A stretch of 64,000 bases of DNA, from NCBI GenBank assembly GCA_949361645.1, contig OX442415.1, positions 29,539,128-29,603,127 of the forward strand, read 5' to 3'. The notes under the pieces are model-generated. The model saw only the letters and a program-made list of their open reading frames with translations, was not told the origin of the DNA and ran no database searches. Every line of letters starts with the position of its first letter. The first letter of the stretch is position 1. This document shows positions 1 through 64,000 of the stretch, piece after piece. A program made the translations under genes and the position numbers. Source of the DNA: Spongilla lacustris. Its lineage: Eukaryota > Porifera > Demospongiae > Spongillida > Spongillidae.

Positions 1-640
1 ACAAATTGAAAGGTGATGTGGCTACCAGATGGGGATCTACTTATGAAATGGTATCTCGCATTGTAGAGCAACAGCAGGCATTAAGTGCAGTATTGGCAGA
101 GGACAGAAAAAATTGGTGCAAGATGCCATCAAATGCAGAGTTTTCAGTTATGGAGACAGTTGTTGAAGTGCTTAAACCTTTATCGTACCTGACAAATGCT
201 CTATCAGGGGAGAAGGAGGTTACAGCCTCTGCTGTAATTCCTCTATTAAAACATGTATGATCCAAGTGTACTCCTACAGAAGTAACTGGAAGACTAGCAA
301 GGGAGATGCAGAAGAAAATATGGACGGATATGGAACCCCGATATGATTCTCCTGCTGTGTTAACTACATTGTCTATTGCCAGTTTCTTGGATCCAAGATT
401 CAAGGATCAGTACCTGCAAGATAAAGAGGTCACCATAAGGCCAATTAAAGAGGAGTGCATTGGCTGCAGCAGAACATAGTGCAGAAGTTACTGAACTACC
501 TCCACCAAAGCGGCTAAAGGGTCTGGCAGCAGTTCTTAAGTGCATCACTGAGGAAGAAGAATATCTGGTGTACAGCCTACATTTGAACCTGTTGAAATCA
601 TTGCCAGAGAGATACGCTCTTACGTTGATATCCCTGTAGG
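1..640 (+). pseudogene. hAT transposase, 5' part of a disrupted copy
   Basis: The translation reads as the middle of a hAT/ZBED-type transposase: an opening segment with the WGSTYEM motif and, further on, SIASFLDPRFKDQYL, both typical of the RNase H-like core of hAT proteins that cut and paste DNA. The first stretch is open from base 6 to 260, where a TGA interrupts it. The same frame then continues to about 477. A further piece up to base 640 matches bases 10921-10997 nearly base for base. The copy stops at 640 exactly where the 641-8736 insertion begins, and its continuation resumes at 8737. The N-terminus lies outside the window. It is a dead copy, given the internal stops. Confidence 0.85.
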
Positions 641-1189
641 CGTGGCCAGAAATTGCGGACATGAATGATTTGAATTCCGTAATACGCGTAATAAAAAAAT
701 TGTACAGAATGTCTATGGAGAATTTCCAACAATCACTCACACTTTTGTGCGGAAGTCTTCTAGCTACGTTTGTAGACGTTTAAGTGATACAGTGGGTACA
801 ATCGCATACTTTGTATATATTTTGTTCTGTCAAAATGTGCGCGCAGTAAATTCCACACGAGGGTTTGCCTTATTGTATACTTTTCAATGGCTGACTTGAC
901 ATTTACCTCTCTTTTTCATTGTAGGTTTGTCGCGTGGACCATCTACTCTTGTTTGTAGGGTGGCCAACAAAGCTAGAACTATCAGGCTATGTACTTTACC
1001 AACTTTTTTCTACTTTCCATGTGCACACATAATTCCAAATTCAAGTGTATGATCGCTACTACTTCATCAGTACAATTTAGCCTGATGAAGATACTTAATA
1101 ATAAATAGCTACTAGTAATAGATATAAGGTTATACATGTATACATGTATATGTACAGGTACTTGACCATATTCTTGCCGGGATTAGTCA

Positions 1190-1870
1190 CTCACAAAAGG
1201 ATCTCATGCACATACGTGGCATGGCCAGTCATGCGTGACTTGGTTGGGTATGTTCGCTGGATCTCAATATGTACGTTTAGTTACTAGTCCTCTGCCTACT
1301 GAAAACGAGTAAAACCTAAGTGTTACTGTTAGTCTGAAACTAGAGCTCTAGCGCTGCAATTCTGCCGCAGCCCCCCCCCCCCCCCGTATTAGCCTATACG
1401 CGTATACCCCGGTAGCCAGCTGTCATTCCAGCCGGGGCTGAAACTTATCTATGGCTATAAGTGGTTCCAACATGCAAACAGCATATCTTGGGATGTGCTT
1501 AATGTTGGTGGATATCATGCACATACGCGGCATGGCCAGTCATGCGCGACTTGGTTGGGTATGTTCGCTCATTCAATGTACTTAATGTTGGTGGATCTCA
1601 ATATCTATATAAATGTCACACGCTAGTCGTACGTATTGAGATGTGTCTCAAACGAGTAAAACCTAAGTGTTACTGTTAGACTGAAACTAGAGCTCTAGCG
1701 CTGCAATTCTGCCGTAGGCGTAGCCCCCCCCCCCCCCCCCCTACATCCATATTAGCCTACGCGTATACCCCGGTAGCCAGCCGTCATTCCAGCTGCATGG
1801 GCCTGAAACTTATCTATGGCTATAAGTGGTCCCAATGTGCAAGCAGCATATCTTGGGTGTGCTTTGATGG
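1190..1870 (+). repeat. Two tandem copies of a ~310-bp unit
   Basis: Bases about 1200-1500 and 1515-1860 repeat the same order of sequences: a CATGGCCAGTCATGCG segment, an AACGAGTAAAACCTAAGTG segment, a poly-C tract (about 1370-1385 and 1723-1741), then CCCCGGTAGCCAGC and a CTTATCTATGGCTATAAGTG segment. They diverge by point changes and small indels. No coding capacity is apparent. Confidence 0.8.
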
Positions 1871-2269
1871 TTTCCTTTGTGAGCCGGTGCAAACATTTGA
1901 TGAAAGAACACCCCGTATGCATAACAATTAACGTCTATAGGAGCATGACCCATGCACTCTACAATGGTATCCAAACACTAGTGGCGCCATTGTCTCTGAA
2001 TATAGGAAAACAGTAACTGTGTATTGCTGAAGTCAGGGGATACAAATATCTAGTTACATACCCCCGGATCTCCACCCCTCCCCCCAACCATAAGACCTAT
2101 GCACTCTACAATGGTATACTAACACCAGAAGCTGTTATTTACATGTCCCTCAGTACAGAATAATGTGTCTTGGGTGTGTTTGTCAGCTTCATTAATGACT
2201 AATGCCTTTTTAAACATTAGTGTATTGACCACTTGAACGGACCATGCATGCAGACAGATTTTCTAGCGA

Positions 2270-2345
2270 TTAATAAATTACACTATATATATGTATAATT
2301 ATATATATATATAATTATAATTATATCTATATATATATATATATG
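2270..2345. repeat. AT-rich simple repeat upstream of the transposase gene
   Basis: An (AT)n-type stretch lies 70-140 bases before the first ATG of the spliced transposase-like gene. It may be a promoter-proximal AT tract or simply low-complexity sequence; no clear TATA box can be separated from it. Confidence 0.6.
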
Positions 2346-2410
2346 TATTATCGCAAACTGCATTTGCCATGTTTTTGGTTCGTTCTGTTCTTGAGAGTGC
2401 GAGCGTGTGA

Positions 2411-5250
2411 ATGATAGTAAAGATGGAATCATTAGCTCACAGTGCGGAACTAGGTCTCGAGCTCGATGACTCAGGCAAGAGAAGCTACTCGCTGTTAAGA
2501 GATATGCTGCCTCCGCTGGAGACGCTAGTGGTAACAGTTCAAGAGTCTGACGGATCGGATGGTGTTTCTTCGGTATTAATACCTAACCGTTTACTTGAGG
2601 AATGGGCGAACGCTCGGAGTACGGAAACGAACTTTGTAGCGTTAGTCAACGAACGAATCGAGGGAGATGCGATTGCTTTCGATCCTGAGGCGCTGCGTTT
2701 GCAAGCACAATTATACAATCGATCACTTGCTACGTGCTCTAAATTGCGAAAAGCAAGAGGTCGAAAGAGAGAGGAGTTACTACTTGGCTCCACGAAGATA
2801 GTAATACAAAGGGGGGAAGTTATGTCTGCAAACCAACTGCAGATGGAGCGGGACGAAGCAAACGTTCTACTAGCAGAAGCTGATTCAGTTATAGAGGAGC
2901 TTTTAGTTCAAATGCAAGATATGCGAGAGGAATTAGCTGGAGCGCATGAATTATTCACCTCGCAGAATTCACAGCACGGAAGCAAAATTGATGACGTAAG
3001 CAGCAGGCACGCTAGAAGGAAGATATGTGAAGTCGAAGAGAGTGCACGTGAAGCATTGCAATATCTGCCGTCATATGGGCTAATTGCAGAGTCTCTGAAA
3101 GTCCATACAAGTGCCGGCAAAAGTATCAGCATAGTGCTGTCCCCAGATGCAGAAGGTGTCAATACCCAGGACAGCTGCTCCAATCTGCGGGTTTTTGTAT
3201 CTCCTGGATAAGTTTGGGGTTAGCGACAGCTTTTACCACGAACTGTGTATGATTTTTTCAGACTTACCTAGGAGTCATGGTATATAAAAAGCACGAATCG
3301 AGCTTAATAGGTCCATGACACTTCATCGTATTGATGGGTTTGAAGGAGCTTATCGACCATTTGAAGAGATTTTATGCGAACAAATATCAAGAATGGTAAG
3401 CCCGTTTTATTTGCACGTGTATTTTTATTCTTAACATCACAGATATCAGATGACTCAACAGTGTTTGCGCCTAACCGCAAAATTACAGTTAGGATTTCTG
3501 GTGACGGTGCCAAGTTTTCGAGGAGTTCAAGTTTCACGCTCTTATCCTACGCTATTCTGGTTCCATCAGGGCGATATCTAATTGGACCAGGTAGGTATAG
3601 CATATATAACTATTAAAGAGCAACTATATGTATTAAATATGTAGGCAACCACACCGTTGCAGTAGTGAAAGGAGGTGAAGATTATGATACTATCTCACAA
3701 GCATTTGCTGCAACCTTTGCTGAGATTAACCACCTTCAGCATATGGGATATGTCACTGTGAATGGCGTTCGCTTTCAAATTGAACTCTTTATGTCTTCAG
3801 ACATGAAGGTGCGTATATATTAACATACATGTTGTAAACTGAAATCATGATAAGTGCATATTTCATAAAGTTCATGCTTATGGTCCTTGGTCTTAATGGA
3901 GCTAACTCTACATATGCTTGTCCATTCTGTGAAGTTCATCGTGATCACAGGTTAAATATGCCATTCACTGCACACCGCAAAGTGTATCGGCAGTATAAAG
4001 GGATGTTATTTTATCAACTATAGGTGGAATATGGCAAAGCCGGAAACAGAGTACATAAACACGGTTGCTCGTACAATTGCTACCCTAAAGTAAGAAGAAT
4101 AAATGCTTGCATCAGTGTATACACATGCATAACATGCATATACATGTAGACAAGATAACATGCACAGTGCATGTCTTGTATATGCCGCAGTCGAGGCTTT
4201 GCTACCAATGGCAGGACTGCAGCAGAGCATAAGGGGTCAATACATTGTCCACTCATCAATATACCACTGGATCATATAATTGTCGATGAACTACACTTTT
4301 TCCTGAGAGTTTTTGATGTTTTGCTAAGGAACCTTATTCTGTTAGCAACATTAAAAGACAAGGAACTTCGAGGGAGAAATGGCACGCATTTACAGAACCT
4401 GGTGAATATGATTAAAAGTTGTGGGGTTAGTTTTGAAGTTTGGGAGTCAGAGACAAGTACTGGATGTCACGAGTGGACATCCTTAACAGGTGAAAGTAAA
4501 AAGAAGGTTCTGAAGGTACTAAGCCTATCAGTATATACACGGATTGCCAAATTTTGCATTTCTCTGTCCCCACAACTTCTTCCTCCCAAGATGAAAGATA
4601 TCCCTCTACCAAGTGACCTGCTGCCTAAAGTAGTTAAGCTGTGGAAGGTATCATGCGCATACAAAATGGCAACTTTATTCATATACTAATATATTACTAA
4701 GGATTTTGATGACCTCTACACTATGATTTCTTGTGCATCACCACCTCCAAATGCTGCAGATGTTATCCATCAAAAGGTACATACATGCAGTGTAGTATTT
4801 AATATTATATACAAGTGTCTTGTATGATACATGCATACTGCATGTATACAGGCCAAGCAATGGATAGATCTGTTCCTTAGTATCAAAGAAGAAGGCCACC
4901 AAAGAAAATATGTAACTCCGTATATGCATGTGATGGTATATCATACCCCAAACGTTATACGTCAGTATGGAAACTTGAAACAGTTCTCCTGTCAAGGTTT
5001 GTACATCAAACATCTACATGTGCAGTTTACCATCCAATACTATTCAGGAGTGGAGAAGCACAACGATGATGCAAGAAGATACTACTTTTCCAGTCAGCGA
5101 TGGGATGCCCCAGCTGACATCATGATGACGGAGTACAGGCTGGAGTTACTGCAGGAGTATGCTAGAGAGAAGAGGGCATATACCAAAAGAAAACCTGCAT
5201 ATTGGCATGAAGGTGGAATTGAAGCTTCCAGAGCTGAACGTCGTGAATAG
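2411..5250 (+). CDS. Spliced DDE-type transposase-like gene (probably inactivated)
   Basis: Proposed exons by GT-AG sites and frame: 2411-~3190, ~3192-3395, 3443-3590, 3645-3808, 3871-3950, 4024-4089, 4191-4515, 4591-4647, 4702-4776, 4852-4996 and 5048-5250. The N-terminal ~260 residues are charged and look coiled-coil. The core carries RISGDGAKFSRSS, then ACPFCEVHRDHR (a CxxC pair), then IIVDELHFFLRVFDVL, then GVEKHNDDARRYYF. I read the D of SGDG, the D of DELH and the E of VEKHND as a candidate DDE triad; this is inference. The family occurs in many cnidarian and sponge sequences as I remember them. Two defects appear: a frame change near 3165-3191 and an in-frame TAA at 3285-3287, unless extra introns remove them. 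Downstream exons are open. Confidence 0.65.
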
Positions 5251-5476
5251 ATGGGCAATATTGGTATTGTTATATGACCAACCAAGTTCAGGAATTGATT
5301 CTCTGGCTAGACCATGCATGCATGCTGTGAATGAGGTGTATAGGTTGTCTGCAATTATGACCTATATACATGTATTGTCTCTCTTGTTCCTCCTTTACTA
5401 TAGATTAATAATAATAATAAAGGAATAAATTAATGGTTAATGTAACTACCTTGCAATCGTTTAACTGAGCGAAGAA

Positions 5477-6106
5477 ATGAGTACGTTCTACCCTGTTGAA
5501 CGTGTGGTTGCTACTCGTAAACAAAAAGTACATTTATGGCTAAATGCTAGCTTTGCATGCATTGAATTCGAACTTTGCACAGGGTCTTGAGTACTTGATA
5601 TTGTGGAAAGGCTATCGCAATGAAAACAGTAGCTGGATTAAAGAAAGCGACCTCAATCTTGCTGCAAAAAGGTACGTAAGTTATAAGTTATACATGTATA
5701 TATTTTTATTTCTCTTTCCAGAAGCTTTCAACACCCCCAACCAGGATGGAGGATTATAGACAACAGTGTGTCATTCCTATTGACCGAAATGGCAAAGAGT
5801 TTAAAGAGTGGCTGCATTCGAAGATGCAAATTCTCTAGTCCTTTTAGAATGGATGTCTTTAAATATTTGTTCGAAGGAAAAGGAGTCTGTCCATCATTTG
5901 GGCAAGGAACGAACAATGAAAAAGAAAACTTTGATGAACGATTCTTCCCATCCAACTGGGATGTGGCATACGATCACCTTGGAGATGGATGCAAGGTTCA
6001 TTATCCAATTCGCATAAGCAGCAAACTTAAATGGTCACCCATTGTATATGAGAAAGAAAACAATGGCGTACTAGTGAAAAAACCAAGAACGTTCCAGAAG
6101 TTATAG
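5477..6106 (+). CDS. Small chromodomain protein encoded by the 8.1 kb element
   Basis: Three exons join in frame: 5477-5527 (donor GTACAT), 5583-5671 (donor GTACGT) and 5722-6106 (acceptor TTTCCAG), giving a predicted 174-aa protein. Residues ~5-45 form a chromodomain: YPVERVVATRKQK, then LEYLILWKGYRNENSSW, then a KESDLN tail, with the aromatic positions Y, W and W expected of a methyl-lysine reader. The remaining ~130 residues contain FPSNWDVAYDHLGDG and many aromatic residues; I do not recognise that part. The gene is open throughout, unlike the transposase-like gene 226 bases upstream on the same strand. A chromodomain in a mobile element could steer insertion to marked chromatin, as in chromoviral integrases; here that is inference. 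ATG 5477 is chosen because it starts the chromodomain frame directly. Confidence 0.72.
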
Positions 6107-6533
6107 TTGTGCATGTAGTAAAAAGGCGTTGCTAGGTGTTTTTGTTTTTGTCTGTACATGTATTAGAGTACAATGTACGATGATGAGTAGTTTGGCCTGC
6201 TAACTTATATGGACTATGTCATTAACAAGAACGGGGAGGGGGATCACAGCACCCCGGAATGTACGTATATAATGTAAGTGTCGCTAAGTGCCAGAAAAAC
6301 AATGCACCAAAAAAAAAAACAGCCTAGTAGCTATGACTTTACGAAGGTGTTCGGCCTCTAGCGAATGGAATTAATTAATACCTAGATTCAAGTTCAACTG
6401 GTTCACACACGGGGCCTCCTACTTATACATGTAGGACGTGTGGTCATCAAGTATATGGGCTCGCTATGCACACCATAGCTTACACACACACAGGTGATCC
6501 ACCATTCAGATGGGTCACTGAGGCGTCGGAACC

Positions 6534-6552
6534 GGGGGGGGGGGGGGGGGGG
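6534..6552. repeat. Poly-G tract
   Basis: A run of ~19 G. It is followed shortly by a shorter C run, so the two ends could pair. Several such tracts occur in the window. Confidence 0.9.
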
Positions 6553-6604
6553 TAGACGTATACTTAGACCCCCCCCAACGTTACTCCTTTAGCTTCACTC
6601 ACCG

Positions 6605-6680
6605 ATATACCTAGTTGGGCGTGGCCCGCCCTTTGCGTATTGGCGGAAGGGCGGGCCTCGCCCAACTACGGTATACGTGC
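6605..6680. repeat. GC-rich hairpin (short inverted repeat)
   Basis: The arm AGTTGGGCGTGGCCCGCCCTT is answered after a ~13-base loop by AAGGGCGGGCCTCGCCCAACT, a ~21-bp stem with one or two mismatches. It is flanked by AT-rich DNA. It could be a tiny MITE, but no target duplication was identified. Confidence 0.8.
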
Positions 6681-6910
6681 GTTACGTACGTACATTAAAC
6701 CGCTACGTGAAAAAAATTAAATTTTAAATATAACTGTATATGCTCTACATGTATTTTGGCCACGAATGAAAGCCGCTCAATATAATTGATTGTATCCGAC
6801 GTCGACTCGTGAAGGACCATCTTTTGCAGTTTGCTTTGTTACCATAGCTGAAAAATGGCAGAATACATTAGGATATCAAAATAGGGATCCTGTGACCCTC
6901 TATCATGTTA

Positions 6911-6914
<4 letters not shown>

Positions 6915-6941
<27 letters not shown>
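6915..6941. repeat. Poly-G tract of 27
   Basis: An uninterrupted run of G. Length in the assembly may be inexact because such tracts slip in sequencing. Confidence 0.9.
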
Positions 6942-8736
6942 TATGGGTATAGATAGTATAGAGTGATATGCAATGAGCTGACTGTGCTGTTCAGTGCTAT
7001 ATACTGTGTGATGGTCCTGACTCATACCCAATGCAGGTACCATGAATACAAGTATATACTGCAAGGTTCTTTACAATGAGCTGCAATGTTTTGAATGCGC
7101 TCTGCATGATGTTACATGCAGGAGTTCATAATGTTTGCCTTTAAAAATACACTGGCCAGTTAACTGTAAATGAGTGTGATAAAATGGTGCATTCCTACAG
7201 ATAATCATGTAGTGGGCTTTATGTGTACTACATGCATGTATCCACCTCATCCCAGCTGATCAATGTGAAAGCAGTTCAGGAATTGATTCTCTGGCTAGAC
7301 CAGGCTTTTATTAAGGTCTATAGGTTGTCTGCACTTATGACCTATATATTGTCTCTCTTGCTACTCCTGTAGTATAGATGTTTTGAATGAGCTCTGCATG
7401 ATGTTACCTGCAGCAATTCATAAAGTTTGCCTTCAAACATCCACTGGCCTATGAATGTGATAAAATGGTGCATTCGAACAGATAATCACGTACATGTAGC
7501 GGTATAGCAACCACAAGAGTTATTTCAGGGTTTTACATGTAGCCGATTGTATATGTGATATGACGATTTCATAAATGTATTTTGTATACTTTAGAAATCA
7601 TAAAATGTACATCTCCTTGCAATCACACATGTTACATAACTTGTAGATGGTTATAGCTATGGACTTCCTACTTTCACCGCATCATACTACACCTTTTCTG
7701 TATGGTAAAATGTACATCATGGGATCTTGCTTTTACTTCGTGTTTGTATCCCCGAATCCCGAGATTATCAAAACCCACTAAACTTTGTGCAGGACTATTG
7801 CTTTACTGGTGATATGACCATGCTAATTGCACCAGCACATTAAAAATGACAGATGGGTAAATAATCGTATACAACAAAAATTTCTCCATGTGCTGTTCGA
7901 TAGCTTCGAACGCTTTGGCTTAACTCACGCCAACAAAATGGTAAAACACCACTACTATTCTCATTCCCGCCTGATGTAGCGACACCTCGCGTTAAAATAC
8001 TCAATAGGTTATCATGATTATAGTTCTACTATTGTGTCGTGTGAGAATGCACGAAATTACTTGGTATGGTCTAGATACAAATAAAACGCTCAACTAAATT
8101 TGCGCATTAGCATGTAGGATTTAGTTTTGATACTATTTTGGCAACAAAAAACCATGCCAGGACCTGTTGTTATTATACACTAGTCTGGCACGCCAAATTT
8201 ATAATTTGCACACTTGTGCTGCATCAATCCACTAAGCATGGGCGTACCGTAGTAGTATCGTGAAGACTCGTTTTTCCCGTTGCTAAAACGGAGGTTCGGC
8301 ACACTATATTGTAGTGTAACTATTTTAATGTTCTCATTAGTAGATGATTTTAGCAAGACTTGTGAGCCGAAGTCTCGTGAGCACACGACACATCAATATT
8401 AAACGATGACGCAAGGTATTACATAATGACATACATTTATGAATAAATCAAGCTTGGTTGTAATTAATTAATTTGTCTTGAATTTTAGTTAATGGATGCT
8501 TAATGTTCTTTTAATGATACTCGTATATTATAATCAGACCAATTTTTAGCGAATACTAAACCTGTTTTGAATTCAATTTAAAATAAATAAATAGTTAATT
8601 GATTTGAATTAATAATTTCTTGTTGTGAAACATGATAAATCCTAAAAAAAGGTGGCAAATTTATTGGTGAAATCAGAATTCTCAAATCTCTATCACAACC
8701 TTACACATTCACTCATGTCCTCAATTTCTAGCCATG

Positions 8737-9107
8737 GTTCACATGACACAGATCCCCTTGCTTGGTGGAAGGTAGAAGAAAAGCGCTTTCTTCAATAGCT
8801 AAGAAATATCTTTGCATTTGTGGCACCAGTGTTCCTTCGGAAAGAATTTTCAGCACTGCCGGACACATTTCTGGTGACAGAAGCCGACTTTTGCCCAAAA
8901 ATGTCGACAAACTAGTTTTCTTGGCCAAGAATATGTCATTAGAACACCTGTTAATGTTATTTTGACCTTATTGTTAGTGCTTGGCAGTGATTGCAATGTT
9001 ACATGCATCATTAAATTGCATAAGAAGTGATCAATTTTGGCAATAATCGTCAAAATCGTCCTATAATAAGGTCACAATAATCGAATGCCATTATATTGAT
9101 ATCGCCC
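8737..9107 (+). pseudogene. hAT transposase C-terminal dimerisation region and 3' end
   Basis: This continues the hAT copy of bases 1-640 after the 8.1 kb insertion. A DPLAWWK motif in one frame is followed, after a frame change, by [33 protein letters not shown] and [12 protein letters not shown], the hallmark of the hAT C-terminal dimerisation domain. After the stop at about 8965 comes ~140 bases of AT-rich 3' sequence ending with GATATCGCCCAATA, probably the 3' terminal region of the element. It abuts a Mutator-like gene fragment, so the hAT had inserted into that gene. Nearly identical sequence recurs at 10985-11373. Confidence 0.85.
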
Positions 9108-9625
9108 AATACTACTGGCCTCATGTATTTTAGTGTTTTATCAAAAGCCTTACTTGAGAACAACACTGAGCCCTAATCCTGCAGCCATCACCATCTGAAA
9201 TGAAGGCCACTTGTAATGCTATGTTAACAATACTACAAAACCAGATCATCATGGCTAGGGGGAACTTTTGAATGCAAGTGTACGTTTATTGCACTTAGAA
9301 CACCGGTATACAATTTCAAATGGCACCACCCAAATGTGCCCTGGTGACACAGAAGTTAGTTAGTTAAATAGATATGAATACAATTCAGCATTTAATCTGT
9401 TGATAATTTCAAGCTCATCGTCATTTGAATAAATGAAATATCAATAGGTAAATGAAGTTAGAAGTGTCCTTGTGTTCTCATGATCAGTCCTCATCGCTAT
9501 CTGTATTTCGTGGAACATAGCTGTATACTAAGACGCTGATATTTGCCCTGGCAGTTACGATTATCTGCTCTATCAACGCATCACTTGAAACGTCCTCCAT
9601 TTACATGATCTTAATGTAGCATGTA
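9108..9625 (-). pseudogene. Mutator-like transposase fragment 1
   Basis: The minus strand matches the N-terminal third of the gene at 14431-16740. Segments equivalent to 16180-16435 and 16436-16560 are recognisable, including the region that encodes AAGLGLSVVSSKAFDKTLKY. Between them is a non-matching stretch (about 9350-9530), so this copy is rearranged. It is too broken to be functional. Its left edge is the hAT 3' end. Confidence 0.8.
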
Positions 9626-9814
9626 TTATCGACCTTACATAGGATATACTACCAAAATGATATATTAGGCGCATATTTCACAAAAGAATTTACAATGGAT
9701 TTCTCTATAGAATCAATTTTGAGAATTCACGTGTGAATACAGCACCATCATCTGTAGATTCATTCCTTCCTTTACCAATGAATCATGTATCTCAAAAAGC
9801 CAACCATCTACGGC

Positions 9815-10190
9815 ATGAATGAGCTTCAGTATTTCCGCCTTTCTGATGGTTGTATTTGTCATTTGTTGTTTTGCGCTGCTCGTCAGAAAGGCTGTGTCTT
9901 AACGTCACCAACATCTTATCACACTTGTCACATAGGTCATTTCTTCTTTTGCCTTACTACAAATACTATTCAAATGGCTACTTACTATTGGCCTCATGTA
10001 TTTAGTGTTTTATCAAAAGTCTTACTTGAAACAACACTGAGCCCTAATCCTGCAGACATCACCATCTGGTATTTACGGTACATTAGGCCAGCAGAAATGA
10101 AGGCCATTTGTAATGCTATGTTAACAATACTACAAAACCAGATCATCATAGCTAGGGGGAACTTTTGAATGTAAGTGTACGTTTATTGGA
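9815..10190 (-). pseudogene. Mutator-like transposase fragment 2
   Basis: Minus-strand sequence matches the same part of the Mutator-like gene at 16120-16370 (TACTACAAATACTATTCAA, GGCCTCATGTATTT and ACAACACTGAGCCCTAATCC are shared). Here the junction that the hAT interrupts elsewhere is intact, reading GGCTACTTACTATTGGCCTC. This copy therefore preserves the pre-insertion state. Confidence 0.8.
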
Positions 10191-10900
10191 TCTTGCAAGC
10201 TATTAAGTGAAGACGTCACTCTGAAAATGGTGACTATAAATCAGCTGTGCGCATGCTAAAAGGCACATACTAATTAATCTGTGGACACCCAGAATATGCA
10301 GTCATGCCCTTATGCTCGGGGCGGCCACTAGCACATGCATGCCATGTAGGTGACATTAATCTGAAGACTTTTAAAAATCAAATCGCACGCATAAGCCGAT
10401 TGGGAGCAATATATTCGTTCGTATGTTGTACGGTGATATCCGGCTAGAGCATAGACCAATTTAGTCGGTTGCAGTTACCTTCGATGCTAATGGCAGCATA
10501 TGTTTATTTAGCAGGTGCCACCACAACCCACGTGAAGGTAAACTTGTATATCTTGTACCTCCCTATCTGCTCGGTTCCCATGATTTTATACTTTTCAAGT
10601 TTCAACTTTTCCTCTTCCAGTTTTTCACCCATCGTAAATTTGCTGCAATAAAGGAGGTTGCTGGTGCTTGGTCTCAAATTGCTTGTGGCAATCAGGGCAA
10701 ATATACTGAGAACGGGTAAGACCAAGTGATGGATGCTCGAGTAGCTATAGGTGCAGACGAGACACTGCCAACTCGTGGTTCCACGATGCATGGCAAGATG
10801 ATGTCCTCAATGAAGTTCATGATGAAGGTGCAATGGTTGGACACTTAGTTTACTGGTACTGCCATTGGCAGTCCGTTCGGGAGTGGTGTTACTGTGTTAG
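10191..10900. other. Unassigned sequence
   Basis: No gene or repeat recognised. Open frames are short and lack motifs. The segment separates Mutator-like fragment 2 from a second hAT/Mutator chimera. Confidence 0.4.
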
Positions 10901-10904
10901 TTGT

Positions 10905-11373
10905 TGATGTAAGAAGAACATCTGGTGTACAGCCTACATTTGAACCTGCTGAAATCATTGGCAGAGAGATACGCTCTTACCTTGATATCCCTGTAGGTTC
11001 ACATGACACAGATCCCCTTGCTTGATGGAAGGTAGAGGAAAAGCGCTTTCTTCAATAGCTAAGAAATATCTTTGCATTTGTGGCACCAGTGTTCCTTCGG
11101 AAAGAATTTTCAGCACTGCCAGACACATTTCTGGTGACAGAAGCCGACTTTCGCCCAAAAATGTCAACAAACTAGTTTTCTTGGCCAAGAATATGTCATA
11201 AGAACACCTGTTAATGTTATTTTGACCTTATTGTTAGTGCTTGGCAGTGATTGCAATGTTACATGCATCATTAAATTGCATAAGAAGTGATCAATTTTGG
11301 CAATAATCGTCAAAATCGTCCTATAATAAGGTCACAATAATCGAATGCCATTATATTGATATCGCCCAATACT
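10905..11373 (+). pseudogene. Second hAT C-terminal copy
   Basis: It matches 560-640 joined directly to 8737-9107, so it shows the hAT sequence without the 8.1 kb insertion. The dimerisation-domain motifs ([19 protein letters not shown]) are recognisable, with the same frame break after DPLA. The 3' AT-rich part and the GATATCGCCCAATA end are the same. It is 5' truncated at about 10905. Confidence 0.85.
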
Positions 11374-11580
11374 ACTGGCCTCATGTATTTTAGTGTTTTA
11401 TCAAAAGCCTTACTTGACACAACACTGAGCCCTAATCCTGCAGCTATCACCATCTGGTATTTGCGGTACATTAGGCCAGCTGAATTGAAGGCCACTTGTA
11501 ATGCTACGCCAATAATACTGCAAGACAGATCATCATGGCTACGGAGAATTTATATAAGTGTATGCTTATTGCACTTAACC
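11374..11580 (-). pseudogene. Mutator-like transposase fragment 3
   Basis: The minus strand encodes GLMYRKYQMVIAAGLGLSVV followed by SSKAFDKTLKYMRPVV, nearly the same peptide as in the long copy at 16740. It abuts the hAT 3' end at the same base as fragment 1, so the hAT-Mutator junction was duplicated as a unit (8737-9290 and 10985-11575). Confidence 0.85.
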
Positions 11581-11585
11581 AGTAT

Positions 11586-12100
11586 CAGGCCCGTAGCCAG
11601 GCCGGGGGGGGGGGGGGGGGTGGGGGGGTGGGGGGGGGGTGCGCAAACAGGTGCAAATGTAATGTGCAATTTGAATGCTACAATATAGTGTTTGGATTAT
11701 TTGTTTCATTGTGGGAACACTAACTGAACGCGTGCACTGGAATACATATACCACCTATAAACTGTGGGTGTGGAGTATATGTGAGTATGTGTGGGATGTA
11801 GCATACATATCCACAGTTCACACATATCCGCAATGACATCTTTGATCATTATTAACTGATTGAATTGGCTGAAAGTGAGTGAGTGCAAGGCCGTAGACAA
11901 GGGGGTGGAGGGGGGGGGGGGGGGGGGCTTGAACCACCCAAATTTTTCTTGGAGAAAATATTAAATGTTAACCGTATAGAATTAATTACTTGCAGCACAT
12001 AGCAGTTGGTCGATGGGTTCGAACGACCCCCCCCTCCCCAAAATGAGGTCACCATCACACTTAAAAGTTTTTACTATTTGTTGATTACTCCACTTGAATT
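11586..12100. repeat. G-rich MITE-like termini with poly-G tracts
   Basis: CAGGCCCGTAGCCAGGCC at 11586 runs into a ~36-base G tract broken by T. A related AAGGCCGTAGACAAGGGGG at about 11888 runs into another G tract, and a C-rich segment lies at 12025-12042. The CAGG...CGTAGCCAGG start is a form I associate with short non-autonomous hAT-like elements in animal genomes. No complete element could be delimited here. Confidence 0.5.
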
Positions 12101-12150
12101 TACTACATACGCGTGCATATACGTACGAAAGTGTACATGTACACGTGTAT

Positions 12151-12282
12151 CAGGGGCGGATACAGGGAGGGGGGCGGGTTGTGGGTTGCAACCCCTCCCC
12201 CCCCCCCCCTTTTGTCGAAAATACCTTCTTTTTTTGCACAAAGTTTCACGCTTGATGCCCGATGGGCATTTTCTGTATTGAA

Positions 12283-12323
<41 letters not shown>

Positions 12324-12331
12324 TGCCCCTG
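12151..12331. mobile_element. 181-bp MITE with G-rich inverted termini
   Basis: It begins CAGGGGCGGATACAGGGAGG and its other end, reverse-complemented, begins CAGGGGCAAATACCGGGGGG. The right terminus includes a 34-base C tract (12284-12317). No 8-bp target duplication is visible, so the boundaries rest on the inverted termini alone. Confidence 0.65.
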
Positions 12332-14430
12332 CCCAGACTGAGGATGTTGGAAACAACTGTCCATAAGTGCATTACTAACACACTTTCGTTGTTTTGATTT
12401 CCCAGTCCAGCAATGTGATTTGAGTTGGGAGGGGTTAACATAACAGAGTGTTAGAGGTGATATTTCATCTGTTGGAAAAAAAAAAGTCTCAAATATATCA
12501 GCAGATCACTAAATAATCAGCTACTTTAATATGAATGACAGAGAGTGACCAAAGCACCTGTTAGGCAGAAAGCTAAGATGGCTGAAGACGTAAGTACATA
12601 GATTGCAGACAGTAATGAATGACCATGATTCATTCTGCTTCCTTGTAAACCGAAAAAAAATTGTGCAAATGTTTACAAGCTACTTCACTATCAGTTTTGG
12701 TTTACATACATGCCTTCCTTTCACTGATATGAATGCACCAATTTACACCCAGGGTATCTATCGTACATACACTTGATGCCAGTGATACACATGCATCTAA
12801 ATTCACACTGTATAACCCCACCCCACACCTTCTTATGGTGTTACCTAAAGACGTACTCAACACATTGCATAAGTCAGTATAGATAATAAGGTACAGTAAA
12901 TTAACAGTTTCGAAAAATGGGGGTGGCTCTCTTGATTTTGTGCACAGGGGACTGTAACGTTATTCACTAGATCGTGTCACAGGCTTTGTTTAGTCTGCTA
13001 CTTAAGGCCGAGACCACCATGCACTTGGGATGTTTAGGACTGGTGTGTACAATTTGAATGCTCAGGTTCAAAGGTATGAACCCAATCGCCACTACAAGCA
13101 ATGAAAATGCCACTGTTTCCTTCCCTACAGCACTGTTCGTTCTCCTGGGGACACAAGCACAGATCTTCCATGTGATAACAGTGGACATGAAGAGCATGAA
13201 TTGAAGTGAGAAACCGGCACCATCCATTAAAATTGTGCAGCTTTATCAACATATAACAAAATTGGTCATAAGGACATGGTGTAAGATTCGAAGCAGAGTG
13301 CCTCTGACTCTGTGTCTATGCATATACCAATATTGTTTGGTGATGATGGTCTTTATCTAATTAATTTTTTATCAAGGAAGAGGAAAGGGTTGGTCATCTT
13401 AACATTCTGATAATATTAATATAGGTGTCTTGTACATTTCTTGCTCACACACACACACACACACACAGCCTCTCTCAAGCACATTCATAAGTTATCTCAG
13501 GTAAGGACAATGCAGTCTTTATTTCCAAGTACTTTGTTACATGTCTGCCATTGCCTACTGTACATTGGCATCTCCTGCTGTTCAGCCATGAGGAAGGACT
13601 ATCTTCAACGAACTAATAGATCAGCTACAGCATGACTACATGTATATCCGCCATTTTATTTATCCAATCTTTATCACTGTCCTTATATCAAGGAAGAGGA
13701 AAGGGTTGGTCATCCTAACATTGTGATAATAATAGTTAAAATTAATATGTGACTTTTACATTTTTTGCTGGCACACACACACAGCCTCTCTCAAGCTCAT
13801 TCACAGGTTATCCAAGGTATATGTCTGCAGTTGCCTACTGTACATTGGTAGCTAGTTCTCCTGCTATTCAACTGTGAGGAAGGACACTCTTCAAAATGAA
13901 AATAACTACTGATCATGTTGAATAGGTCTACAGCCTGTATGCTAAATATATAACCAGCAGCTGTCTAATCACAGTTGGCGGCTATTATGTTTAATCTCTT
14001 ACCAAGACTAAAATAGTTATGGTTAATATCATGTGCAGTAGTGGATCACACAAATTACCACATTTGCACATCAGAAAAAATAACACATTCACAAATTCTG
14101 TAGCAATTAAAACTTCATCGATCTGCACTGATTTAATCTAATAGAAGTCAGTTTGCAGACAATACAACATGGCTGTTCCTGACAGGACATTACATTTGAA
14201 AAAAATTAATTAGATCATATGAATTGAATTTATGGTTAGTCCAATATGCGTGCATGCTGCTTGACTTAATATGAGTAACTTATTTTCAGTTAATTCAAGA
14301 GAGAAGCAGCAACCTCTCTGGCAAAATGGCATCTTTTACTAGAATATTTATAATACACTGAGACCCCCTCTCTCCACCTAGGAACATGCCCACATTTCCA
14401 ACCACACCCCTCTATTCACTTAAATTTTCA
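12332..14430. other. Intergenic region with a ~310-bp tandem duplication
   Basis: No gene recognised. Bases ~13371-13610 and ~13688-13895 repeat the same series: AAGGAAGAGGAAAGGGTTGG, a (CA)n tract, CAGCCTCTCTCAAGC, then TTGCCTACTGTACATTGG and GAGGAAGGAC. The CA tract differs in length between the copies. The rest is AT-rich and unassigned. Confidence 0.6.
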
Positions 14431-16740
14431 TCATGCGTTTGTCTTCCAAATGTTTCGTTTGCATTTACATAGTGGAGCGATTGCATCAAAAAGTTTAGGT
14501 ACAATATGATCTATGGTAACAGTAACTTCCCTACCTATAACAAATGAAATGAGGTCTGTCACAGAATTCATCCAAGATCTACTTGCAGTTTGACATGTTG
14601 GGTTCTGTATATGCTCTTCACTACCAACTATCTCAACATCCCCTGCACTAGAATCCATGTGCACTACTAAAAGTTTAAGCCTATCGGCTTTGGACTTACT
14701 GTAATGCAGTGCACATGTGAACAGGTTTGTGCAGATACAAAGAATTTTACATTCTTCTACAAGACTATCACTATCAGAGATAGTATCTCTGCTATCATCC
14801 ATATCACCACTACCAATCTTTATTACAGCTTCTTTCCCACACACTTTTCTTTTCTTCCTATTGTCAATACTATCCATACCATCATCACTCTCTGTGTCCT
14901 CATCACTGGCAATTCCATATGTATGACATACTTTTCTTTTCTTTGAAGACTTTTTTCTTTCGACCTGCTCAATTGTCCGATGCTTTGTCTTCCAAATGTT
15001 TCTTTTGCGTTTACATAGTTCAGTTTTTATGTACTCTGTCTTTTTCAGACGAGCAATATTCTCCAAAAGTAAAAATTCATGCATTCCACAAAATACTGGC
15101 AATTTAAGTCCTACATACAATTCAAAATACCAATTATAATTACTGTCCACATTTATAAGTCGAGTCAAGTTTGAATGAATTAAACCAAGATTAGTAGACA
15201 CTTCATAGTGCATACATCTTAAATGACTAGATTTATTTCTAAATCTTGTTAATGTATTAAAACAAGATTCAGTTGCATTTGTTCGTAGCTGTCCCAGAGT
15301 GGGGTGTATTAAGGACTTAGACATTAAAGCTATCTGTTCTATACAATCTATTTCATACATTAACTGGTGGTAAGGACATGTAAGGTAATGATGGCTACGA
15401 TATGGTTTTGTAGCACATACAAAATCATCTTCTCCACTGCACTGCCCACATGAACAAACAGTTGATTTATGGAAAGTGCAGAACGTATGTTCATTCTTGG
15501 AATGATACTTTGCAAGTATTAGAACACTGTCATGGAACAATTTTTCATCATGCCCAGAACTGTAAAACAATTGAGTTAAGTTTAACTTGGCCTGTTGTAA
15601 AAAAGCAGGAGTCATGCAGCCACAGTTTTTTTAATGCTTATCAGCACAGTGACACTTGACATCTTTAATGCCAGGGTACTTTTCACCCCCAATAATCTTT
15701 TGAGTACATTTCTTTGATTTAAAAAAACCATTCAAACGTTTCTGTTGAGTCCTGTTACAGTGACCTGCACACATTATCACACTTGTTTGGTTTTCGTCTG
15801 GAAAGTGCTCTCTAAGAGATAGTATGCTACTTGAATCTAGGTCCTGCACATGAGTACTAATGTGCATCCCTTCAGCTACTGCCTGACCATACAATTCACG
15901 AAGTCCTTCACCTTCAGCTGATTTTGATGTGCCCATGTGTAACTCAGTTTCATCCTTAGTACCTCTCTGAGACATATGTTTGTAAAACAATGTTGCATTA
16001 TTTATGTAGTTCTGAATAAGTACTGTAGCATTTTGCGAAAAATGACCTCGTGTTAGCCAACAAGCATCTGCAGTGGTAATAGCATTTTTCCAAGAACCCA
16101 TCTCCATAGGATCCATTGTTTTCATTTCTTCCTTTGCCTTACTACAAATACTATTCAATTGGCTACTTACTACTGGCCTCATGTATTTTAGTGTTTTATC
16201 AAAAGCCTTACTTGACACAACACTGAGCCCTAATCCTGCAGCCATCACCATCTGGTATTTACAGTACATTAGGCCAGCTGAAATGAAGGCCACTTGTAAT
16301 GCTACACCAATAATACTACAAGACAGATCATCATGGCTTGGGGAACTTTTGAATGTAAGTGTACGTTTATTACACTTGGAACACCGGTATACAATTTCAA
16401 TGGCACCACCCAAACATTCCCTGGTGATACTAGTATGCTGATATTTGCCCTTGCAGTTAAACACAGCTTTACACCGTGAATGCTCATTAATCTGTTCTAT
16501 CAACTCATCAAATGAACTCACTTGTCCCAGAAATATCGCACTACTTGTAACGTCCTCCATTTTTTCGCCATCCTCGCCTGGCCAATCTCCATCTTTGGAA
16601 TCAACTTCATCCTGATCGTCCTCTTCGTCCTGATCGTCCTCTTCGTCCTGATCGTCCTCTTCGTCCTGATCGTCCTCTTCGTCCTGATCGTCCTCTTCAT
16701 CCTGCAAATCTAAGTCAACTTCTCCGTCGGAAAAAGCCAT
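14431..16740 (-). pseudogene. Mutator-like transposase gene with one in-frame stop
   Basis: Read on the minus strand from ATG 16740 it is a single intron-less frame, except for TAA at 15631-15633 between ADKH and KNCGC. Without that codon it would encode ~769 residues. Order: an acidic tract of five DEEDDQ repeats, a CxC-rich segment (CKGKYQH...YRCSKCNKRTL), then a core with TADACWLTRGHFSQNATVLI, GTSKSAEGEG, VQDLDSSSILSL and MCAGHCNRTQQKRL. These resemble the RNase H-like core of Mutator-type transposases; the D of TADA and the D pair of QDLDSS are candidate metal ligands (inference). The C-terminus has basic KKRK clusters and an acidic Ser/Asp stretch. Two ~33-base segments, at ~14441 and ~14985, duplicate the KRNIWKT codons. 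Confidence 0.75.
16611..16701 (-). repeat. 18-bp coding minisatellite (acidic repeats)
   Basis: Five near-identical copies of an 18-base unit encode DEEDDQ on the minus strand. The period is a multiple of three, so copy number can vary without changing frame. Confidence 0.9.
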
Positions 16741-16749
16741 GTTGAACAC

Positions 16750-17070
16750 GCAATGTAATAATACTGTAAATAAAATTGAATACGAATTCGAAGCCTGGCA
16801 ATTATTTCCTGACCCAGACTGTACCCATATATGATATCATATGTGGTGAACAATCTGGTACAAAGTATGTAGACAATATATTGTCTCGCAAGCCAGACTT
16901 ACAGGTCGGTCCGTGTACTTTTCCACAATTTAATTTCTCCTATTTCTATTTATACACGGAGGGTCTTTTGGGCTCGATTGTCAATGTTGCACGTGATCGA
17001 ATTCAATTTGTGGCCTAAATCCAGTGCGCCGCAAAGTATTGAAAAATGAAAAATGAAGTATATCAATATA
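16750..17070. other. 5' flank of the Mutator-like gene
   Basis: No gene recognised. It lies directly upstream of the Mutator-like ATG and may hold its promoter and terminal repeat, but I could not delimit an inverted terminus. Confidence 0.35.
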
Positions 17071-17970
17071 ATGGAAAATGCTCCATCTGCAACGGAATAA
17101 TGGTCTGGAAGCAGTACCGACCTGTCTCCAATGACCGGAATCGACCGCTTTGCGCGGAACACGTACCCTGTAGGCGTGTGTTACCTATTATAGCGTTCTG
17201 TATCGTGGTGTTTACCTGATGCTACAAACAGTATATGTGTGTGTGCCTCCTGTGTTGTGAAGATTAATAGTGTGTGTTTTTCTAGTCTTTACGTACAGTG
17301 TAGCTAAAATATTCAATCGCCGGTCAGCATCCTATTTAATGGCATACAAACTAAACGTGCATGTGTGATACTGTGGACAAATGTGACAGTTTAGCCTATG
17401 CACCTTATGACCTTACAGAACACTTCCTCCTCGCCCTCCCACCCTCTCCCTCCCTGCTGGCTTTCCCACCTAGATCTAAAAACTGTACAACAACGGCTTT
17501 CCCACCTAGATCTAAAAACTGTACAACAACAGCACTGACAATTCTAAGGTGGTTGCACAAGTTCAAAGCGCTGTACCTAGTTGCCATGGTAACTAAAAAG
17601 AACAATACATTGTATGAGAGGGAGGTGGAAGTGTAGATACATCATATAAGTATCTTCATGGGGTGAGAAAACTGCACTTCATTAGTACATGGTGCAAAGG
17701 ATGATCTGTCTCTGGGGCTTTGAATAGAGTCTTTCATTCTCAACTGTCATGTATCGGTACTACTTACTAATGTTGTCATTTCTTGCATGCAACATGTGCA
17801 GCTCTCTAATGTTAAAAAGAAATGATATAAGTATTTTCTTTCAAGTCACACGAGTAAATGTTATATGTAGCGTAAGAAGGCATGCATGCATCATAGATGA
17901 ATATGGATGGATGGATGCATGCACACATTGTGTATCCATGCATGCTAACAAATACACCCCTTTCTTGTGA
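17070..17970 (+). repeat. Segmental duplication, copy 1
   Basis: This block is repeated in the same orientation at 22640-23620. Shared landmarks in order: GCTCCATCTGCAAYGGAATA, CCGACCTGTCTCCAATG, CCTTATGACC, GCACTGACAATTCTAAG or its variant, GGTTGCCATGGTAACTAA, GGGTGAGAAAACTGCACTTC, GGATGATCTGTCTCTGGG and CACACGAGTA. A short open frame at the start contains CSICNGIMVWKQ in both copies; I do not recognise it. A 37-base tandem doublet (GGCTTTCCCACCTAGATCTA start, 17458-17531) is present only in this copy. Confidence 0.75.
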
Positions 17971-18285
17971 AATGGACTAACTGGTTAACCTGCAGTACTT
18001 GGCTTGCAGTGTAATTAATATGCACTGGAACTGGCCTGTTCTTGTTAGTAGATGGACACTATAACCATGGGGACCTACTTCAGGTCAAATTATTTATGTA
18101 CTAATCCTGGTTCTGTCAACAGCCCCTAAACACTGCGCACATACATTTAATTGTTATCCTGTAATACTGTACAGAAGCATTCATATTGCATATCATTTGT
18201 CCAGTTTATTTATATCTTGCAATTGATTTTAGTACATGTTACTATGGAACATAAACTTTTGATAAGATCTAGGCATGCATTACCA

Positions 18286-19452
18286 TGCACATACATACAT
18301 ATATACATACATACATACATACATACATACATACATACATACGCACACACACACATATATACATACATACATACACACATACATACATACATACATACAT
18401 ACATACATACATACATACATACATACATACACACACATACATACACGCACACACATACATGCACGCACACATACATACATACATACATACATACATACAT
18501 ACATACACACATACATACATACATACACACATACATACATACATACATACATACATACATACACACACATACATACATACACGCACACATACATACACGC
18601 ACACAATACATACATACATACATACACACACACATACATACACGCACACACATACATACACGCACACATACATACATACATACATACACACATACATACA
18701 TACATACATACATACATACATACATACATACATACATACACACACATACATACACGCACAACATACATACACGCACACATACATACACGCACACATACAT
18801 ACATACACGCACACACATACATACACGCACACATACATACATACACATACATCATACATACATACACGCACACACATACATACACGCACACACATACATA
18901 CACGCACACATACATACATACATACACACATACATCATACATACATACATACACGCACACACATACATACACGCACACACATACATACACGCACACATAC
19001 ATACATACATACATACACATACATCATACATACATACATACACGCACACACATACATACACGCACACACATACATACACGCACACATACATACATACACA
19101 CATACATACATACACACATACATACATACATACATCATACATACATACACATACATACATACATACATACATACATACATACATACACACATACATCATA
19201 CATACATACACACATACATACATACACACATACATACATACATACATACATACATACATCATGCATATATACATACATACACGCACACACATACATACAT
19301 GCACACACATACATACACACACACACATACATACACACATACATCATACATACGTACATACATACATACATACATACATACACGCACACATACATACACG
19401 CACACATACATACATACACACATACATACATACATACATACATACATACATA
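18286..19452. repeat. (ACAT)n array with interspersed ACGCACAC blocks
   Basis: About 1.17 kb of ACAT repeats, broken at intervals by ACGCACAC and CATCATAC variants that give a higher-order pattern. All frames on both strands are open because the unit lacks stops, so long open frames here are artefacts. It ends in (AAT)n at 19452-19470. Confidence 0.97.
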
Positions 19453-19555
19453 ATAATAATAATAATAATATGCCATCGCATTATACAAGTATAACACGTT
19501 TGGAGGAAGAGACTAGACATAGTTGAGAACACATATATCACCAAGCTAACAACAT

Positions 19556-20226
19556 TCAAAGTTCTACGGCATCTACATCTGCTTTTGACCAAGAATGTGT
19601 TTTACGGAGATGGATTTTAACTCCTTTAGCGCATGTAGACCTGAAGTGGCAATCTGAGGCTGGGCACAGCACAGATTGGGTGTACTGGTTGGTAGATGCT
19701 TCACCAGCTTGTTCCTTGTGTTTGTGGTGTTGATGTATCTTAATGCCTTTTATAGAGTTTGAAGTAAAGGAACATAGAGGGACAGGGCATGAAAAGTCAC
19801 TAGGAGAGTGAGTAGCCCTTGGAGGGTGGGTGAGAGGGTGGGTAGCCCTTGCATGTTGACCATGTTTTTGGGTGTTATGACTTCTCAGATATTTTTCACT
19901 AGTGAAACCTTTATTACAGATAGAACAATAGCAGCCATGCTGTAGGGAGGATGCACCCTTGTGGCAGTCTCGCAACATCCTAGCCTTCTCATTAAGCTTT
20001 GCTTCCATTAAGGCCGCACCATTAAAAAGCGAGGTTCTCCACTGTGACCTCAATACTGCAATAGATTGCCAGTTGTTGGAGAGACCAAAAGAGGAGAGGT
20101 CTTTTGAAACACAGTCCCTCCATCTTAGTTTTGGTTTATGTTGTGGGCGCTTTGCAGATGAAATTTCCCCAAATAGTATTTGTTTAGGAAGCCTGTTGTC
20201 CTCCATTCTGTAGACATGACCTAGCT
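19556..20226 (-). pseudogene. LINE-type retroelement C-terminal tail with C2H2 zinc fingers
   Basis: The minus-strand frame opens with GHVYRMEDNRLPKQILFGE, then PKLRWRDCVSKDLSSFGL, followed by WQSIAVLRSQWR. This is the conserved block that follows reverse transcriptase in many RTE/CR1-like LINEs. It then has three zinc-finger-like motifs: CSICNKGFTSEKYLRSH (then NTQKH), CPVPLCSFTSNSIKGIKIH and CPASDCHFRSTCAKGVKIH. The frame is open for 216 codons from ATG 20206 and continues upstream to about 20226, where it joins an (ACAT)n array; the reverse transcriptase is missing. It is therefore a 5'-truncated copy lying between two microsatellite arrays. The clade is uncertain. Confidence 0.75.
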
Positions 20227-20559
20227 ACATACATGCATACATACATACATACATACATACATACATACACGCACACACATACATACATGCACATACATAC
20301 ATACACGCACACACATACATACACGCACACATACATACATACATACATACATACATACACACAGACACATACATACATACATACATACATACACGCATGC
20401 ACACATACATACACGCACACATACACATACATACATGCATTCATACATCATACATACATACATACATACATACATACATACATACATACATACATACATA
20501 CATACATACATACATACATACATACACGCATGCACACACATACACGCACACATACACAT
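20227..20559. repeat. (ACAT)n array
   Basis: About 330 bases of ACAT with ACGCACAC interruptions. It is probably one array with the 21377-21860 tract, split by the 817-bp MITE. Confidence 0.95.
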
Positions 20560-21376
20560 GGGATCGTTCACGAGAAAAGGGCATATTATAAAAAAATGTT
20601 ATAAAAATGGCATTACGTTTGAATTGCTATAACTTTCGAACACTTAAAGCTATCAACTTTATATTTTTAGCACTTCATACTACACTATTGATCTATGGTA
20701 TAGTACATTTTGGGGTCTTTAACATGCTCCATGCCAGTATAGCTACATCCGATACCCCAAGGGGTTCAAACTCGCCCTAACTTCCGGTAGGAATACTCAA
20801 ATCGCTCCAAATTCGGTTTTGTAGATAAAGAGGTCCCTTAGCTGTTGGATTGTTCTGTTCGTTAATTTTTATGCCATCTGTTACGGAGATACAGTTTAAC
20901 AAACTACGTGCACGTTTTCGCGCTCGATTCCCGCCAATGATTTGAGCAAATCGCGTCCCGCTGAATGTATGGGGAGGCGGTGGTTATATCATTGGCGCGA
21001 ATAGAGCGGGAAAAAGTGCACGTAGTTTGTTAAACTGTATCTCCGTAACGGATGACATAAAAATTAACGAACAGAACAATCCAATAGCTAAGGGACCTCT
21101 TTATGTACGAACCGAATTTGGAGTGATTTGAGTATTCCTGCCGTAAGTTAGGGCGAGTTCGAACCCCTTGGGGTATCGGATGTAGCTATACTGGCACGGA
21201 GCATGTTCAAGACCCCAAAATGTAGTTTACCATAGATAAATGGTGTAGTATGATGTGCCGAAAATAGGGAGTTGATAGCTTTAACCGTTCGAAAGCTATA
21301 GCAATTCAAACGTAATGCCATTTTTATAACATTCTTTTATAATATGTGCTAGGTCCCTTTTCTCGTGAACGATCCC
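20560..21376. mobile_element. 817-bp fold-back MITE of the GGGACAG family
   Basis: It starts GGGATCGTTCACGAGAAAAG and ends with the reverse complement of the same sequence. The two halves are ~370-390-bp inverted repeats with almost no spacer, so the whole element could fold on itself. Internal segments (TTCTGTTCGTTAATTTTTAT, GTTACGGAGATACAG, ATACTGGCACGGAGCATG) match the long TIRs of elements A and B. It sits inside an ACAT array and is bounded by ACAT on both sides, consistent with a 4-bp target duplication, though the repeat makes this ambiguous. Confidence 0.88.
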
Positions 21377-21387
21377 ACATACATACA

Positions 21388-21421
<34 letters not shown>

Positions 21422-21860
21422 CATACATACATACATACATACATACATACATACATACATACATACATACATACATACACACAGACACATACATACATAC
21501 ATACATACATACATACATACATACATACATACATACATGCATACATACATACATACATACATACATACATACACACATGCACACACATACATACACGCAC
21601 ATATACACATACATACATACATACATACATACATACATACATACATACATACATACATACATACATACATACATACGTACATGCATACATACATACATGC
21701 ATACATGCATACATACACATACATGCATATATGGATACATACATACATACATACATACATACATACATACATACATACATACATACGTACATGCATACAT
21801 ACATACATGCATACATGCATACATACACATACATGCATATATGGATACATACATACATGC
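21377..21860. repeat. (ACAT)n array with a repeated internal block
   Basis: ACAT repeats continue after the MITE. A block ending in GCATATATGGATACATACAT occurs twice (around 21725 and 21835), a larger tandem unit within the array. Confidence 0.95.
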
Positions 21861-22622
21861 ATATATACCTACATGTATACATCCATACATACACATAATA
21901 GCTGTATGTAAGTGCTTGTACTGTGCCAATACTTGCCATTTATGCTAAATAAAAATTATTAAGAAAACCTATTTAATCTACAATACCCACCAAACACTCC
22001 AAATGTAAAGGCAAAACACCTTAAAAGGATCACCATTGCATTTGCTCTGACAAGGTTCAGACACTGACAGACAGAAACACACACATACAATTCATATAGT
22101 AACTGTCCACCTTATGAATGATACTGTTGTACAGATTGTTCTGAATGCTCCCGCCACATGCCTCCCATGGTATGTACCCTCCCCCCCTTCTCAGAACACA
22201 TGATGATTGGTGGCATGTCAAGTGTGCACACCAACTTCTAATAATAGTACATGATAGGCTTTACACATTTACCAGCAACAAACATACTCACCACAATCAG
22301 GCTTACAAATACCCATACTATTACAGCAATCACAAACTACACACAAGGCTGGGTAGGGGGCTCAATCTGGAGATGAGCCCACATCTCCTTATGGAAAGCC
22401 CCCTGAGGAAAAACGTCTAGCAAGAAAAAATCCACCATACATGTTGGAGAAAAAGCCTCTAACTACATGTAGCACTGCCCAGCCACATACAACTTAAAAT
22501 ACATTCTACAAACAGTTCAACAGCTGCCACCTCTGTGCCAGGGATCATTTGCCATCAGTCAAGGAATCTGCTCTTGTGTTATGCCACCATTTGGCACCAA
22601 ACAAAGAACAACCAAATAAAAT
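21858..22622 (+). repeat. Inverted repeat, left arm
   Basis: Its reverse complement lies at 24170-25232. Shared landmarks include TAGCTGTATGTAAGTGC, CCACCTTATGAATGATACTG, ATGATTGGTG, CAGCTGCCACCT and GTCAAGGAATCTGCTCTTG. The spacer between the arms is about 1.55 kb. No gene recognised. Confidence 0.85.
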
Positions 22623-22639
22623 GTCGTCTTTATCAATGT

Positions 22640-23620
22640 AATGAACAGTGCTCCATCTGCAATGGAATAATGGTCTGGAAGCAGTGCCGACCTGTCTCCA
22701 ATGTCCGGAATCGGCCCCTCTGCACGGAATACGTATGCCCTGTAAGCATGTGTACCTATTTATACATTGTTGTGTTCTGTATCGTCATAATCGTGGTGTG
22801 TACCTGATGCTACAAACAGTATACTATTTAGAATGTGTGTGTGTGTTGGTGTCAAAGATTAATAGTAAGTCTTTACCCATCTATACAATTGCCAGTCAGC
22901 GTCCTGTTTAATGGCGTACGGAAACATGTGCATATGGGACCAAATGTGATTTTTTAGCCATAGATTAATCACCTTATGACCTTTCCTCCTCATGTATATA
23001 GTACGTACAACAATAGCACTGATAATTCTAAGATGGTTGTACAAGGTCAGAGTACCTTATCAGGTTGCCATGGTAACTAATAAGAACAATATGAGGGAGT
23101 GGAAGGTCACATACGTATCTTTTCATAGGGTGAGAAAACTGCACTTCATTAGTAGTACATGGTGCGAAGGATGATCTGTCTCTGGGCTTTGAATGGGTAG
23201 TCAACTGTTCCAATTCATGTCATGTATCCGTACTGCTTACTAATGCGGTTGTCATTTCTTGCATGCAACATGTACAGCTCTCTAATGTGATTAATTTTTA
23301 GTATGTAAGCATTTTCTGTCAAGGCACACGAGTATGTTATATTTAGTGCAAGAAGGCATGTGATGCATATGTGATGTATGTGTGTGTAAGTATGTATGTG
23401 TGTGTATGTATGTATGTATGTATGTGTGTATGTGTGTGTGTGTGTATGTGTGTATGTGTGTATGTGTGTATGTATGTATGTATGTATGTATATCTGCATG
23501 TGAACATATGTACAGTATTTATGCATGTGTGTTGTGTGAAGTGGATGGGTGAATGGATGGACAGATGCATGCATACATACAGTGTAATACACCTCTTTCG
23601 TATGAAATTGACTAACCAGG
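22640..23620 (+). repeat. Segmental duplication, copy 2
   Basis: This is the direct repeat of 17070-17970 and lies between the arms of the inverted repeat. Its distal end carries a (GTAT)n tract at 23375-23490. Part of it (23225-23370) recurs inverted at 25425-25534, next to the sequencing gap. Confidence 0.75.
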
Positions 23621-24169
23621 TTCACATCAGTAAAATTCATCTACTTTAAACCAGTACCCTAAGCTTTTATGTGTGTGCATGCAGGAAGGGTCAGGATGAC
23701 ATTGTCTTCATCACAAGGAAAAAAAAACTACATGTAGTAAACCCAAAAACAAATTACAATGTCATGTGCTGTTAAAAATAATGTTCCACACAAAGGGACT
23801 TGCAGTCTTAGCAGTTTTTGTCAAATGAATATGGGATGTACATGGAACTGAACATTGGTAACTTAGGATAATTATAAAACTAGGATGAGAAGCAGCTATT
23901 ATACACCATCCATTTATTGAATGAAGAAATATACACTTTCCTGTGATCTGAAAGTATTAAAGTAGACAGAAAATGAGCTCCCACCTAAGTAGGGCTGGTA
24001 CGCATGGTAATGACCGGGGATGGTATGTGTACAATGGTGGGGTTGTGCTTGGTTATTGGCGGGGTCAGCTGTAAGTGGCAGCTGGCAGCCCAGGTAAAAG
24101 CAGTAGCTGGAGGCTGTTGTTCAGTCTAAGCGTTCGTGCATACACAGCACTTGTAGGCACCAGTAATTC
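23620..24169. other. Unassigned spacer
   Basis: No gene, RNA or repeat recognised. It completes the spacer between the inverted repeat arms. Confidence 0.4.
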
Positions 24170-25232
24170 TATTTTATTTGGTTGTGCTTTGTGTTAGCAT
24201 ATGTGTCTTATCGCAAGAGCAGATTCCTTGACTGATGGCAGATGATCCCTGGCACAGAGAAGGTGGCAGCTGTTGGACTGTTTGTAGAAAGTGTTCTAAG
24301 TTGTATGTTACTGGGCAGTGCTAGTTAGAGGCTTTTTCTCCAACATGTATGGTGATTTTTTCCTGCTAGACGTTTTTCCTCAGGGGGTTGTCCATAAGGA
24401 GATGTGGGTATATCTCCAGATTGACCCCTTCCCCCCCCCCCCCCCCCCCCCCCCCCCCCGCCCAGCCTTGTGTAGTTTATGATTGCTGTAGTAGTGTGAG
24501 TAATTGTAAGCCTGATTGTGGTGAGTATGTTTGTTGCTGGTACATGTGTAAAGCCTATCATGTACTATTATTAGAATTGGTGTGCACACCAATCATCATG
24601 TGATCTGAGAAGGGGGGAGGGTACATACCATGGGAGGCACGTGGCGGGAGCATTCAGAACAATCTGTACAACAGTATCATTCATAAGGTGGACAGTTACT
24701 ATATGAATTATGTGTGTGTGTGTGTGTGTGTTTCTGTCTGTCAGTGTCTGAACCTTGTCAGAGCAAATGCAATGGTGATCCTCTTAAGGTGTTTTGCCTT
24801 TACATTTGGAGTGTTTGGTGGGTATTGTAGATTAAATAGGTTTTCTTGTATTCCTATAGTATAAATTTTATTTAGTCATTCCCATAGCCTCATATGACAG
24901 GCCTACAACAAGCGGGATACCTGGGTTACCCGGGTAGGGGACTCCTAGCCAGCCTCACCCATGTGTCAGCGGGCGGGGTGTGCTGTGATATATAGCTATG
25001 GGCTGATGTAGTCGGTCCTATATCAGCGTGAGAGTAGAACTCTCATGCCCATAGCATCCAGAGGCAATAGGCACCTACAGCTACCTGGGTGGGGACCGAG
25101 GATATCACAGGAATATGGCCTAGGTGGCGGATGATTGGCTGTGGGACCGACTATATTTAGCACAAATGGCAATACATGCACTTACATACAGCTATTATGT
25201 GTATGTATGGATGTGTACATGTAGGTATGCAT
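24170..25232 (-). repeat. Inverted repeat, right arm, with a MITE insertion
   Basis: It is the reverse complement of 21858-22622, lengthened by a 278-bp insertion at 24876-25153 and a C tract of ~29 (24431-24459) where the left arm has only five G. Confidence 0.85.
24876..25153. mobile_element. 278-bp non-autonomous element with 7-bp target duplication
   Basis: Comparison with the left arm shows an extra 278 bases bounded by TATTTAG at 24869-24875 and again at 25154-25160. The ends carry TCCCATAGCC and, inverted, TCCCACAGCC a few bases in. This suggests a MITE, although a SINE-like origin is not excluded. It has no coding capacity. Confidence 0.75.
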
Positions 25233-25239
25233 GGATACA

Positions 25240-25400
25240 CGTACGTACATACGTACATACATACATACATACATACATACATACATACATACATACATAC
25301 ATACATACATACATACATACATACATACATACATACATACATACACACATACATACATACATACATACAATAACATACATGTACATACATGCACATACAC
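25240..25400. repeat. (ACAT)n array
   Basis: A short ACAT tract in register with the right arm of the inverted repeat, mirroring the array beyond the left arm. Confidence 0.9.
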
Positions 25401-25534
25401 CATACATCACATGCACAGCATGCAGCATGCATGCCTTCTTGCACTAAACTTGTGTGCCTTGACAGAAAATACATACTAATGAATTCATCACATTAGAGAG
25501 CTGTGCAAGAAATGACAACATTAGTAAGCAAGCA

Positions 25535-25734
25535 NNNNNNNNNNNNNNNNNNNNNNNNNNNNNNNNNNNNNNNNNNNNNNNNNNNNNNNNNNNNNNNNNN
25601 NNNNNNNNNNNNNNNNNNNNNNNNNNNNNNNNNNNNNNNNNNNNNNNNNNNNNNNNNNNNNNNNNNNNNNNNNNNNNNNNNNNNNNNNNNNNNNNNNNNN
25701 NNNNNNNNNNNNNNNNNNNNNNNNNNNNNNNNNN
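25535..25734. other. Assembly gap of 200 N
   Basis: Exactly 200 undetermined bases separate a repeat-derived left edge from CpG-containing unique sequence on the right. Distances across it are not reliable. Confidence 1.
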
Positions 25735-25817
25735 CTGTCAGTCGTGCGTTCTTGGAATCGCATTCTTTTCGCCGAAGGAGAAGCGATGGAATCGTCCCGA
25801 TGTTCTGCACTCTTCAT
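25735..25817 (-). other. Possible first exon on the minus strand
   Basis: Minus-strand ATG at 25817 opens a frame of 27 codons, MKSAEHRDDSIASPSAKRMR onward, that runs into the gap. The base composition is CpG-richer than the surroundings, as near a promoter. There is no homology I recognise; this is a weak call. Confidence 0.3.
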
Positions 25818-26414
25818 GGTCGCTGAATGTTCGTTGTATCGTTGTCTCTTTAAAGTTTAGTTTAGGCTCGAGGTTCCGGTGAAGACCTCACCGGTTAGTT
25901 CTGGCTCGAGTAAATAGTGGTTACAATTTCACTAGGTTAATTACCACTAATAGGTGTAGTGCCCAGACCGTTCACATTGGATTACATGTACATGTAGTGT
26001 ACTTACCACCGATATATACAATGTAACCTCGATACATTTTGACCACTGAAGCGAGAATGCCAATGAATTTTGAAGCTATTGGTGTGATTTTCATTTCTTA
26101 GAAGAGTCCTATCTCGAGTTATGCGTGGTCAAGAAGAAGAAGAACAACGAGAAATACGGTAGGACTGGGTACGAGTTTAAACAAACGTTTTGTTCTCAAC
26201 AACCACGCGGTTTTACGACATCAAACAAACGCGAAACTGCTCGTTTGGACTGCTTGTTCGACGATGACAAAGAGCTAAGCTATCTGATTGATAAGAGTCC
26301 CGTTATAAGCGGGTCCCGTTTTTTAATGATATTCATAATCGGGGTCAAATCCTATATGAGAGTTACTAACGTAACTCTCGATAACCAAAATTGAACATGT
26401 ATATATCTCTACAG

Positions 26415-29400
26415 GATGGACAGACTTCACTGATGAGGGCATCACATGGGGGGCATGTTGGGTGTGTGAAGCTGCTGTTGAAGAAGGGTGCCCAGATCAA
26501 CCATCAGGATTGGGTGAGTGACAGCAGGCTTCTCGTGTCATTTGATTAGTATTTTTGTGTTTGGATTAAGTGTTATAGGGTTAGTGTGCTGTTGTTAATC
26601 TGTTTTATTAAAACTGCTATATATTCATATTTTATACCTTTGGATCATACTGTAAAAAACTACAGCCTCTGATTATATAATGTCTTGCTTGCAACATGCC
26701 AGTCTATGTGTATATGTACTGCTAAGCGCGTTTTGCTCCATTTCTTATGATAGGAGCACTACCTGCTTGTGTGCTGCCTAAAATTGCCACGCCCTCCCCA
26801 ATGACTACCACACCCACACATCCTCCCCTATGAGTGAAACGCCCTCCCCCCTTTCCTCGGTGACTAATACACAAAAACGTTTAAGACATTTTTTGCTCAT
26901 CCGGCTGTAAACCTGTTGCCCACACATATGCATAATGTATTGGAAATGGTGTCAGTAGTAGAGATGTGTGTAGTGGAGATATGTCAGTGTAGTGGAGATG
27001 TAGTGGTGATATGTGTAGTGGAGATATGTGGGTGCCGTACATTATGTAGGTAATCATTGATTTAACATGAGGTGGAAAATACAAGAATTTAAGAGATATG
27101 CTATTATTTTGCAGAGTGGACAGACTGCACTGATGATGGCATCAAATGGGGGGCATGTTGAGTGTGTGCAGCTGCTATTGGATAAGGGTGCCCAGGTTGA
27201 ACATCAGGATAGCGTGAGTGCCGTTTTCCCCCCCTAGTTTTTAGGTCTGGGGATATTTTAACAATGGCACTTCAGTGACTTGTGTCACATGACATATCCT
27301 TATTTCCTGCACTTGTCCACAAAAGTGTGGCCAAAAACAATGTACTGTTATTCTTATATTGCCATGTGTATTTAATTATTGTTGGTACTTCCTATTATAC
27401 GCTATATGCACTTATCTTTACAGGGTGGACAGACAGCATTGATAAAGGCATCATGTAAGGGGCATGTTGAGTGTGCGCAGCTGCTGTTGGATAGGGGTGC
27501 CCAGCTCAACCATCAGGATATGGTAAGTACAGTGTGTGCATTGTGCATTTGACCAATGTGCAGTGAAGCGGAGGATGTTGATGGATGTAAAGGGAATAAA
27601 TTTTAGTTGCTTAATACAATTTACATGTATGCTGCTCGGATTTGCATGTGCCATATAATGAATATGATTAAAACATGACCTTAGTCAAATACAATATTTT
27701 ATAGGATGGACAGACACCATTGATGATGGCATCAAGTGGGGGACATGTTGGGTGTGTGCAGATGCTGTTGGGCAGTGGTGCCCAGGTTGACCATCAGGAT
27801 GAGGTGAGTGCAGTGCTTTCTTTTTCCCATTTTCAGGTCTGGGAACATTTTAACGAAGGCACATGTGTCACATGAATTTTCTACACTTGTCCAAAAATGT
27901 GTAGCCAGAAACTATAGTGTAACATATTTGATAGTGGTCTGGAAACGAGGCATATTGTTGGTATTTCCTTTTATCTTTACAGGGTGGACAGACAGCACTT
28001 ATAAAGGCATCACGTAAGGGCCATGTTGAATGTGTCCAGCTGCTGTTGCAGAGGGGTGCCCAGATCAACCATCAGGATGTGGTGAGTGCAGTGTTTTCCT
28101 TTTCCTGTTTTCCGGTTTGGGGACAGTGTAATGAAGGCACATGTGTCATGTGACGTCCTGTCCTTTAAAACGACAACTGCTTTTTCCTCCGTGCTCATTA
28201 ATTCACAGCAAAAGGAAATGTAAGGAATCATATGAAAATCAACGATTGATCTACCGCTTACATCTCTGTATACAGGCTGAAATATAGGTGTCAGATCACT
28301 TGTAAAATCAATTCTTCATTTGCGATCATTTTTCCAGCCCCCCCCCCCCCCCCCCCCCCCCCAAATAAAAAATAAAAAAATTGGCCAAATGGACCTATGG
28401 CCATGCACACATGCCTGAAGGATGTATATAACTCACGCTTTATAATATACTGAGGGCTGGAAATGTGCACACAGAGGAAAAGGATCATCGCAGTTGACGT
28501 TTTCACCATCAACTTCAATCTCTCCAAGCAGCATCGTGCTCCTACATGTAATTCTTAGACCACTCCTTTCCCCCTGCCCCCCCCCCCCCCCCCCAGCAAC
28601 CTCTCGTGACATGTTTAAGCCCTGTGGATGGGACTGGCTTCTCGAGACATGTTCTAGTTCTGAATACGGCATTTGTTTCGCCTATATACAAGTGCCAGCA
28701 TCAATCGAGGCCCCGGCGTAGATATCAAACAATCAAAACCTCTACTGGCTATAGCTGTGCAACTAAAGCAGCCGGTGCACGTGTAAAACAGCACGGCTAA
28801 ATTTTTTTTTCCCCCACTTAATTAATTTATAGATTAAAGACCTTACGTAAGTCTTTAATCTATGATTAATTTGGGAAAAACTTAATTTTGCAAATAGGAG
28901 GGTGTAAATTGAAAGATAGATATATACGTTCTACAGCCAAAATGCATCATTAGGGTCACGCATAATTCCAAAATCACCACTTTATAGTAGCCCCTCCCTA
29001 CCTCTGTATGTGATGTCATACCATAAGGGATGACTGGGTCTGGGTACGAGACTATTTACCTAGAGTACGTCTTCAGCTCATCTTTCACCCTTCTTTTTTC
29101 TAATATCGCATGAAGGCTCAAAAATTCTCGTAGTCACTAGAAATCTTCTTGAAGAGCCCGGCATTGTAGTGCTACTTGAGTAGAAATTTAAAGCCATTGG
29201 GGTTTATAGTTTTCGTCCCATGTATTCCCTGCATGCTGTCACACATTTTTATAATGGAAGACCCATTGCTCCCAACTTCCATCCCTGCAGAAAGTTTCAG
29301 GAATAACAAACATGTGGTTTTAACAGCCTGCTGATTACGCCAATGTAACAAATTATATTCCTTGCTTCAAAAGCACACACTAAGTTGCAATCTTATATAT

Positions 29401-30003
29401 GTAGTACTTTGCTAGGAATGTTCTAGAAATAGGGAGCAGTTGTGGACGTGTTAGCACCTTGTAGTTTAAGGTCGTGGGTCAGACACGGTGGGGGGGGGGA
29501 AGGTTCTTCACTCTAAGAACTAGCTGAGAAGCTATGCTACTGTCATCAGCATCACTACCATCAAACCAGCCACCATTACCATCACCATCAGACTAACTGG
29601 TGGACTATCACCGTCAAACTAATCATGGGGACTATCACTGCCATCTTTTATCCAACTGCCACCATTCCCTATTTGGCACTGAGTTTACCTTATCATATCC
29701 AAACCTTCACAAGAGCCATCAGCCATGACATGACAAGTACATGTTCCAGAGCACCAGACATTCTTTGGATGGCGGTCTCATAATTGACTTGGAGGATTTT
29801 GCAGCTGTACATGTGGATTGATGGAATGTGGATTCTAATTCTTTCCTCAGAAGGATATGACTGAAAAGCTGCTCGAGAAAATTGGTGCAGTGTTTGAGGA
29901 ACTTGGTAGGGCCACAAGTGATGGAGATGTAAAGAAGCTGCACCCATCAACGATGAAGGACAAAGACATTAACTTGGTTCTCGAGGCCCCAAAAATAAAC
30001 TAG
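26415..30003 (+). CDS. Ankyrin-repeat protein gene, partial model
   Basis: Five exons of exactly 99 bases, each flanked by AG and GT and all phase 0, encode one 33-residue ankyrin repeat each: 26415-26513, 27115-27213, 27424-27522, 27705-27803 and 27983-28081. Each repeat follows the pattern xGQTxLxxASxxGHVxCxQL, then LLxxGAQxxHQD. A sixth exon in the same phase, 29851-30003 (acceptor TTCCTCAG), encodes KDMTEKLLEKIGAVFEELGR and ends at TAG. The start was not found; it may lie in or before the gap. Ankyrin repeats bind partner proteins, and nothing here shows which. The exons contain no stops or frame breaks. Confidence 0.85.
28082..29850. other. Long last intron with C tracts and a hairpin
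   Basis: It contains C tracts at ~28339-28361 and ~28577-28594. A perfect 13-bp inverted repeat with a 9-base loop lies at 28829-28863 (ATAGATTAAAGAC arms). A (CATCAC)-like imperfect repeat lies near 29545-29600. No coding exon is recognised between the fifth and sixth ankyrin-gene exons. Confidence 0.5.
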
Positions 30004-30119
30004 GTGGATTGTACTGATTTCCGTTAAGCTATCTCTGCGTACCAAACAGAAAATGTGCATGGCATTTACCACTTGATAAGGATCCCAGAATAACATTCTA
30101 AATACAATAAAGTATTATG

Positions 30120-30200
30120 AGCTCTAATTAAACCCCCCACCCACCCACTCAACCACCCACCCACCCACCCACCCACCCTCCCGCTCGCCCGCAAGCCCAC
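30120..30200. repeat. (CCCA)n simple repeat
   Basis: About 70 bases of CCCA/CCACC repeats, imperfect. No function inferred. Confidence 0.85.
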
Positions 30201-30357
30201 CCAGGCTTGTAGCATGTGTGTACACAAGAAATTATGGCTGCTTCACATCAGTATGAATGTACTTAAATCTACATATGTCAACCCCTTTGAATTGATCTGA
30301 CTATGCTAGTGACTATGTTTCAATATTTGTTATAATCATTGATCCAACATTCTATAG

Positions 30358-30471
30358 GACTTCATATTACACCTTGCTGCAAGCGATGGTCACACCACTT
30401 GTGTGGAACTTCTCCTTTCTACTGCTGGGATTGAAGTGGATGCCACATTCCAGAAACTTTTCAAATGCTGA
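30358..30471 (+). other. Possible alternative terminal ankyrin exon
   Basis: After the acceptor TTCTATAG a phase-0 frame reads LHLAASDGHTTCVELLLS and ends at TGA 30469. It looks like a diverged ankyrin repeat and could be an alternative 3' exon or a relic of the upstream gene. The preceding exon ends at its own stop codon, so the two would be mutually exclusive. Confidence 0.5.
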
Positions 30472-31328
30472 ATTTATGTTTCTGCAATTGTCAACAAATA
30501 AAATTTGTATCCTTATTATTTGGTAGCAATAGAGACCTGCAATATGGGGAAAATTTGCATGCTTCTCTACAACCATCTGAAGGGAATGGGATTTCACATC
30601 ACCATATACAGGGTGTTCCATAATTGTTCAGTTATAAAGTAACAACAAACTGTTAATTAATTTAGACAACAAGGAGATTTGGAATGGTGAAATTATGAGT
30701 TTATTCATATTACAGACCTACATTTAGCAATTTCCAGGAACAATAATAATAGTCATTTTTATAAATGCATCATTGTACCATTCTGATCTGAAATGGCGCT
30801 CCAAGACAGTCAGGTTAGATAAAAAATGAGTGAAAGAAGATACAAAAGTTAATTACAGTATCAGAGCTGCCCACTTGTTAGTACTACACCATTAGCATGC
30901 AGCATCAATTAAGCAGTTACATTGTTGTTGAAAATATTGCTCATTCAAATGCTTAGACTGATACATGCACATATCCTTGCCATCTTCCTGCAATTAATTT
31001 TTTTGCACAAATTAAAGTGGCTATGTTACTCATTTGCCTCTGAAGCTAGGAGACTGCACGCATGGTGCTGTTAACTTTGCTACTGAGTACTGGATCGATG
31101 GTATATGGGATTGTCCATGTTTTAACCATGCAGCTTTTATTTAGGTCAGTATCACTTGTTGCACTCGTTGCATGCAAACCACCCAGTTAATTAAGGTTAA
31201 TCAAGTAGCCGCTTGTGGATAGCAAAGAGCTGCCACAGTGTACTTGTACGTGATCCCTAGCTTGGTAAGGGGTCGAAAACTGGCTTTGTATTCGCTTTTC
31301 CCGCTTTTGCTGAATACCTGAGAATATA
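30472..31328. other. Unassigned intergenic sequence
   Basis: AT-rich, with no gene or repeat recognised. Confidence 0.4.
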
Positions 31329-31797
31329 TATGTATACGTATTTACATGTAACCGCAATGTATTAAACCGCGCGGTTAAACGCCTATACGTATACATGTAT
31401 CGTGGTAACGGCGGTTAAAAACCCTGATTTTAATACTCCATTAGATTTGCCTTTTTCTTTTTAATTTCAGCACATGATTTATACATCTCTATACTATGCT
31501 GGTTTGCGTAAATGCATGCAATATCTACATTGTGCATGTATGAATGTATACGTTTATAGGCGCGGCTTTCTAAATGGTCGTGGTAGACATTGCCTCAGAG
31601 GTACGCATCTGTTATTATCTTCATCCAGTACTAATCCAGTACGACACTCGCATCCAGATTCAAGTGAATATGGGCAGGCGTGAACAGGGCTCTTACACGT
31701 AAATGGTCTGCCAGGGCAGTCGACTTGTTGCTTGTACACTTGGCCCGGGATTAGACAGACTGCATGCATGTGATACATAATGTATATAATAATGTAT
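31329..31797 (-). repeat. Outer inverted repeat, left copy, with TIL-like ORF
   Basis: Its reverse complement is at 56275-56732 with only a few base differences. On the minus strand (31778-31554) it encodes a 74-aa frame containing PVHACPYSLESGCECRTGLV and NNRCVPLRQC. The spacing of Cys is that of a trypsin-inhibitor-like (TIL) domain, usually an extracellular protease-inhibitor module. No signal peptide is visible, so it is probably one exon of a larger gene or a relic of one. Confidence 0.75.
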
Positions 31798-31828
31798 ATA
31801 TAATTATATATATTATAATATAATATAT

Positions 31829-32310
31829 GGGACAGTTTCCGCGAAAATGTCCGACTTTTATAACATTATAATGTTATAAAAATGCTTCTTGTTTGAATCG
31901 CTATATCTTCCGAACGCGAAACGCTATCGACTTCCTATTTTCAACAGTTCATACTACACCATTTCTCTATAATAAATTACATTTTGGAGTCTTGCACTTG
32001 CTCCATGCCAGTATTGCAATGTTCGATACCCGACCGGGTTAAAACCCACCATAACTTTAGGTAGGAGTAATCAAATCGCTTCAAATTCGGTTTGTAGGTA
32101 CAGAGGTCCTATACCTATCGATTTGTTCTGTTCGTTAATTTTTATGTAATCCGTTACGGAGATACAGCTTTACAAAGTAAGCGCACGTTTCCCGCTTGAA
32201 TCGCGCCTTTACATGAGGATGAAACTGCTTCCATACCCAGGAGTACATGAATATTCAACTACATCCTGACAGTGGGCTGGGAGCAATGTTATCACGTGAT
32301 TTATTGCGTA
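31829..32310 (+). repeat. Left TIR of element A
   Basis: About 480 bases, inverted at 47180-47659. It includes TTCTGTTCGTTAATTTTTAT, TCCGTTACGGAGATACAG and CATACTACACCATTTCTCTA blocks, which also occur in elements B and the 817-bp MITE. Confidence 0.9.
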
Positions 32311-32987
32311 TTAAATAGTCTGGGGACCCGAATTGTTTATTTCATTTCGCTTCAAGGTTTATAGCGTAGCGGTGAATGTTGTCGACTTCCCATTTTCACC
32401 ACATCATGTCTCTATGTAAAATTCGAATAGTGCCTCTTAATTAAATCCACTCCCTGTGGAAAATACGTATACAGGAGTTGTTACCTCCAGGGGTTCCAAA
32501 CCCGAGTATCTCCCTGCACTCAGGAGTGTCGGCATTGCCTCAATCGGTATCCGTACATCAACTACTGATACGATATTCGGTTTTAAAGCATATATATCTC
32601 CCGCTAGTTTCGTACCATTTAGCTTGGATGGGGCTGTAATGAATGCACTGTGTGTGTGTTTTTTTTTTAAATTTTTTTATGCACGTATCAAATGCTGTTA
32701 CACATCGAGAGCGTTGCTGAGCATGTAAGACGTTAGACAGATCGACCTACATGGAAAAACATTTATAACAAACGATTAGAACCATTAGATGCTGAACGAA
32801 GCAATTTTCGCTCCGCAGGGTAACGCCGGTTTATGCAGAACCAAAACTTACCATTGTCACTTTCCAAGTAACGTCTTCCGCGAAACATTCAGCCTACGCG
32901 CCTAGTCTTTTGTAATATTTATGTAAAGGGCAATCTCAGGGTAGCCGAATACAGTATTGCTGCATGCGAATTGTTGTAATATTATAG
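32311..32987. other. Subterminal region of element A
   Basis: A degenerate second copy of TIR-like sequence is visible at ~32370-32420 (CTTCCCATTTTCACCACATC). The rest is the probable promoter region of the transposase-like gene; no TATA box could be fixed. Confidence 0.45.
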
Positions 32988-35774
32988 ATGTGCAACCATG
33001 AGAAAGGCGGTACACAAACAATCCTACCGAAGGCCAATTTGCGTACACTTTCCCGTGATTTTCCGCGTGTTAATACTTGCATGGATGATATGGAAGTACT
33101 TGACTCGAGCGACGGAGAGCTCACCTCGCACGGCGACGATGACGTGCAAGAATCGGAGCGGATTGGAGAGGTTGGAGAAAATGAGAACGATGGGGATGGT
33201 GGTGAAAGTGAAACCAGCGTCTGTGGAGGTTACGCTAGGTATGGGTGTGTGGACGATTTTTGCAGTTATGGTGGTCGTAGCTCTGGTTGTAGGGATGTAA
33301 GTGGTGGCGAAGGTGATGATAGTGGTGATGGGGGTAGCAGTGATGGTGACGATAGTGATCGAGGTGATGGAGATAGCAGTGATGGTAGCCAACGTGATTG
33401 GGGTAGCAGTGATGGTGATGAAAGTGATCATGGTGATGGTGGTGATGAGGGGATAAGTAATGTACTCAATGGCTTCCTTACCAGAGGAGGATGCTGCAAA
33501 CACAACTGTCTAATTAAGTCTGCTGACTTGGCCCAAATTAGAGCACATTCCTTGGCTGCATTGGACAAGAAAACCAGAAAGGCTGTTGTTCTTGGAATGC
33601 TGGCTCTAGTTCAAGACAACTCGGGTTTCCATTATCACCTTGACTGGTCTACCCCCATATGCAAGACGGCCTTCTGTGCTGTTGCTGATATTACTTGCCG
33701 TACACTACAGCGCTGGAAGCAGGAGGTGTGCTCTGGCTCAGATATTGTCCCAAATGCCCATGGCAACAGTGGCAGGGCACCCCACAATGCCCTATCTCAA
33801 TTGGATAAGCTGACAGTGGTCAAGTTTATCAAAAACTATGCTGCAGCTCATGCCCTACCTGACCCTGGTCGACTGCAGGGCAAAACCAGGGACTTTTTGC
33901 TGGAGAGTAGTCATACCATGAAGTCCTTGTATCGCGACTACTGCCAGGCTGTACTTGTGGAGGTCGAGTCCAGGAGGGCCTTGCCAGCTACACAACAACC
34001 ATGCCCTTACCGGCTTACGAGCCAATTACGGAGACAGTATACTCTGCTCAATGTGCCTACTCCTGATCCTGTGCCACCTGTCCCTCACATGGTGTCATAT
34101 CCAACATTCATCAGGCTGTGGCGTGAGTACTGTCTGAACATCAAGATTCAGGCTTCACGTAGCGACTTGTGTGACAAATGTGATAAGGCTTTGGTCACCT
34201 TACGGCACAGCCTGTCTGATGCGCAGCGCAAGGCTATCAATGACAGCTACAACCAGCACCTCAGCAAGGCCAAGGAGCTGAGGGAGAATTACAATGCCAA
34301 TATTGAGGTGGCTGAAAAAGTGTGGAGAGGGAAGACACAGAAAGAAAAAGACCAAATCCTAAGCCACTTGAAGTCCAGGGTCCAGCTGTCTCCCCTCACC
34401 TCCTATGCCTACTTGGATCTCTGCATGCAGTATTCCTTTGATTACTGCCAGCAGGTGTCCCTCCCCTACAGCTCCCAACAGAGGGGAACCTTTTACTTCA
34501 GGACAGCTCGCAAGGTCCATGTTTTTGGAGTGTGCTGTGAGCCATTGTGTCGTCAGGTGTTCTTCCTGATAGACGAGGCAGAGCATGTGGGCAAGGGGGC
34601 CGTGGTGGTGGTCAGCCTGGTGCATGCCTTTTTCCACCTGCATGGACTGGGAGAGAGGAATGTAACCCTACAGGCAGACAACTGTACTGGGCAGAACAAA
34701 AACACCACCATGCTGTGGTACATGGCCTGGAGGGTGATAACTGGTCTGCACGACAGGATTCAGCTGAACTTCATGCTAACTGGGCATACCAAGTTTCGGC
34801 CAGACTCCTATTTTGGGCTCTTCAAGAAGCACTACCAACGACAGGATCACATAGACGACATGGCAGACCTTGTCAAATGTGTATGCAAAAGTGGCCAGGA
34901 TGTTGAATGCGTGCCACAGCTATACCAGAACTGGCTATTTTATGATTGGAACGTCTTCTTGGGCCAGTGGTTTGAGCCTCTGAGTGCCTTTGGGCGCTCC
35001 CATACATTTGAATTTGACAGGGAGCACCCCGGTGTAATGGAGATGAGGGCCATGCCATCAGACACTAATCCCACCAAGGTCAACATGCTCAGGACTGGTG
35101 TGAAAGTGGAAGACATCCGGAATGCCTTTCAGCACCAATTATTGCCACCTGTTATAAAGCCAAAAGGGTTGTCCCTCCAGCGGTCGCAGTACCTGTTTGA
35201 AAAAGTGAGGGAGTACGTCCATGACCCAACCAAGAGGGACAATGTCTGTCCGAGGCCCCAGGGGATCACTGAGGCCAGCTCTGCTGGTGGCACCTCTCTG
35301 CAGTCAGGAGACAGTGAGCTGCCAGGATCTTCAGCTACTATCCCTAACACTCCCACTGATGGGGAGGTCCATGTCCTCATGCCTGAGAATTCAGGTGCCG
35401 GCAATGGTGGTTCTGGGTCTCTGAAGAGGAAACGTAGGACCAGGTCTGAGCTCATCTATGCATTCAAGTGTTCAGTATGTGGCAATGAGTATGCCAGCTA
35501 CAATGCCCTGTCCCTGCACAGGAAGAGAAACCACACAATGCCTCCTGTCACAGGTGATGGATCAGGTGGTGGCACAAGTGGTGTCACAGGTGATGCACTG
35601 CCAGTGGCTGTTGACAGCTCCCATGATGAAGGAGAAGCTAGCCAGGTTCGACCTAAGCGCAAACGCAGGCAATTAACAGAAGCTGAACGAAAGTTCTGCT
35701 GCACGGAGTGTGGCCTAAAGTATGGAAGCAATGCTGCACTGTGCACTCACAGAAAGAAGAACCATAGCTTGTGA
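32988..35774 (+). CDS. 928-aa transposase-like protein with C-terminal C2H2 zinc fingers
   Basis: One uninterrupted intron-less frame. ATG 32988 is the first in frame; ATG 33081 (MDDMEVLDSSDGE) is an alternative start at residue 32. Residues ~38-155 are a low-complexity Asp/Gly/Ser region. The core shows YSFDYCQQVSLPY (D485), VTLQADNCTGQNKN (D564) and GHTKFRPDSYFGLFKK (D606), the RNase H-like pattern of a transposase family widespread in invertebrates, with a CDKCD motif ahead of it. I assign these Asp residues as catalytic by inference. Residues ~826-849 and ~903-926 are two C2H2 fingers (CSVCGNEYASYNALSLH and CTECGLKYGSNAALCTH types), probably for binding the TIRs. It is intact and lies 678 bases inside the left TIR end. 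The superfamily was not determined. Confidence 0.8.
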   Translation: MCNHEKGGTQTILPKANLRTLSRDFPRVNTCMDDMEVLDSSDGELTSHGDDDVQESERIGEVGENENDGDGGESETSVCGGYARYGCVDDFCSYGGRSSGCRDVSGGEGDDSGDGGSSDGDDSDRGDGDSSDGSQRDWGSSDGDESDHGDGGDEGISNVLNGFLTRGGCCKHNCLIKSADLAQIRAHSLAALDKKTRKAVVLGMLALVQDNSGFHYHLDWSTPICKTAFCAVADITCRTLQRWKQEVCSGSDIVPNAHGNSGRAPHNALSQLDKLTVVKFIKNYAAAHALPDPGRLQGKTRDFLLESSHTMKSLYRDYCQAVLVEVESRRALPATQQPCPYRLTSQLRRQYTLLNVPTPDPVPPVPHMVSYPTFIRLWREYCLNIKIQASRSDLCDKCDKALVTLRHSLSDAQRKAINDSYNQHLSKAKELRENYNANIEVAEKVWRGKTQKEKDQILSHLKSRVQLSPLTSYAYLDLCMQYSFDYCQQVSLPYSSQQRGTFYFRTARKVHVFGVCCEPLCRQVFFLIDEAEHVGKGAVVVVSLVHAFFHLHGLGERNVTLQADNCTGQNKNTTMLWYMAWRVITGLHDRIQLNFMLTGHTKFRPDSYFGLFKKHYQRQDHIDDMADLVKCVCKSGQDVECVPQLYQNWLFYDWNVFLGQWFEPLSAFGRSHTFEFDREHPGVMEMRAMPSDTNPTKVNMLRTGVKVEDIRNAFQHQLLPPVIKPKGLSLQRSQYLFEKVREYVHDPTKRDNVCPRPQGITEASSAGGTSLQSGDSELPGSSATIPNTPTDGEVHVLMPENSGAGNGGSGSLKRKRRTRSELIYAFKCSVCGNEYASYNALSLHRKRNHTMPPVTGDGSGGGTSGVTGDALPVAVDSSHDEGEASQVRPKRKRRQLTEAERKFCCTECGLKYGSNAALCTHRKKNHSL

Positions 35775-36310
35775 GGATGATGAAGGCTGGTCCTCAACAC
35801 AGAGAGTATGTATTGCTAGCTGCTAGTATTTTGCGTGCCATGTGTACCTTTGGCGAACCCGTCTAGGTGTTGTGAGGTGCTTTGCTGACACCACACATGC
35901 ATGTGCTTTAGAGTGCTGTGGGGTGTATTTCATGTGTACCGTAGGTGACTCTGTTGTGTTTGATTTGACTGCAAAAATAGTTTTTTCATAAAACAGTTCC
36001 TATTAAAACTTGCCACATAGGCATGTGGCATTTTAAATCTACAACTAGGTGTCACCGTTCATCTGCCATTATGTGTACAGTGTATGTAGTGGTCCAATTT
36101 GGATCTTAAGGTTAATTGTCCTCAGTATCTGCTTGAAAATACCCACGAGCATTCCTGTACACTTATTGGTACGTGTATGTGTATAAGCCAAAAATTTAAT
36201 AGCACTTCTCTCTATTGTCACTTTGTCATACTGCCTTCCACAATCAGATTGGCTACAGGCCAACATTGTAGTTTTTTTCTTTATAAGTCTCGTCTCTTCG
36301 GAAGCCTGCA

Positions 36311-36415
36311 TGTTAGAGAAAGTGCGGATACTCCACCAAGAGGGACATGTCAGGTGGTCACTGAGGCCAGTTCTGCTGATGGCACCTCTCTACATTCTGC
36401 AGGCAGCCCATAACC
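36311..36415 (+). repeat. Diverged partial duplicate of the transposase 3' coding region
   Basis: It repeats sequence of 35200-35325: GAGAAAGTGCGG, CCACCAAGAGGGACA and TCACTGAGGCCAG, then GGCACCTCTCT. It has diverged and is not open as a gene. Confidence 0.75.
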
Positions 36416-36956
36416 TTCAGTAAACCCCATTTTCATTTGAGTTGCATGCAACATATTGTTGGCTTTGACTTGAGATCACAATGGGACAAGCTGAATTCAC
36501 TTTTAATCCCATGCAAGCACTCAATGGGTATTATACAGAAAACGTGAACTTTATGACCAGTAATGAGAAGTACGAGTTTGCTTTTAATAACCTTCCTTAC
36601 AAGACTGCAACTGGGCATGGATGTTGCACTGAATAAAGCAAAAACGTTCTGTACATAATTAAATAGCATACAATGCTTCTCTTGCCATAATGCCCTCCTT
36701 TGGCCTCCTCCTCCTCCCAGGCACGACACAGTCTGTCAGTGTGCTGGCTGCTTTGCATGAGTAGTGGGAGGGGCTGTCTTTTTCGTGGCGATCTGCATTC
36801 ATCAGTTTTTCCAAGGAGCATGGCGTTTTGGCACCTGAATGGTCACAACGTTGCACAATACTGGTAGTTTGGAGCTTTGTAGACTATATGATGCAATATT
36901 CAAATGGTGAATCCGCACTCCCGACCAATCAAAAAAAAAGAGCGCGAAAAAGAGAA

Positions 36957-38954
36957 ATGGCACGTCATATGGTAAAAGACACTATTGTTGAAATGCAAAA
37001 GAACCTGCAGTGTCCTATATGGTAACTGATGCCGATTACTCGTGGATTATTTTGATTTTGTATATTAAATTCATGTAGCTTGGAACTGCTCGTGGACCCG
37101 TACACAACGCGGTGTGGCCATGCGTTTTGCAGGTTTTGCAGGCATGCATGATGCGTAATCAGTGAGATATCGTCTATAATTGCAGAGTCTGCATATGCAC
37201 CGTTATATCCAGCTGCAAGCATGCAATGTGCCCTCTCTGCAAGCAGGCCGTGACGAAGCGGTATATATTATTATAAGGCCTAACCGTCAAATGGGCCAAG
37301 GGTATTTATGTTTAGGCCCATTTCAGTAGCCTCAACGAGAGTTCCAGGCTGGGTGAAATTGCAGAAGCGTTTAAGGCATTAGAATCAGCAGTGAAGAAAG
37401 ACATGAAGGAAGACGTTACTAGTACCTGTAAGCTTATCACTCCCTACGTGTATCACCCTAATTTTTGCCCACCACAGGTACACCAATTACCTGTGCATAC
37501 GACAGTCATGAAGCCACATGCATAGGCACACCAAGTATTAATCCAGTAGGCCACTATTTTAGGGATATGTGTGCTCCCCTCACCCCAATGGACCAACCCC
37601 CCCATGGACCCATCCCCACCCCCACCCTCATCCCCACTTTGTGTATGTGTGACTTTAATGTTATGAGGAGGCCACATGCACACTCACACTGTCTGTACAT
37701 GATTGTGGAATAAACTTTACATGGCAATGGAAAGGATGTTACTGTCGTCGAGGAGACACAATTTCATCTGAATAGCAAGTTACCGCAGGATGATCTACAT
37801 GTACTACAGCAGGAGGAGCAGATGTCTATGTCACAAGCCACACAGATACAAGCATATGCTTCACCACATCTATCTCTTGTTGGTTCAAGACTTACAGGGG
37901 CTCAACTGGTGAGCTAGCCATGTCATGTGATGTAATGTGTGCTTTATGTCATATGACCAGCCTGTTAATGCACACTTTTTCTGTTGATAGCAACAAGCAA
38001 AAATATTTGCTAAGAAGCATGGTGGTCGCATCGCTACTTGCTTCAATGGCAGGACCACCCACATTGTCGTTAATGTAGGTAAGTTGCCTGATATCGCACT
38101 GTTGAGCCATTTTAGGGTAATCACATGTAAGTGTGAACATTGCACATAACTTTGCTGTGATGCCTACAACATTATTGTATACCACTCAGATGAAAATGGC
38201 AGGTGCACTCGAACATTCAAGTACCTTCAGGGTATAGCGTCAGGTCGCTGGATCGTAGATTATCAGTGTGAGTCTTTCTCCCTTTGATGTATACGCCTTG
38301 TGAAATGTGTGTGCCTTGCTGTGTAGGGATCAAACATAGTCTAGAGAATGAGCGACAAGTGGCCCTTCCTGTGGTATGCTTGTATCATTTGTAATTTTTT
38401 TATTTTTGGTTTCTGGTCAGAACATGTACGAGGTGAGAGGGGACCACGTTTACAGTGTAAATGCACCTCAAAAGGCACGATTGAGTCTTGCTGGTGGGGT
38501 ATGTGGTGGAATAACTAGCTCATGTATTCACATGTATTATTTGATTTAGGAAGCAGGCCTGTTTGCGTGCATGAATTTTTTTGTTATGGAAGGGTGTAAT
38601 CCACTTTCGAAGGAGCAAATAACGAACCTCTTAGTATTGGCAGGAGGAAAAATAGTGTCAAAACCACAAGTATGCTAAAAACAACTGAGTAATAATACAA
38701 CTAACCATTAATAAATTTATTGCAATCTCAGTCATGTTTGGTAGTATGTGACACAACATCCCCATCAGAAGGGCTTGTGGATGCCACTGTTGTTGTTAGC
38801 AGTTGGGTGATGGATTCACTCTCAAATTATAAGTAAGTACTTTGCTCCGTCACATTTGACCTATGTTATGTGATCTCAGTTGTGTGTTTGTACATGTAAC
38901 GTGCTTCTTAACAGGTTGCTTTTGGTCAGCAAATATGGTGTGACTTCTGTTTAG
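36957..38954 (+). CDS. BRCA1-like: BRCA1-like RING + tandem BRCT protein, 12 exons, 356 aa
   Basis: Exons that join in frame with GT-AG sites: 36957-37021, 37079-37132, 37186-37260, 37327-37477, 37735-37908, 37991-38078, 38190-38267, 38327-38373, 38421-38498, 38550-38669, 38732-38832, 38915-38954. The product has a RING with all eight zinc ligands (C19, C22, C34, H36, C39, C42, C55, C58; CPICLELL, RCGHAFC, CPLCKQAVTKRSL). This matches BRCA1 rather than BARD1, and the helix after the RING also resembles BRCA1. Two BRCT repeats fill residues ~163-345. SRLTGAQL and RTFKYLQGIASGRWIV keep the Ser, Arg and Lys equivalent to human S1655, R1699 and K1702 of the phosphopeptide pocket; G1656 is replaced by Arg. 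Known BRCA1 pairs with BARD1 as an E3 ligase in homologous recombination. This protein is a fifth of the human length and lacks the large middle. The exon 5 acceptor (GGAAAG) is weak; CCGCAG at 37777 is an in-frame alternative. Confidence 0.85.
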
Positions 38955-39870
38955 TGAGACCACCAGCATTATAGTTTTGGAAACCCTATATGTTCAGAAC
39001 CGCCTCTTACTACTCTGCTAGTGTGCTGTATGTGTATGATGTGATTGATATTGATATTATCACTGGTGAAATGACTGGACTGGTCTAATTGTACTGTAGT
39101 TGCAGTGGTGATGTTCTCCATCTGCTGCTATGACATGGGTCTGGGAACGAAAGTGGTGCTACAACCACATTGACCCATCCCACACAATCACAAGTAACAT
39201 ACTATGATCTTCCAGGACACAACTATTATTTCAACACTCCCTAGGGCAACCAGCAATACCTGGGATCATGTCACAGCTGCATTTGCAGAAAGGTGCATGC
39301 AGCATAACATATATATTTGCAAATCAGCCCATACACCATGTAGGCATGTGTGGATTTTTACCCCTCCACAGATACATGTGCATGACATTTAGGTTTTATC
39401 ATGGTTGCATGCATGGGGCAAAAGTCTTGCCACAAAACAAAATTCATGACATTGGGCCTTTGTTACTAGTACAAACAAACAAAATTAAGATACCATCAGA
39501 GGTGTGGAGGGTTGCAGGTGTTGCACACACACAAACACACACACAACACAGCACATGTCTCAGCATATGAAGTGGGAAGCTAAAATCCCATTACAAACAT
39601 TGTTTTGTTCAGATTACACAGTGACAGAAACAAAGAAACACGAGTTCAATGACATCAAGTCTTATGAGCTTGGAGGTGATCCAAGCAATGGCAACATTCT
39701 ACCAACAGGCATCACGAATCACTGCGTCTTCATCCTGTCTAGTTCTTGCAGATCTATGTAGCCATCCTTTCTGAGTGCAGTGTTTTTTTAATTACTAATT
39801 ATTAATGGTAATCAGCAGAAGGGTGTGCTCATTCCACTGCTGTCTGCTGTAGGGACCGCTTCACAGTAGT
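38955..39870. other. Unassigned segment of element A with one possible exon
   Basis: Mostly non-coding. At ~39613 the acceptor TTGTTCAG precedes an open stretch reading DYTVTETKKHEFNDIKSYEL, then GGDPSNGNILPTGITNH, stopping at 39759. It is not recognised and has no clear partner exon. Confidence 0.35.
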
Positions 39871-39899
39871 TGTATACTGCATGTGGTTACTCCTCTGTC

Positions 39900-42800
39900 T
39901 TCTACACAGCTATATGCCATGCTACACAGCTATCAGCCATGCTCCACAGCTATATGCCATACTCCACAGCTATCTGCAATGCTCAACAGCTATCTGCCAT
40001 GCTCCACGGCTATCTGCCATACTCCACAGCTATCTGCCATACTCCACAGCTACCTGCCATGCTACACAGCTATCTGCCATACGAGCACATAGCTATCTGC
40101 CATGCTCCATAGCTATCTGCCATGCTCAACAGCTATCTGCCATACTCCACAAGCATTGATGCTACACTTGCAGCTATCTGCATTGATGCTCCACAGCTAT
40201 CTGCCATACTCCCATAGCTATCTGCCGTACAGTTATCTTCCATGCTCCATAGCTATCTGCCATACGAGCACACAGATATCTGCCATACTCCACAGCTATC
40301 TGCCATGCTCCACAGCTATCTGCCATGCTCCACAGCTATCTGCCCAGCTATCTGCCATGCTCCAAAGCTCGCTGCCATGCTCCACAGCTATCTGCTATAC
40401 TGCACAAGCCGCTATCTGCCATTTGATGTTCCACGGCTATCTGCCATGTTCCACAGCTATCTGCCATGTTCCACAGCTATCTGCCATGCGCCACAGCTAG
40501 CCATGCTCCATAGTTATCTGCCATATGAGCACACAGCTACTGTATCTGCCATGCTCCACAGCTATCTGCCATGCTCCACAGCTATCTGCCATGCTCCACA
40601 GCTATCTGCCATGTTCCAAAGCTATCTGCCATGCGCCACAGCTAGCCATGCTCCATAGTTATCTGCCATATGAGCACACAGCTACTGTATCTACCATGCT
40701 CCACAGCTATCTGCCATGCTCCATAGCTATCTGCCATACAGCTATCTCCCATGCTCCATAGCTATCTGCCATACGAGCACACAGCTGCCATCCACTACAG
40801 TGTATCTGCAATGCTTCACAGCTATCTCCCATGTGCCATAGCTTTCTGCAATTCTCCATAGCTATCTGCCATACAAGCACATTAGCACACAGCTATCTGC
40901 CATACAAGCACATTAGCACACAGCTATTCACAGCTATCTGCCATGCTCCACAGCTATCTGCTATACTCAACAGCTATCTGCTATACTCCACAGCTATCTG
41001 CCATGCTCCATAGCTATCTGCCATGCTCCACAGCTATCTGCCATGCTCCACAGCTATCTGCCATACTCCACAGCTATCTGACATGCTCCATAACTATCTG
41101 CCATGCTCCACAGCTATCTGACATGCTCCACAGCTATCTGCCATCTGCCATGCTCCACAGCTAACTGCCATACAAGCACACAGCTATCTGCCATACAAGC
41201 ACACAGCTATCTGTCATGCTCCACGGCTATCTGCCATGCTCAACAGCTATCTGCCATACTCTACAAGCAGCTATCTGCCATTGATGCTACACATGTAGCA
41301 ATCTGCCATGCTCCACAGCTATCTGCCATGCTCCACAGCTATCTGCCATGTTCCACAGCTATCTGCCATGCGCCACAGATAGCCATGCTCCATAGTTATC
41401 TGCCATACGAGCACACAGCTACTGTATCTGCCATGCTCCACAGCTATCGGCCATGCTCCATAGCTATCTGCCATACAGCTATCTCCCATGCTCCATAGCT
41501 ATCTGCCATACGAGCACACAGCTATCTGCCATCCACAACTACAGTGTATCTGCAATGCTTCACAGCTATCTCCCATGTGCCATAGCTATCTGCAATTCTC
41601 CATAGCTATCTGCCATACAATCACATTAGCACACAGCTATCTGCCATACTTCACAGCTATCTGCCATGCTCAACAGCTATCTGCCATGCTTCACAGCTAT
41701 CTCCCATATGCCATAGCTATCTGCCATACTCCATAGCTATCTGCCGTACCAGCACACAGCTATCTGCAATACTCCATAGCTATCTGCCATACAAGCACAC
41801 AGCTATCTGCCATACTTCACAGCTATGTGCCATGCTCCATAGCTATCTGCCATGATCCACCGCTATCTGCCATGCTCTGCCATATGAGCACACAGCTATC
41901 TGCCATGCTCCATAGCTATCTGCCATGCTCCATAGCTATCTGCCATGCTCCACAGCTATCTGCCATGCTCCACAGCTATTTGCCATGCTCCACAGCTATC
42001 TGCCATGCTCCACAGCTATCTGCCATGCTCAACAGCTATCTGCCATACTCTACAAGCAGCTATCTGCCATTGATGTTACACATGCAGCAATCTGCCATGC
42101 TCCACAGCTATCTGCCATGTTCCACAGCTATCTGCCATGCGCCACAGCTAGCCATGCTCCATAGTTATCTGCCATATGAGCACACAGCTACTGTATCTGC
42201 CATGCTCCACAGCTATCGGCCATGCTCCATAGCTATCTGCCATACAGCTATCTCCCATGCTCCATAGCTATCTGCCATACAGCTATCTCCCATGCTCCAT
42301 AGCAATCTGCCATACGAACACACAGCTATCTGCTATCCACAACTACAGTGTATCTGCAATGCTTCACAGCTATCTCCCATGTGCCATAGCTATCTGCAAT
42401 TCTCCATAGCTATCTGCCATACAAGCACATTAGCACACAGCTATCTGCCATACTTCACAGCTATCTGCCATGCTCAACAGCTATCTGCCATGCTTCACAG
42501 CTATCTCCCATGTGCCATAGCTATCTGCCATACTCCATAGCTATCTGCCATACCAGCACACAGCTATCTGCAATACTCCATAGCTATCTGCCATACAAGC
42601 ACACAGCTATCTGCCATACTTCACAGCTATGTGCCATGCTCCATAGCTATCTGCCATGTTCCATAGCTATCTGCCATGCTCTGCCATACGAGCACACAGC
42701 TATCTGCCATGCTCCACAGCAATCTGCCATGCTCCACAGCTATCTGCCATGCTCCACAGCTACTTCACAGCTATCTGCCATGCTCCACTGCAGCTATCTG

Positions 42801-45800
42801 CCATGCTCCACAGCTATCTGCCATACTTCACAGCTATCTGCCATGCTCCACAGCTATCTGCCTGCTACACAGCTATCTGCCATACTCCACAGCTATCTGT
42901 GATCCTCCATAGCTATCTGCCATGCTCCACAGCAATCTGCCATGCTCCACAGCTATCTGCCATGCTCCACAGCTACTTCACAGCTATCTGCCATGCTCCA
43001 CTGCAGCTATCTGCCATGCTCCACAGCTATCTGCCATACTTCACAGCTATCTGCCATGCTCCACAGCTATCTGCCTGCTACACAGCTATCTGCCATACTC
43101 CACAGCTATCTGTGATCCTCCATAGCTATCTGCCATACAGCTATCTGCCATGCTCCATAGCTATCTACCGTGCTCCATAGCTATCTGCCATACGAGCACA
43201 CAGCTATCTGCCATGCTCCACAGCTATCTGCCTGCTACACAGCTATCTGCCATACTGCACAGCTATCTGTGATCCTCCATAGCTATCTGCCATACAGCTA
43301 TCTGCCATGCTCCACAGCTATCTGCCATGTTCCACAGCTAGCCATGCTCCATAGTTATCTGCCATATGAGCACATGCGCACAGCTACTGTATCTGCCATG
43401 CTCCACAGCTATCGGCCATGCTCCATAGCTATCTGCCATACAGCTATCTCCCATGCTCCATAGCTATCTGCCATACAGCTATCTCCCATGCTCCATAGCT
43501 ATCTGCCATACGAACACACAGCTATCTGCCATCCACAACTACAGTGTATCTGCAATGCTTCACAGCTATCTCCCATGTGCCATAGCTATCTGCAATTCTC
43601 CATAGCTATCTGCCGTAAAAGCACATCAGCACACAGCTATCTGCCATACTTCACAGCTATCTGCCATGCTCAACAGCTATCTGCCATGCTTCACAGCTAT
43701 CTCCCATGTGCCATAGCTATCTGCCATACTCCATAGCTATCTGCCATACCAGCACACAGCTATCTGCAATACTCCATAGCTATCTGCCATACAAGCACAC
43801 AGCTATCTGCCATACTTCACAGCTATGTGCCATGCTCCATAGCTATCTGCCATGATCCACCGCTATCTGCCATGCTCTGCCATACGAGCACACAGCTATC
43901 TGCCATGCTCCACAGCGATCTGCCATGCTCCACAGCTATCTGCCATGCTCCACAGCTACTTCACAGCTATCTGCCATGCTCCACTGCAGCTATCTGCCAT
44001 GCTCCACAGCTATCTACCATACTTCACAGCTATCTGCCCTGCTCCACAGCTATCCGCCTGCTACACAGCTATCTGCCCTACTCCACAGCTATCTGTGATC
44101 CTCCATAGCTATCTGCCATACAGCTATCTGCCATGTTCCATAGCTATCTGCCATACGAGCACACAGCTATCTGCCATGATCCACAGCTACAGTGTATCTG
44201 CCATACTCCACAGCTATCTGCCATGCTCCACAGCTATCTGACATGCTCCACAGCTATCTGCCATGCTCCACAGCTATCTGCCATGCTCCACAGCTATCTG
44301 CCATACAAGCACACAGCTATCTGCCATACAAGCACACAGCTATTTGCCATACAAGCACACAGCTATCTGCCATGCTCCACGGCTATCTGCCATGCTCAAC
44401 AGCTATCTGCCATACTCTACAAGCAGCTATCTGCCATTGATGCTACACATGTAGCAATCTGCCATGCTCCACAGCTATCTGCCATGCTCCACAGCTATCT
44501 GCCATGTTCCACAGCTATCTGCCATGCGCCACAGATAGCCATGCTCCATAGTTATCTGCCATATGAGCACACAGCTACTGTATCTGCCATGCTCCACAGC
44601 TATCTACCGTGCTCCATAGCTATCTGCCATACGAGCACACAGCTATCTGCCATGATCCACAGCTACAGTGTATCTGCCATACTCCACAGCTATCTGCCAT
44701 GCTCCACAGCTATCTGACATGCTCCACAGCTATCTGCCATGCTCCACAGCTATCTGCCATGCTCCACAGCTATCTGCCATACAAGCACACAGCTATCTGC
44801 CATACAAGCACACAGCTATCTGCCATACAAGCACACAGCTATTTGCCATACAAGCACACAGCTATCTGCCATGCTCCACGGCTATCTGCCATGCTCAACA
44901 GCTATCTGCCATACTCTACAAGCAGCTATCTGCCATTGATGCTACACATGCAGCAATCTGCCATGCTCCACAGCTATCTTACATGCTCCACAGCTATCTG
45001 CCATGCTCCACAGCTATCTGCCATGTTCCACAGCTATCTGCCATGCGCCACAGCTAGCCATGCTCCATAGTTATCTGCCATACGAGCACACAGCTACTGT
45101 ATCTGCCATGCTCCACAGCTATCTGCCATGCTCAATAGCTATCTGCCATGCTTCACAGCTATCTCCCATGTGCCATAGCTATCTGCCATACTCCATAGCT
45201 ATCTGCCATACCAGCGCACAGCTATCTGCAATACTCCATAGCTATCTGCCATACAAGCACACAGCTATCTGCCATACTTCACAGCTATGTGCCATGCTCC
45301 ATAGCTATCTGCCATGTTCCACCGCTATCTGCCATGCTCTGCCATACGAGCACACAGCTATCTGCCATGCTCCACAGCTATCTGCCATGCTCCACAGCTA
45401 TCTGCCATGCTCCACAGCTATCTGCCATGCTCCACAGCTATTGCCATGCTCCACAGCTATCTGACATGCTCCACAGCTATCTGCCATGCTCCACAGCTAC
45501 TTCACAGCTATCTGCCATGCTCCACTGCAGCTATCTGCCATGCTCCACAGCTATCTGCCATACTTCACAGCTATCTGCCATGCTCCACAGCTATCTGCCT
45601 GCTACACAGCTATCTGCCCTACTCCACAGCTATCTGTGATCCTCCATAGCTATCGGCCATACAGCTATCTGCCATGCTCCACAGCTATCTACCGTGCTCC
45701 ATAGCTATCTGCCATACGAGCACACAGCTATCTGCCATGATCCACAGCTACAGTGTATCTGCCATACTCCACAGCTATCTGCCATGCTCCACAGCTATCT

Positions 45801-46955
45801 GACATGCTCCACAGCTATCTGCCATGCTCCACATCTATCTGCCATTCTCCATAGCTATCTGTGATACGAGCACACAGCTATCTGCCATACTTCACAGCTA
45901 TCTGCCATGCTCCAAGCTATCTGCCATGCTTCACAGCTATCTGCCATGCTCAACAGCTATCTGCTATACTCCACAGCTATTTGCCATACGAGCACATAGC
46001 TATCTGCCATGCTCCACGGCTATCTGCCATGTTCCACAGCTATCTGCCATGTTCCACAGCTATCTGCCATACTCCACAGCTAACTGCCATGATCCACAGC
46101 TATCTGCCATGATCCACAGCTATCTGCCATGATCCACAGCTATCTGCCATGCTCCACAGCTATCTGACATGCTCCACAGCTATCTGCCATGCTCCACATC
46201 TATCTGCCATTCTCCATAGCTATCTGTGATACGAGCACACAGCTATCTGCCATACTTCACAGCTATCTGCCATGCTCCAAGCTATCTGCCATGCTTCACA
46301 GCTATCTGCCATGCTCAACAGCTATCTGCTATACTCCACAGCTATTTGCCATACGAGCACATAGCTATCTGCCATGCTCCACGGCTATCTGCCATGTTCC
46401 ACAGCTATCTGCCATGTTCCACAGCTATCTGCCATACTCCACAGCTAACTGCCATGATCCACAGCTAACTGCCATGATCCACAGCTATCTGCCATGATCC
46501 ACAGCTATCTGCCATGATCCACAGCTATATGCCATACGAGCACACAGCTATCTGCCATGCTCCACAGCTATCTGCCATGCTTCACAGCTATCTGCCATGC
46601 TCCACAGCTATATGCCATGCTCCACAGCTATACGCAATGCTCCACAGCTATATGCCATACGAGCACACAGCTATCTGCCATGCTCCATAGCTATCTGCCA
46701 TGCTCCACAGCTATCTGCCATGCTCCACAGCTATCTGCCATGCGTCACAGCTATCTGCCATGCTCCACAGCTATATGCCATGCTCCACAGCTATATGCCA
46801 TACGAGCACACAGCTATCTGCCATGCTCCATAGCTATCTGCCATACGAGCACACAGCTATCTGCCATGCTTTACAGCTATCCACAGCTATCTGCCATGCT
46901 CCACAGCTGTCTGCACCACCCCACAGCTATCTGCCATGCTCCACATGTTCACTGA
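39900..46955. repeat. 7-kb satellite with a 20-bp unit inside element A
   Basis: The basic unit is CATGCTCCACAGCTATCTGC with variants (CTCCATAG, ATACTCCACAG, ATACGAGCACACAG, ATACAAGCACACAG, CTTCACAG). Variant units recur in the same order in blocks several hundred bases long, for example the ACAGCTACTGTATCTGCCAT block at 40530, 40680, 41415, 42185, 43380, 44573 and 45092. That indicates higher-order repeats. No stop occurs in any plus-strand frame of the unit, and since 20 is not a multiple of three all frames read the same cyclic 20-residue peptide. I treat the long open frames as artefacts. Confidence 0.95.
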
Positions 46956-47179
46956 CACTGCGGGCAGTTTAGCTTACGAAAGAAAACTTCTACAGCTCCC
47001 AATCTCCACCACCCATTCATCCGAGCATTCATCTTAGATATATATCATCGTTTTCGCACTGGGCCGTTCGAAATCGTCCGTGGAATTAAAGAGGCGAGGT
47101 GCACCCGCCAAAAGGTCCGCCTTACAAAAAAGGTCTGGGAACTGTAAATAGCAATTAACTAACCAATTGCTGCATTAAA

Positions 47180-47659
47180 TCACGTGAGTATTCCTCAAAC
47201 TACTGTATGCCCCAGCCCACGGGATCTAGTTGAATATTCATGTGCTCCGGGGTATGGAAGCAGTTTCATCCTCATATAAAGGCGCGATTCGAGCGGGAAA
47301 CATGCGCTTACTTTGAAAAGCTGTATCTCCGTAACGGATTACATAAAAATTAACGAACAGAACGAATCGATAGGTATAGGACCTCTGTACCTACAAACCG
47401 AATTTGAAGCGATTTGATTACTCCTATCTAAAGTTATGGCGGGTTTGAACCCGGTGGGGTATCGAACGTTGCAATACAGGTGTGGAGCAAGTGCAAGACT
47501 TCAAAATGTAATTTGTCATAGAGAAATGGTGTAGTATGAACTGTTGAAAATAGGAAGTCGATAGCGTTCAGCGTTCGGAAGATATAGCGATTCAAACAAG
47601 AAGCATTTTTATTATATTATAGTGTTATAAAAGTCGGACATTTTCGCGGAAACTGTCCC
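47180..47659 (-). repeat. Right TIR of element A
   Basis: Inverted copy of 31829-32310. It begins internally near ATCACGTGAGTATTCC and ends CATTTTCGCGGAAACTGTCCC minus its last base at 47659. Confidence 0.9.
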
Positions 47660-48335
47660 ATATATATATATGGGACAGTTTCCGAGAAAATGATACTTCG
47701 CATATATAAATATAAAGTTATAAAAATGCCTCGCGTTTGAATCGCTATAACTCCCGAACGATAAACGATATTAACTTCCTATTTTCAACACTTCATACTA
47801 CACCATTGCTCTATAGTAAAATACATTTTGGGGCCTTGCACTTGCTCCGTGCCAGTATTGCAACGTTCGATACCCCACCGGGTTCTAACCCACCATAACT
47901 TTAGGTAGGAGTAATCAATTCGCTTCAAATTCGGTTTGTAGGTAGAGAGGTCATATACCTATCGATTTGTTCTGTTCGTTAATTTTTATGTCATCCGTTA
48001 CGGAGATACAGCGGCGCAAAGTTGGTACACGTTTCCCGCTCGAATTGCGCCGTTGTACGTGCGTGAACCGCTTCCATACCAAATTACATGAATATGCAAC
48101 TACTTCCTGTGGGCTGAGACTTGGATAACTTATAGCCACACCTATGTATACTGCGCTAGCTAGCTAGCTGGGTAAGTATTTAATCTATCGCCCCTGTCAC
48201 AGTTGATATTCGTTATTATCTGTGTAGATAAACGATATGCATAGCGACGTCCACTGAAGACAAGCTCGTAAGAGGTTCAATCGGCGGACGAGTTCGAGCC
48301 GGTACGGTTACGACGAGATATTCAAGATACTTTCG

Positions 48336-51300
48336 ATGAGGATGGGGAGATCGAGAACGGTAGTGACGGCGGTCATACCACTGACGATGGTGGTTGTAGG
48401 AAGTAAACAGCCGCTAAATCACCACCGGCCCCGCCCCCCACATATGGGCCATTGCAAGTCCAGACAGCAGCCCTGCAAAACCAACAGATGCAATGCAGAG
48501 CCACCAACCCGCACTACCTATGGAACCACCCGCCCATATCAGACCCTACACAGGAGCTACCAATTAACCAATGGGGTCAGCCTCCACAGTACAAGTAGAG
48601 ATACTTATACTAACCCTCTCCCTGCAAATGGAGTTGGCAGCCCTCACAATTTCAGGGCAGCCATGAACTACATGTACATGTACCAAGGGAAGTCACACAT
48701 GCCCCCTCCCAACACTACCAGTGGAACTACATGTATTAGCCCTCACTGCAAATGGCCTTACATGTACATGTAAGCAGAACCCCATTGGTCCAGCCCCCTC
48801 CCCTCCCCACCCCCACTATTGATTATTCTCTGCAAGTTCAAGGGACCATTGGCGCCATCCCCACACAGCAAAACCACCAGTCCCCATCACTACAGCCTTG
48901 CAAACTTTCAAAATAATACCTCCCCACCAGCTCTCTTACGGATGTGGTTACCAGACCCTGCACTGCCAGTAGGGGAGCCCTCACATGCAGGGGTCAATAG
49001 ATGCCAGTGGAGATGCCGCCCTCACTCTATAAGTAGTCCCCATAAAGTACTGTACATACACCCGCCCCTCTCCAAACAGTGAAACCATAAGCCTACACTG
49101 CAAGTGCTCCACACACTGAGACCAGCCATCTGGACCAATGGGGTCAGCTCCCTCACTGCAAGTGGACAGTATCATTGGACCATTAATGCTAGTGAACTTA
49201 ATAGCCACACGATACAAGTGAACTAACATTTAATACCTCCCGCACACTGCAAGTACTGGAGCCACCATCTCTCTTACAGATGGGGTTACCAGACCCTGCA
49301 CTGCCAGCAGGGGTGCCCACACAAGCTGGGGTCAATACAATGTACATGTAGGTATGATGCCAATGGAGATGCCAGCCATCACACTACAAGCGATTAAGCA
49401 GTCCCCAAATTTCAGGGGAAGCCATGAACTACATATGCACTGAACGTACACCCGCCCTTTCACTGCAAGTGCCCCACAAACTGGGACCAGCCCCCCACGG
49501 CCCTCCTGCCCACTACTAGTCCTTCACTGCAAGTAGAGTCAACGGCTCAGGGACAAATGGGGTCAGCTCCCTCACTGCAAACAGACGGTAACATTGTAAC
49601 TATTAATGCAAGTGAACTTAAAAGCCCACACTGCATTCCAGTTAGCACCATTGGAGCCATATTCCAGATGGAGTTATCAGACTGCCAGCAGGAAAGCCAC
49701 CAGCTGCTAAACTCCCCGGGGTCATTGGGGGGTCCCACAATAATGCATACTGGTGGATGGAGTCACACTGCAAGTGGAAATGGCACCCCGCACAATTTTA
49801 GGGAGCCACGAACTGGAGCCACACATGCCCCCACTATCTATGGAACCATTTCACCCTCACTTAGCAGCCCCCACACACTACAAGTACAGTCCATACCAGT
49901 GACCATTCACTGCAAGTTCAAGGGGCCAATGGTCACACATCAAAACCACCATCCCCCATTGATCACTGCAAGTGAACTCAACAGCCGCACGATGCAAGTG
50001 AATTTCCATTAAATGTAAATGCCTCCACACTCCACACTGCAAGTAGTGGAGCCACCAGCTCTGTTACAGATGGGGTTACCAGACCCTGCATTCGATCAAT
50101 GCCAGCAGGGGTGCCCACACAAGCTGGGGTCAGTAGGTATATGATGCCAGTGGAGATGCCAACCCTCACACTACAACCCATGAACTACATGTACTGTACG
50201 TACACCTGCCCATCTCAAAACACTACCAATGGAACCATTAGGCCTCCTGCCCTGCACTACCTGCATGTCCTTCACTGCACGTTGAGTCAACATACGGCCC
50301 AGGGACCAATGGCGTCAGCTCCCTCACTGCAAGCGGACAGTATCATTGGAATCATTAATGCAAGTGAACTTAATGGCCCCACACTGCAGGTCCGGTTAGC
50401 ACCAGCGGTTCTTGGTCTGTCAGCAAAGGAGCCACCAGCTGCTAAACACCCCAGGGTCATTGGGGCCCCCAGAATAATCATGCTGGTGGAAACTCACAAC
50501 AGTGGAATTGGAATTGGTAACCCCCACAATATTAGGGGAACCATGAACTGGAGCCCCCCGCTATCCATGGAACCATTAGCCCTCACTTAGCAGGAGTACC
50601 TCCCACTACATGTACCTATCCTTCACTGCATGTTTCATCAGTCAAGATTACCAGCCATATCACTACAAGTGCACCATACCCGTGAACATTTACCGCAGGT
50701 TCAAGGGGCCAATGGGACCACTGGAGCCATTCTCACACATTAGAACCACCATCCCCCATAACTGCAAGTGAACTTAACAGCCGCACAAGACAAGTGAACT
50801 TACATTTAATGCCTACACACTGCTAATAGTAGAGCCACCAGCTCTCTCACAGATGGGGTTACCAGACCTGCACTGCCCACATAAGCTGGGGTCAATATGT
50901 ATATGCCAGTGGAGATGCCAGCCATCGCACTACAAGTAGTCCCCAAATTTCAGGGAAAGCCATGAACTACATGCACTGAACATACACCCGCCCCTCTCCA
51001 AACACTACCATTTGAACCATTAGTCCTCACTGCAACTACCCTACACACTGGGACCCGCCCCCACAGCCCTCCTGCCCCTTCACTGCATGTTGAGTTATTG
51101 GCCCAGGGGTCAGCTCCCTCACTACAAGCGGACAGACGCATTATTGCAAGTGAACTTAATAGCCCCATACAACAAGTCCAGTTAGCACCTGTCCAACGAG
51201 GGAGCCACCAGCTGCTAAAACCCTCTGCAGGGTCGTTGGGGGCCCCCCACAATAATGCATGCTGGTGGAGACTCCAGCTCTCACACGGCAATAGGAATTC

Positions 51301-51950
51301 GGCACCCCACACAATATTAGGGGAGCCATCAACTGGAGTCACACATGCCCATGGAACCATTAGCTCTCACTTAGCAGTCCCCACATACGGGGCTAGCCCC
51401 CACGGCCCTATCTCTCACTACCTATCCTTTACTGCAAGTTGTATCCGAGATCCAGGAGTGAACGTGCAATGCCATCCCTCACTCACTAGCCCTCTCACTG
51501 CAAACACACAATACCAGTGGAACCAGACTCACCCAGCACCCACCCCCAACAGCCCTCTTACGTATGGAGTAATCAGACTGCCAGCAGGGGAGCCACCAGC
51601 TGCCATATTACCAGTCCTCACAAAACTAGACCCCATCATGAGGAGTGGAACCACACATGCAATGGAGCCATTAGCTCTCACTGCATGGGGACTTACATGG
51701 TGTAGGCCCCAAACACTGGGGCCAGCCACAATGGCCCCCTATCCACTTAACCCCACACAGTACAACCACCAGCTCCTCACTGCAAATGAAACCACCAGAC
51801 CCACTACCTGTGAAACCATTAACTCCCTACCTGTGAAACTGGTCATTAACCCCCACACTACAAGAGAACTTACACTGTCAGGAGAACCATCAACTACTAG
51901 TGGAGCTACCAGCCCGCATTGGACAAATGGGAACACCATGCACCACTGAA
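48336..51950 (+). repeat. Diverged internal repeats in the left arm of element B
   Basis: Related blocks occur at ~48925-49030, 49262-49395, 50050-50175 and 50828-50940. Each carries GCCACCAGCTCTCTTACAG or a variant, GGGGTTACCAGACC, AAGCTGGGGTCAAT and GTGGAGATGCC. The short words CACTGCAAGT and CACTACAAGT are scattered through the whole arm. No protein domain is recognised, and the frames are mostly Thr/Pro/Ser-rich shadows of the repeat. Confidence 0.65.
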
Positions 51951-52768
51951 GCAGCCTCCGTTTGTAGAGTGTACATGTGTACGTTTTGAACACATTTTGT
52001 GTTGTAGATCTGAACTAAATGTTTGTGCATGTACCGAGGCATGTACAGAGTTATTTTATCTGGGGTGGAAGTGAAGCCCATGCTGTTAGTGGTGAATATA
52101 GTTACCAGCCCTATCGGTACTGATTGCGGGTGGTCTGCACCCGTGGTTGGTTTATATAGACAAGCAGAAGGCTTTTTGAAAAGAAAAAAGCCTACTGGGA
52201 ACTGTGTAGTGTTGAGATACATGTACAAGTTGCAAAACTTGTAAGTGCCACTTAGAATGTCACATAAATTGCATGCGCAGTCACAGCTATAATTTGGCAC
52301 GGTGAAGACATTGGAATTCATGACCACCAACTTCACTTGTGCGGTCATGAATTCTGATGTCTTCACCGTGACACACATCCAAAATGGCACTTACATGTTT
52401 TGCTAAGTGTACCTCAACAATGTAAAACACTACATGTAGTTCCCAGCTGTAGGGGGTTTTATTCTTATTTTTTATCTTCCAAAAAGCTCTCTGCTTGTGT
52501 ATATAAACCAACCACGGGTGCAGACCACCCGCAATCAGTACCGATAGGGCTGGTAAATATATTCACCACTAACAGCATGGGCTTCACTTCCACCCCAGAT
52601 AAAATAACTCTGTACATGCCTCTGTACATGCACAAACATTTAGTTCAGATCTACAACACAAAATGTGTTCAAAACGTATACATGTACACTCTACAAACGG
52701 AGGCTGCTTCAGTGGTGCATGGTGTTCCCATTTGTCCAATGCGGGCTGGTAGCTCCACTAGTAGTTGA
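51890..52768. repeat. Centre of the palindrome with mirrored open frames
   Basis: Minus strand 52390-51890 and plus strand 52400-52768 each contain the same ~95-codon open stretch (KPTTGADHPQSVPIGLV start). Of four base differences I could read in this stretch, most change an amino acid, so there is no sign of protein-level selection. I regard it as non-coding. Confidence 0.6.
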
Positions 52769-55700
52769 TGGTTCTCCTGACAGTGTAAGTCCTCTTGTAG
52801 TGTGGGGGTTAATGACTGGTCAGTTTCACAGGTAGGGAGTTAAAGGTTTCACAGGTAGTGGGTCTGGTGGTTCCATTTGCATTGAGGAGCTGGTGGTTGT
52901 ACTGTGTGAGGTTAAGCGGATAGGGGGCCATTGTGGCTGGCCCCAGTGTTTGGGGCCTGCACCATGTAAGTTAGTCCACATGCAGTGAGAGCTAATGGCT
53001 CCATTGCATGTGTGGTTCCACTCCTCATGATGGGGTCTAGTTTTGTGAGGACCGGTAATGTGGCAGCTGGTGGCTCTACTAGTAGCAGTGTGTAGGCATT
53101 AAATGTAAGTTCACTTGTCTTGTGCGGCTGTTAAGTTCACTTGCAGTTATGGGGGATGGTGGTTCTAATGTGTGAGAATGGCTCCAGTGGTCCCATTGGC
53201 CCCTTGAACCTGCGGTAAATGTTCACGGGTATGGTGCACTTGTAGTGATACGGCTGGTAATCTTGGCAGATGAAACATGCAGTGAAGGATAGGTACATGT
53301 AGTGGGAGGTACTCCTGCTAAGTGAGGGCTAATGGTTCCATGGATAGCGGGGGGCTCCAGTTCATGGTTCCCCTAATATTGTGGGGGTTACCAATTCCAA
53401 TTCCACTGTTGTGAGTTTCCACCAGCATGATTATTCTGGGGGCCCCAATGACCCTGGGGTGTTTAGCAGCTGGTGGCTCCTTAGCTGACAGACCAAGAAC
53501 CGCTGGTGCTAACGGGACCTGTAATGTGCGGCTATTAAGTTCACTTGCATTAATGATTCCAATGATACTGTCCACTTGCAGTAAGGGAGCTGACGCCATT
53601 GGTCCCTGGGCCGTATGTTGACTCAACGTGCAGTGAAGGACATGCAGGTAGTGCAGGGCAGGAGGCCTAATGGTTCCATTGGTAGTGTTTTGAGATGGGC
53701 AGGTGTACGTACAGTACATGTAGTTCATGGGTTGTAGTGTGAGGGTTAGCATCTCTACTGGCATCAAATACCTACTGACCCCAGCTTGTGTGGGCACCCC
53801 TGCTGGCATTGACCAAATGCAGGGTCTGGTAACCCCATCTGTAACAGAGCTGGTGGCTCCACTACTTGCATTGTGGAGGCATTTACATTTAATGGAAATT
53901 CACTTGCATCGTGCGGTTGTTTAGTTCACTTGCAGTGATCAATGGAGGATGGTGGTTTTGATGTGTGACCATTGGCCCCTTGAACTTGCAGTGAATGGTC
54001 ATTGGTATGGTGCACTTGTATTGAGAAGGCTGAGAAGGCTGCTGAAACTTGCAGTGAATGATAATAGGTAGTGGGAGATAGGGTGTCATATGTGGGGGCT
54101 GCTAGTGAGGGTGAATGGTTCCATAGATAGTGGGGGCATGTGTGGCTCCAGTTCGTGGCTCCCTAAAATTGTGCGGGGTGCCATTTCCACTTGCAGTGTG
54201 ACTCCATCCACCAGTATGCATTATTGTGGGACCCCCCAATGACCCCGGGGAGTTTAGCAGCTGGTGGCTTCCCTGCTGGCAGTCTGATAACTCCATCTGG
54301 AATATGGCTCCAATGGTGCTAACTGGAATGCAGTGTGGGCTTTTAAGTTCACTTGCATTAATAGTTACAATGTTACTGTCTGCTTGCAGTGAGGGAGCTG
54401 ACCCCATTTGTCCCTGGGCCGTTGACTCTACCTGCAGTGAAAGACAGGTAGTGGGCAGGAGGGCCGTGGGGGCTGGTCCCAGTGTGTAGGGCACTTGCAG
54501 TGAAAGGGCGGGTGTACGTTCAGTGCATATGTAGTTCATGGCTTCCCCTGAAATTTGGGGACTGCTTAATTGCTTGTAGTGTGATGGCTGGCATCTCCAT
54601 TGGCAGTGCAGGGTCTGGTAACCCCATCTGTAAGAGAGATGGTGGCTCCAGTACTTGCAGTGTGCGGGAGGTATTACATGTTAGTTCACTTGTATCGTGT
54701 GGCTATTAAGTTCACTTGCATTAATGGTCCAATGATACTGTCCACTTGCAGTGAGGGAGCTGACTCCGTTGGTCCAGGTGGCTGGTCTCAGTGTGTGGAG
54801 CACGTGCATTGAGGGCTTATGGTTCCACTGTTTGGAGAGGGGAGGGTGTACGTACAGTACTTTATGGGGACTACTTGTAGTGTGAGGGCGGCATCTCCAC
54901 TGGCATCTATTGACCCCTGCTTGTGAGGGCTCCCATACTGGCAGTGCAAGGTCTGGTAACCCCATCCGTAAGAGAGCTGGTGGCTCCACTACTTGCAGTG
55001 TGGAGGTATTGTTTTGAAAGTTTGCAAGGCTGTAGTGATGGGGACTGGTGATTTTGCTGTGTGGGGATGGCTCCATTGGCCCCTTAAGCTTGAACTTGCA
55101 GAGAATAATCAATAGTGGGGGTGGGGAGGGGAGGGGGCTGGACCAATGGGGTTCTGCTTACATGTACATGTAAGGCCATTTGCAGTGAGGGCTAATACAT
55201 GTAGTTCCACTGGTAGTGTTGGGAGGGGGCATGTGTGACTTCCCTTGGTACATGTACATGTAGTTCATGGCTGCCCTGAAATTGTGAGGGCTGCCAACTC
55301 CATTTGCAGGGAGAGGGTTAGTATAAGTATCTCTACTTGTACTGTGGAGGCTGACCCCATTGGTTAGTTGGTAGCTCCTGTGTAGGGTCTGATATGGGCG
55401 GGTGGTTCCCTAGGTAGTGCGGGTTGGTGGCTCTGCATTGCATCTGTTGGTTTTGCAGGGCTGCTGTCTGGACTTGCAATGGCCCATATGTGGGGGGCGG
55501 GGCCGGTGGTGATTTAGCGGCTGTTTACTTCCTACAACCACCATCGTCAGTGGTATGACCGCCGTCACTACCGTTCTCGATCTCCCCATCCTCATCGAAA
55601 GTATCTTGAATATCTCGTCGTAACCGTACCGGCTCGAACTCGTCCGCCGATTGAACCTCTTACGAGCTTGTCTTCAGTGGACGTCGCTATGCATATCGTT

Positions 55701-56274
55701 TATCTATACACAGAAGATAACGAATATCAACTGTAACAGGGACGATAAATTAAATACTTACCCACTCCAGCTAGCTAGCTAGCGCAGTATATATAGGTGT
55801 GGCTATAAGTTATCCAAGTCTCAGCCCACAGGAAGTATTTGCATATTCATGAATTTGGTATGGAAGCAGTTCACGCACGTACAACGGCGCGATTCGAGCG
55901 GGAAACTTGTACCAACTTTGCGCCGCTGTATCTCCGCAACGGATGACATAAAAATTAACGAACAGAACAAATCGATAGGTATATGACCTCTCTACCTACA
56001 AACCGAATTTGAAGCGAATTGATTACTCCTACCTAAAGTTATGGTGGGTTTGAACCCGCTGGGGTATCGAACGTTGCAATACTGGCACGGAGCATATGCA
56101 AGGCCCCAAAATGTATTTTATTATAGAGCAATGGTGTAGTATGATGTGTTGAAAATAGAAAGTTAATATCATGTATTGTTCTGGAGTTATAGCGATTCAA
56201 ACGCGAGGCATTTTTATAACTTTATATTTATATATGCGAAGTATCATTTTCTCGGAAACTGTCCCATATATATA

Positions 56275-56732
56275 TATACATTATGTATCACATGCATGCA
56301 GTCTGTCTAATCCCGGGCCAAGTGTACAAGCAACAAGTCGACTGCCCTGGCAGACCATTTACGTGTAAGAGCCCTGTTCACGCCTGCCCATATTCACTTG
56401 AATCTGGATGCGAGTGTCGTACTGGATTAGTACTGGATGAAGATAATAACAGATGCGTACCTCTGAGGCAATGTCTACCACGACCATTTAGAAAGCCGCG
56501 CCTATAAACGTATACATTCATACATGCACAATGTAGATATTGCATGCATTTACGCAAACCAGCATAGTATAGAGATGCATAAATCATGTGCTGAAATTAA
56601 AAAGAAAAAGGCAAATCTAATGGAGTATTAAAATCAGGGTTTTTAACCGCCGTTACCACTATACATGTATACGTATAGGCGTTTAACCGCGCGGTTTAAT
56701 ACATTGCGGTTACATGTAAATACGTATACATA
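56275..56732 (+). repeat. Outer inverted repeat, right copy, with TIL-like ORF
   Basis: Reverse complement of 31329-31797. Plus-strand frame 56283-56507 encodes the same 74 residues as the left copy, including CPGRPFTCKSPVHACPYSL and GCECRTGLVLDEDNNRC. The identical peptide means the two copies separated recently or are kept alike by conversion. Confidence 0.75.

Positions 56733-56742
<10 letters not shown>

Positions 56743-56784
<42 letters not shown>
56743..56784. repeat. (AAT)n microsatellite
   Basis: About 14 units, directly upstream of an RLE-type retrotransposon fragment. Confidence 0.95.
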
Positions 56785-56785
<1 letters not shown>

Positions 56786-57200
56786 TAGGTGTCTCCCGCC
56801 ATAATAGGATTGGTGGAGACCTGTCATCGGGCGCACATAGGGGTTAAGGTGGAAGTTGGCAACAACCTTAGCAGAGACCACAGCAAGACCCGTCCAGCTG
56901 ACATCTTACTTCCCAACTGGTTCTTGGGCAGAACTGCAGCATTAGATGTGTCCATCACCTCACCGCTAAATCCTGTCACTTTGTTGGAAGCGGGAGTGTC
57001 GGCCACATGCAGCTGCTGCCCAGGCCACCGATCGAGGCTAGAAAGCACCAAGCAAATGACCCTAAATGTTCAGGTCTAGGGTGGGTTTGTGTCCATATGG
57101 TAGTGGAAACCTATGGGGCTTGGGGAAAGGAAGCCACTACCATCATCTCCTCAGTAGCCTCCAGACTTACCAGTTGCCACTTCCACATGCCGGTGTCATA
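56785..57200 (+). pseudogene. RLE non-LTR retrotransposon 3' fragment (broken)
   Basis: The frame reads GVKVEVGNNLSRDHSKTRPA, then DILLPNW and ALDVSITSPLNPVTLL, and after a frame change LGWVCVHMVVETYGAWGKEA. This matches, motif for motif, the restriction-like endonuclease region at 61800-62190. The order RPAD...LDVSITSP corresponds to the (R/K)PDx(12-14)D core of such nucleases. It is a pseudogene with at least one frameshift near 57005-57075. Confidence 0.78.
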
Positions 57201-57386
57201 GCGGATTTTGTCCCCCCCAATTTTTGTCCCCCCGGACAGAATCCCCTAGCGGATTATGTCCCCCCGGATAAAATCCGCTAGCTGATTCTGTCCCCCCGGA
57301 CAAAATCCGCTAGCGGATTCTGTCCGGGGGGACATATTCTGCTAGCGGATTTTGTCCCTCCTCCGCAGAATATGTCCCCCCCCCCC
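57198..57386. repeat. Array of interleaved palindromes
   Basis: The words TAGCGGATTNTGTCCCCCC and GGACAAAATCCGCTAG alternate in both orientations, with six or more half-units, so many overlapping hairpins are possible. It ends in a C tract. Confidence 0.8.
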
Positions 57387-58420
57387 CCTTGTGTTTATTA
57401 GCGCAGCTTCGTGTGCTTGGTCTGACCGATATATATCCCAGGCTCTGCATGCCTAATTTTGTCCTATAGCCGACAGAAATAGGCTTTGACGAACTAGGTT
57501 ATTACGTATTATAAAACGGAAATTGCACAATTAAGTGACCTGTTTTTTTTTTTCACTACCATTGATCTCCACTATAATAATACATGTCCTATATATAACT
57601 TATAGACAAGTCAAGTGGCTGTCGTGCCCGGCCGTCTTCATGACTATACTGAAAGCTAGCAGCTGCAAAACGCACCACGTACAACTTAGAAGGGCAGAGG
57701 GCCAAGAAGTCTGGCGGGGAGATCGATCGATAGGCAGGCTGTCGATAGGACTGCGGGACTGGGTGGGGGAAGTACTTGTTTTATACCTGTATAGTGGAGA
57801 TATTGCTAATCGTATTCACGACACTTCAAACATACTAAATGTAGGGGATAGGACCTACCATAGATATAACACATAGGGATTGGCAACACCAGGCTCTCAA
57901 TGGTAATAGGCACGTTTCAGATGTAACCCCGTAACGGCGGAATAGCAGTAAATGAATAAAATTGAGCAGTAAATGAATACAATTGAGCATGGCGTTGTTG
58001 ACAGACCAAGACTTAAAGTTTGTGTTTTAAGCCCTATACGTAGCGTTATTGACAAATACAGTGTACCAATCTGTTCTATCCGAGTTTCTGAAGGCATGCG
58101 AAGGGACTGGGAAGCAGGGTTATTTGTTACTTTTGTCACAAATTCATTCGAAGCATGCGTACAAAAAGCTATATATCTCCATAAGGGTATATCATAAGTC
58201 TGTGGAACAAACACAAAGGCACAGTTTAATCACTTCATCGTATTTAGGACAATTCAGGTTTGGAGCAAGTGTGTAAACTACGTTCAAAACAGGTACAACA
58301 GACAACAGATATGTAACGGGTACGAGTACCCATCAGTAACTTGTGTTAGGTACAAAGAGTTCCAGATCAGCTTGGATGAGGGCATGCAGGGACAAAATTA
58401 GAACGCAACGCACTGTGTAA
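57387..58420. other. Unassigned region
   Basis: Open frames at 57535-57876 and 57973-58276 are short, show no motif and have no recognisable splice partners. Nothing else is recognised. Confidence 0.35.
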
Positions 58421-58645
58421 AAAGGGTTGTTATACAGTACTGTATAACGCGTGTATTCATGTGTTATGCACACGTTATACACGTGTTATCCACATGTGTA
58501 TAACTTTGCGTATGGATACTCTATACACAGTTGCGTATAACAACTATAGTATAACACTGTGTATAACTTCTGTATAACATTTTGTATAACAATGTATAAC
58601 AATATGTATAACAATAGCAAATGAGTAAAACACAGCGTATAACAT
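58420..58645. repeat. Cluster of GTATAAC / GTTATAC words
   Basis: More than fifteen copies of the 7-base word occur in both orientations in ~225 bases, with irregular spacing. The cluster starts with the palindrome GTTATACAGTACTGTATAAC. Confidence 0.85.
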
Positions 58646-59834
58646 AATTATGAATTTTTAATTAGTCGCTCGTTTCCAGGCCTCTTCTATAAATATTATG
58701 ATATAAGCAAGTACATAAGTACATGGAACAACAACAACAACAGAGAACGAGTTCATTCGGCGACGGTGAAGCATCCATGCAGGTGGAAAGGCCATCAGGA
58801 AAGTTCCGAGCGCGTTGGGCTCCTTCCGTGGCGCCTGAGTCCAAAAACGCGTTTAGTTCCTCTGATCTCCGCTTATCATCGTCCCATTGTCCAGTTCTTC
58901 CTCTTCCGACACGTTAAGTACATCCCTTTCTTGCATGATCTGTTACTTGTTCGGATCGCCGCTCCCATAGCTATAGTGTATATAATCAATACTAGACAAC
59001 ATTTTTTAATTCAAGCGCTTACCTAGTTGTGCTCGGATTGGATGCCCTTCTTTTTAATCGGCTTCTGTAAGAACGCGTTTCAGAGATAGGTTGTAGATCG
59101 CTATGCCAACTACATTAGCAAAAATGAAAGGACTCACACCTTTAACAGACAACAAGTATACCTTCAACCCCTTCTTCGCTGATATCCGAGACATCACTTT
59201 AGCATTATGGACGCTTGAGGTTCTGAGAACAAAGAATTCCCGTTACCAATACAAAGCCACACTGCTTACGCTTGAGACTTCAGCTGATTCTCCTCAGTAG
59301 GAAGGGGAAAAAAGAAGCTGATATAAAGTTACTGTACCTGCACAGAAAGTGATGTCCTACTCTCTCGAGTTGGTGTTACAGAGACAGTTTTGGTCGCAAC
59401 CTCGCTTACTAATAGTTGTACACATCCGCTGCTGAAAATGATTCTTCTGCTGGAGTAGTGCAAACAGCATCGCCATGCTGCCTAGGACCCAAGGTTCGGC
59501 GCGGTCCTCTTCGTCATCATGGTACTAGTACATAGACTGATAGGTTCTACTAGCTGTGACATGAATTGATCGTTGCTCAGGAACCTGGATGTTCAAGGAT
59601 AAACTTAGCCACTAGTCCCTCAATTTACTTGATAACCCACCTAAGATACTTCTTCTGGCTGATAGGAACGTACGGTTAGTTCAATTATAAGATTTCCCGA
59701 CGATAGCGCCATATAATATGCAATCATGTGGCTTTGAAGAGTCTACGCATGCGCGTTACATTCATTTGAAATGGAAGCCTCGTACGCGCTGTATTTGTTC
59801 TGCTCAAAGAGGGGTTTCAAAAGCAAAAGCAATA
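58646..59834. other. Unassigned region
   Basis: A Gln-rich open frame at 58723-58917 and a frame at 59103-59300 are open, but neither is recognised nor supported by splice signals strong enough to call a gene. Confidence 0.3.
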
Positions 59835-60465
59835 TATTTGATGCACACAGGAATATCGGGTCAGGCCACGAAAATAATTCTATTTGATGCACACCAGTGA
59901 CCATGACTCTATTAAATGCACACCAGGGACTGCCACTTTATTTGAGGTAAAAAAATCCAATTCAATACAAACCTGGGTCTGGCCGCTATCTTGATTCTAT
60001 TTGAAGCACACTAGGTGTGGTCGCTAACATGATTCTATCTAATGCCCACCAGGGACTGCCACTAGCATGACTTGATTTGTAGTTTTAGCTATAGTCATGC
60101 TAGCGGCAATCCAGTCACTGTAGATCAGAGGTGTGCATCAGATAGAACCATATTAGCGGCCAGACCCGGTGTGTAGCAAATAAAGTCATGCTATTGGAAT
60201 TGGCCAGTCCCTGGTGTGCAGCTGCTAGGTTTGTGGTATCGACCAGCTGACCCTGGTGAGCATCAAATAGAACATGTTAGCGACCTGACCTGGCCGGTGT
60301 GCATCAAATTGAATCTTATTCACTTCAATGTAATAGAGTCTTGGTAGTGACCAGGATAGCGTGATTTAATTCATGCAGATTCAATCTGATGAGCCGCTAT
60401 CCTGATTCCATTTGATGTACATCACTCTAAAAGATGCACACCAGGGACTGGTGATAGCATGATGT
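59835..60465. repeat. Degenerate ~50-bp repeats arranged as an inverted pair of arrays
   Basis: The words TATTTGATGCACACCAGGGA and variants recur on the plus strand at 59835-60060 and again near 60410-60455. Their complements (GGTGTGCATCAAATAGAA type) recur at 60130-60320. The turn lies near CTAGCATGACTTGATTTG (~60062-60080). Confidence 0.7.
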
Positions 60466-61325
60466 ATAGAAGTGTACTGTGTCATTGCTATAGGTACTCA
60501 CAAACTTGCTTTTTTTTTTACAACGTTTATATGTGACCACACCCCTTTATGTAAGACATCTATTAACATGACATGTACATGGATGGAAAAGTTCAGTTAC
60601 AACCAGTGCAGACTGAATAGTACACAACATGTACATGTACATACATGTACAGATGTAACAATACACTAAATATAAGTTCACATCAAATCTCCCAGTTTCC
60701 ATCAATGTAAAGCTTGATCCTATCAGGATAAAAATATATTAAGACATCACATCATGATCATGCAAACATACCACATATACAATTTTGCTGAAGACTATGA
60801 GAAGGATAGATTCTTTGCATGGGCACACAGCCACTTGATGGCAGTAATACTACAGTGCCACCTCCATGGAAGCTGCCAGGCCTCTAGCTAAACCCTCTGC
60901 CATATTTTCTTTCTGAATGCTCCAAAATTACAATGTAACATTGGCCCCTTTCAAACTAATAACCACATTCTGAGCATCTTCTTCTGCCTGGTCCTACTCG
61001 CACAGAAATAAGCACACACAGACAAAGGTAAACATATGCAGGTGCACATGCACATACTGTACAGTGTGTACAAAATGCATGCACACATGCATAGAAACAC
61101 GACACTAAAATGTATGCACGTGCATACCACATAAACATACACCTGTAATACATGTGCACACACATGCACAAAGAGCACAAACATATATGTACAGTGACAT
61201 ACATGTACCACTAACCAGAAGAGCTATGGTTGGCCAGCTTCATCACACTGACCATTGTACCTGCTTCCACTGCCCGCAAGGATTCCTACTATTCCACACC
61301 AATGGACACACAAACGAACCTGGTT
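60466..61325. other. Unassigned, CA-rich sequence
   Basis: No gene recognised. 61070-61205 is rich in ACATGCACAC-like words. Confidence 0.35.
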
Positions 61326-61328
61326 ACA

Positions 61329-61329
<1 letters not shown>

Positions 61330-61412
<83 letters not shown>

Positions 61413-61430
61413 TATTATAATATTATAAAT

Positions 61431-61486
<56 letters not shown>
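61330..61486. repeat. (GT)n followed by (AAT)n microsatellites
   Basis: A ~78-base GT tract at 61331-61408 is followed by ATTAT-rich DNA and (AAT)n at 61438-61486. The long open frame that spans them and joins the retrotransposon frame is a coincidence of the repeats. Confidence 0.95.
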
Positions 61487-61487
<1 letters not shown>

Positions 61488-62189
61488 GCTCCTCATGCCA
61501 GTTCTTGGCTTTCAGTTGTCCCCTCGGTGGGTTTGGGCTTGCATCTTGATCCAGCCGAGTACCAAATTGCAGTGTTGTGGTGGCTAGGTATGAACTCTTC
61601 TATTCAATCAGTGTGCCCATTCTGCCCCGATATCACTTTGGATCCTCTCGGACATCATGCGGTATCATGCAGACATGGTGGGGACGTTGTCATCAGACAC
61701 AATCGCCTGCGAAACATCTTTGCAGAGTTTTGTCGTCGTGCTCACCTATCTGTAAGAGTGGAGGTTGGTCAAGGCCTTTCAAGAGTCCAGAGTAACTCCC
61801 GTCCAGCTGATGTGCTAGTCGATGCATGGGAAAGGGCGAAGCCAGCAGCCTTCGATGTTACTGTTACCTCCCCACTCACTCCTGCCACTTTGCATGACGC
61901 GTGTAATTCAGCAGGTGTTGCAGCTCACAAAGCAGAGTGCCGAAAGCACTCTTCCAATGACCCGAAGTGTCAGGAGCTAGGGTGGGTATGCGTTCCTCTG
62001 GCAGTGGAATCGTATGGGAACTGGGGTAAAGAGGCCCAGAACACCTTCGCTAGACTAGCTTCCACCCTCTCAATCTCCCTGCACTGCCCCAAGGCAAAGG
62101 TCCTGACAGAGATTTATGGGCGGTTGAATACTTCATTAGTGAGGTCAGTAGCTAGGGCAATCCTGTCTAGAAGATGCGTTCCAGGTTAA
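61487..62189 (+). CDS. RLE non-LTR retrotransposon C-terminal endonuclease region (5' truncated)
   Basis: Open for ~234 codons from the end of the microsatellite to TAA 62187. It begins APHASSWLSVVPSVGLGLHL. It then shows the zinc-knuckle-like CPFC...GHHAVSC followed by RHNRLRN, then RPADVLVDAWERAKPAAFDV leading to TVTSP, and finally LGWVCVPLAVESYGNWGKEA. This order (CCHC knuckle, RHN, RPD...D) is that of the restriction-like endonuclease at the C-terminus of R2/R4-type non-LTR retrotransposons, which nicks target DNA for target-primed reverse transcription. The reverse transcriptase is missing; the element is truncated exactly at the (AAT)n tract. Confidence 0.8.
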
Positions 62190-62408
62190 AGAGTGTAGCT
62201 TTAGAGTGGAACTGTACATACAGTACATACATAGTTTACATGTAGTCTAATGATATGTAATAACTAATACTGCTGCTGTATTTGCCGTATGATCAATGAA
62301 TTATAAATAAATACATACATACAATACAGGTTCTTGCATAAGTATAGAATCCATAATTCAAGAGATAGAAATGAATTATCCACATGTGAAATATTATAAA
62401 AGGACCAA

Positions 62409-63170
62409 CTATTCTACTATATAGGGAAGTCCCATCCCATCAGCCATATCCATCGCACTCCTCCATCTGATACGAGATCCCCGGAGACACAAATCAGTGG
62501 CTCTTATGATTGCAAACGACAAACTGGCCCTCAGCCATCCCATCACTTCTCCATAGGACTTTCCCCATTTCATGCAGATGTACTCAGAGAGGTGTTTAAG
62601 ATAGTTGGTTGCTTCACATCCCAAGGCACCATCAACTGACACCACAAATGGTGTAAATGAGGCTCGTCTAGCAATAGCTGCATTGTTGTATTTTTTCTTT
62701 TTTTCTGTTTCAGCTGATGCTAGGACTGCTGCCACACTTCTTTGAACATGAGAGGGTGCATCGGTGTCTATCACACGTACATCAAAAAGTGCTTGAGCCT
62801 GAGGCTGCCAGACCCCTCGTACACCAAGATCAGCTATTAAGGAGGGTTCACCTGTTACTTCACATGCCTCTTGTATCACTGGTTCCCTGATAATGTCCTT
62901 ATAAACAATAGATGACAGGTCACCAAGAGTGTCTCTTACTTCATTGTGGCGTCTGGTTATGAGACCTCCTTTCTTACAATCCAGGGCATGTTCATAGCTA
63001 AAGGCTGCACCACATCCATCACATATTGCTGGCATCTTCAAAAAAGGTCTATGATATCTGACTGTTAAAGCATCACGAAACTCGGTAGCAGAAAGATCAA
63101 AATGATGATCTGTGGTAGGTATCACTGTTAACCATGTAGATGTTTTAAATGTGATTGCTGTATGATGCTT
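62409..63170 (-). CDS. Second RLE non-LTR retrotransposon C-terminus, minus strand
   Basis: The minus-strand frame is open from about 63160 (FKTSTWLTVIPTTDHHFDLS) to its stop at 62409. It contains CDGCGAAFSYEHALDCKKGG, LITRRHNEVRDTLGDL, PSLIADLGVRGVWQPQ, ALFDVRVIDTDAPSH and SFTPFVVSVDGALGCEA, the endonuclease region of a different RLE lineage from that at 61487. GTG 63123-63125 is not a real start; the frame is a truncated interior. On its own strand it is preceded by (ATT)n at 63177-63191. No internal stop is seen. Confidence 0.78.
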   Translation of the reverse strand, partial: KHHTAITFKTSTWLTVIPTTDHHFDLSATEFRDALTVRYHRPFLKMPAICDGCGAAFSYEHALDCKKGGLITRRHNEVRDTLGDLSSIVYKDIIREPVIQEACEVTGEPSLIADLGVRGVWQPQAQALFDVRVIDTDAPSHVQRSVAAVLASAETEKKKKYNNAAIARRASFTPFVVSVDGALGCEATNYLKHLSEYICMKWGKSYGEVMGWLRASLSFAIIRATDLCLRGSRIRWRSAMDMADGMGLPYIVE

Positions 63171-63191
63171 TTATTTTAATAATAATAATAA

Positions 63192-63677
63192 TTTTACGCG
63201 CGCGGTTGTACTTCGAGTCTAATCAACTTACTACCTTCACTCCTTGGAGCAAGCTCTTACCTCTACGATTGGTACGTGTAGGCTGGCTACCTCACGCTAC
63301 TTGCCATCGCTAGCCAAAGCCACGATGCTGATCATGACAACCAACTTTTACTCTCGTGGTGCGCACGCATTGGAACTACTCTGTACTTGGAAAACGTTTG
63401 GTGACGAGAAGGAGACAGTGAGCTCGGAAGGGAGTGTGAAAGGCGATTTTTCGCTGAATAGCTCGATCCGTGGAAGAGCAAGTTATCTGTCGAATTCGCG
63501 GTCAAGGGCTGCCATGGATCCTGATTTCACAAACCATGTGGTGTCTGCGACCGCTAGACTGGGCGCTTCCGAGTCGGGGAAGTGACATAGTGTGTGCACT
63601 GTGAGAGGATGTAGTTGCTGTCAGGTAGTTTTTCTTAGTTTCTGGTAGTTGTAACGTCATGTATGAGAGGACATTTA

Positions 63678-63709
<32 letters not shown>

Positions 63710-63715
63710 AACTGT
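63192..63715. other. Unassigned, with one open frame
   Basis: The plus-strand frame 63244-63585 is open for 113 codons and ends MDPDFTNHVVSATARLGASE before its stop. It could be a gene fragment; no motif is recognised. (ATT)n follows at 63679-63707. Confidence 0.3.
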
Positions 63716-63723
63716 CAAATATA

Positions 63724-63759
<36 letters not shown>
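63724..63759. repeat. (AAT)n microsatellite
   Basis: About 12 units, directly upstream of a reverse transcriptase fragment. Confidence 0.95.
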
Positions 63760-63760
<1 letters not shown>

Positions 63761-64000
63761 CCTTCAACATGGTATCAAGACAGGCTATCCTGGATGAATG
63801 TGCTACCTTTTTCCCAGAAATCCTACCCTGGGTTGTTTGGTGCTATGGGACCCACCCTCTCCTCTGGCATCCTCAAGGTCAACTATTCTCTGAATTGGGT
63901 GTGCAGCAGGGAGACCCTTTGGGACCTTTGTTGTTCTCTCTTGTTCTGCAGAAACTGGCAGCCAGTATTGATGCTGATGATGAGTGCATTGACCTCCTGT
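63757..64000 (+). CDS. Non-LTR retrotransposon reverse transcriptase fragment
   Basis: Open to the window edge. It begins NAFNMVSRQAILDE, the NAFN box that follows the first catalytic Asp of reverse transcriptase motif A. It continues with GVQQGDPLGPLLFSLVLQKL, the motif preceding the YxDD box. The element therefore starts within motif A, exactly at the (AAT)n tract, and continues beyond the window. It may belong to the same family as the fragment at 61487. Confidence 0.88.

Follow-up and report, generated by a model that had tools for sequence, protein, structure and literature searches.

A transposon of the freshwater sponge Spongilla lacustris carries a captured, shortened BRCA1 gene that might serve it as a repair-choice factor

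Transposons rely on host repair to complete each move, and a DNA transposase is linked with break repair in Metnase/SETMAR, in which a host protein is fused to a domesticated transposase. Pack-MULEs and gene-capturing Helitrons take up intron-bearing host genomic DNA, and most of them are non-autonomous carriers of gene fragments. On the repair side, BRCA1-delta11 is a natural isoform of BRCA1. Captured gene fragments in transposons are known already, and so are accessory DNA enzymes in autonomous elements: the available part of PMC9587614 describes Kolobok lineages with a nuclease (KolobokE), a RecQ helicase (KolobokH) and a His-Me nuclease (KolobokP).

The sequence analysed here is a 64,000-nucleotide stretch of Spongilla lacustris DNA (the window), in which a TIR transposon, element A, carries a BRCA1-like gene, referred to below as mini-BRCA1 or the cargo. 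Similar to Pack-MULEs and Helitrons, element A contains captured host DNA with introns; unlike them, it has its own transposase and a full reading frame in the captured gene. Classification as a Pack-MULE-like capture element, a class we take to be non-autonomous, was rejected, since the 928-aa transposase ORF is open in five of the seven near-identical copies described below, the other two having early stops. Metnase/SETMAR and element A both tie a transposase to repair, while in element A it is the transposon that holds the repair-type gene; the Metnase/SETMAR transposase domain (3k9k) appeared as one row in a separate search. With the Kolobok lineages, as presented in the available part of PMC9587614, element A shares the combination of a TIR element, a DDE transposase and a DNA-processing protein. 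However, those lineages encode DNA-processing enzymes and duplicate TTAA, whereas element A has a RING-BRCT gene with 12 introns and duplicates ATAT or ATAA, and it was therefore not assigned to the Kolobok superfamily as defined there. The cargo also resembles forms of the BRCA1-delta11 type, used as BRCA1-delta11:BARD1 in PMC10639053, in joining a RING to BRCTs across a reduced centre, but it is shorter still, its presumed coiled coil is gone and it is a separate mobile gene. No transposon carrying BRCA1 was found in a search of titles and abstract openings whose scope excluded bioRxiv and most subscription papers; in the literature so covered, no description was found of an autonomous element whose second gene is an intact BRCA1 derivative with introns.

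Mini-BRCA1 lies at 36957-38954 of the window on the plus strand, where the preliminary description had placed it with 12 exons and 356 aa; the place stands, and the model now has 13 exons (65, 54, 75, 101, 68, 174, 88, 78, 47, 78, 120, 101 and 40 nt) separated by 12 GT-AG introns, for a protein of 362 aa (Table 1). Pfam detected zf-C3HC4 (E 9.3e-9), BRCT (E 8.6e-17) and BRCT_2 (E 7.9e-11) in the protein, and the top two of its 119 PDB sequence matches were the BRCA1 BRCT (1l0b, E 3.8e-19) and the BRCA1 RING (1jm7, E 8.4e-19), the latter alignment extending over TKRSL and both flanking helices. These matches agree with the earlier claims of a complete RING and of a BRCA1-type TKRSL segment after it; all eight zinc ligands of the C3HC4 RING are present, as they are in a more distant copy with 92% identity. 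As for the tandem BRCTs, the Ser of the first BRCT and the R..K of TRTFKYL, which we take to be phosphopeptide-pocket residues, had been reported as kept and indeed are, while the pocket Gly after the BRCT1 Ser has become Arg.

Table 1. Features of element A and of its BRCA1-like gene, in window coordinates.
Feature	Position	Strand	Remarks
Element A, whole TIR transposon, 15,831 bp	31829..47659	+	ends GGGACAGTTTCCGCG / CGCGGAAACTGTCCC; other copies share boundaries
Left target duplication ATAT, 4 bp	31825..31828	.	
Right target duplication ATAT, 4 bp	47660..47663	.	
Left TIR	31829..32266 (inner end approximate)	+	
Right TIR	47222..47659 (inner end approximate)	-	
Transposase ORF, 928 aa	32988..35774	+	DUF7869 catalytic core, C-terminal C2H2 fingers; invariant D485, D564, D606
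Mini-BRCA1 exon 1	36957..37021	+	N-terminal helix, first RING cysteines
Mini-BRCA1 exon 2	37079..37132	+	RING; length as in host exon 2
Mini-BRCA1 exon 3	37186..37260	+	RING, CPLC, TKRSL start; length as in host exon 3
Mini-BRCA1 exon 4	37327..37427	+	remainder of TKRSL, post-RING helix
Mini-BRCA1 exon 5	37478..37545	+	
Mini-BRCA1 exon 6	37735..37908	+	linker in place of missing host central exons, joined to BRCT1 start
Mini-BRCA1 exon 7	37991..38078	+	BRCT1; length as in host
Mini-BRCA1 exon 8	38190..38267	+	BRCT1, TRTFKYL pocket residues; length as in host
Mini-BRCA1 exon 9	38327..38373	+	length as in host
Mini-BRCA1 exon 10	38421..38498	+	length as in host
Mini-BRCA1 exon 11	38550..38669	+	BRCT2; length as in host
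Mini-BRCA1 exon 12	38732..38832	+	BRCT2; length as in host
Mini-BRCA1 exon 13 and stop	38915..38954	+	length as in host
Captured 3' sequence	38955..39011	+	similarity to host BRCA1 locus past the stop (block 38897-39011, 65%)
Minisatellite, 20-bp unit, within element A	39905..46945	+	

The TIRs of element A bracket the gene as described before, although they measure about 438-457 bp (94-95% identical) rather than ~480 bp. The intact transposase-like gene noted beside mini-BRCA1 is also found, on the same strand. Its product has an RNase H-fold with catalytic acids and is of DDE type; Pfam places it in DUF7869, a literature search under that name gave no paper, and Foldseek alone gave no match below E 0.001. 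Judged from these sequence features, element A appears to be an autonomous-type TIR transposon with putative excision and insertion activity, copy similarity alone hinting at recent movement. As side observations, transposase residue 598 is Thr in the window and Pro in the five other copies readable there and in most family members, and otherwise invariant residues are altered in two copies (R508S on contig C12, N570S on C10). Judged by eye, a short stretch at 36340-36410 of the window looks similar to transposase gene sequence near 35258, in the 3' part of that gene, as though a fragment of it had been copied into the space between both genes, and the 7-kb minisatellite has a GC skew of about -0.4.

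A search of the genome (248.6 Mb, 51 contigs) with the mini-BRCA1 DNA (14 of 14 candidates scored) returned 18 rows. Eight are full-length places, seven of them at 100% after rounding, the window included, and one at 92%; five rows belong to one degraded copy on C25, three to the host gene on C4 and two to fragments (C25 and C24). For comparison, sequence was read for the seven full-length copies outside the window, for the degraded one, for the two fragments and for the host locus. All eight full-length copies and the degraded one are bounded by the TIRs, which gives nine loci on six contigs; the preliminary description had proposed looking for further GGGACAG-TIR elements with the gene at the same place, and they exist. 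The 4-bp flanks match in eight of the nine copies, being ATAT in seven and ATAA on both sides of the copy on C6, which indicates duplicated target DNA and not element ends; the 92% copy, on C12, has ACAT and GACA. The 1-kb flanks differ from copy to copy, sharing no more than neighbouring TIR-type elements and some short matches. In the copy on C4 (9.47 Mb), 102 bp of one flank match the other flank in inverted orientation (96%). Element length ranges from 11.8 to 16.6 kb, and pairwise differences among the seven near-identical copies amount to 0.012-0.323% over an 8-kb core, suggesting that these copies moved recently.

Transposase matches of at least 90% occur at nine loci, which are the same nine that carry mini-BRCA1 and the only ones among the matches listed (40 of 335 candidates scored). 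Mini-BRCA1 is thus carried by nine of nine located copies of the subfamily, with the frame intact in eight and broken in one. A sister transposase family is represented, among the same 40 of 335 candidates scored, by at least 30 rows at 73%, all of equal score and span, and one at 74%; it has spread over C1, C2, C3 and other contigs. None of the BRCT matches (24 of 24 candidates) or BRCT-part matches (113 of 159 candidates scored) comes within 300 kb of these rows. The element A TIRs are also found on foldback elements of roughly 820 bp at 91-93%, among the matches listed (40 of 2893 candidates scored), as expected for a transposon family with non-autonomous derivatives.

A separate full-length BRCA1, for which a search had been suggested, was found on C4 (13264751-13270068), with 15 predicted exons, about 1303 aa and one uncertain junction. 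This host gene is single: when its BRCT part was used as query (16 of 16 candidates), it matched itself once at 100% and otherwise element copies and short pieces. The 20 kb around the locus contained no exact copy of the TIR string and no match to element A as long as a TIR. The cargo shares with the host gene and with animal BRCA1 the RING, TKRSL, the flanking helices and the tandem BRCT, as well as exon structure and 3' sequence; in contrast to them, it is multicopy, lies inside a transposon and has neither the central exons nor the presumed coiled coil. Exon lengths are identical in nine of 13 cases (54, 75, 88, 78, 47, 78, 120, 101 and 40), and blocks over exons and introns are 70-76% identical, the last block (65%) running past the stop to 39011. 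Upstream, the match is limited to some 26 bp at the start codon. The shared exons, introns and 3' sequence show that the gene was captured as genomic DNA and that its centre was lost; a retrocopy was rejected on the grounds that the relationship to the host locus extends to the introns and the 3' sequence.

Cargo exon 6 occupies the place of host exons 6-8. Homology of the linker to host central motifs (VTVVEETQF versus VTVIQETPF) was considered and is suggestive at most, as shuffles reach such scores in 59 of 200 cases for the host and 24 of 200 for P0041, a BRCA1 from another source. The segment EIEELEALL, presumably the PALB2 site within the coiled coil, is present in the host BRCA1 and in P0041 and absent from the cargo. 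Over the domains, identity is 74.0% (233/315) between cargo and host, 66.7% (210/315) between cargo and P0041, and 73.8% (236/320) between host and P0041. We infer that the source of the cargo was the gene of this host rather than that of a close relative. The other BRCT matches in the genome presumably represent, by their translated pieces, genes like RFC1 (L001), FCP1 (L006) and TOPBP1 (L003 and L005); a host BARD1 was not identified among them (24 of 24 candidates).

The nearest named relatives of both the transposase and mini-BRCA1 are from Ephydatia muelleri, a member, like the whole of its genus, of the freshwater sponge family Spongillidae; the sequences of the window differ from those proteins. 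The E. muelleri gene models are truncated or merged predictions. In P0001-P0005 a transposase N-terminus is joined to BRCT exons, and in P0008 (EMCRGX_G014570) the transposase fingers run into cargo exons 4, 5 and 6. In the BRCT part (P0001 and P0004), 71 of 81 residues equal the cargo versus 64 of 81 for the host; 17 sites agree with the cargo, six with the host and three are E. muelleri's own. When 111 columns were resampled 1000 times, every replicate gave the four-sequence split of cargo and E. muelleri against the two host BRCA1s, and its FastTree support was 0.994. As well, the linker left by the central loss is common to both (25 of 33 identical), and the Gly to Arg change of the pocket recurs in P0008. 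The simplest reading of these sequences would be one capture before the species split, and transfer of the element between sponge species is a possible alternative.

Because of the TIR-bounded copies with the gene, the separate BRCA1 on C4 and the same gene order in the E. muelleri models, mini-BRCA1 is almost certainly transposon cargo and not a host gene. As to its function, we consider the chance about even that mini-BRCA1 joins host BARD1 and biases the repair of transposase breaks. The RING, both helices, TKRSL and the BRCT pocket are kept and the presumed coiled coil is gone, from which we infer a BARD1 partner that would push resection. A mini-BRCA1 protein would be made from the cargo; its RING and flanking helices would bind BARD1 and yield an active ubiquitin ligase on chromatin, and its BRCTs would recruit repair partners in their phosphorylated form. 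Where the element had left a gap, the repair would then lean toward resection of the ends and use of the sister chromatid as template, and templated refilling of the donor site would raise copy number. The PALB2-dependent step, as we understand the role of PALB2, would be left to the host BRCA1, the cargo being without the coiled-coil segment. The direction of the effect, toward resection and templated refilling, is proposed more tentatively and falls somewhat short of even. The available part of PMC10639053 describes the BRCA1-BARD1 RING pair as a ligase that ubiquitylates H2A and a BRCA1-delta11:BARD1 complex as binding nucleosomes. The whole sequence of events, in which an autonomous transposon captured BRCA1, reduced it to the RING and BRCT ends, retained it while two sponge species diverged and used it as a repair-choice factor, has in our judgement roughly equal chances of being right or wrong. 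If it is true, a selfish element encodes a tumour-suppressor-type protein that controls its own DNA breaks. The cargo is a natural minimal BRCA1, RING and BRCT with no centre, outside the host gene, and an element with its own BRCA1 derivative makes the influence of transposons on repair directly testable.

The strongest rival to this repair-steering role, by our ranking, is that mini-BRCA1 acts as a dominant-negative decoy, which is unlikely yet deserves serious weight. It would occupy BARD1 and the phosphopeptide partners and block BRCA1-driven recombination or the checkpoint, so that end joining closes the excision site fast. RING and BRCT are retained while the central region and the host EIEELEALL are missing, and the apparent lack of the coiled coil fits an inhibitor equally; the pocket change to Arg that cargo and P0008 have in common also points this way. 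However, PALB2 binding by the host segment is our assumption, and the sequences fit either direction of the effect.

It is rather improbable that the cargo is a neutral passenger, copied along after capture and of no use to the element. The window copy and the 92% copy differ at 43 of 1086 aligned exon bases and at 46 of 864 intron bases, and gap openings number 11 in introns and none in exons besides the stop triplet, which was omitted from the alignment. The dN/dS between copies that had been proposed as a check is 0.30 (NG86) to 0.38 (YN00, ML) for the whole gene and 0.18-0.22 for the BRCT part. Where a neutral simulation (20,000 replicates) expects 30.6+-2.8 amino-acid changes, the two copies show 21 (P=0.0012); by the same simulation, their lack of stop codons was not telling (P=0.21). 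Replacement changes in the whole gene are below the neutral level, but neither branch alone, polarised by the host, is significant (5 N:5 S, P=0.11; 7 N:7 S, P=0.06; 19 of the 43 differences unplaced), as a passenger would have it. The RING part alone also fits a passenger, its dN/dS being about 0.9 to 1.9 (NG86 0.031/0.034, YN00 0.033/0.027, ML 0.035/0.019), so that dN was about equal to or above dS by three methods for these two cargo versions. Moreover, the seven young copies are so alike (0.01-0.32% apart) that their intact frames say little on selection. Against a passenger, the gene is retained in every located copy and in the E. muelleri models, amino-acid changes are below the neutral simulation, gaps are confined to introns, and the 92% copy keeps its 13-exon frame open while its transposase is frameshifted (tblastn pieces). 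In this copy the BRCA1-like stop codon has changed, and with TGA next the protein is one codon longer.

A chromatin role, in which the cargo RING ligase loosens host silencing of the element or damps a germ-cell damage checkpoint, is considerably less probable than a passenger, though consistent with the recent spread of the subfamily and with the action of a BRCA1-type RING on histone H2A in the available part of PMC10639053. Finally, an ordinary host BRCA1 lying by chance between transposon ends, or an assembly artefact, can be dismissed: the preliminary description would have reverted to a host gene had this been the only BRCA1, at a conserved place and with no second TIR-bounded copy, whereas there are nine TIR-bounded loci on six contigs, which differ in their flanks and of which eight have matching 4-bp duplications, and a separate, single, full-length host BRCA1.

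Some further features were observed around element A and its relatives. Element A and its neighbour lie between the arms of an outer 465-nt inverted repeat (31324-31788 / 56273-56737, 99%), which looks as though they had both entered the TA-rich centre of a host palindrome. This repeat was rejected as the true element ends, because in the other copies with the BRCA1-like gene the element stops at the GGGACAG-type TIR; in a genome search (13 of 13 candidates), the pair occurs at 99-100% only at this locus, all others being at 72-83%. The neighbour, a second element of the same TIR type at 47672-56265 directly after element A, has no ORF above 330 aa, and its interior is one long palindrome with arms 94-99% complementary. 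Elsewhere, two 9.9-kb segments on different contigs (L045, C25:4153000-4162999; L046, C24:2669500-2679499) are 99.97% identical and contain element-A-like transposon pieces, among them a portion of cargo exons 4-5 (76%), and possibly represent another mobile or duplicated unit.
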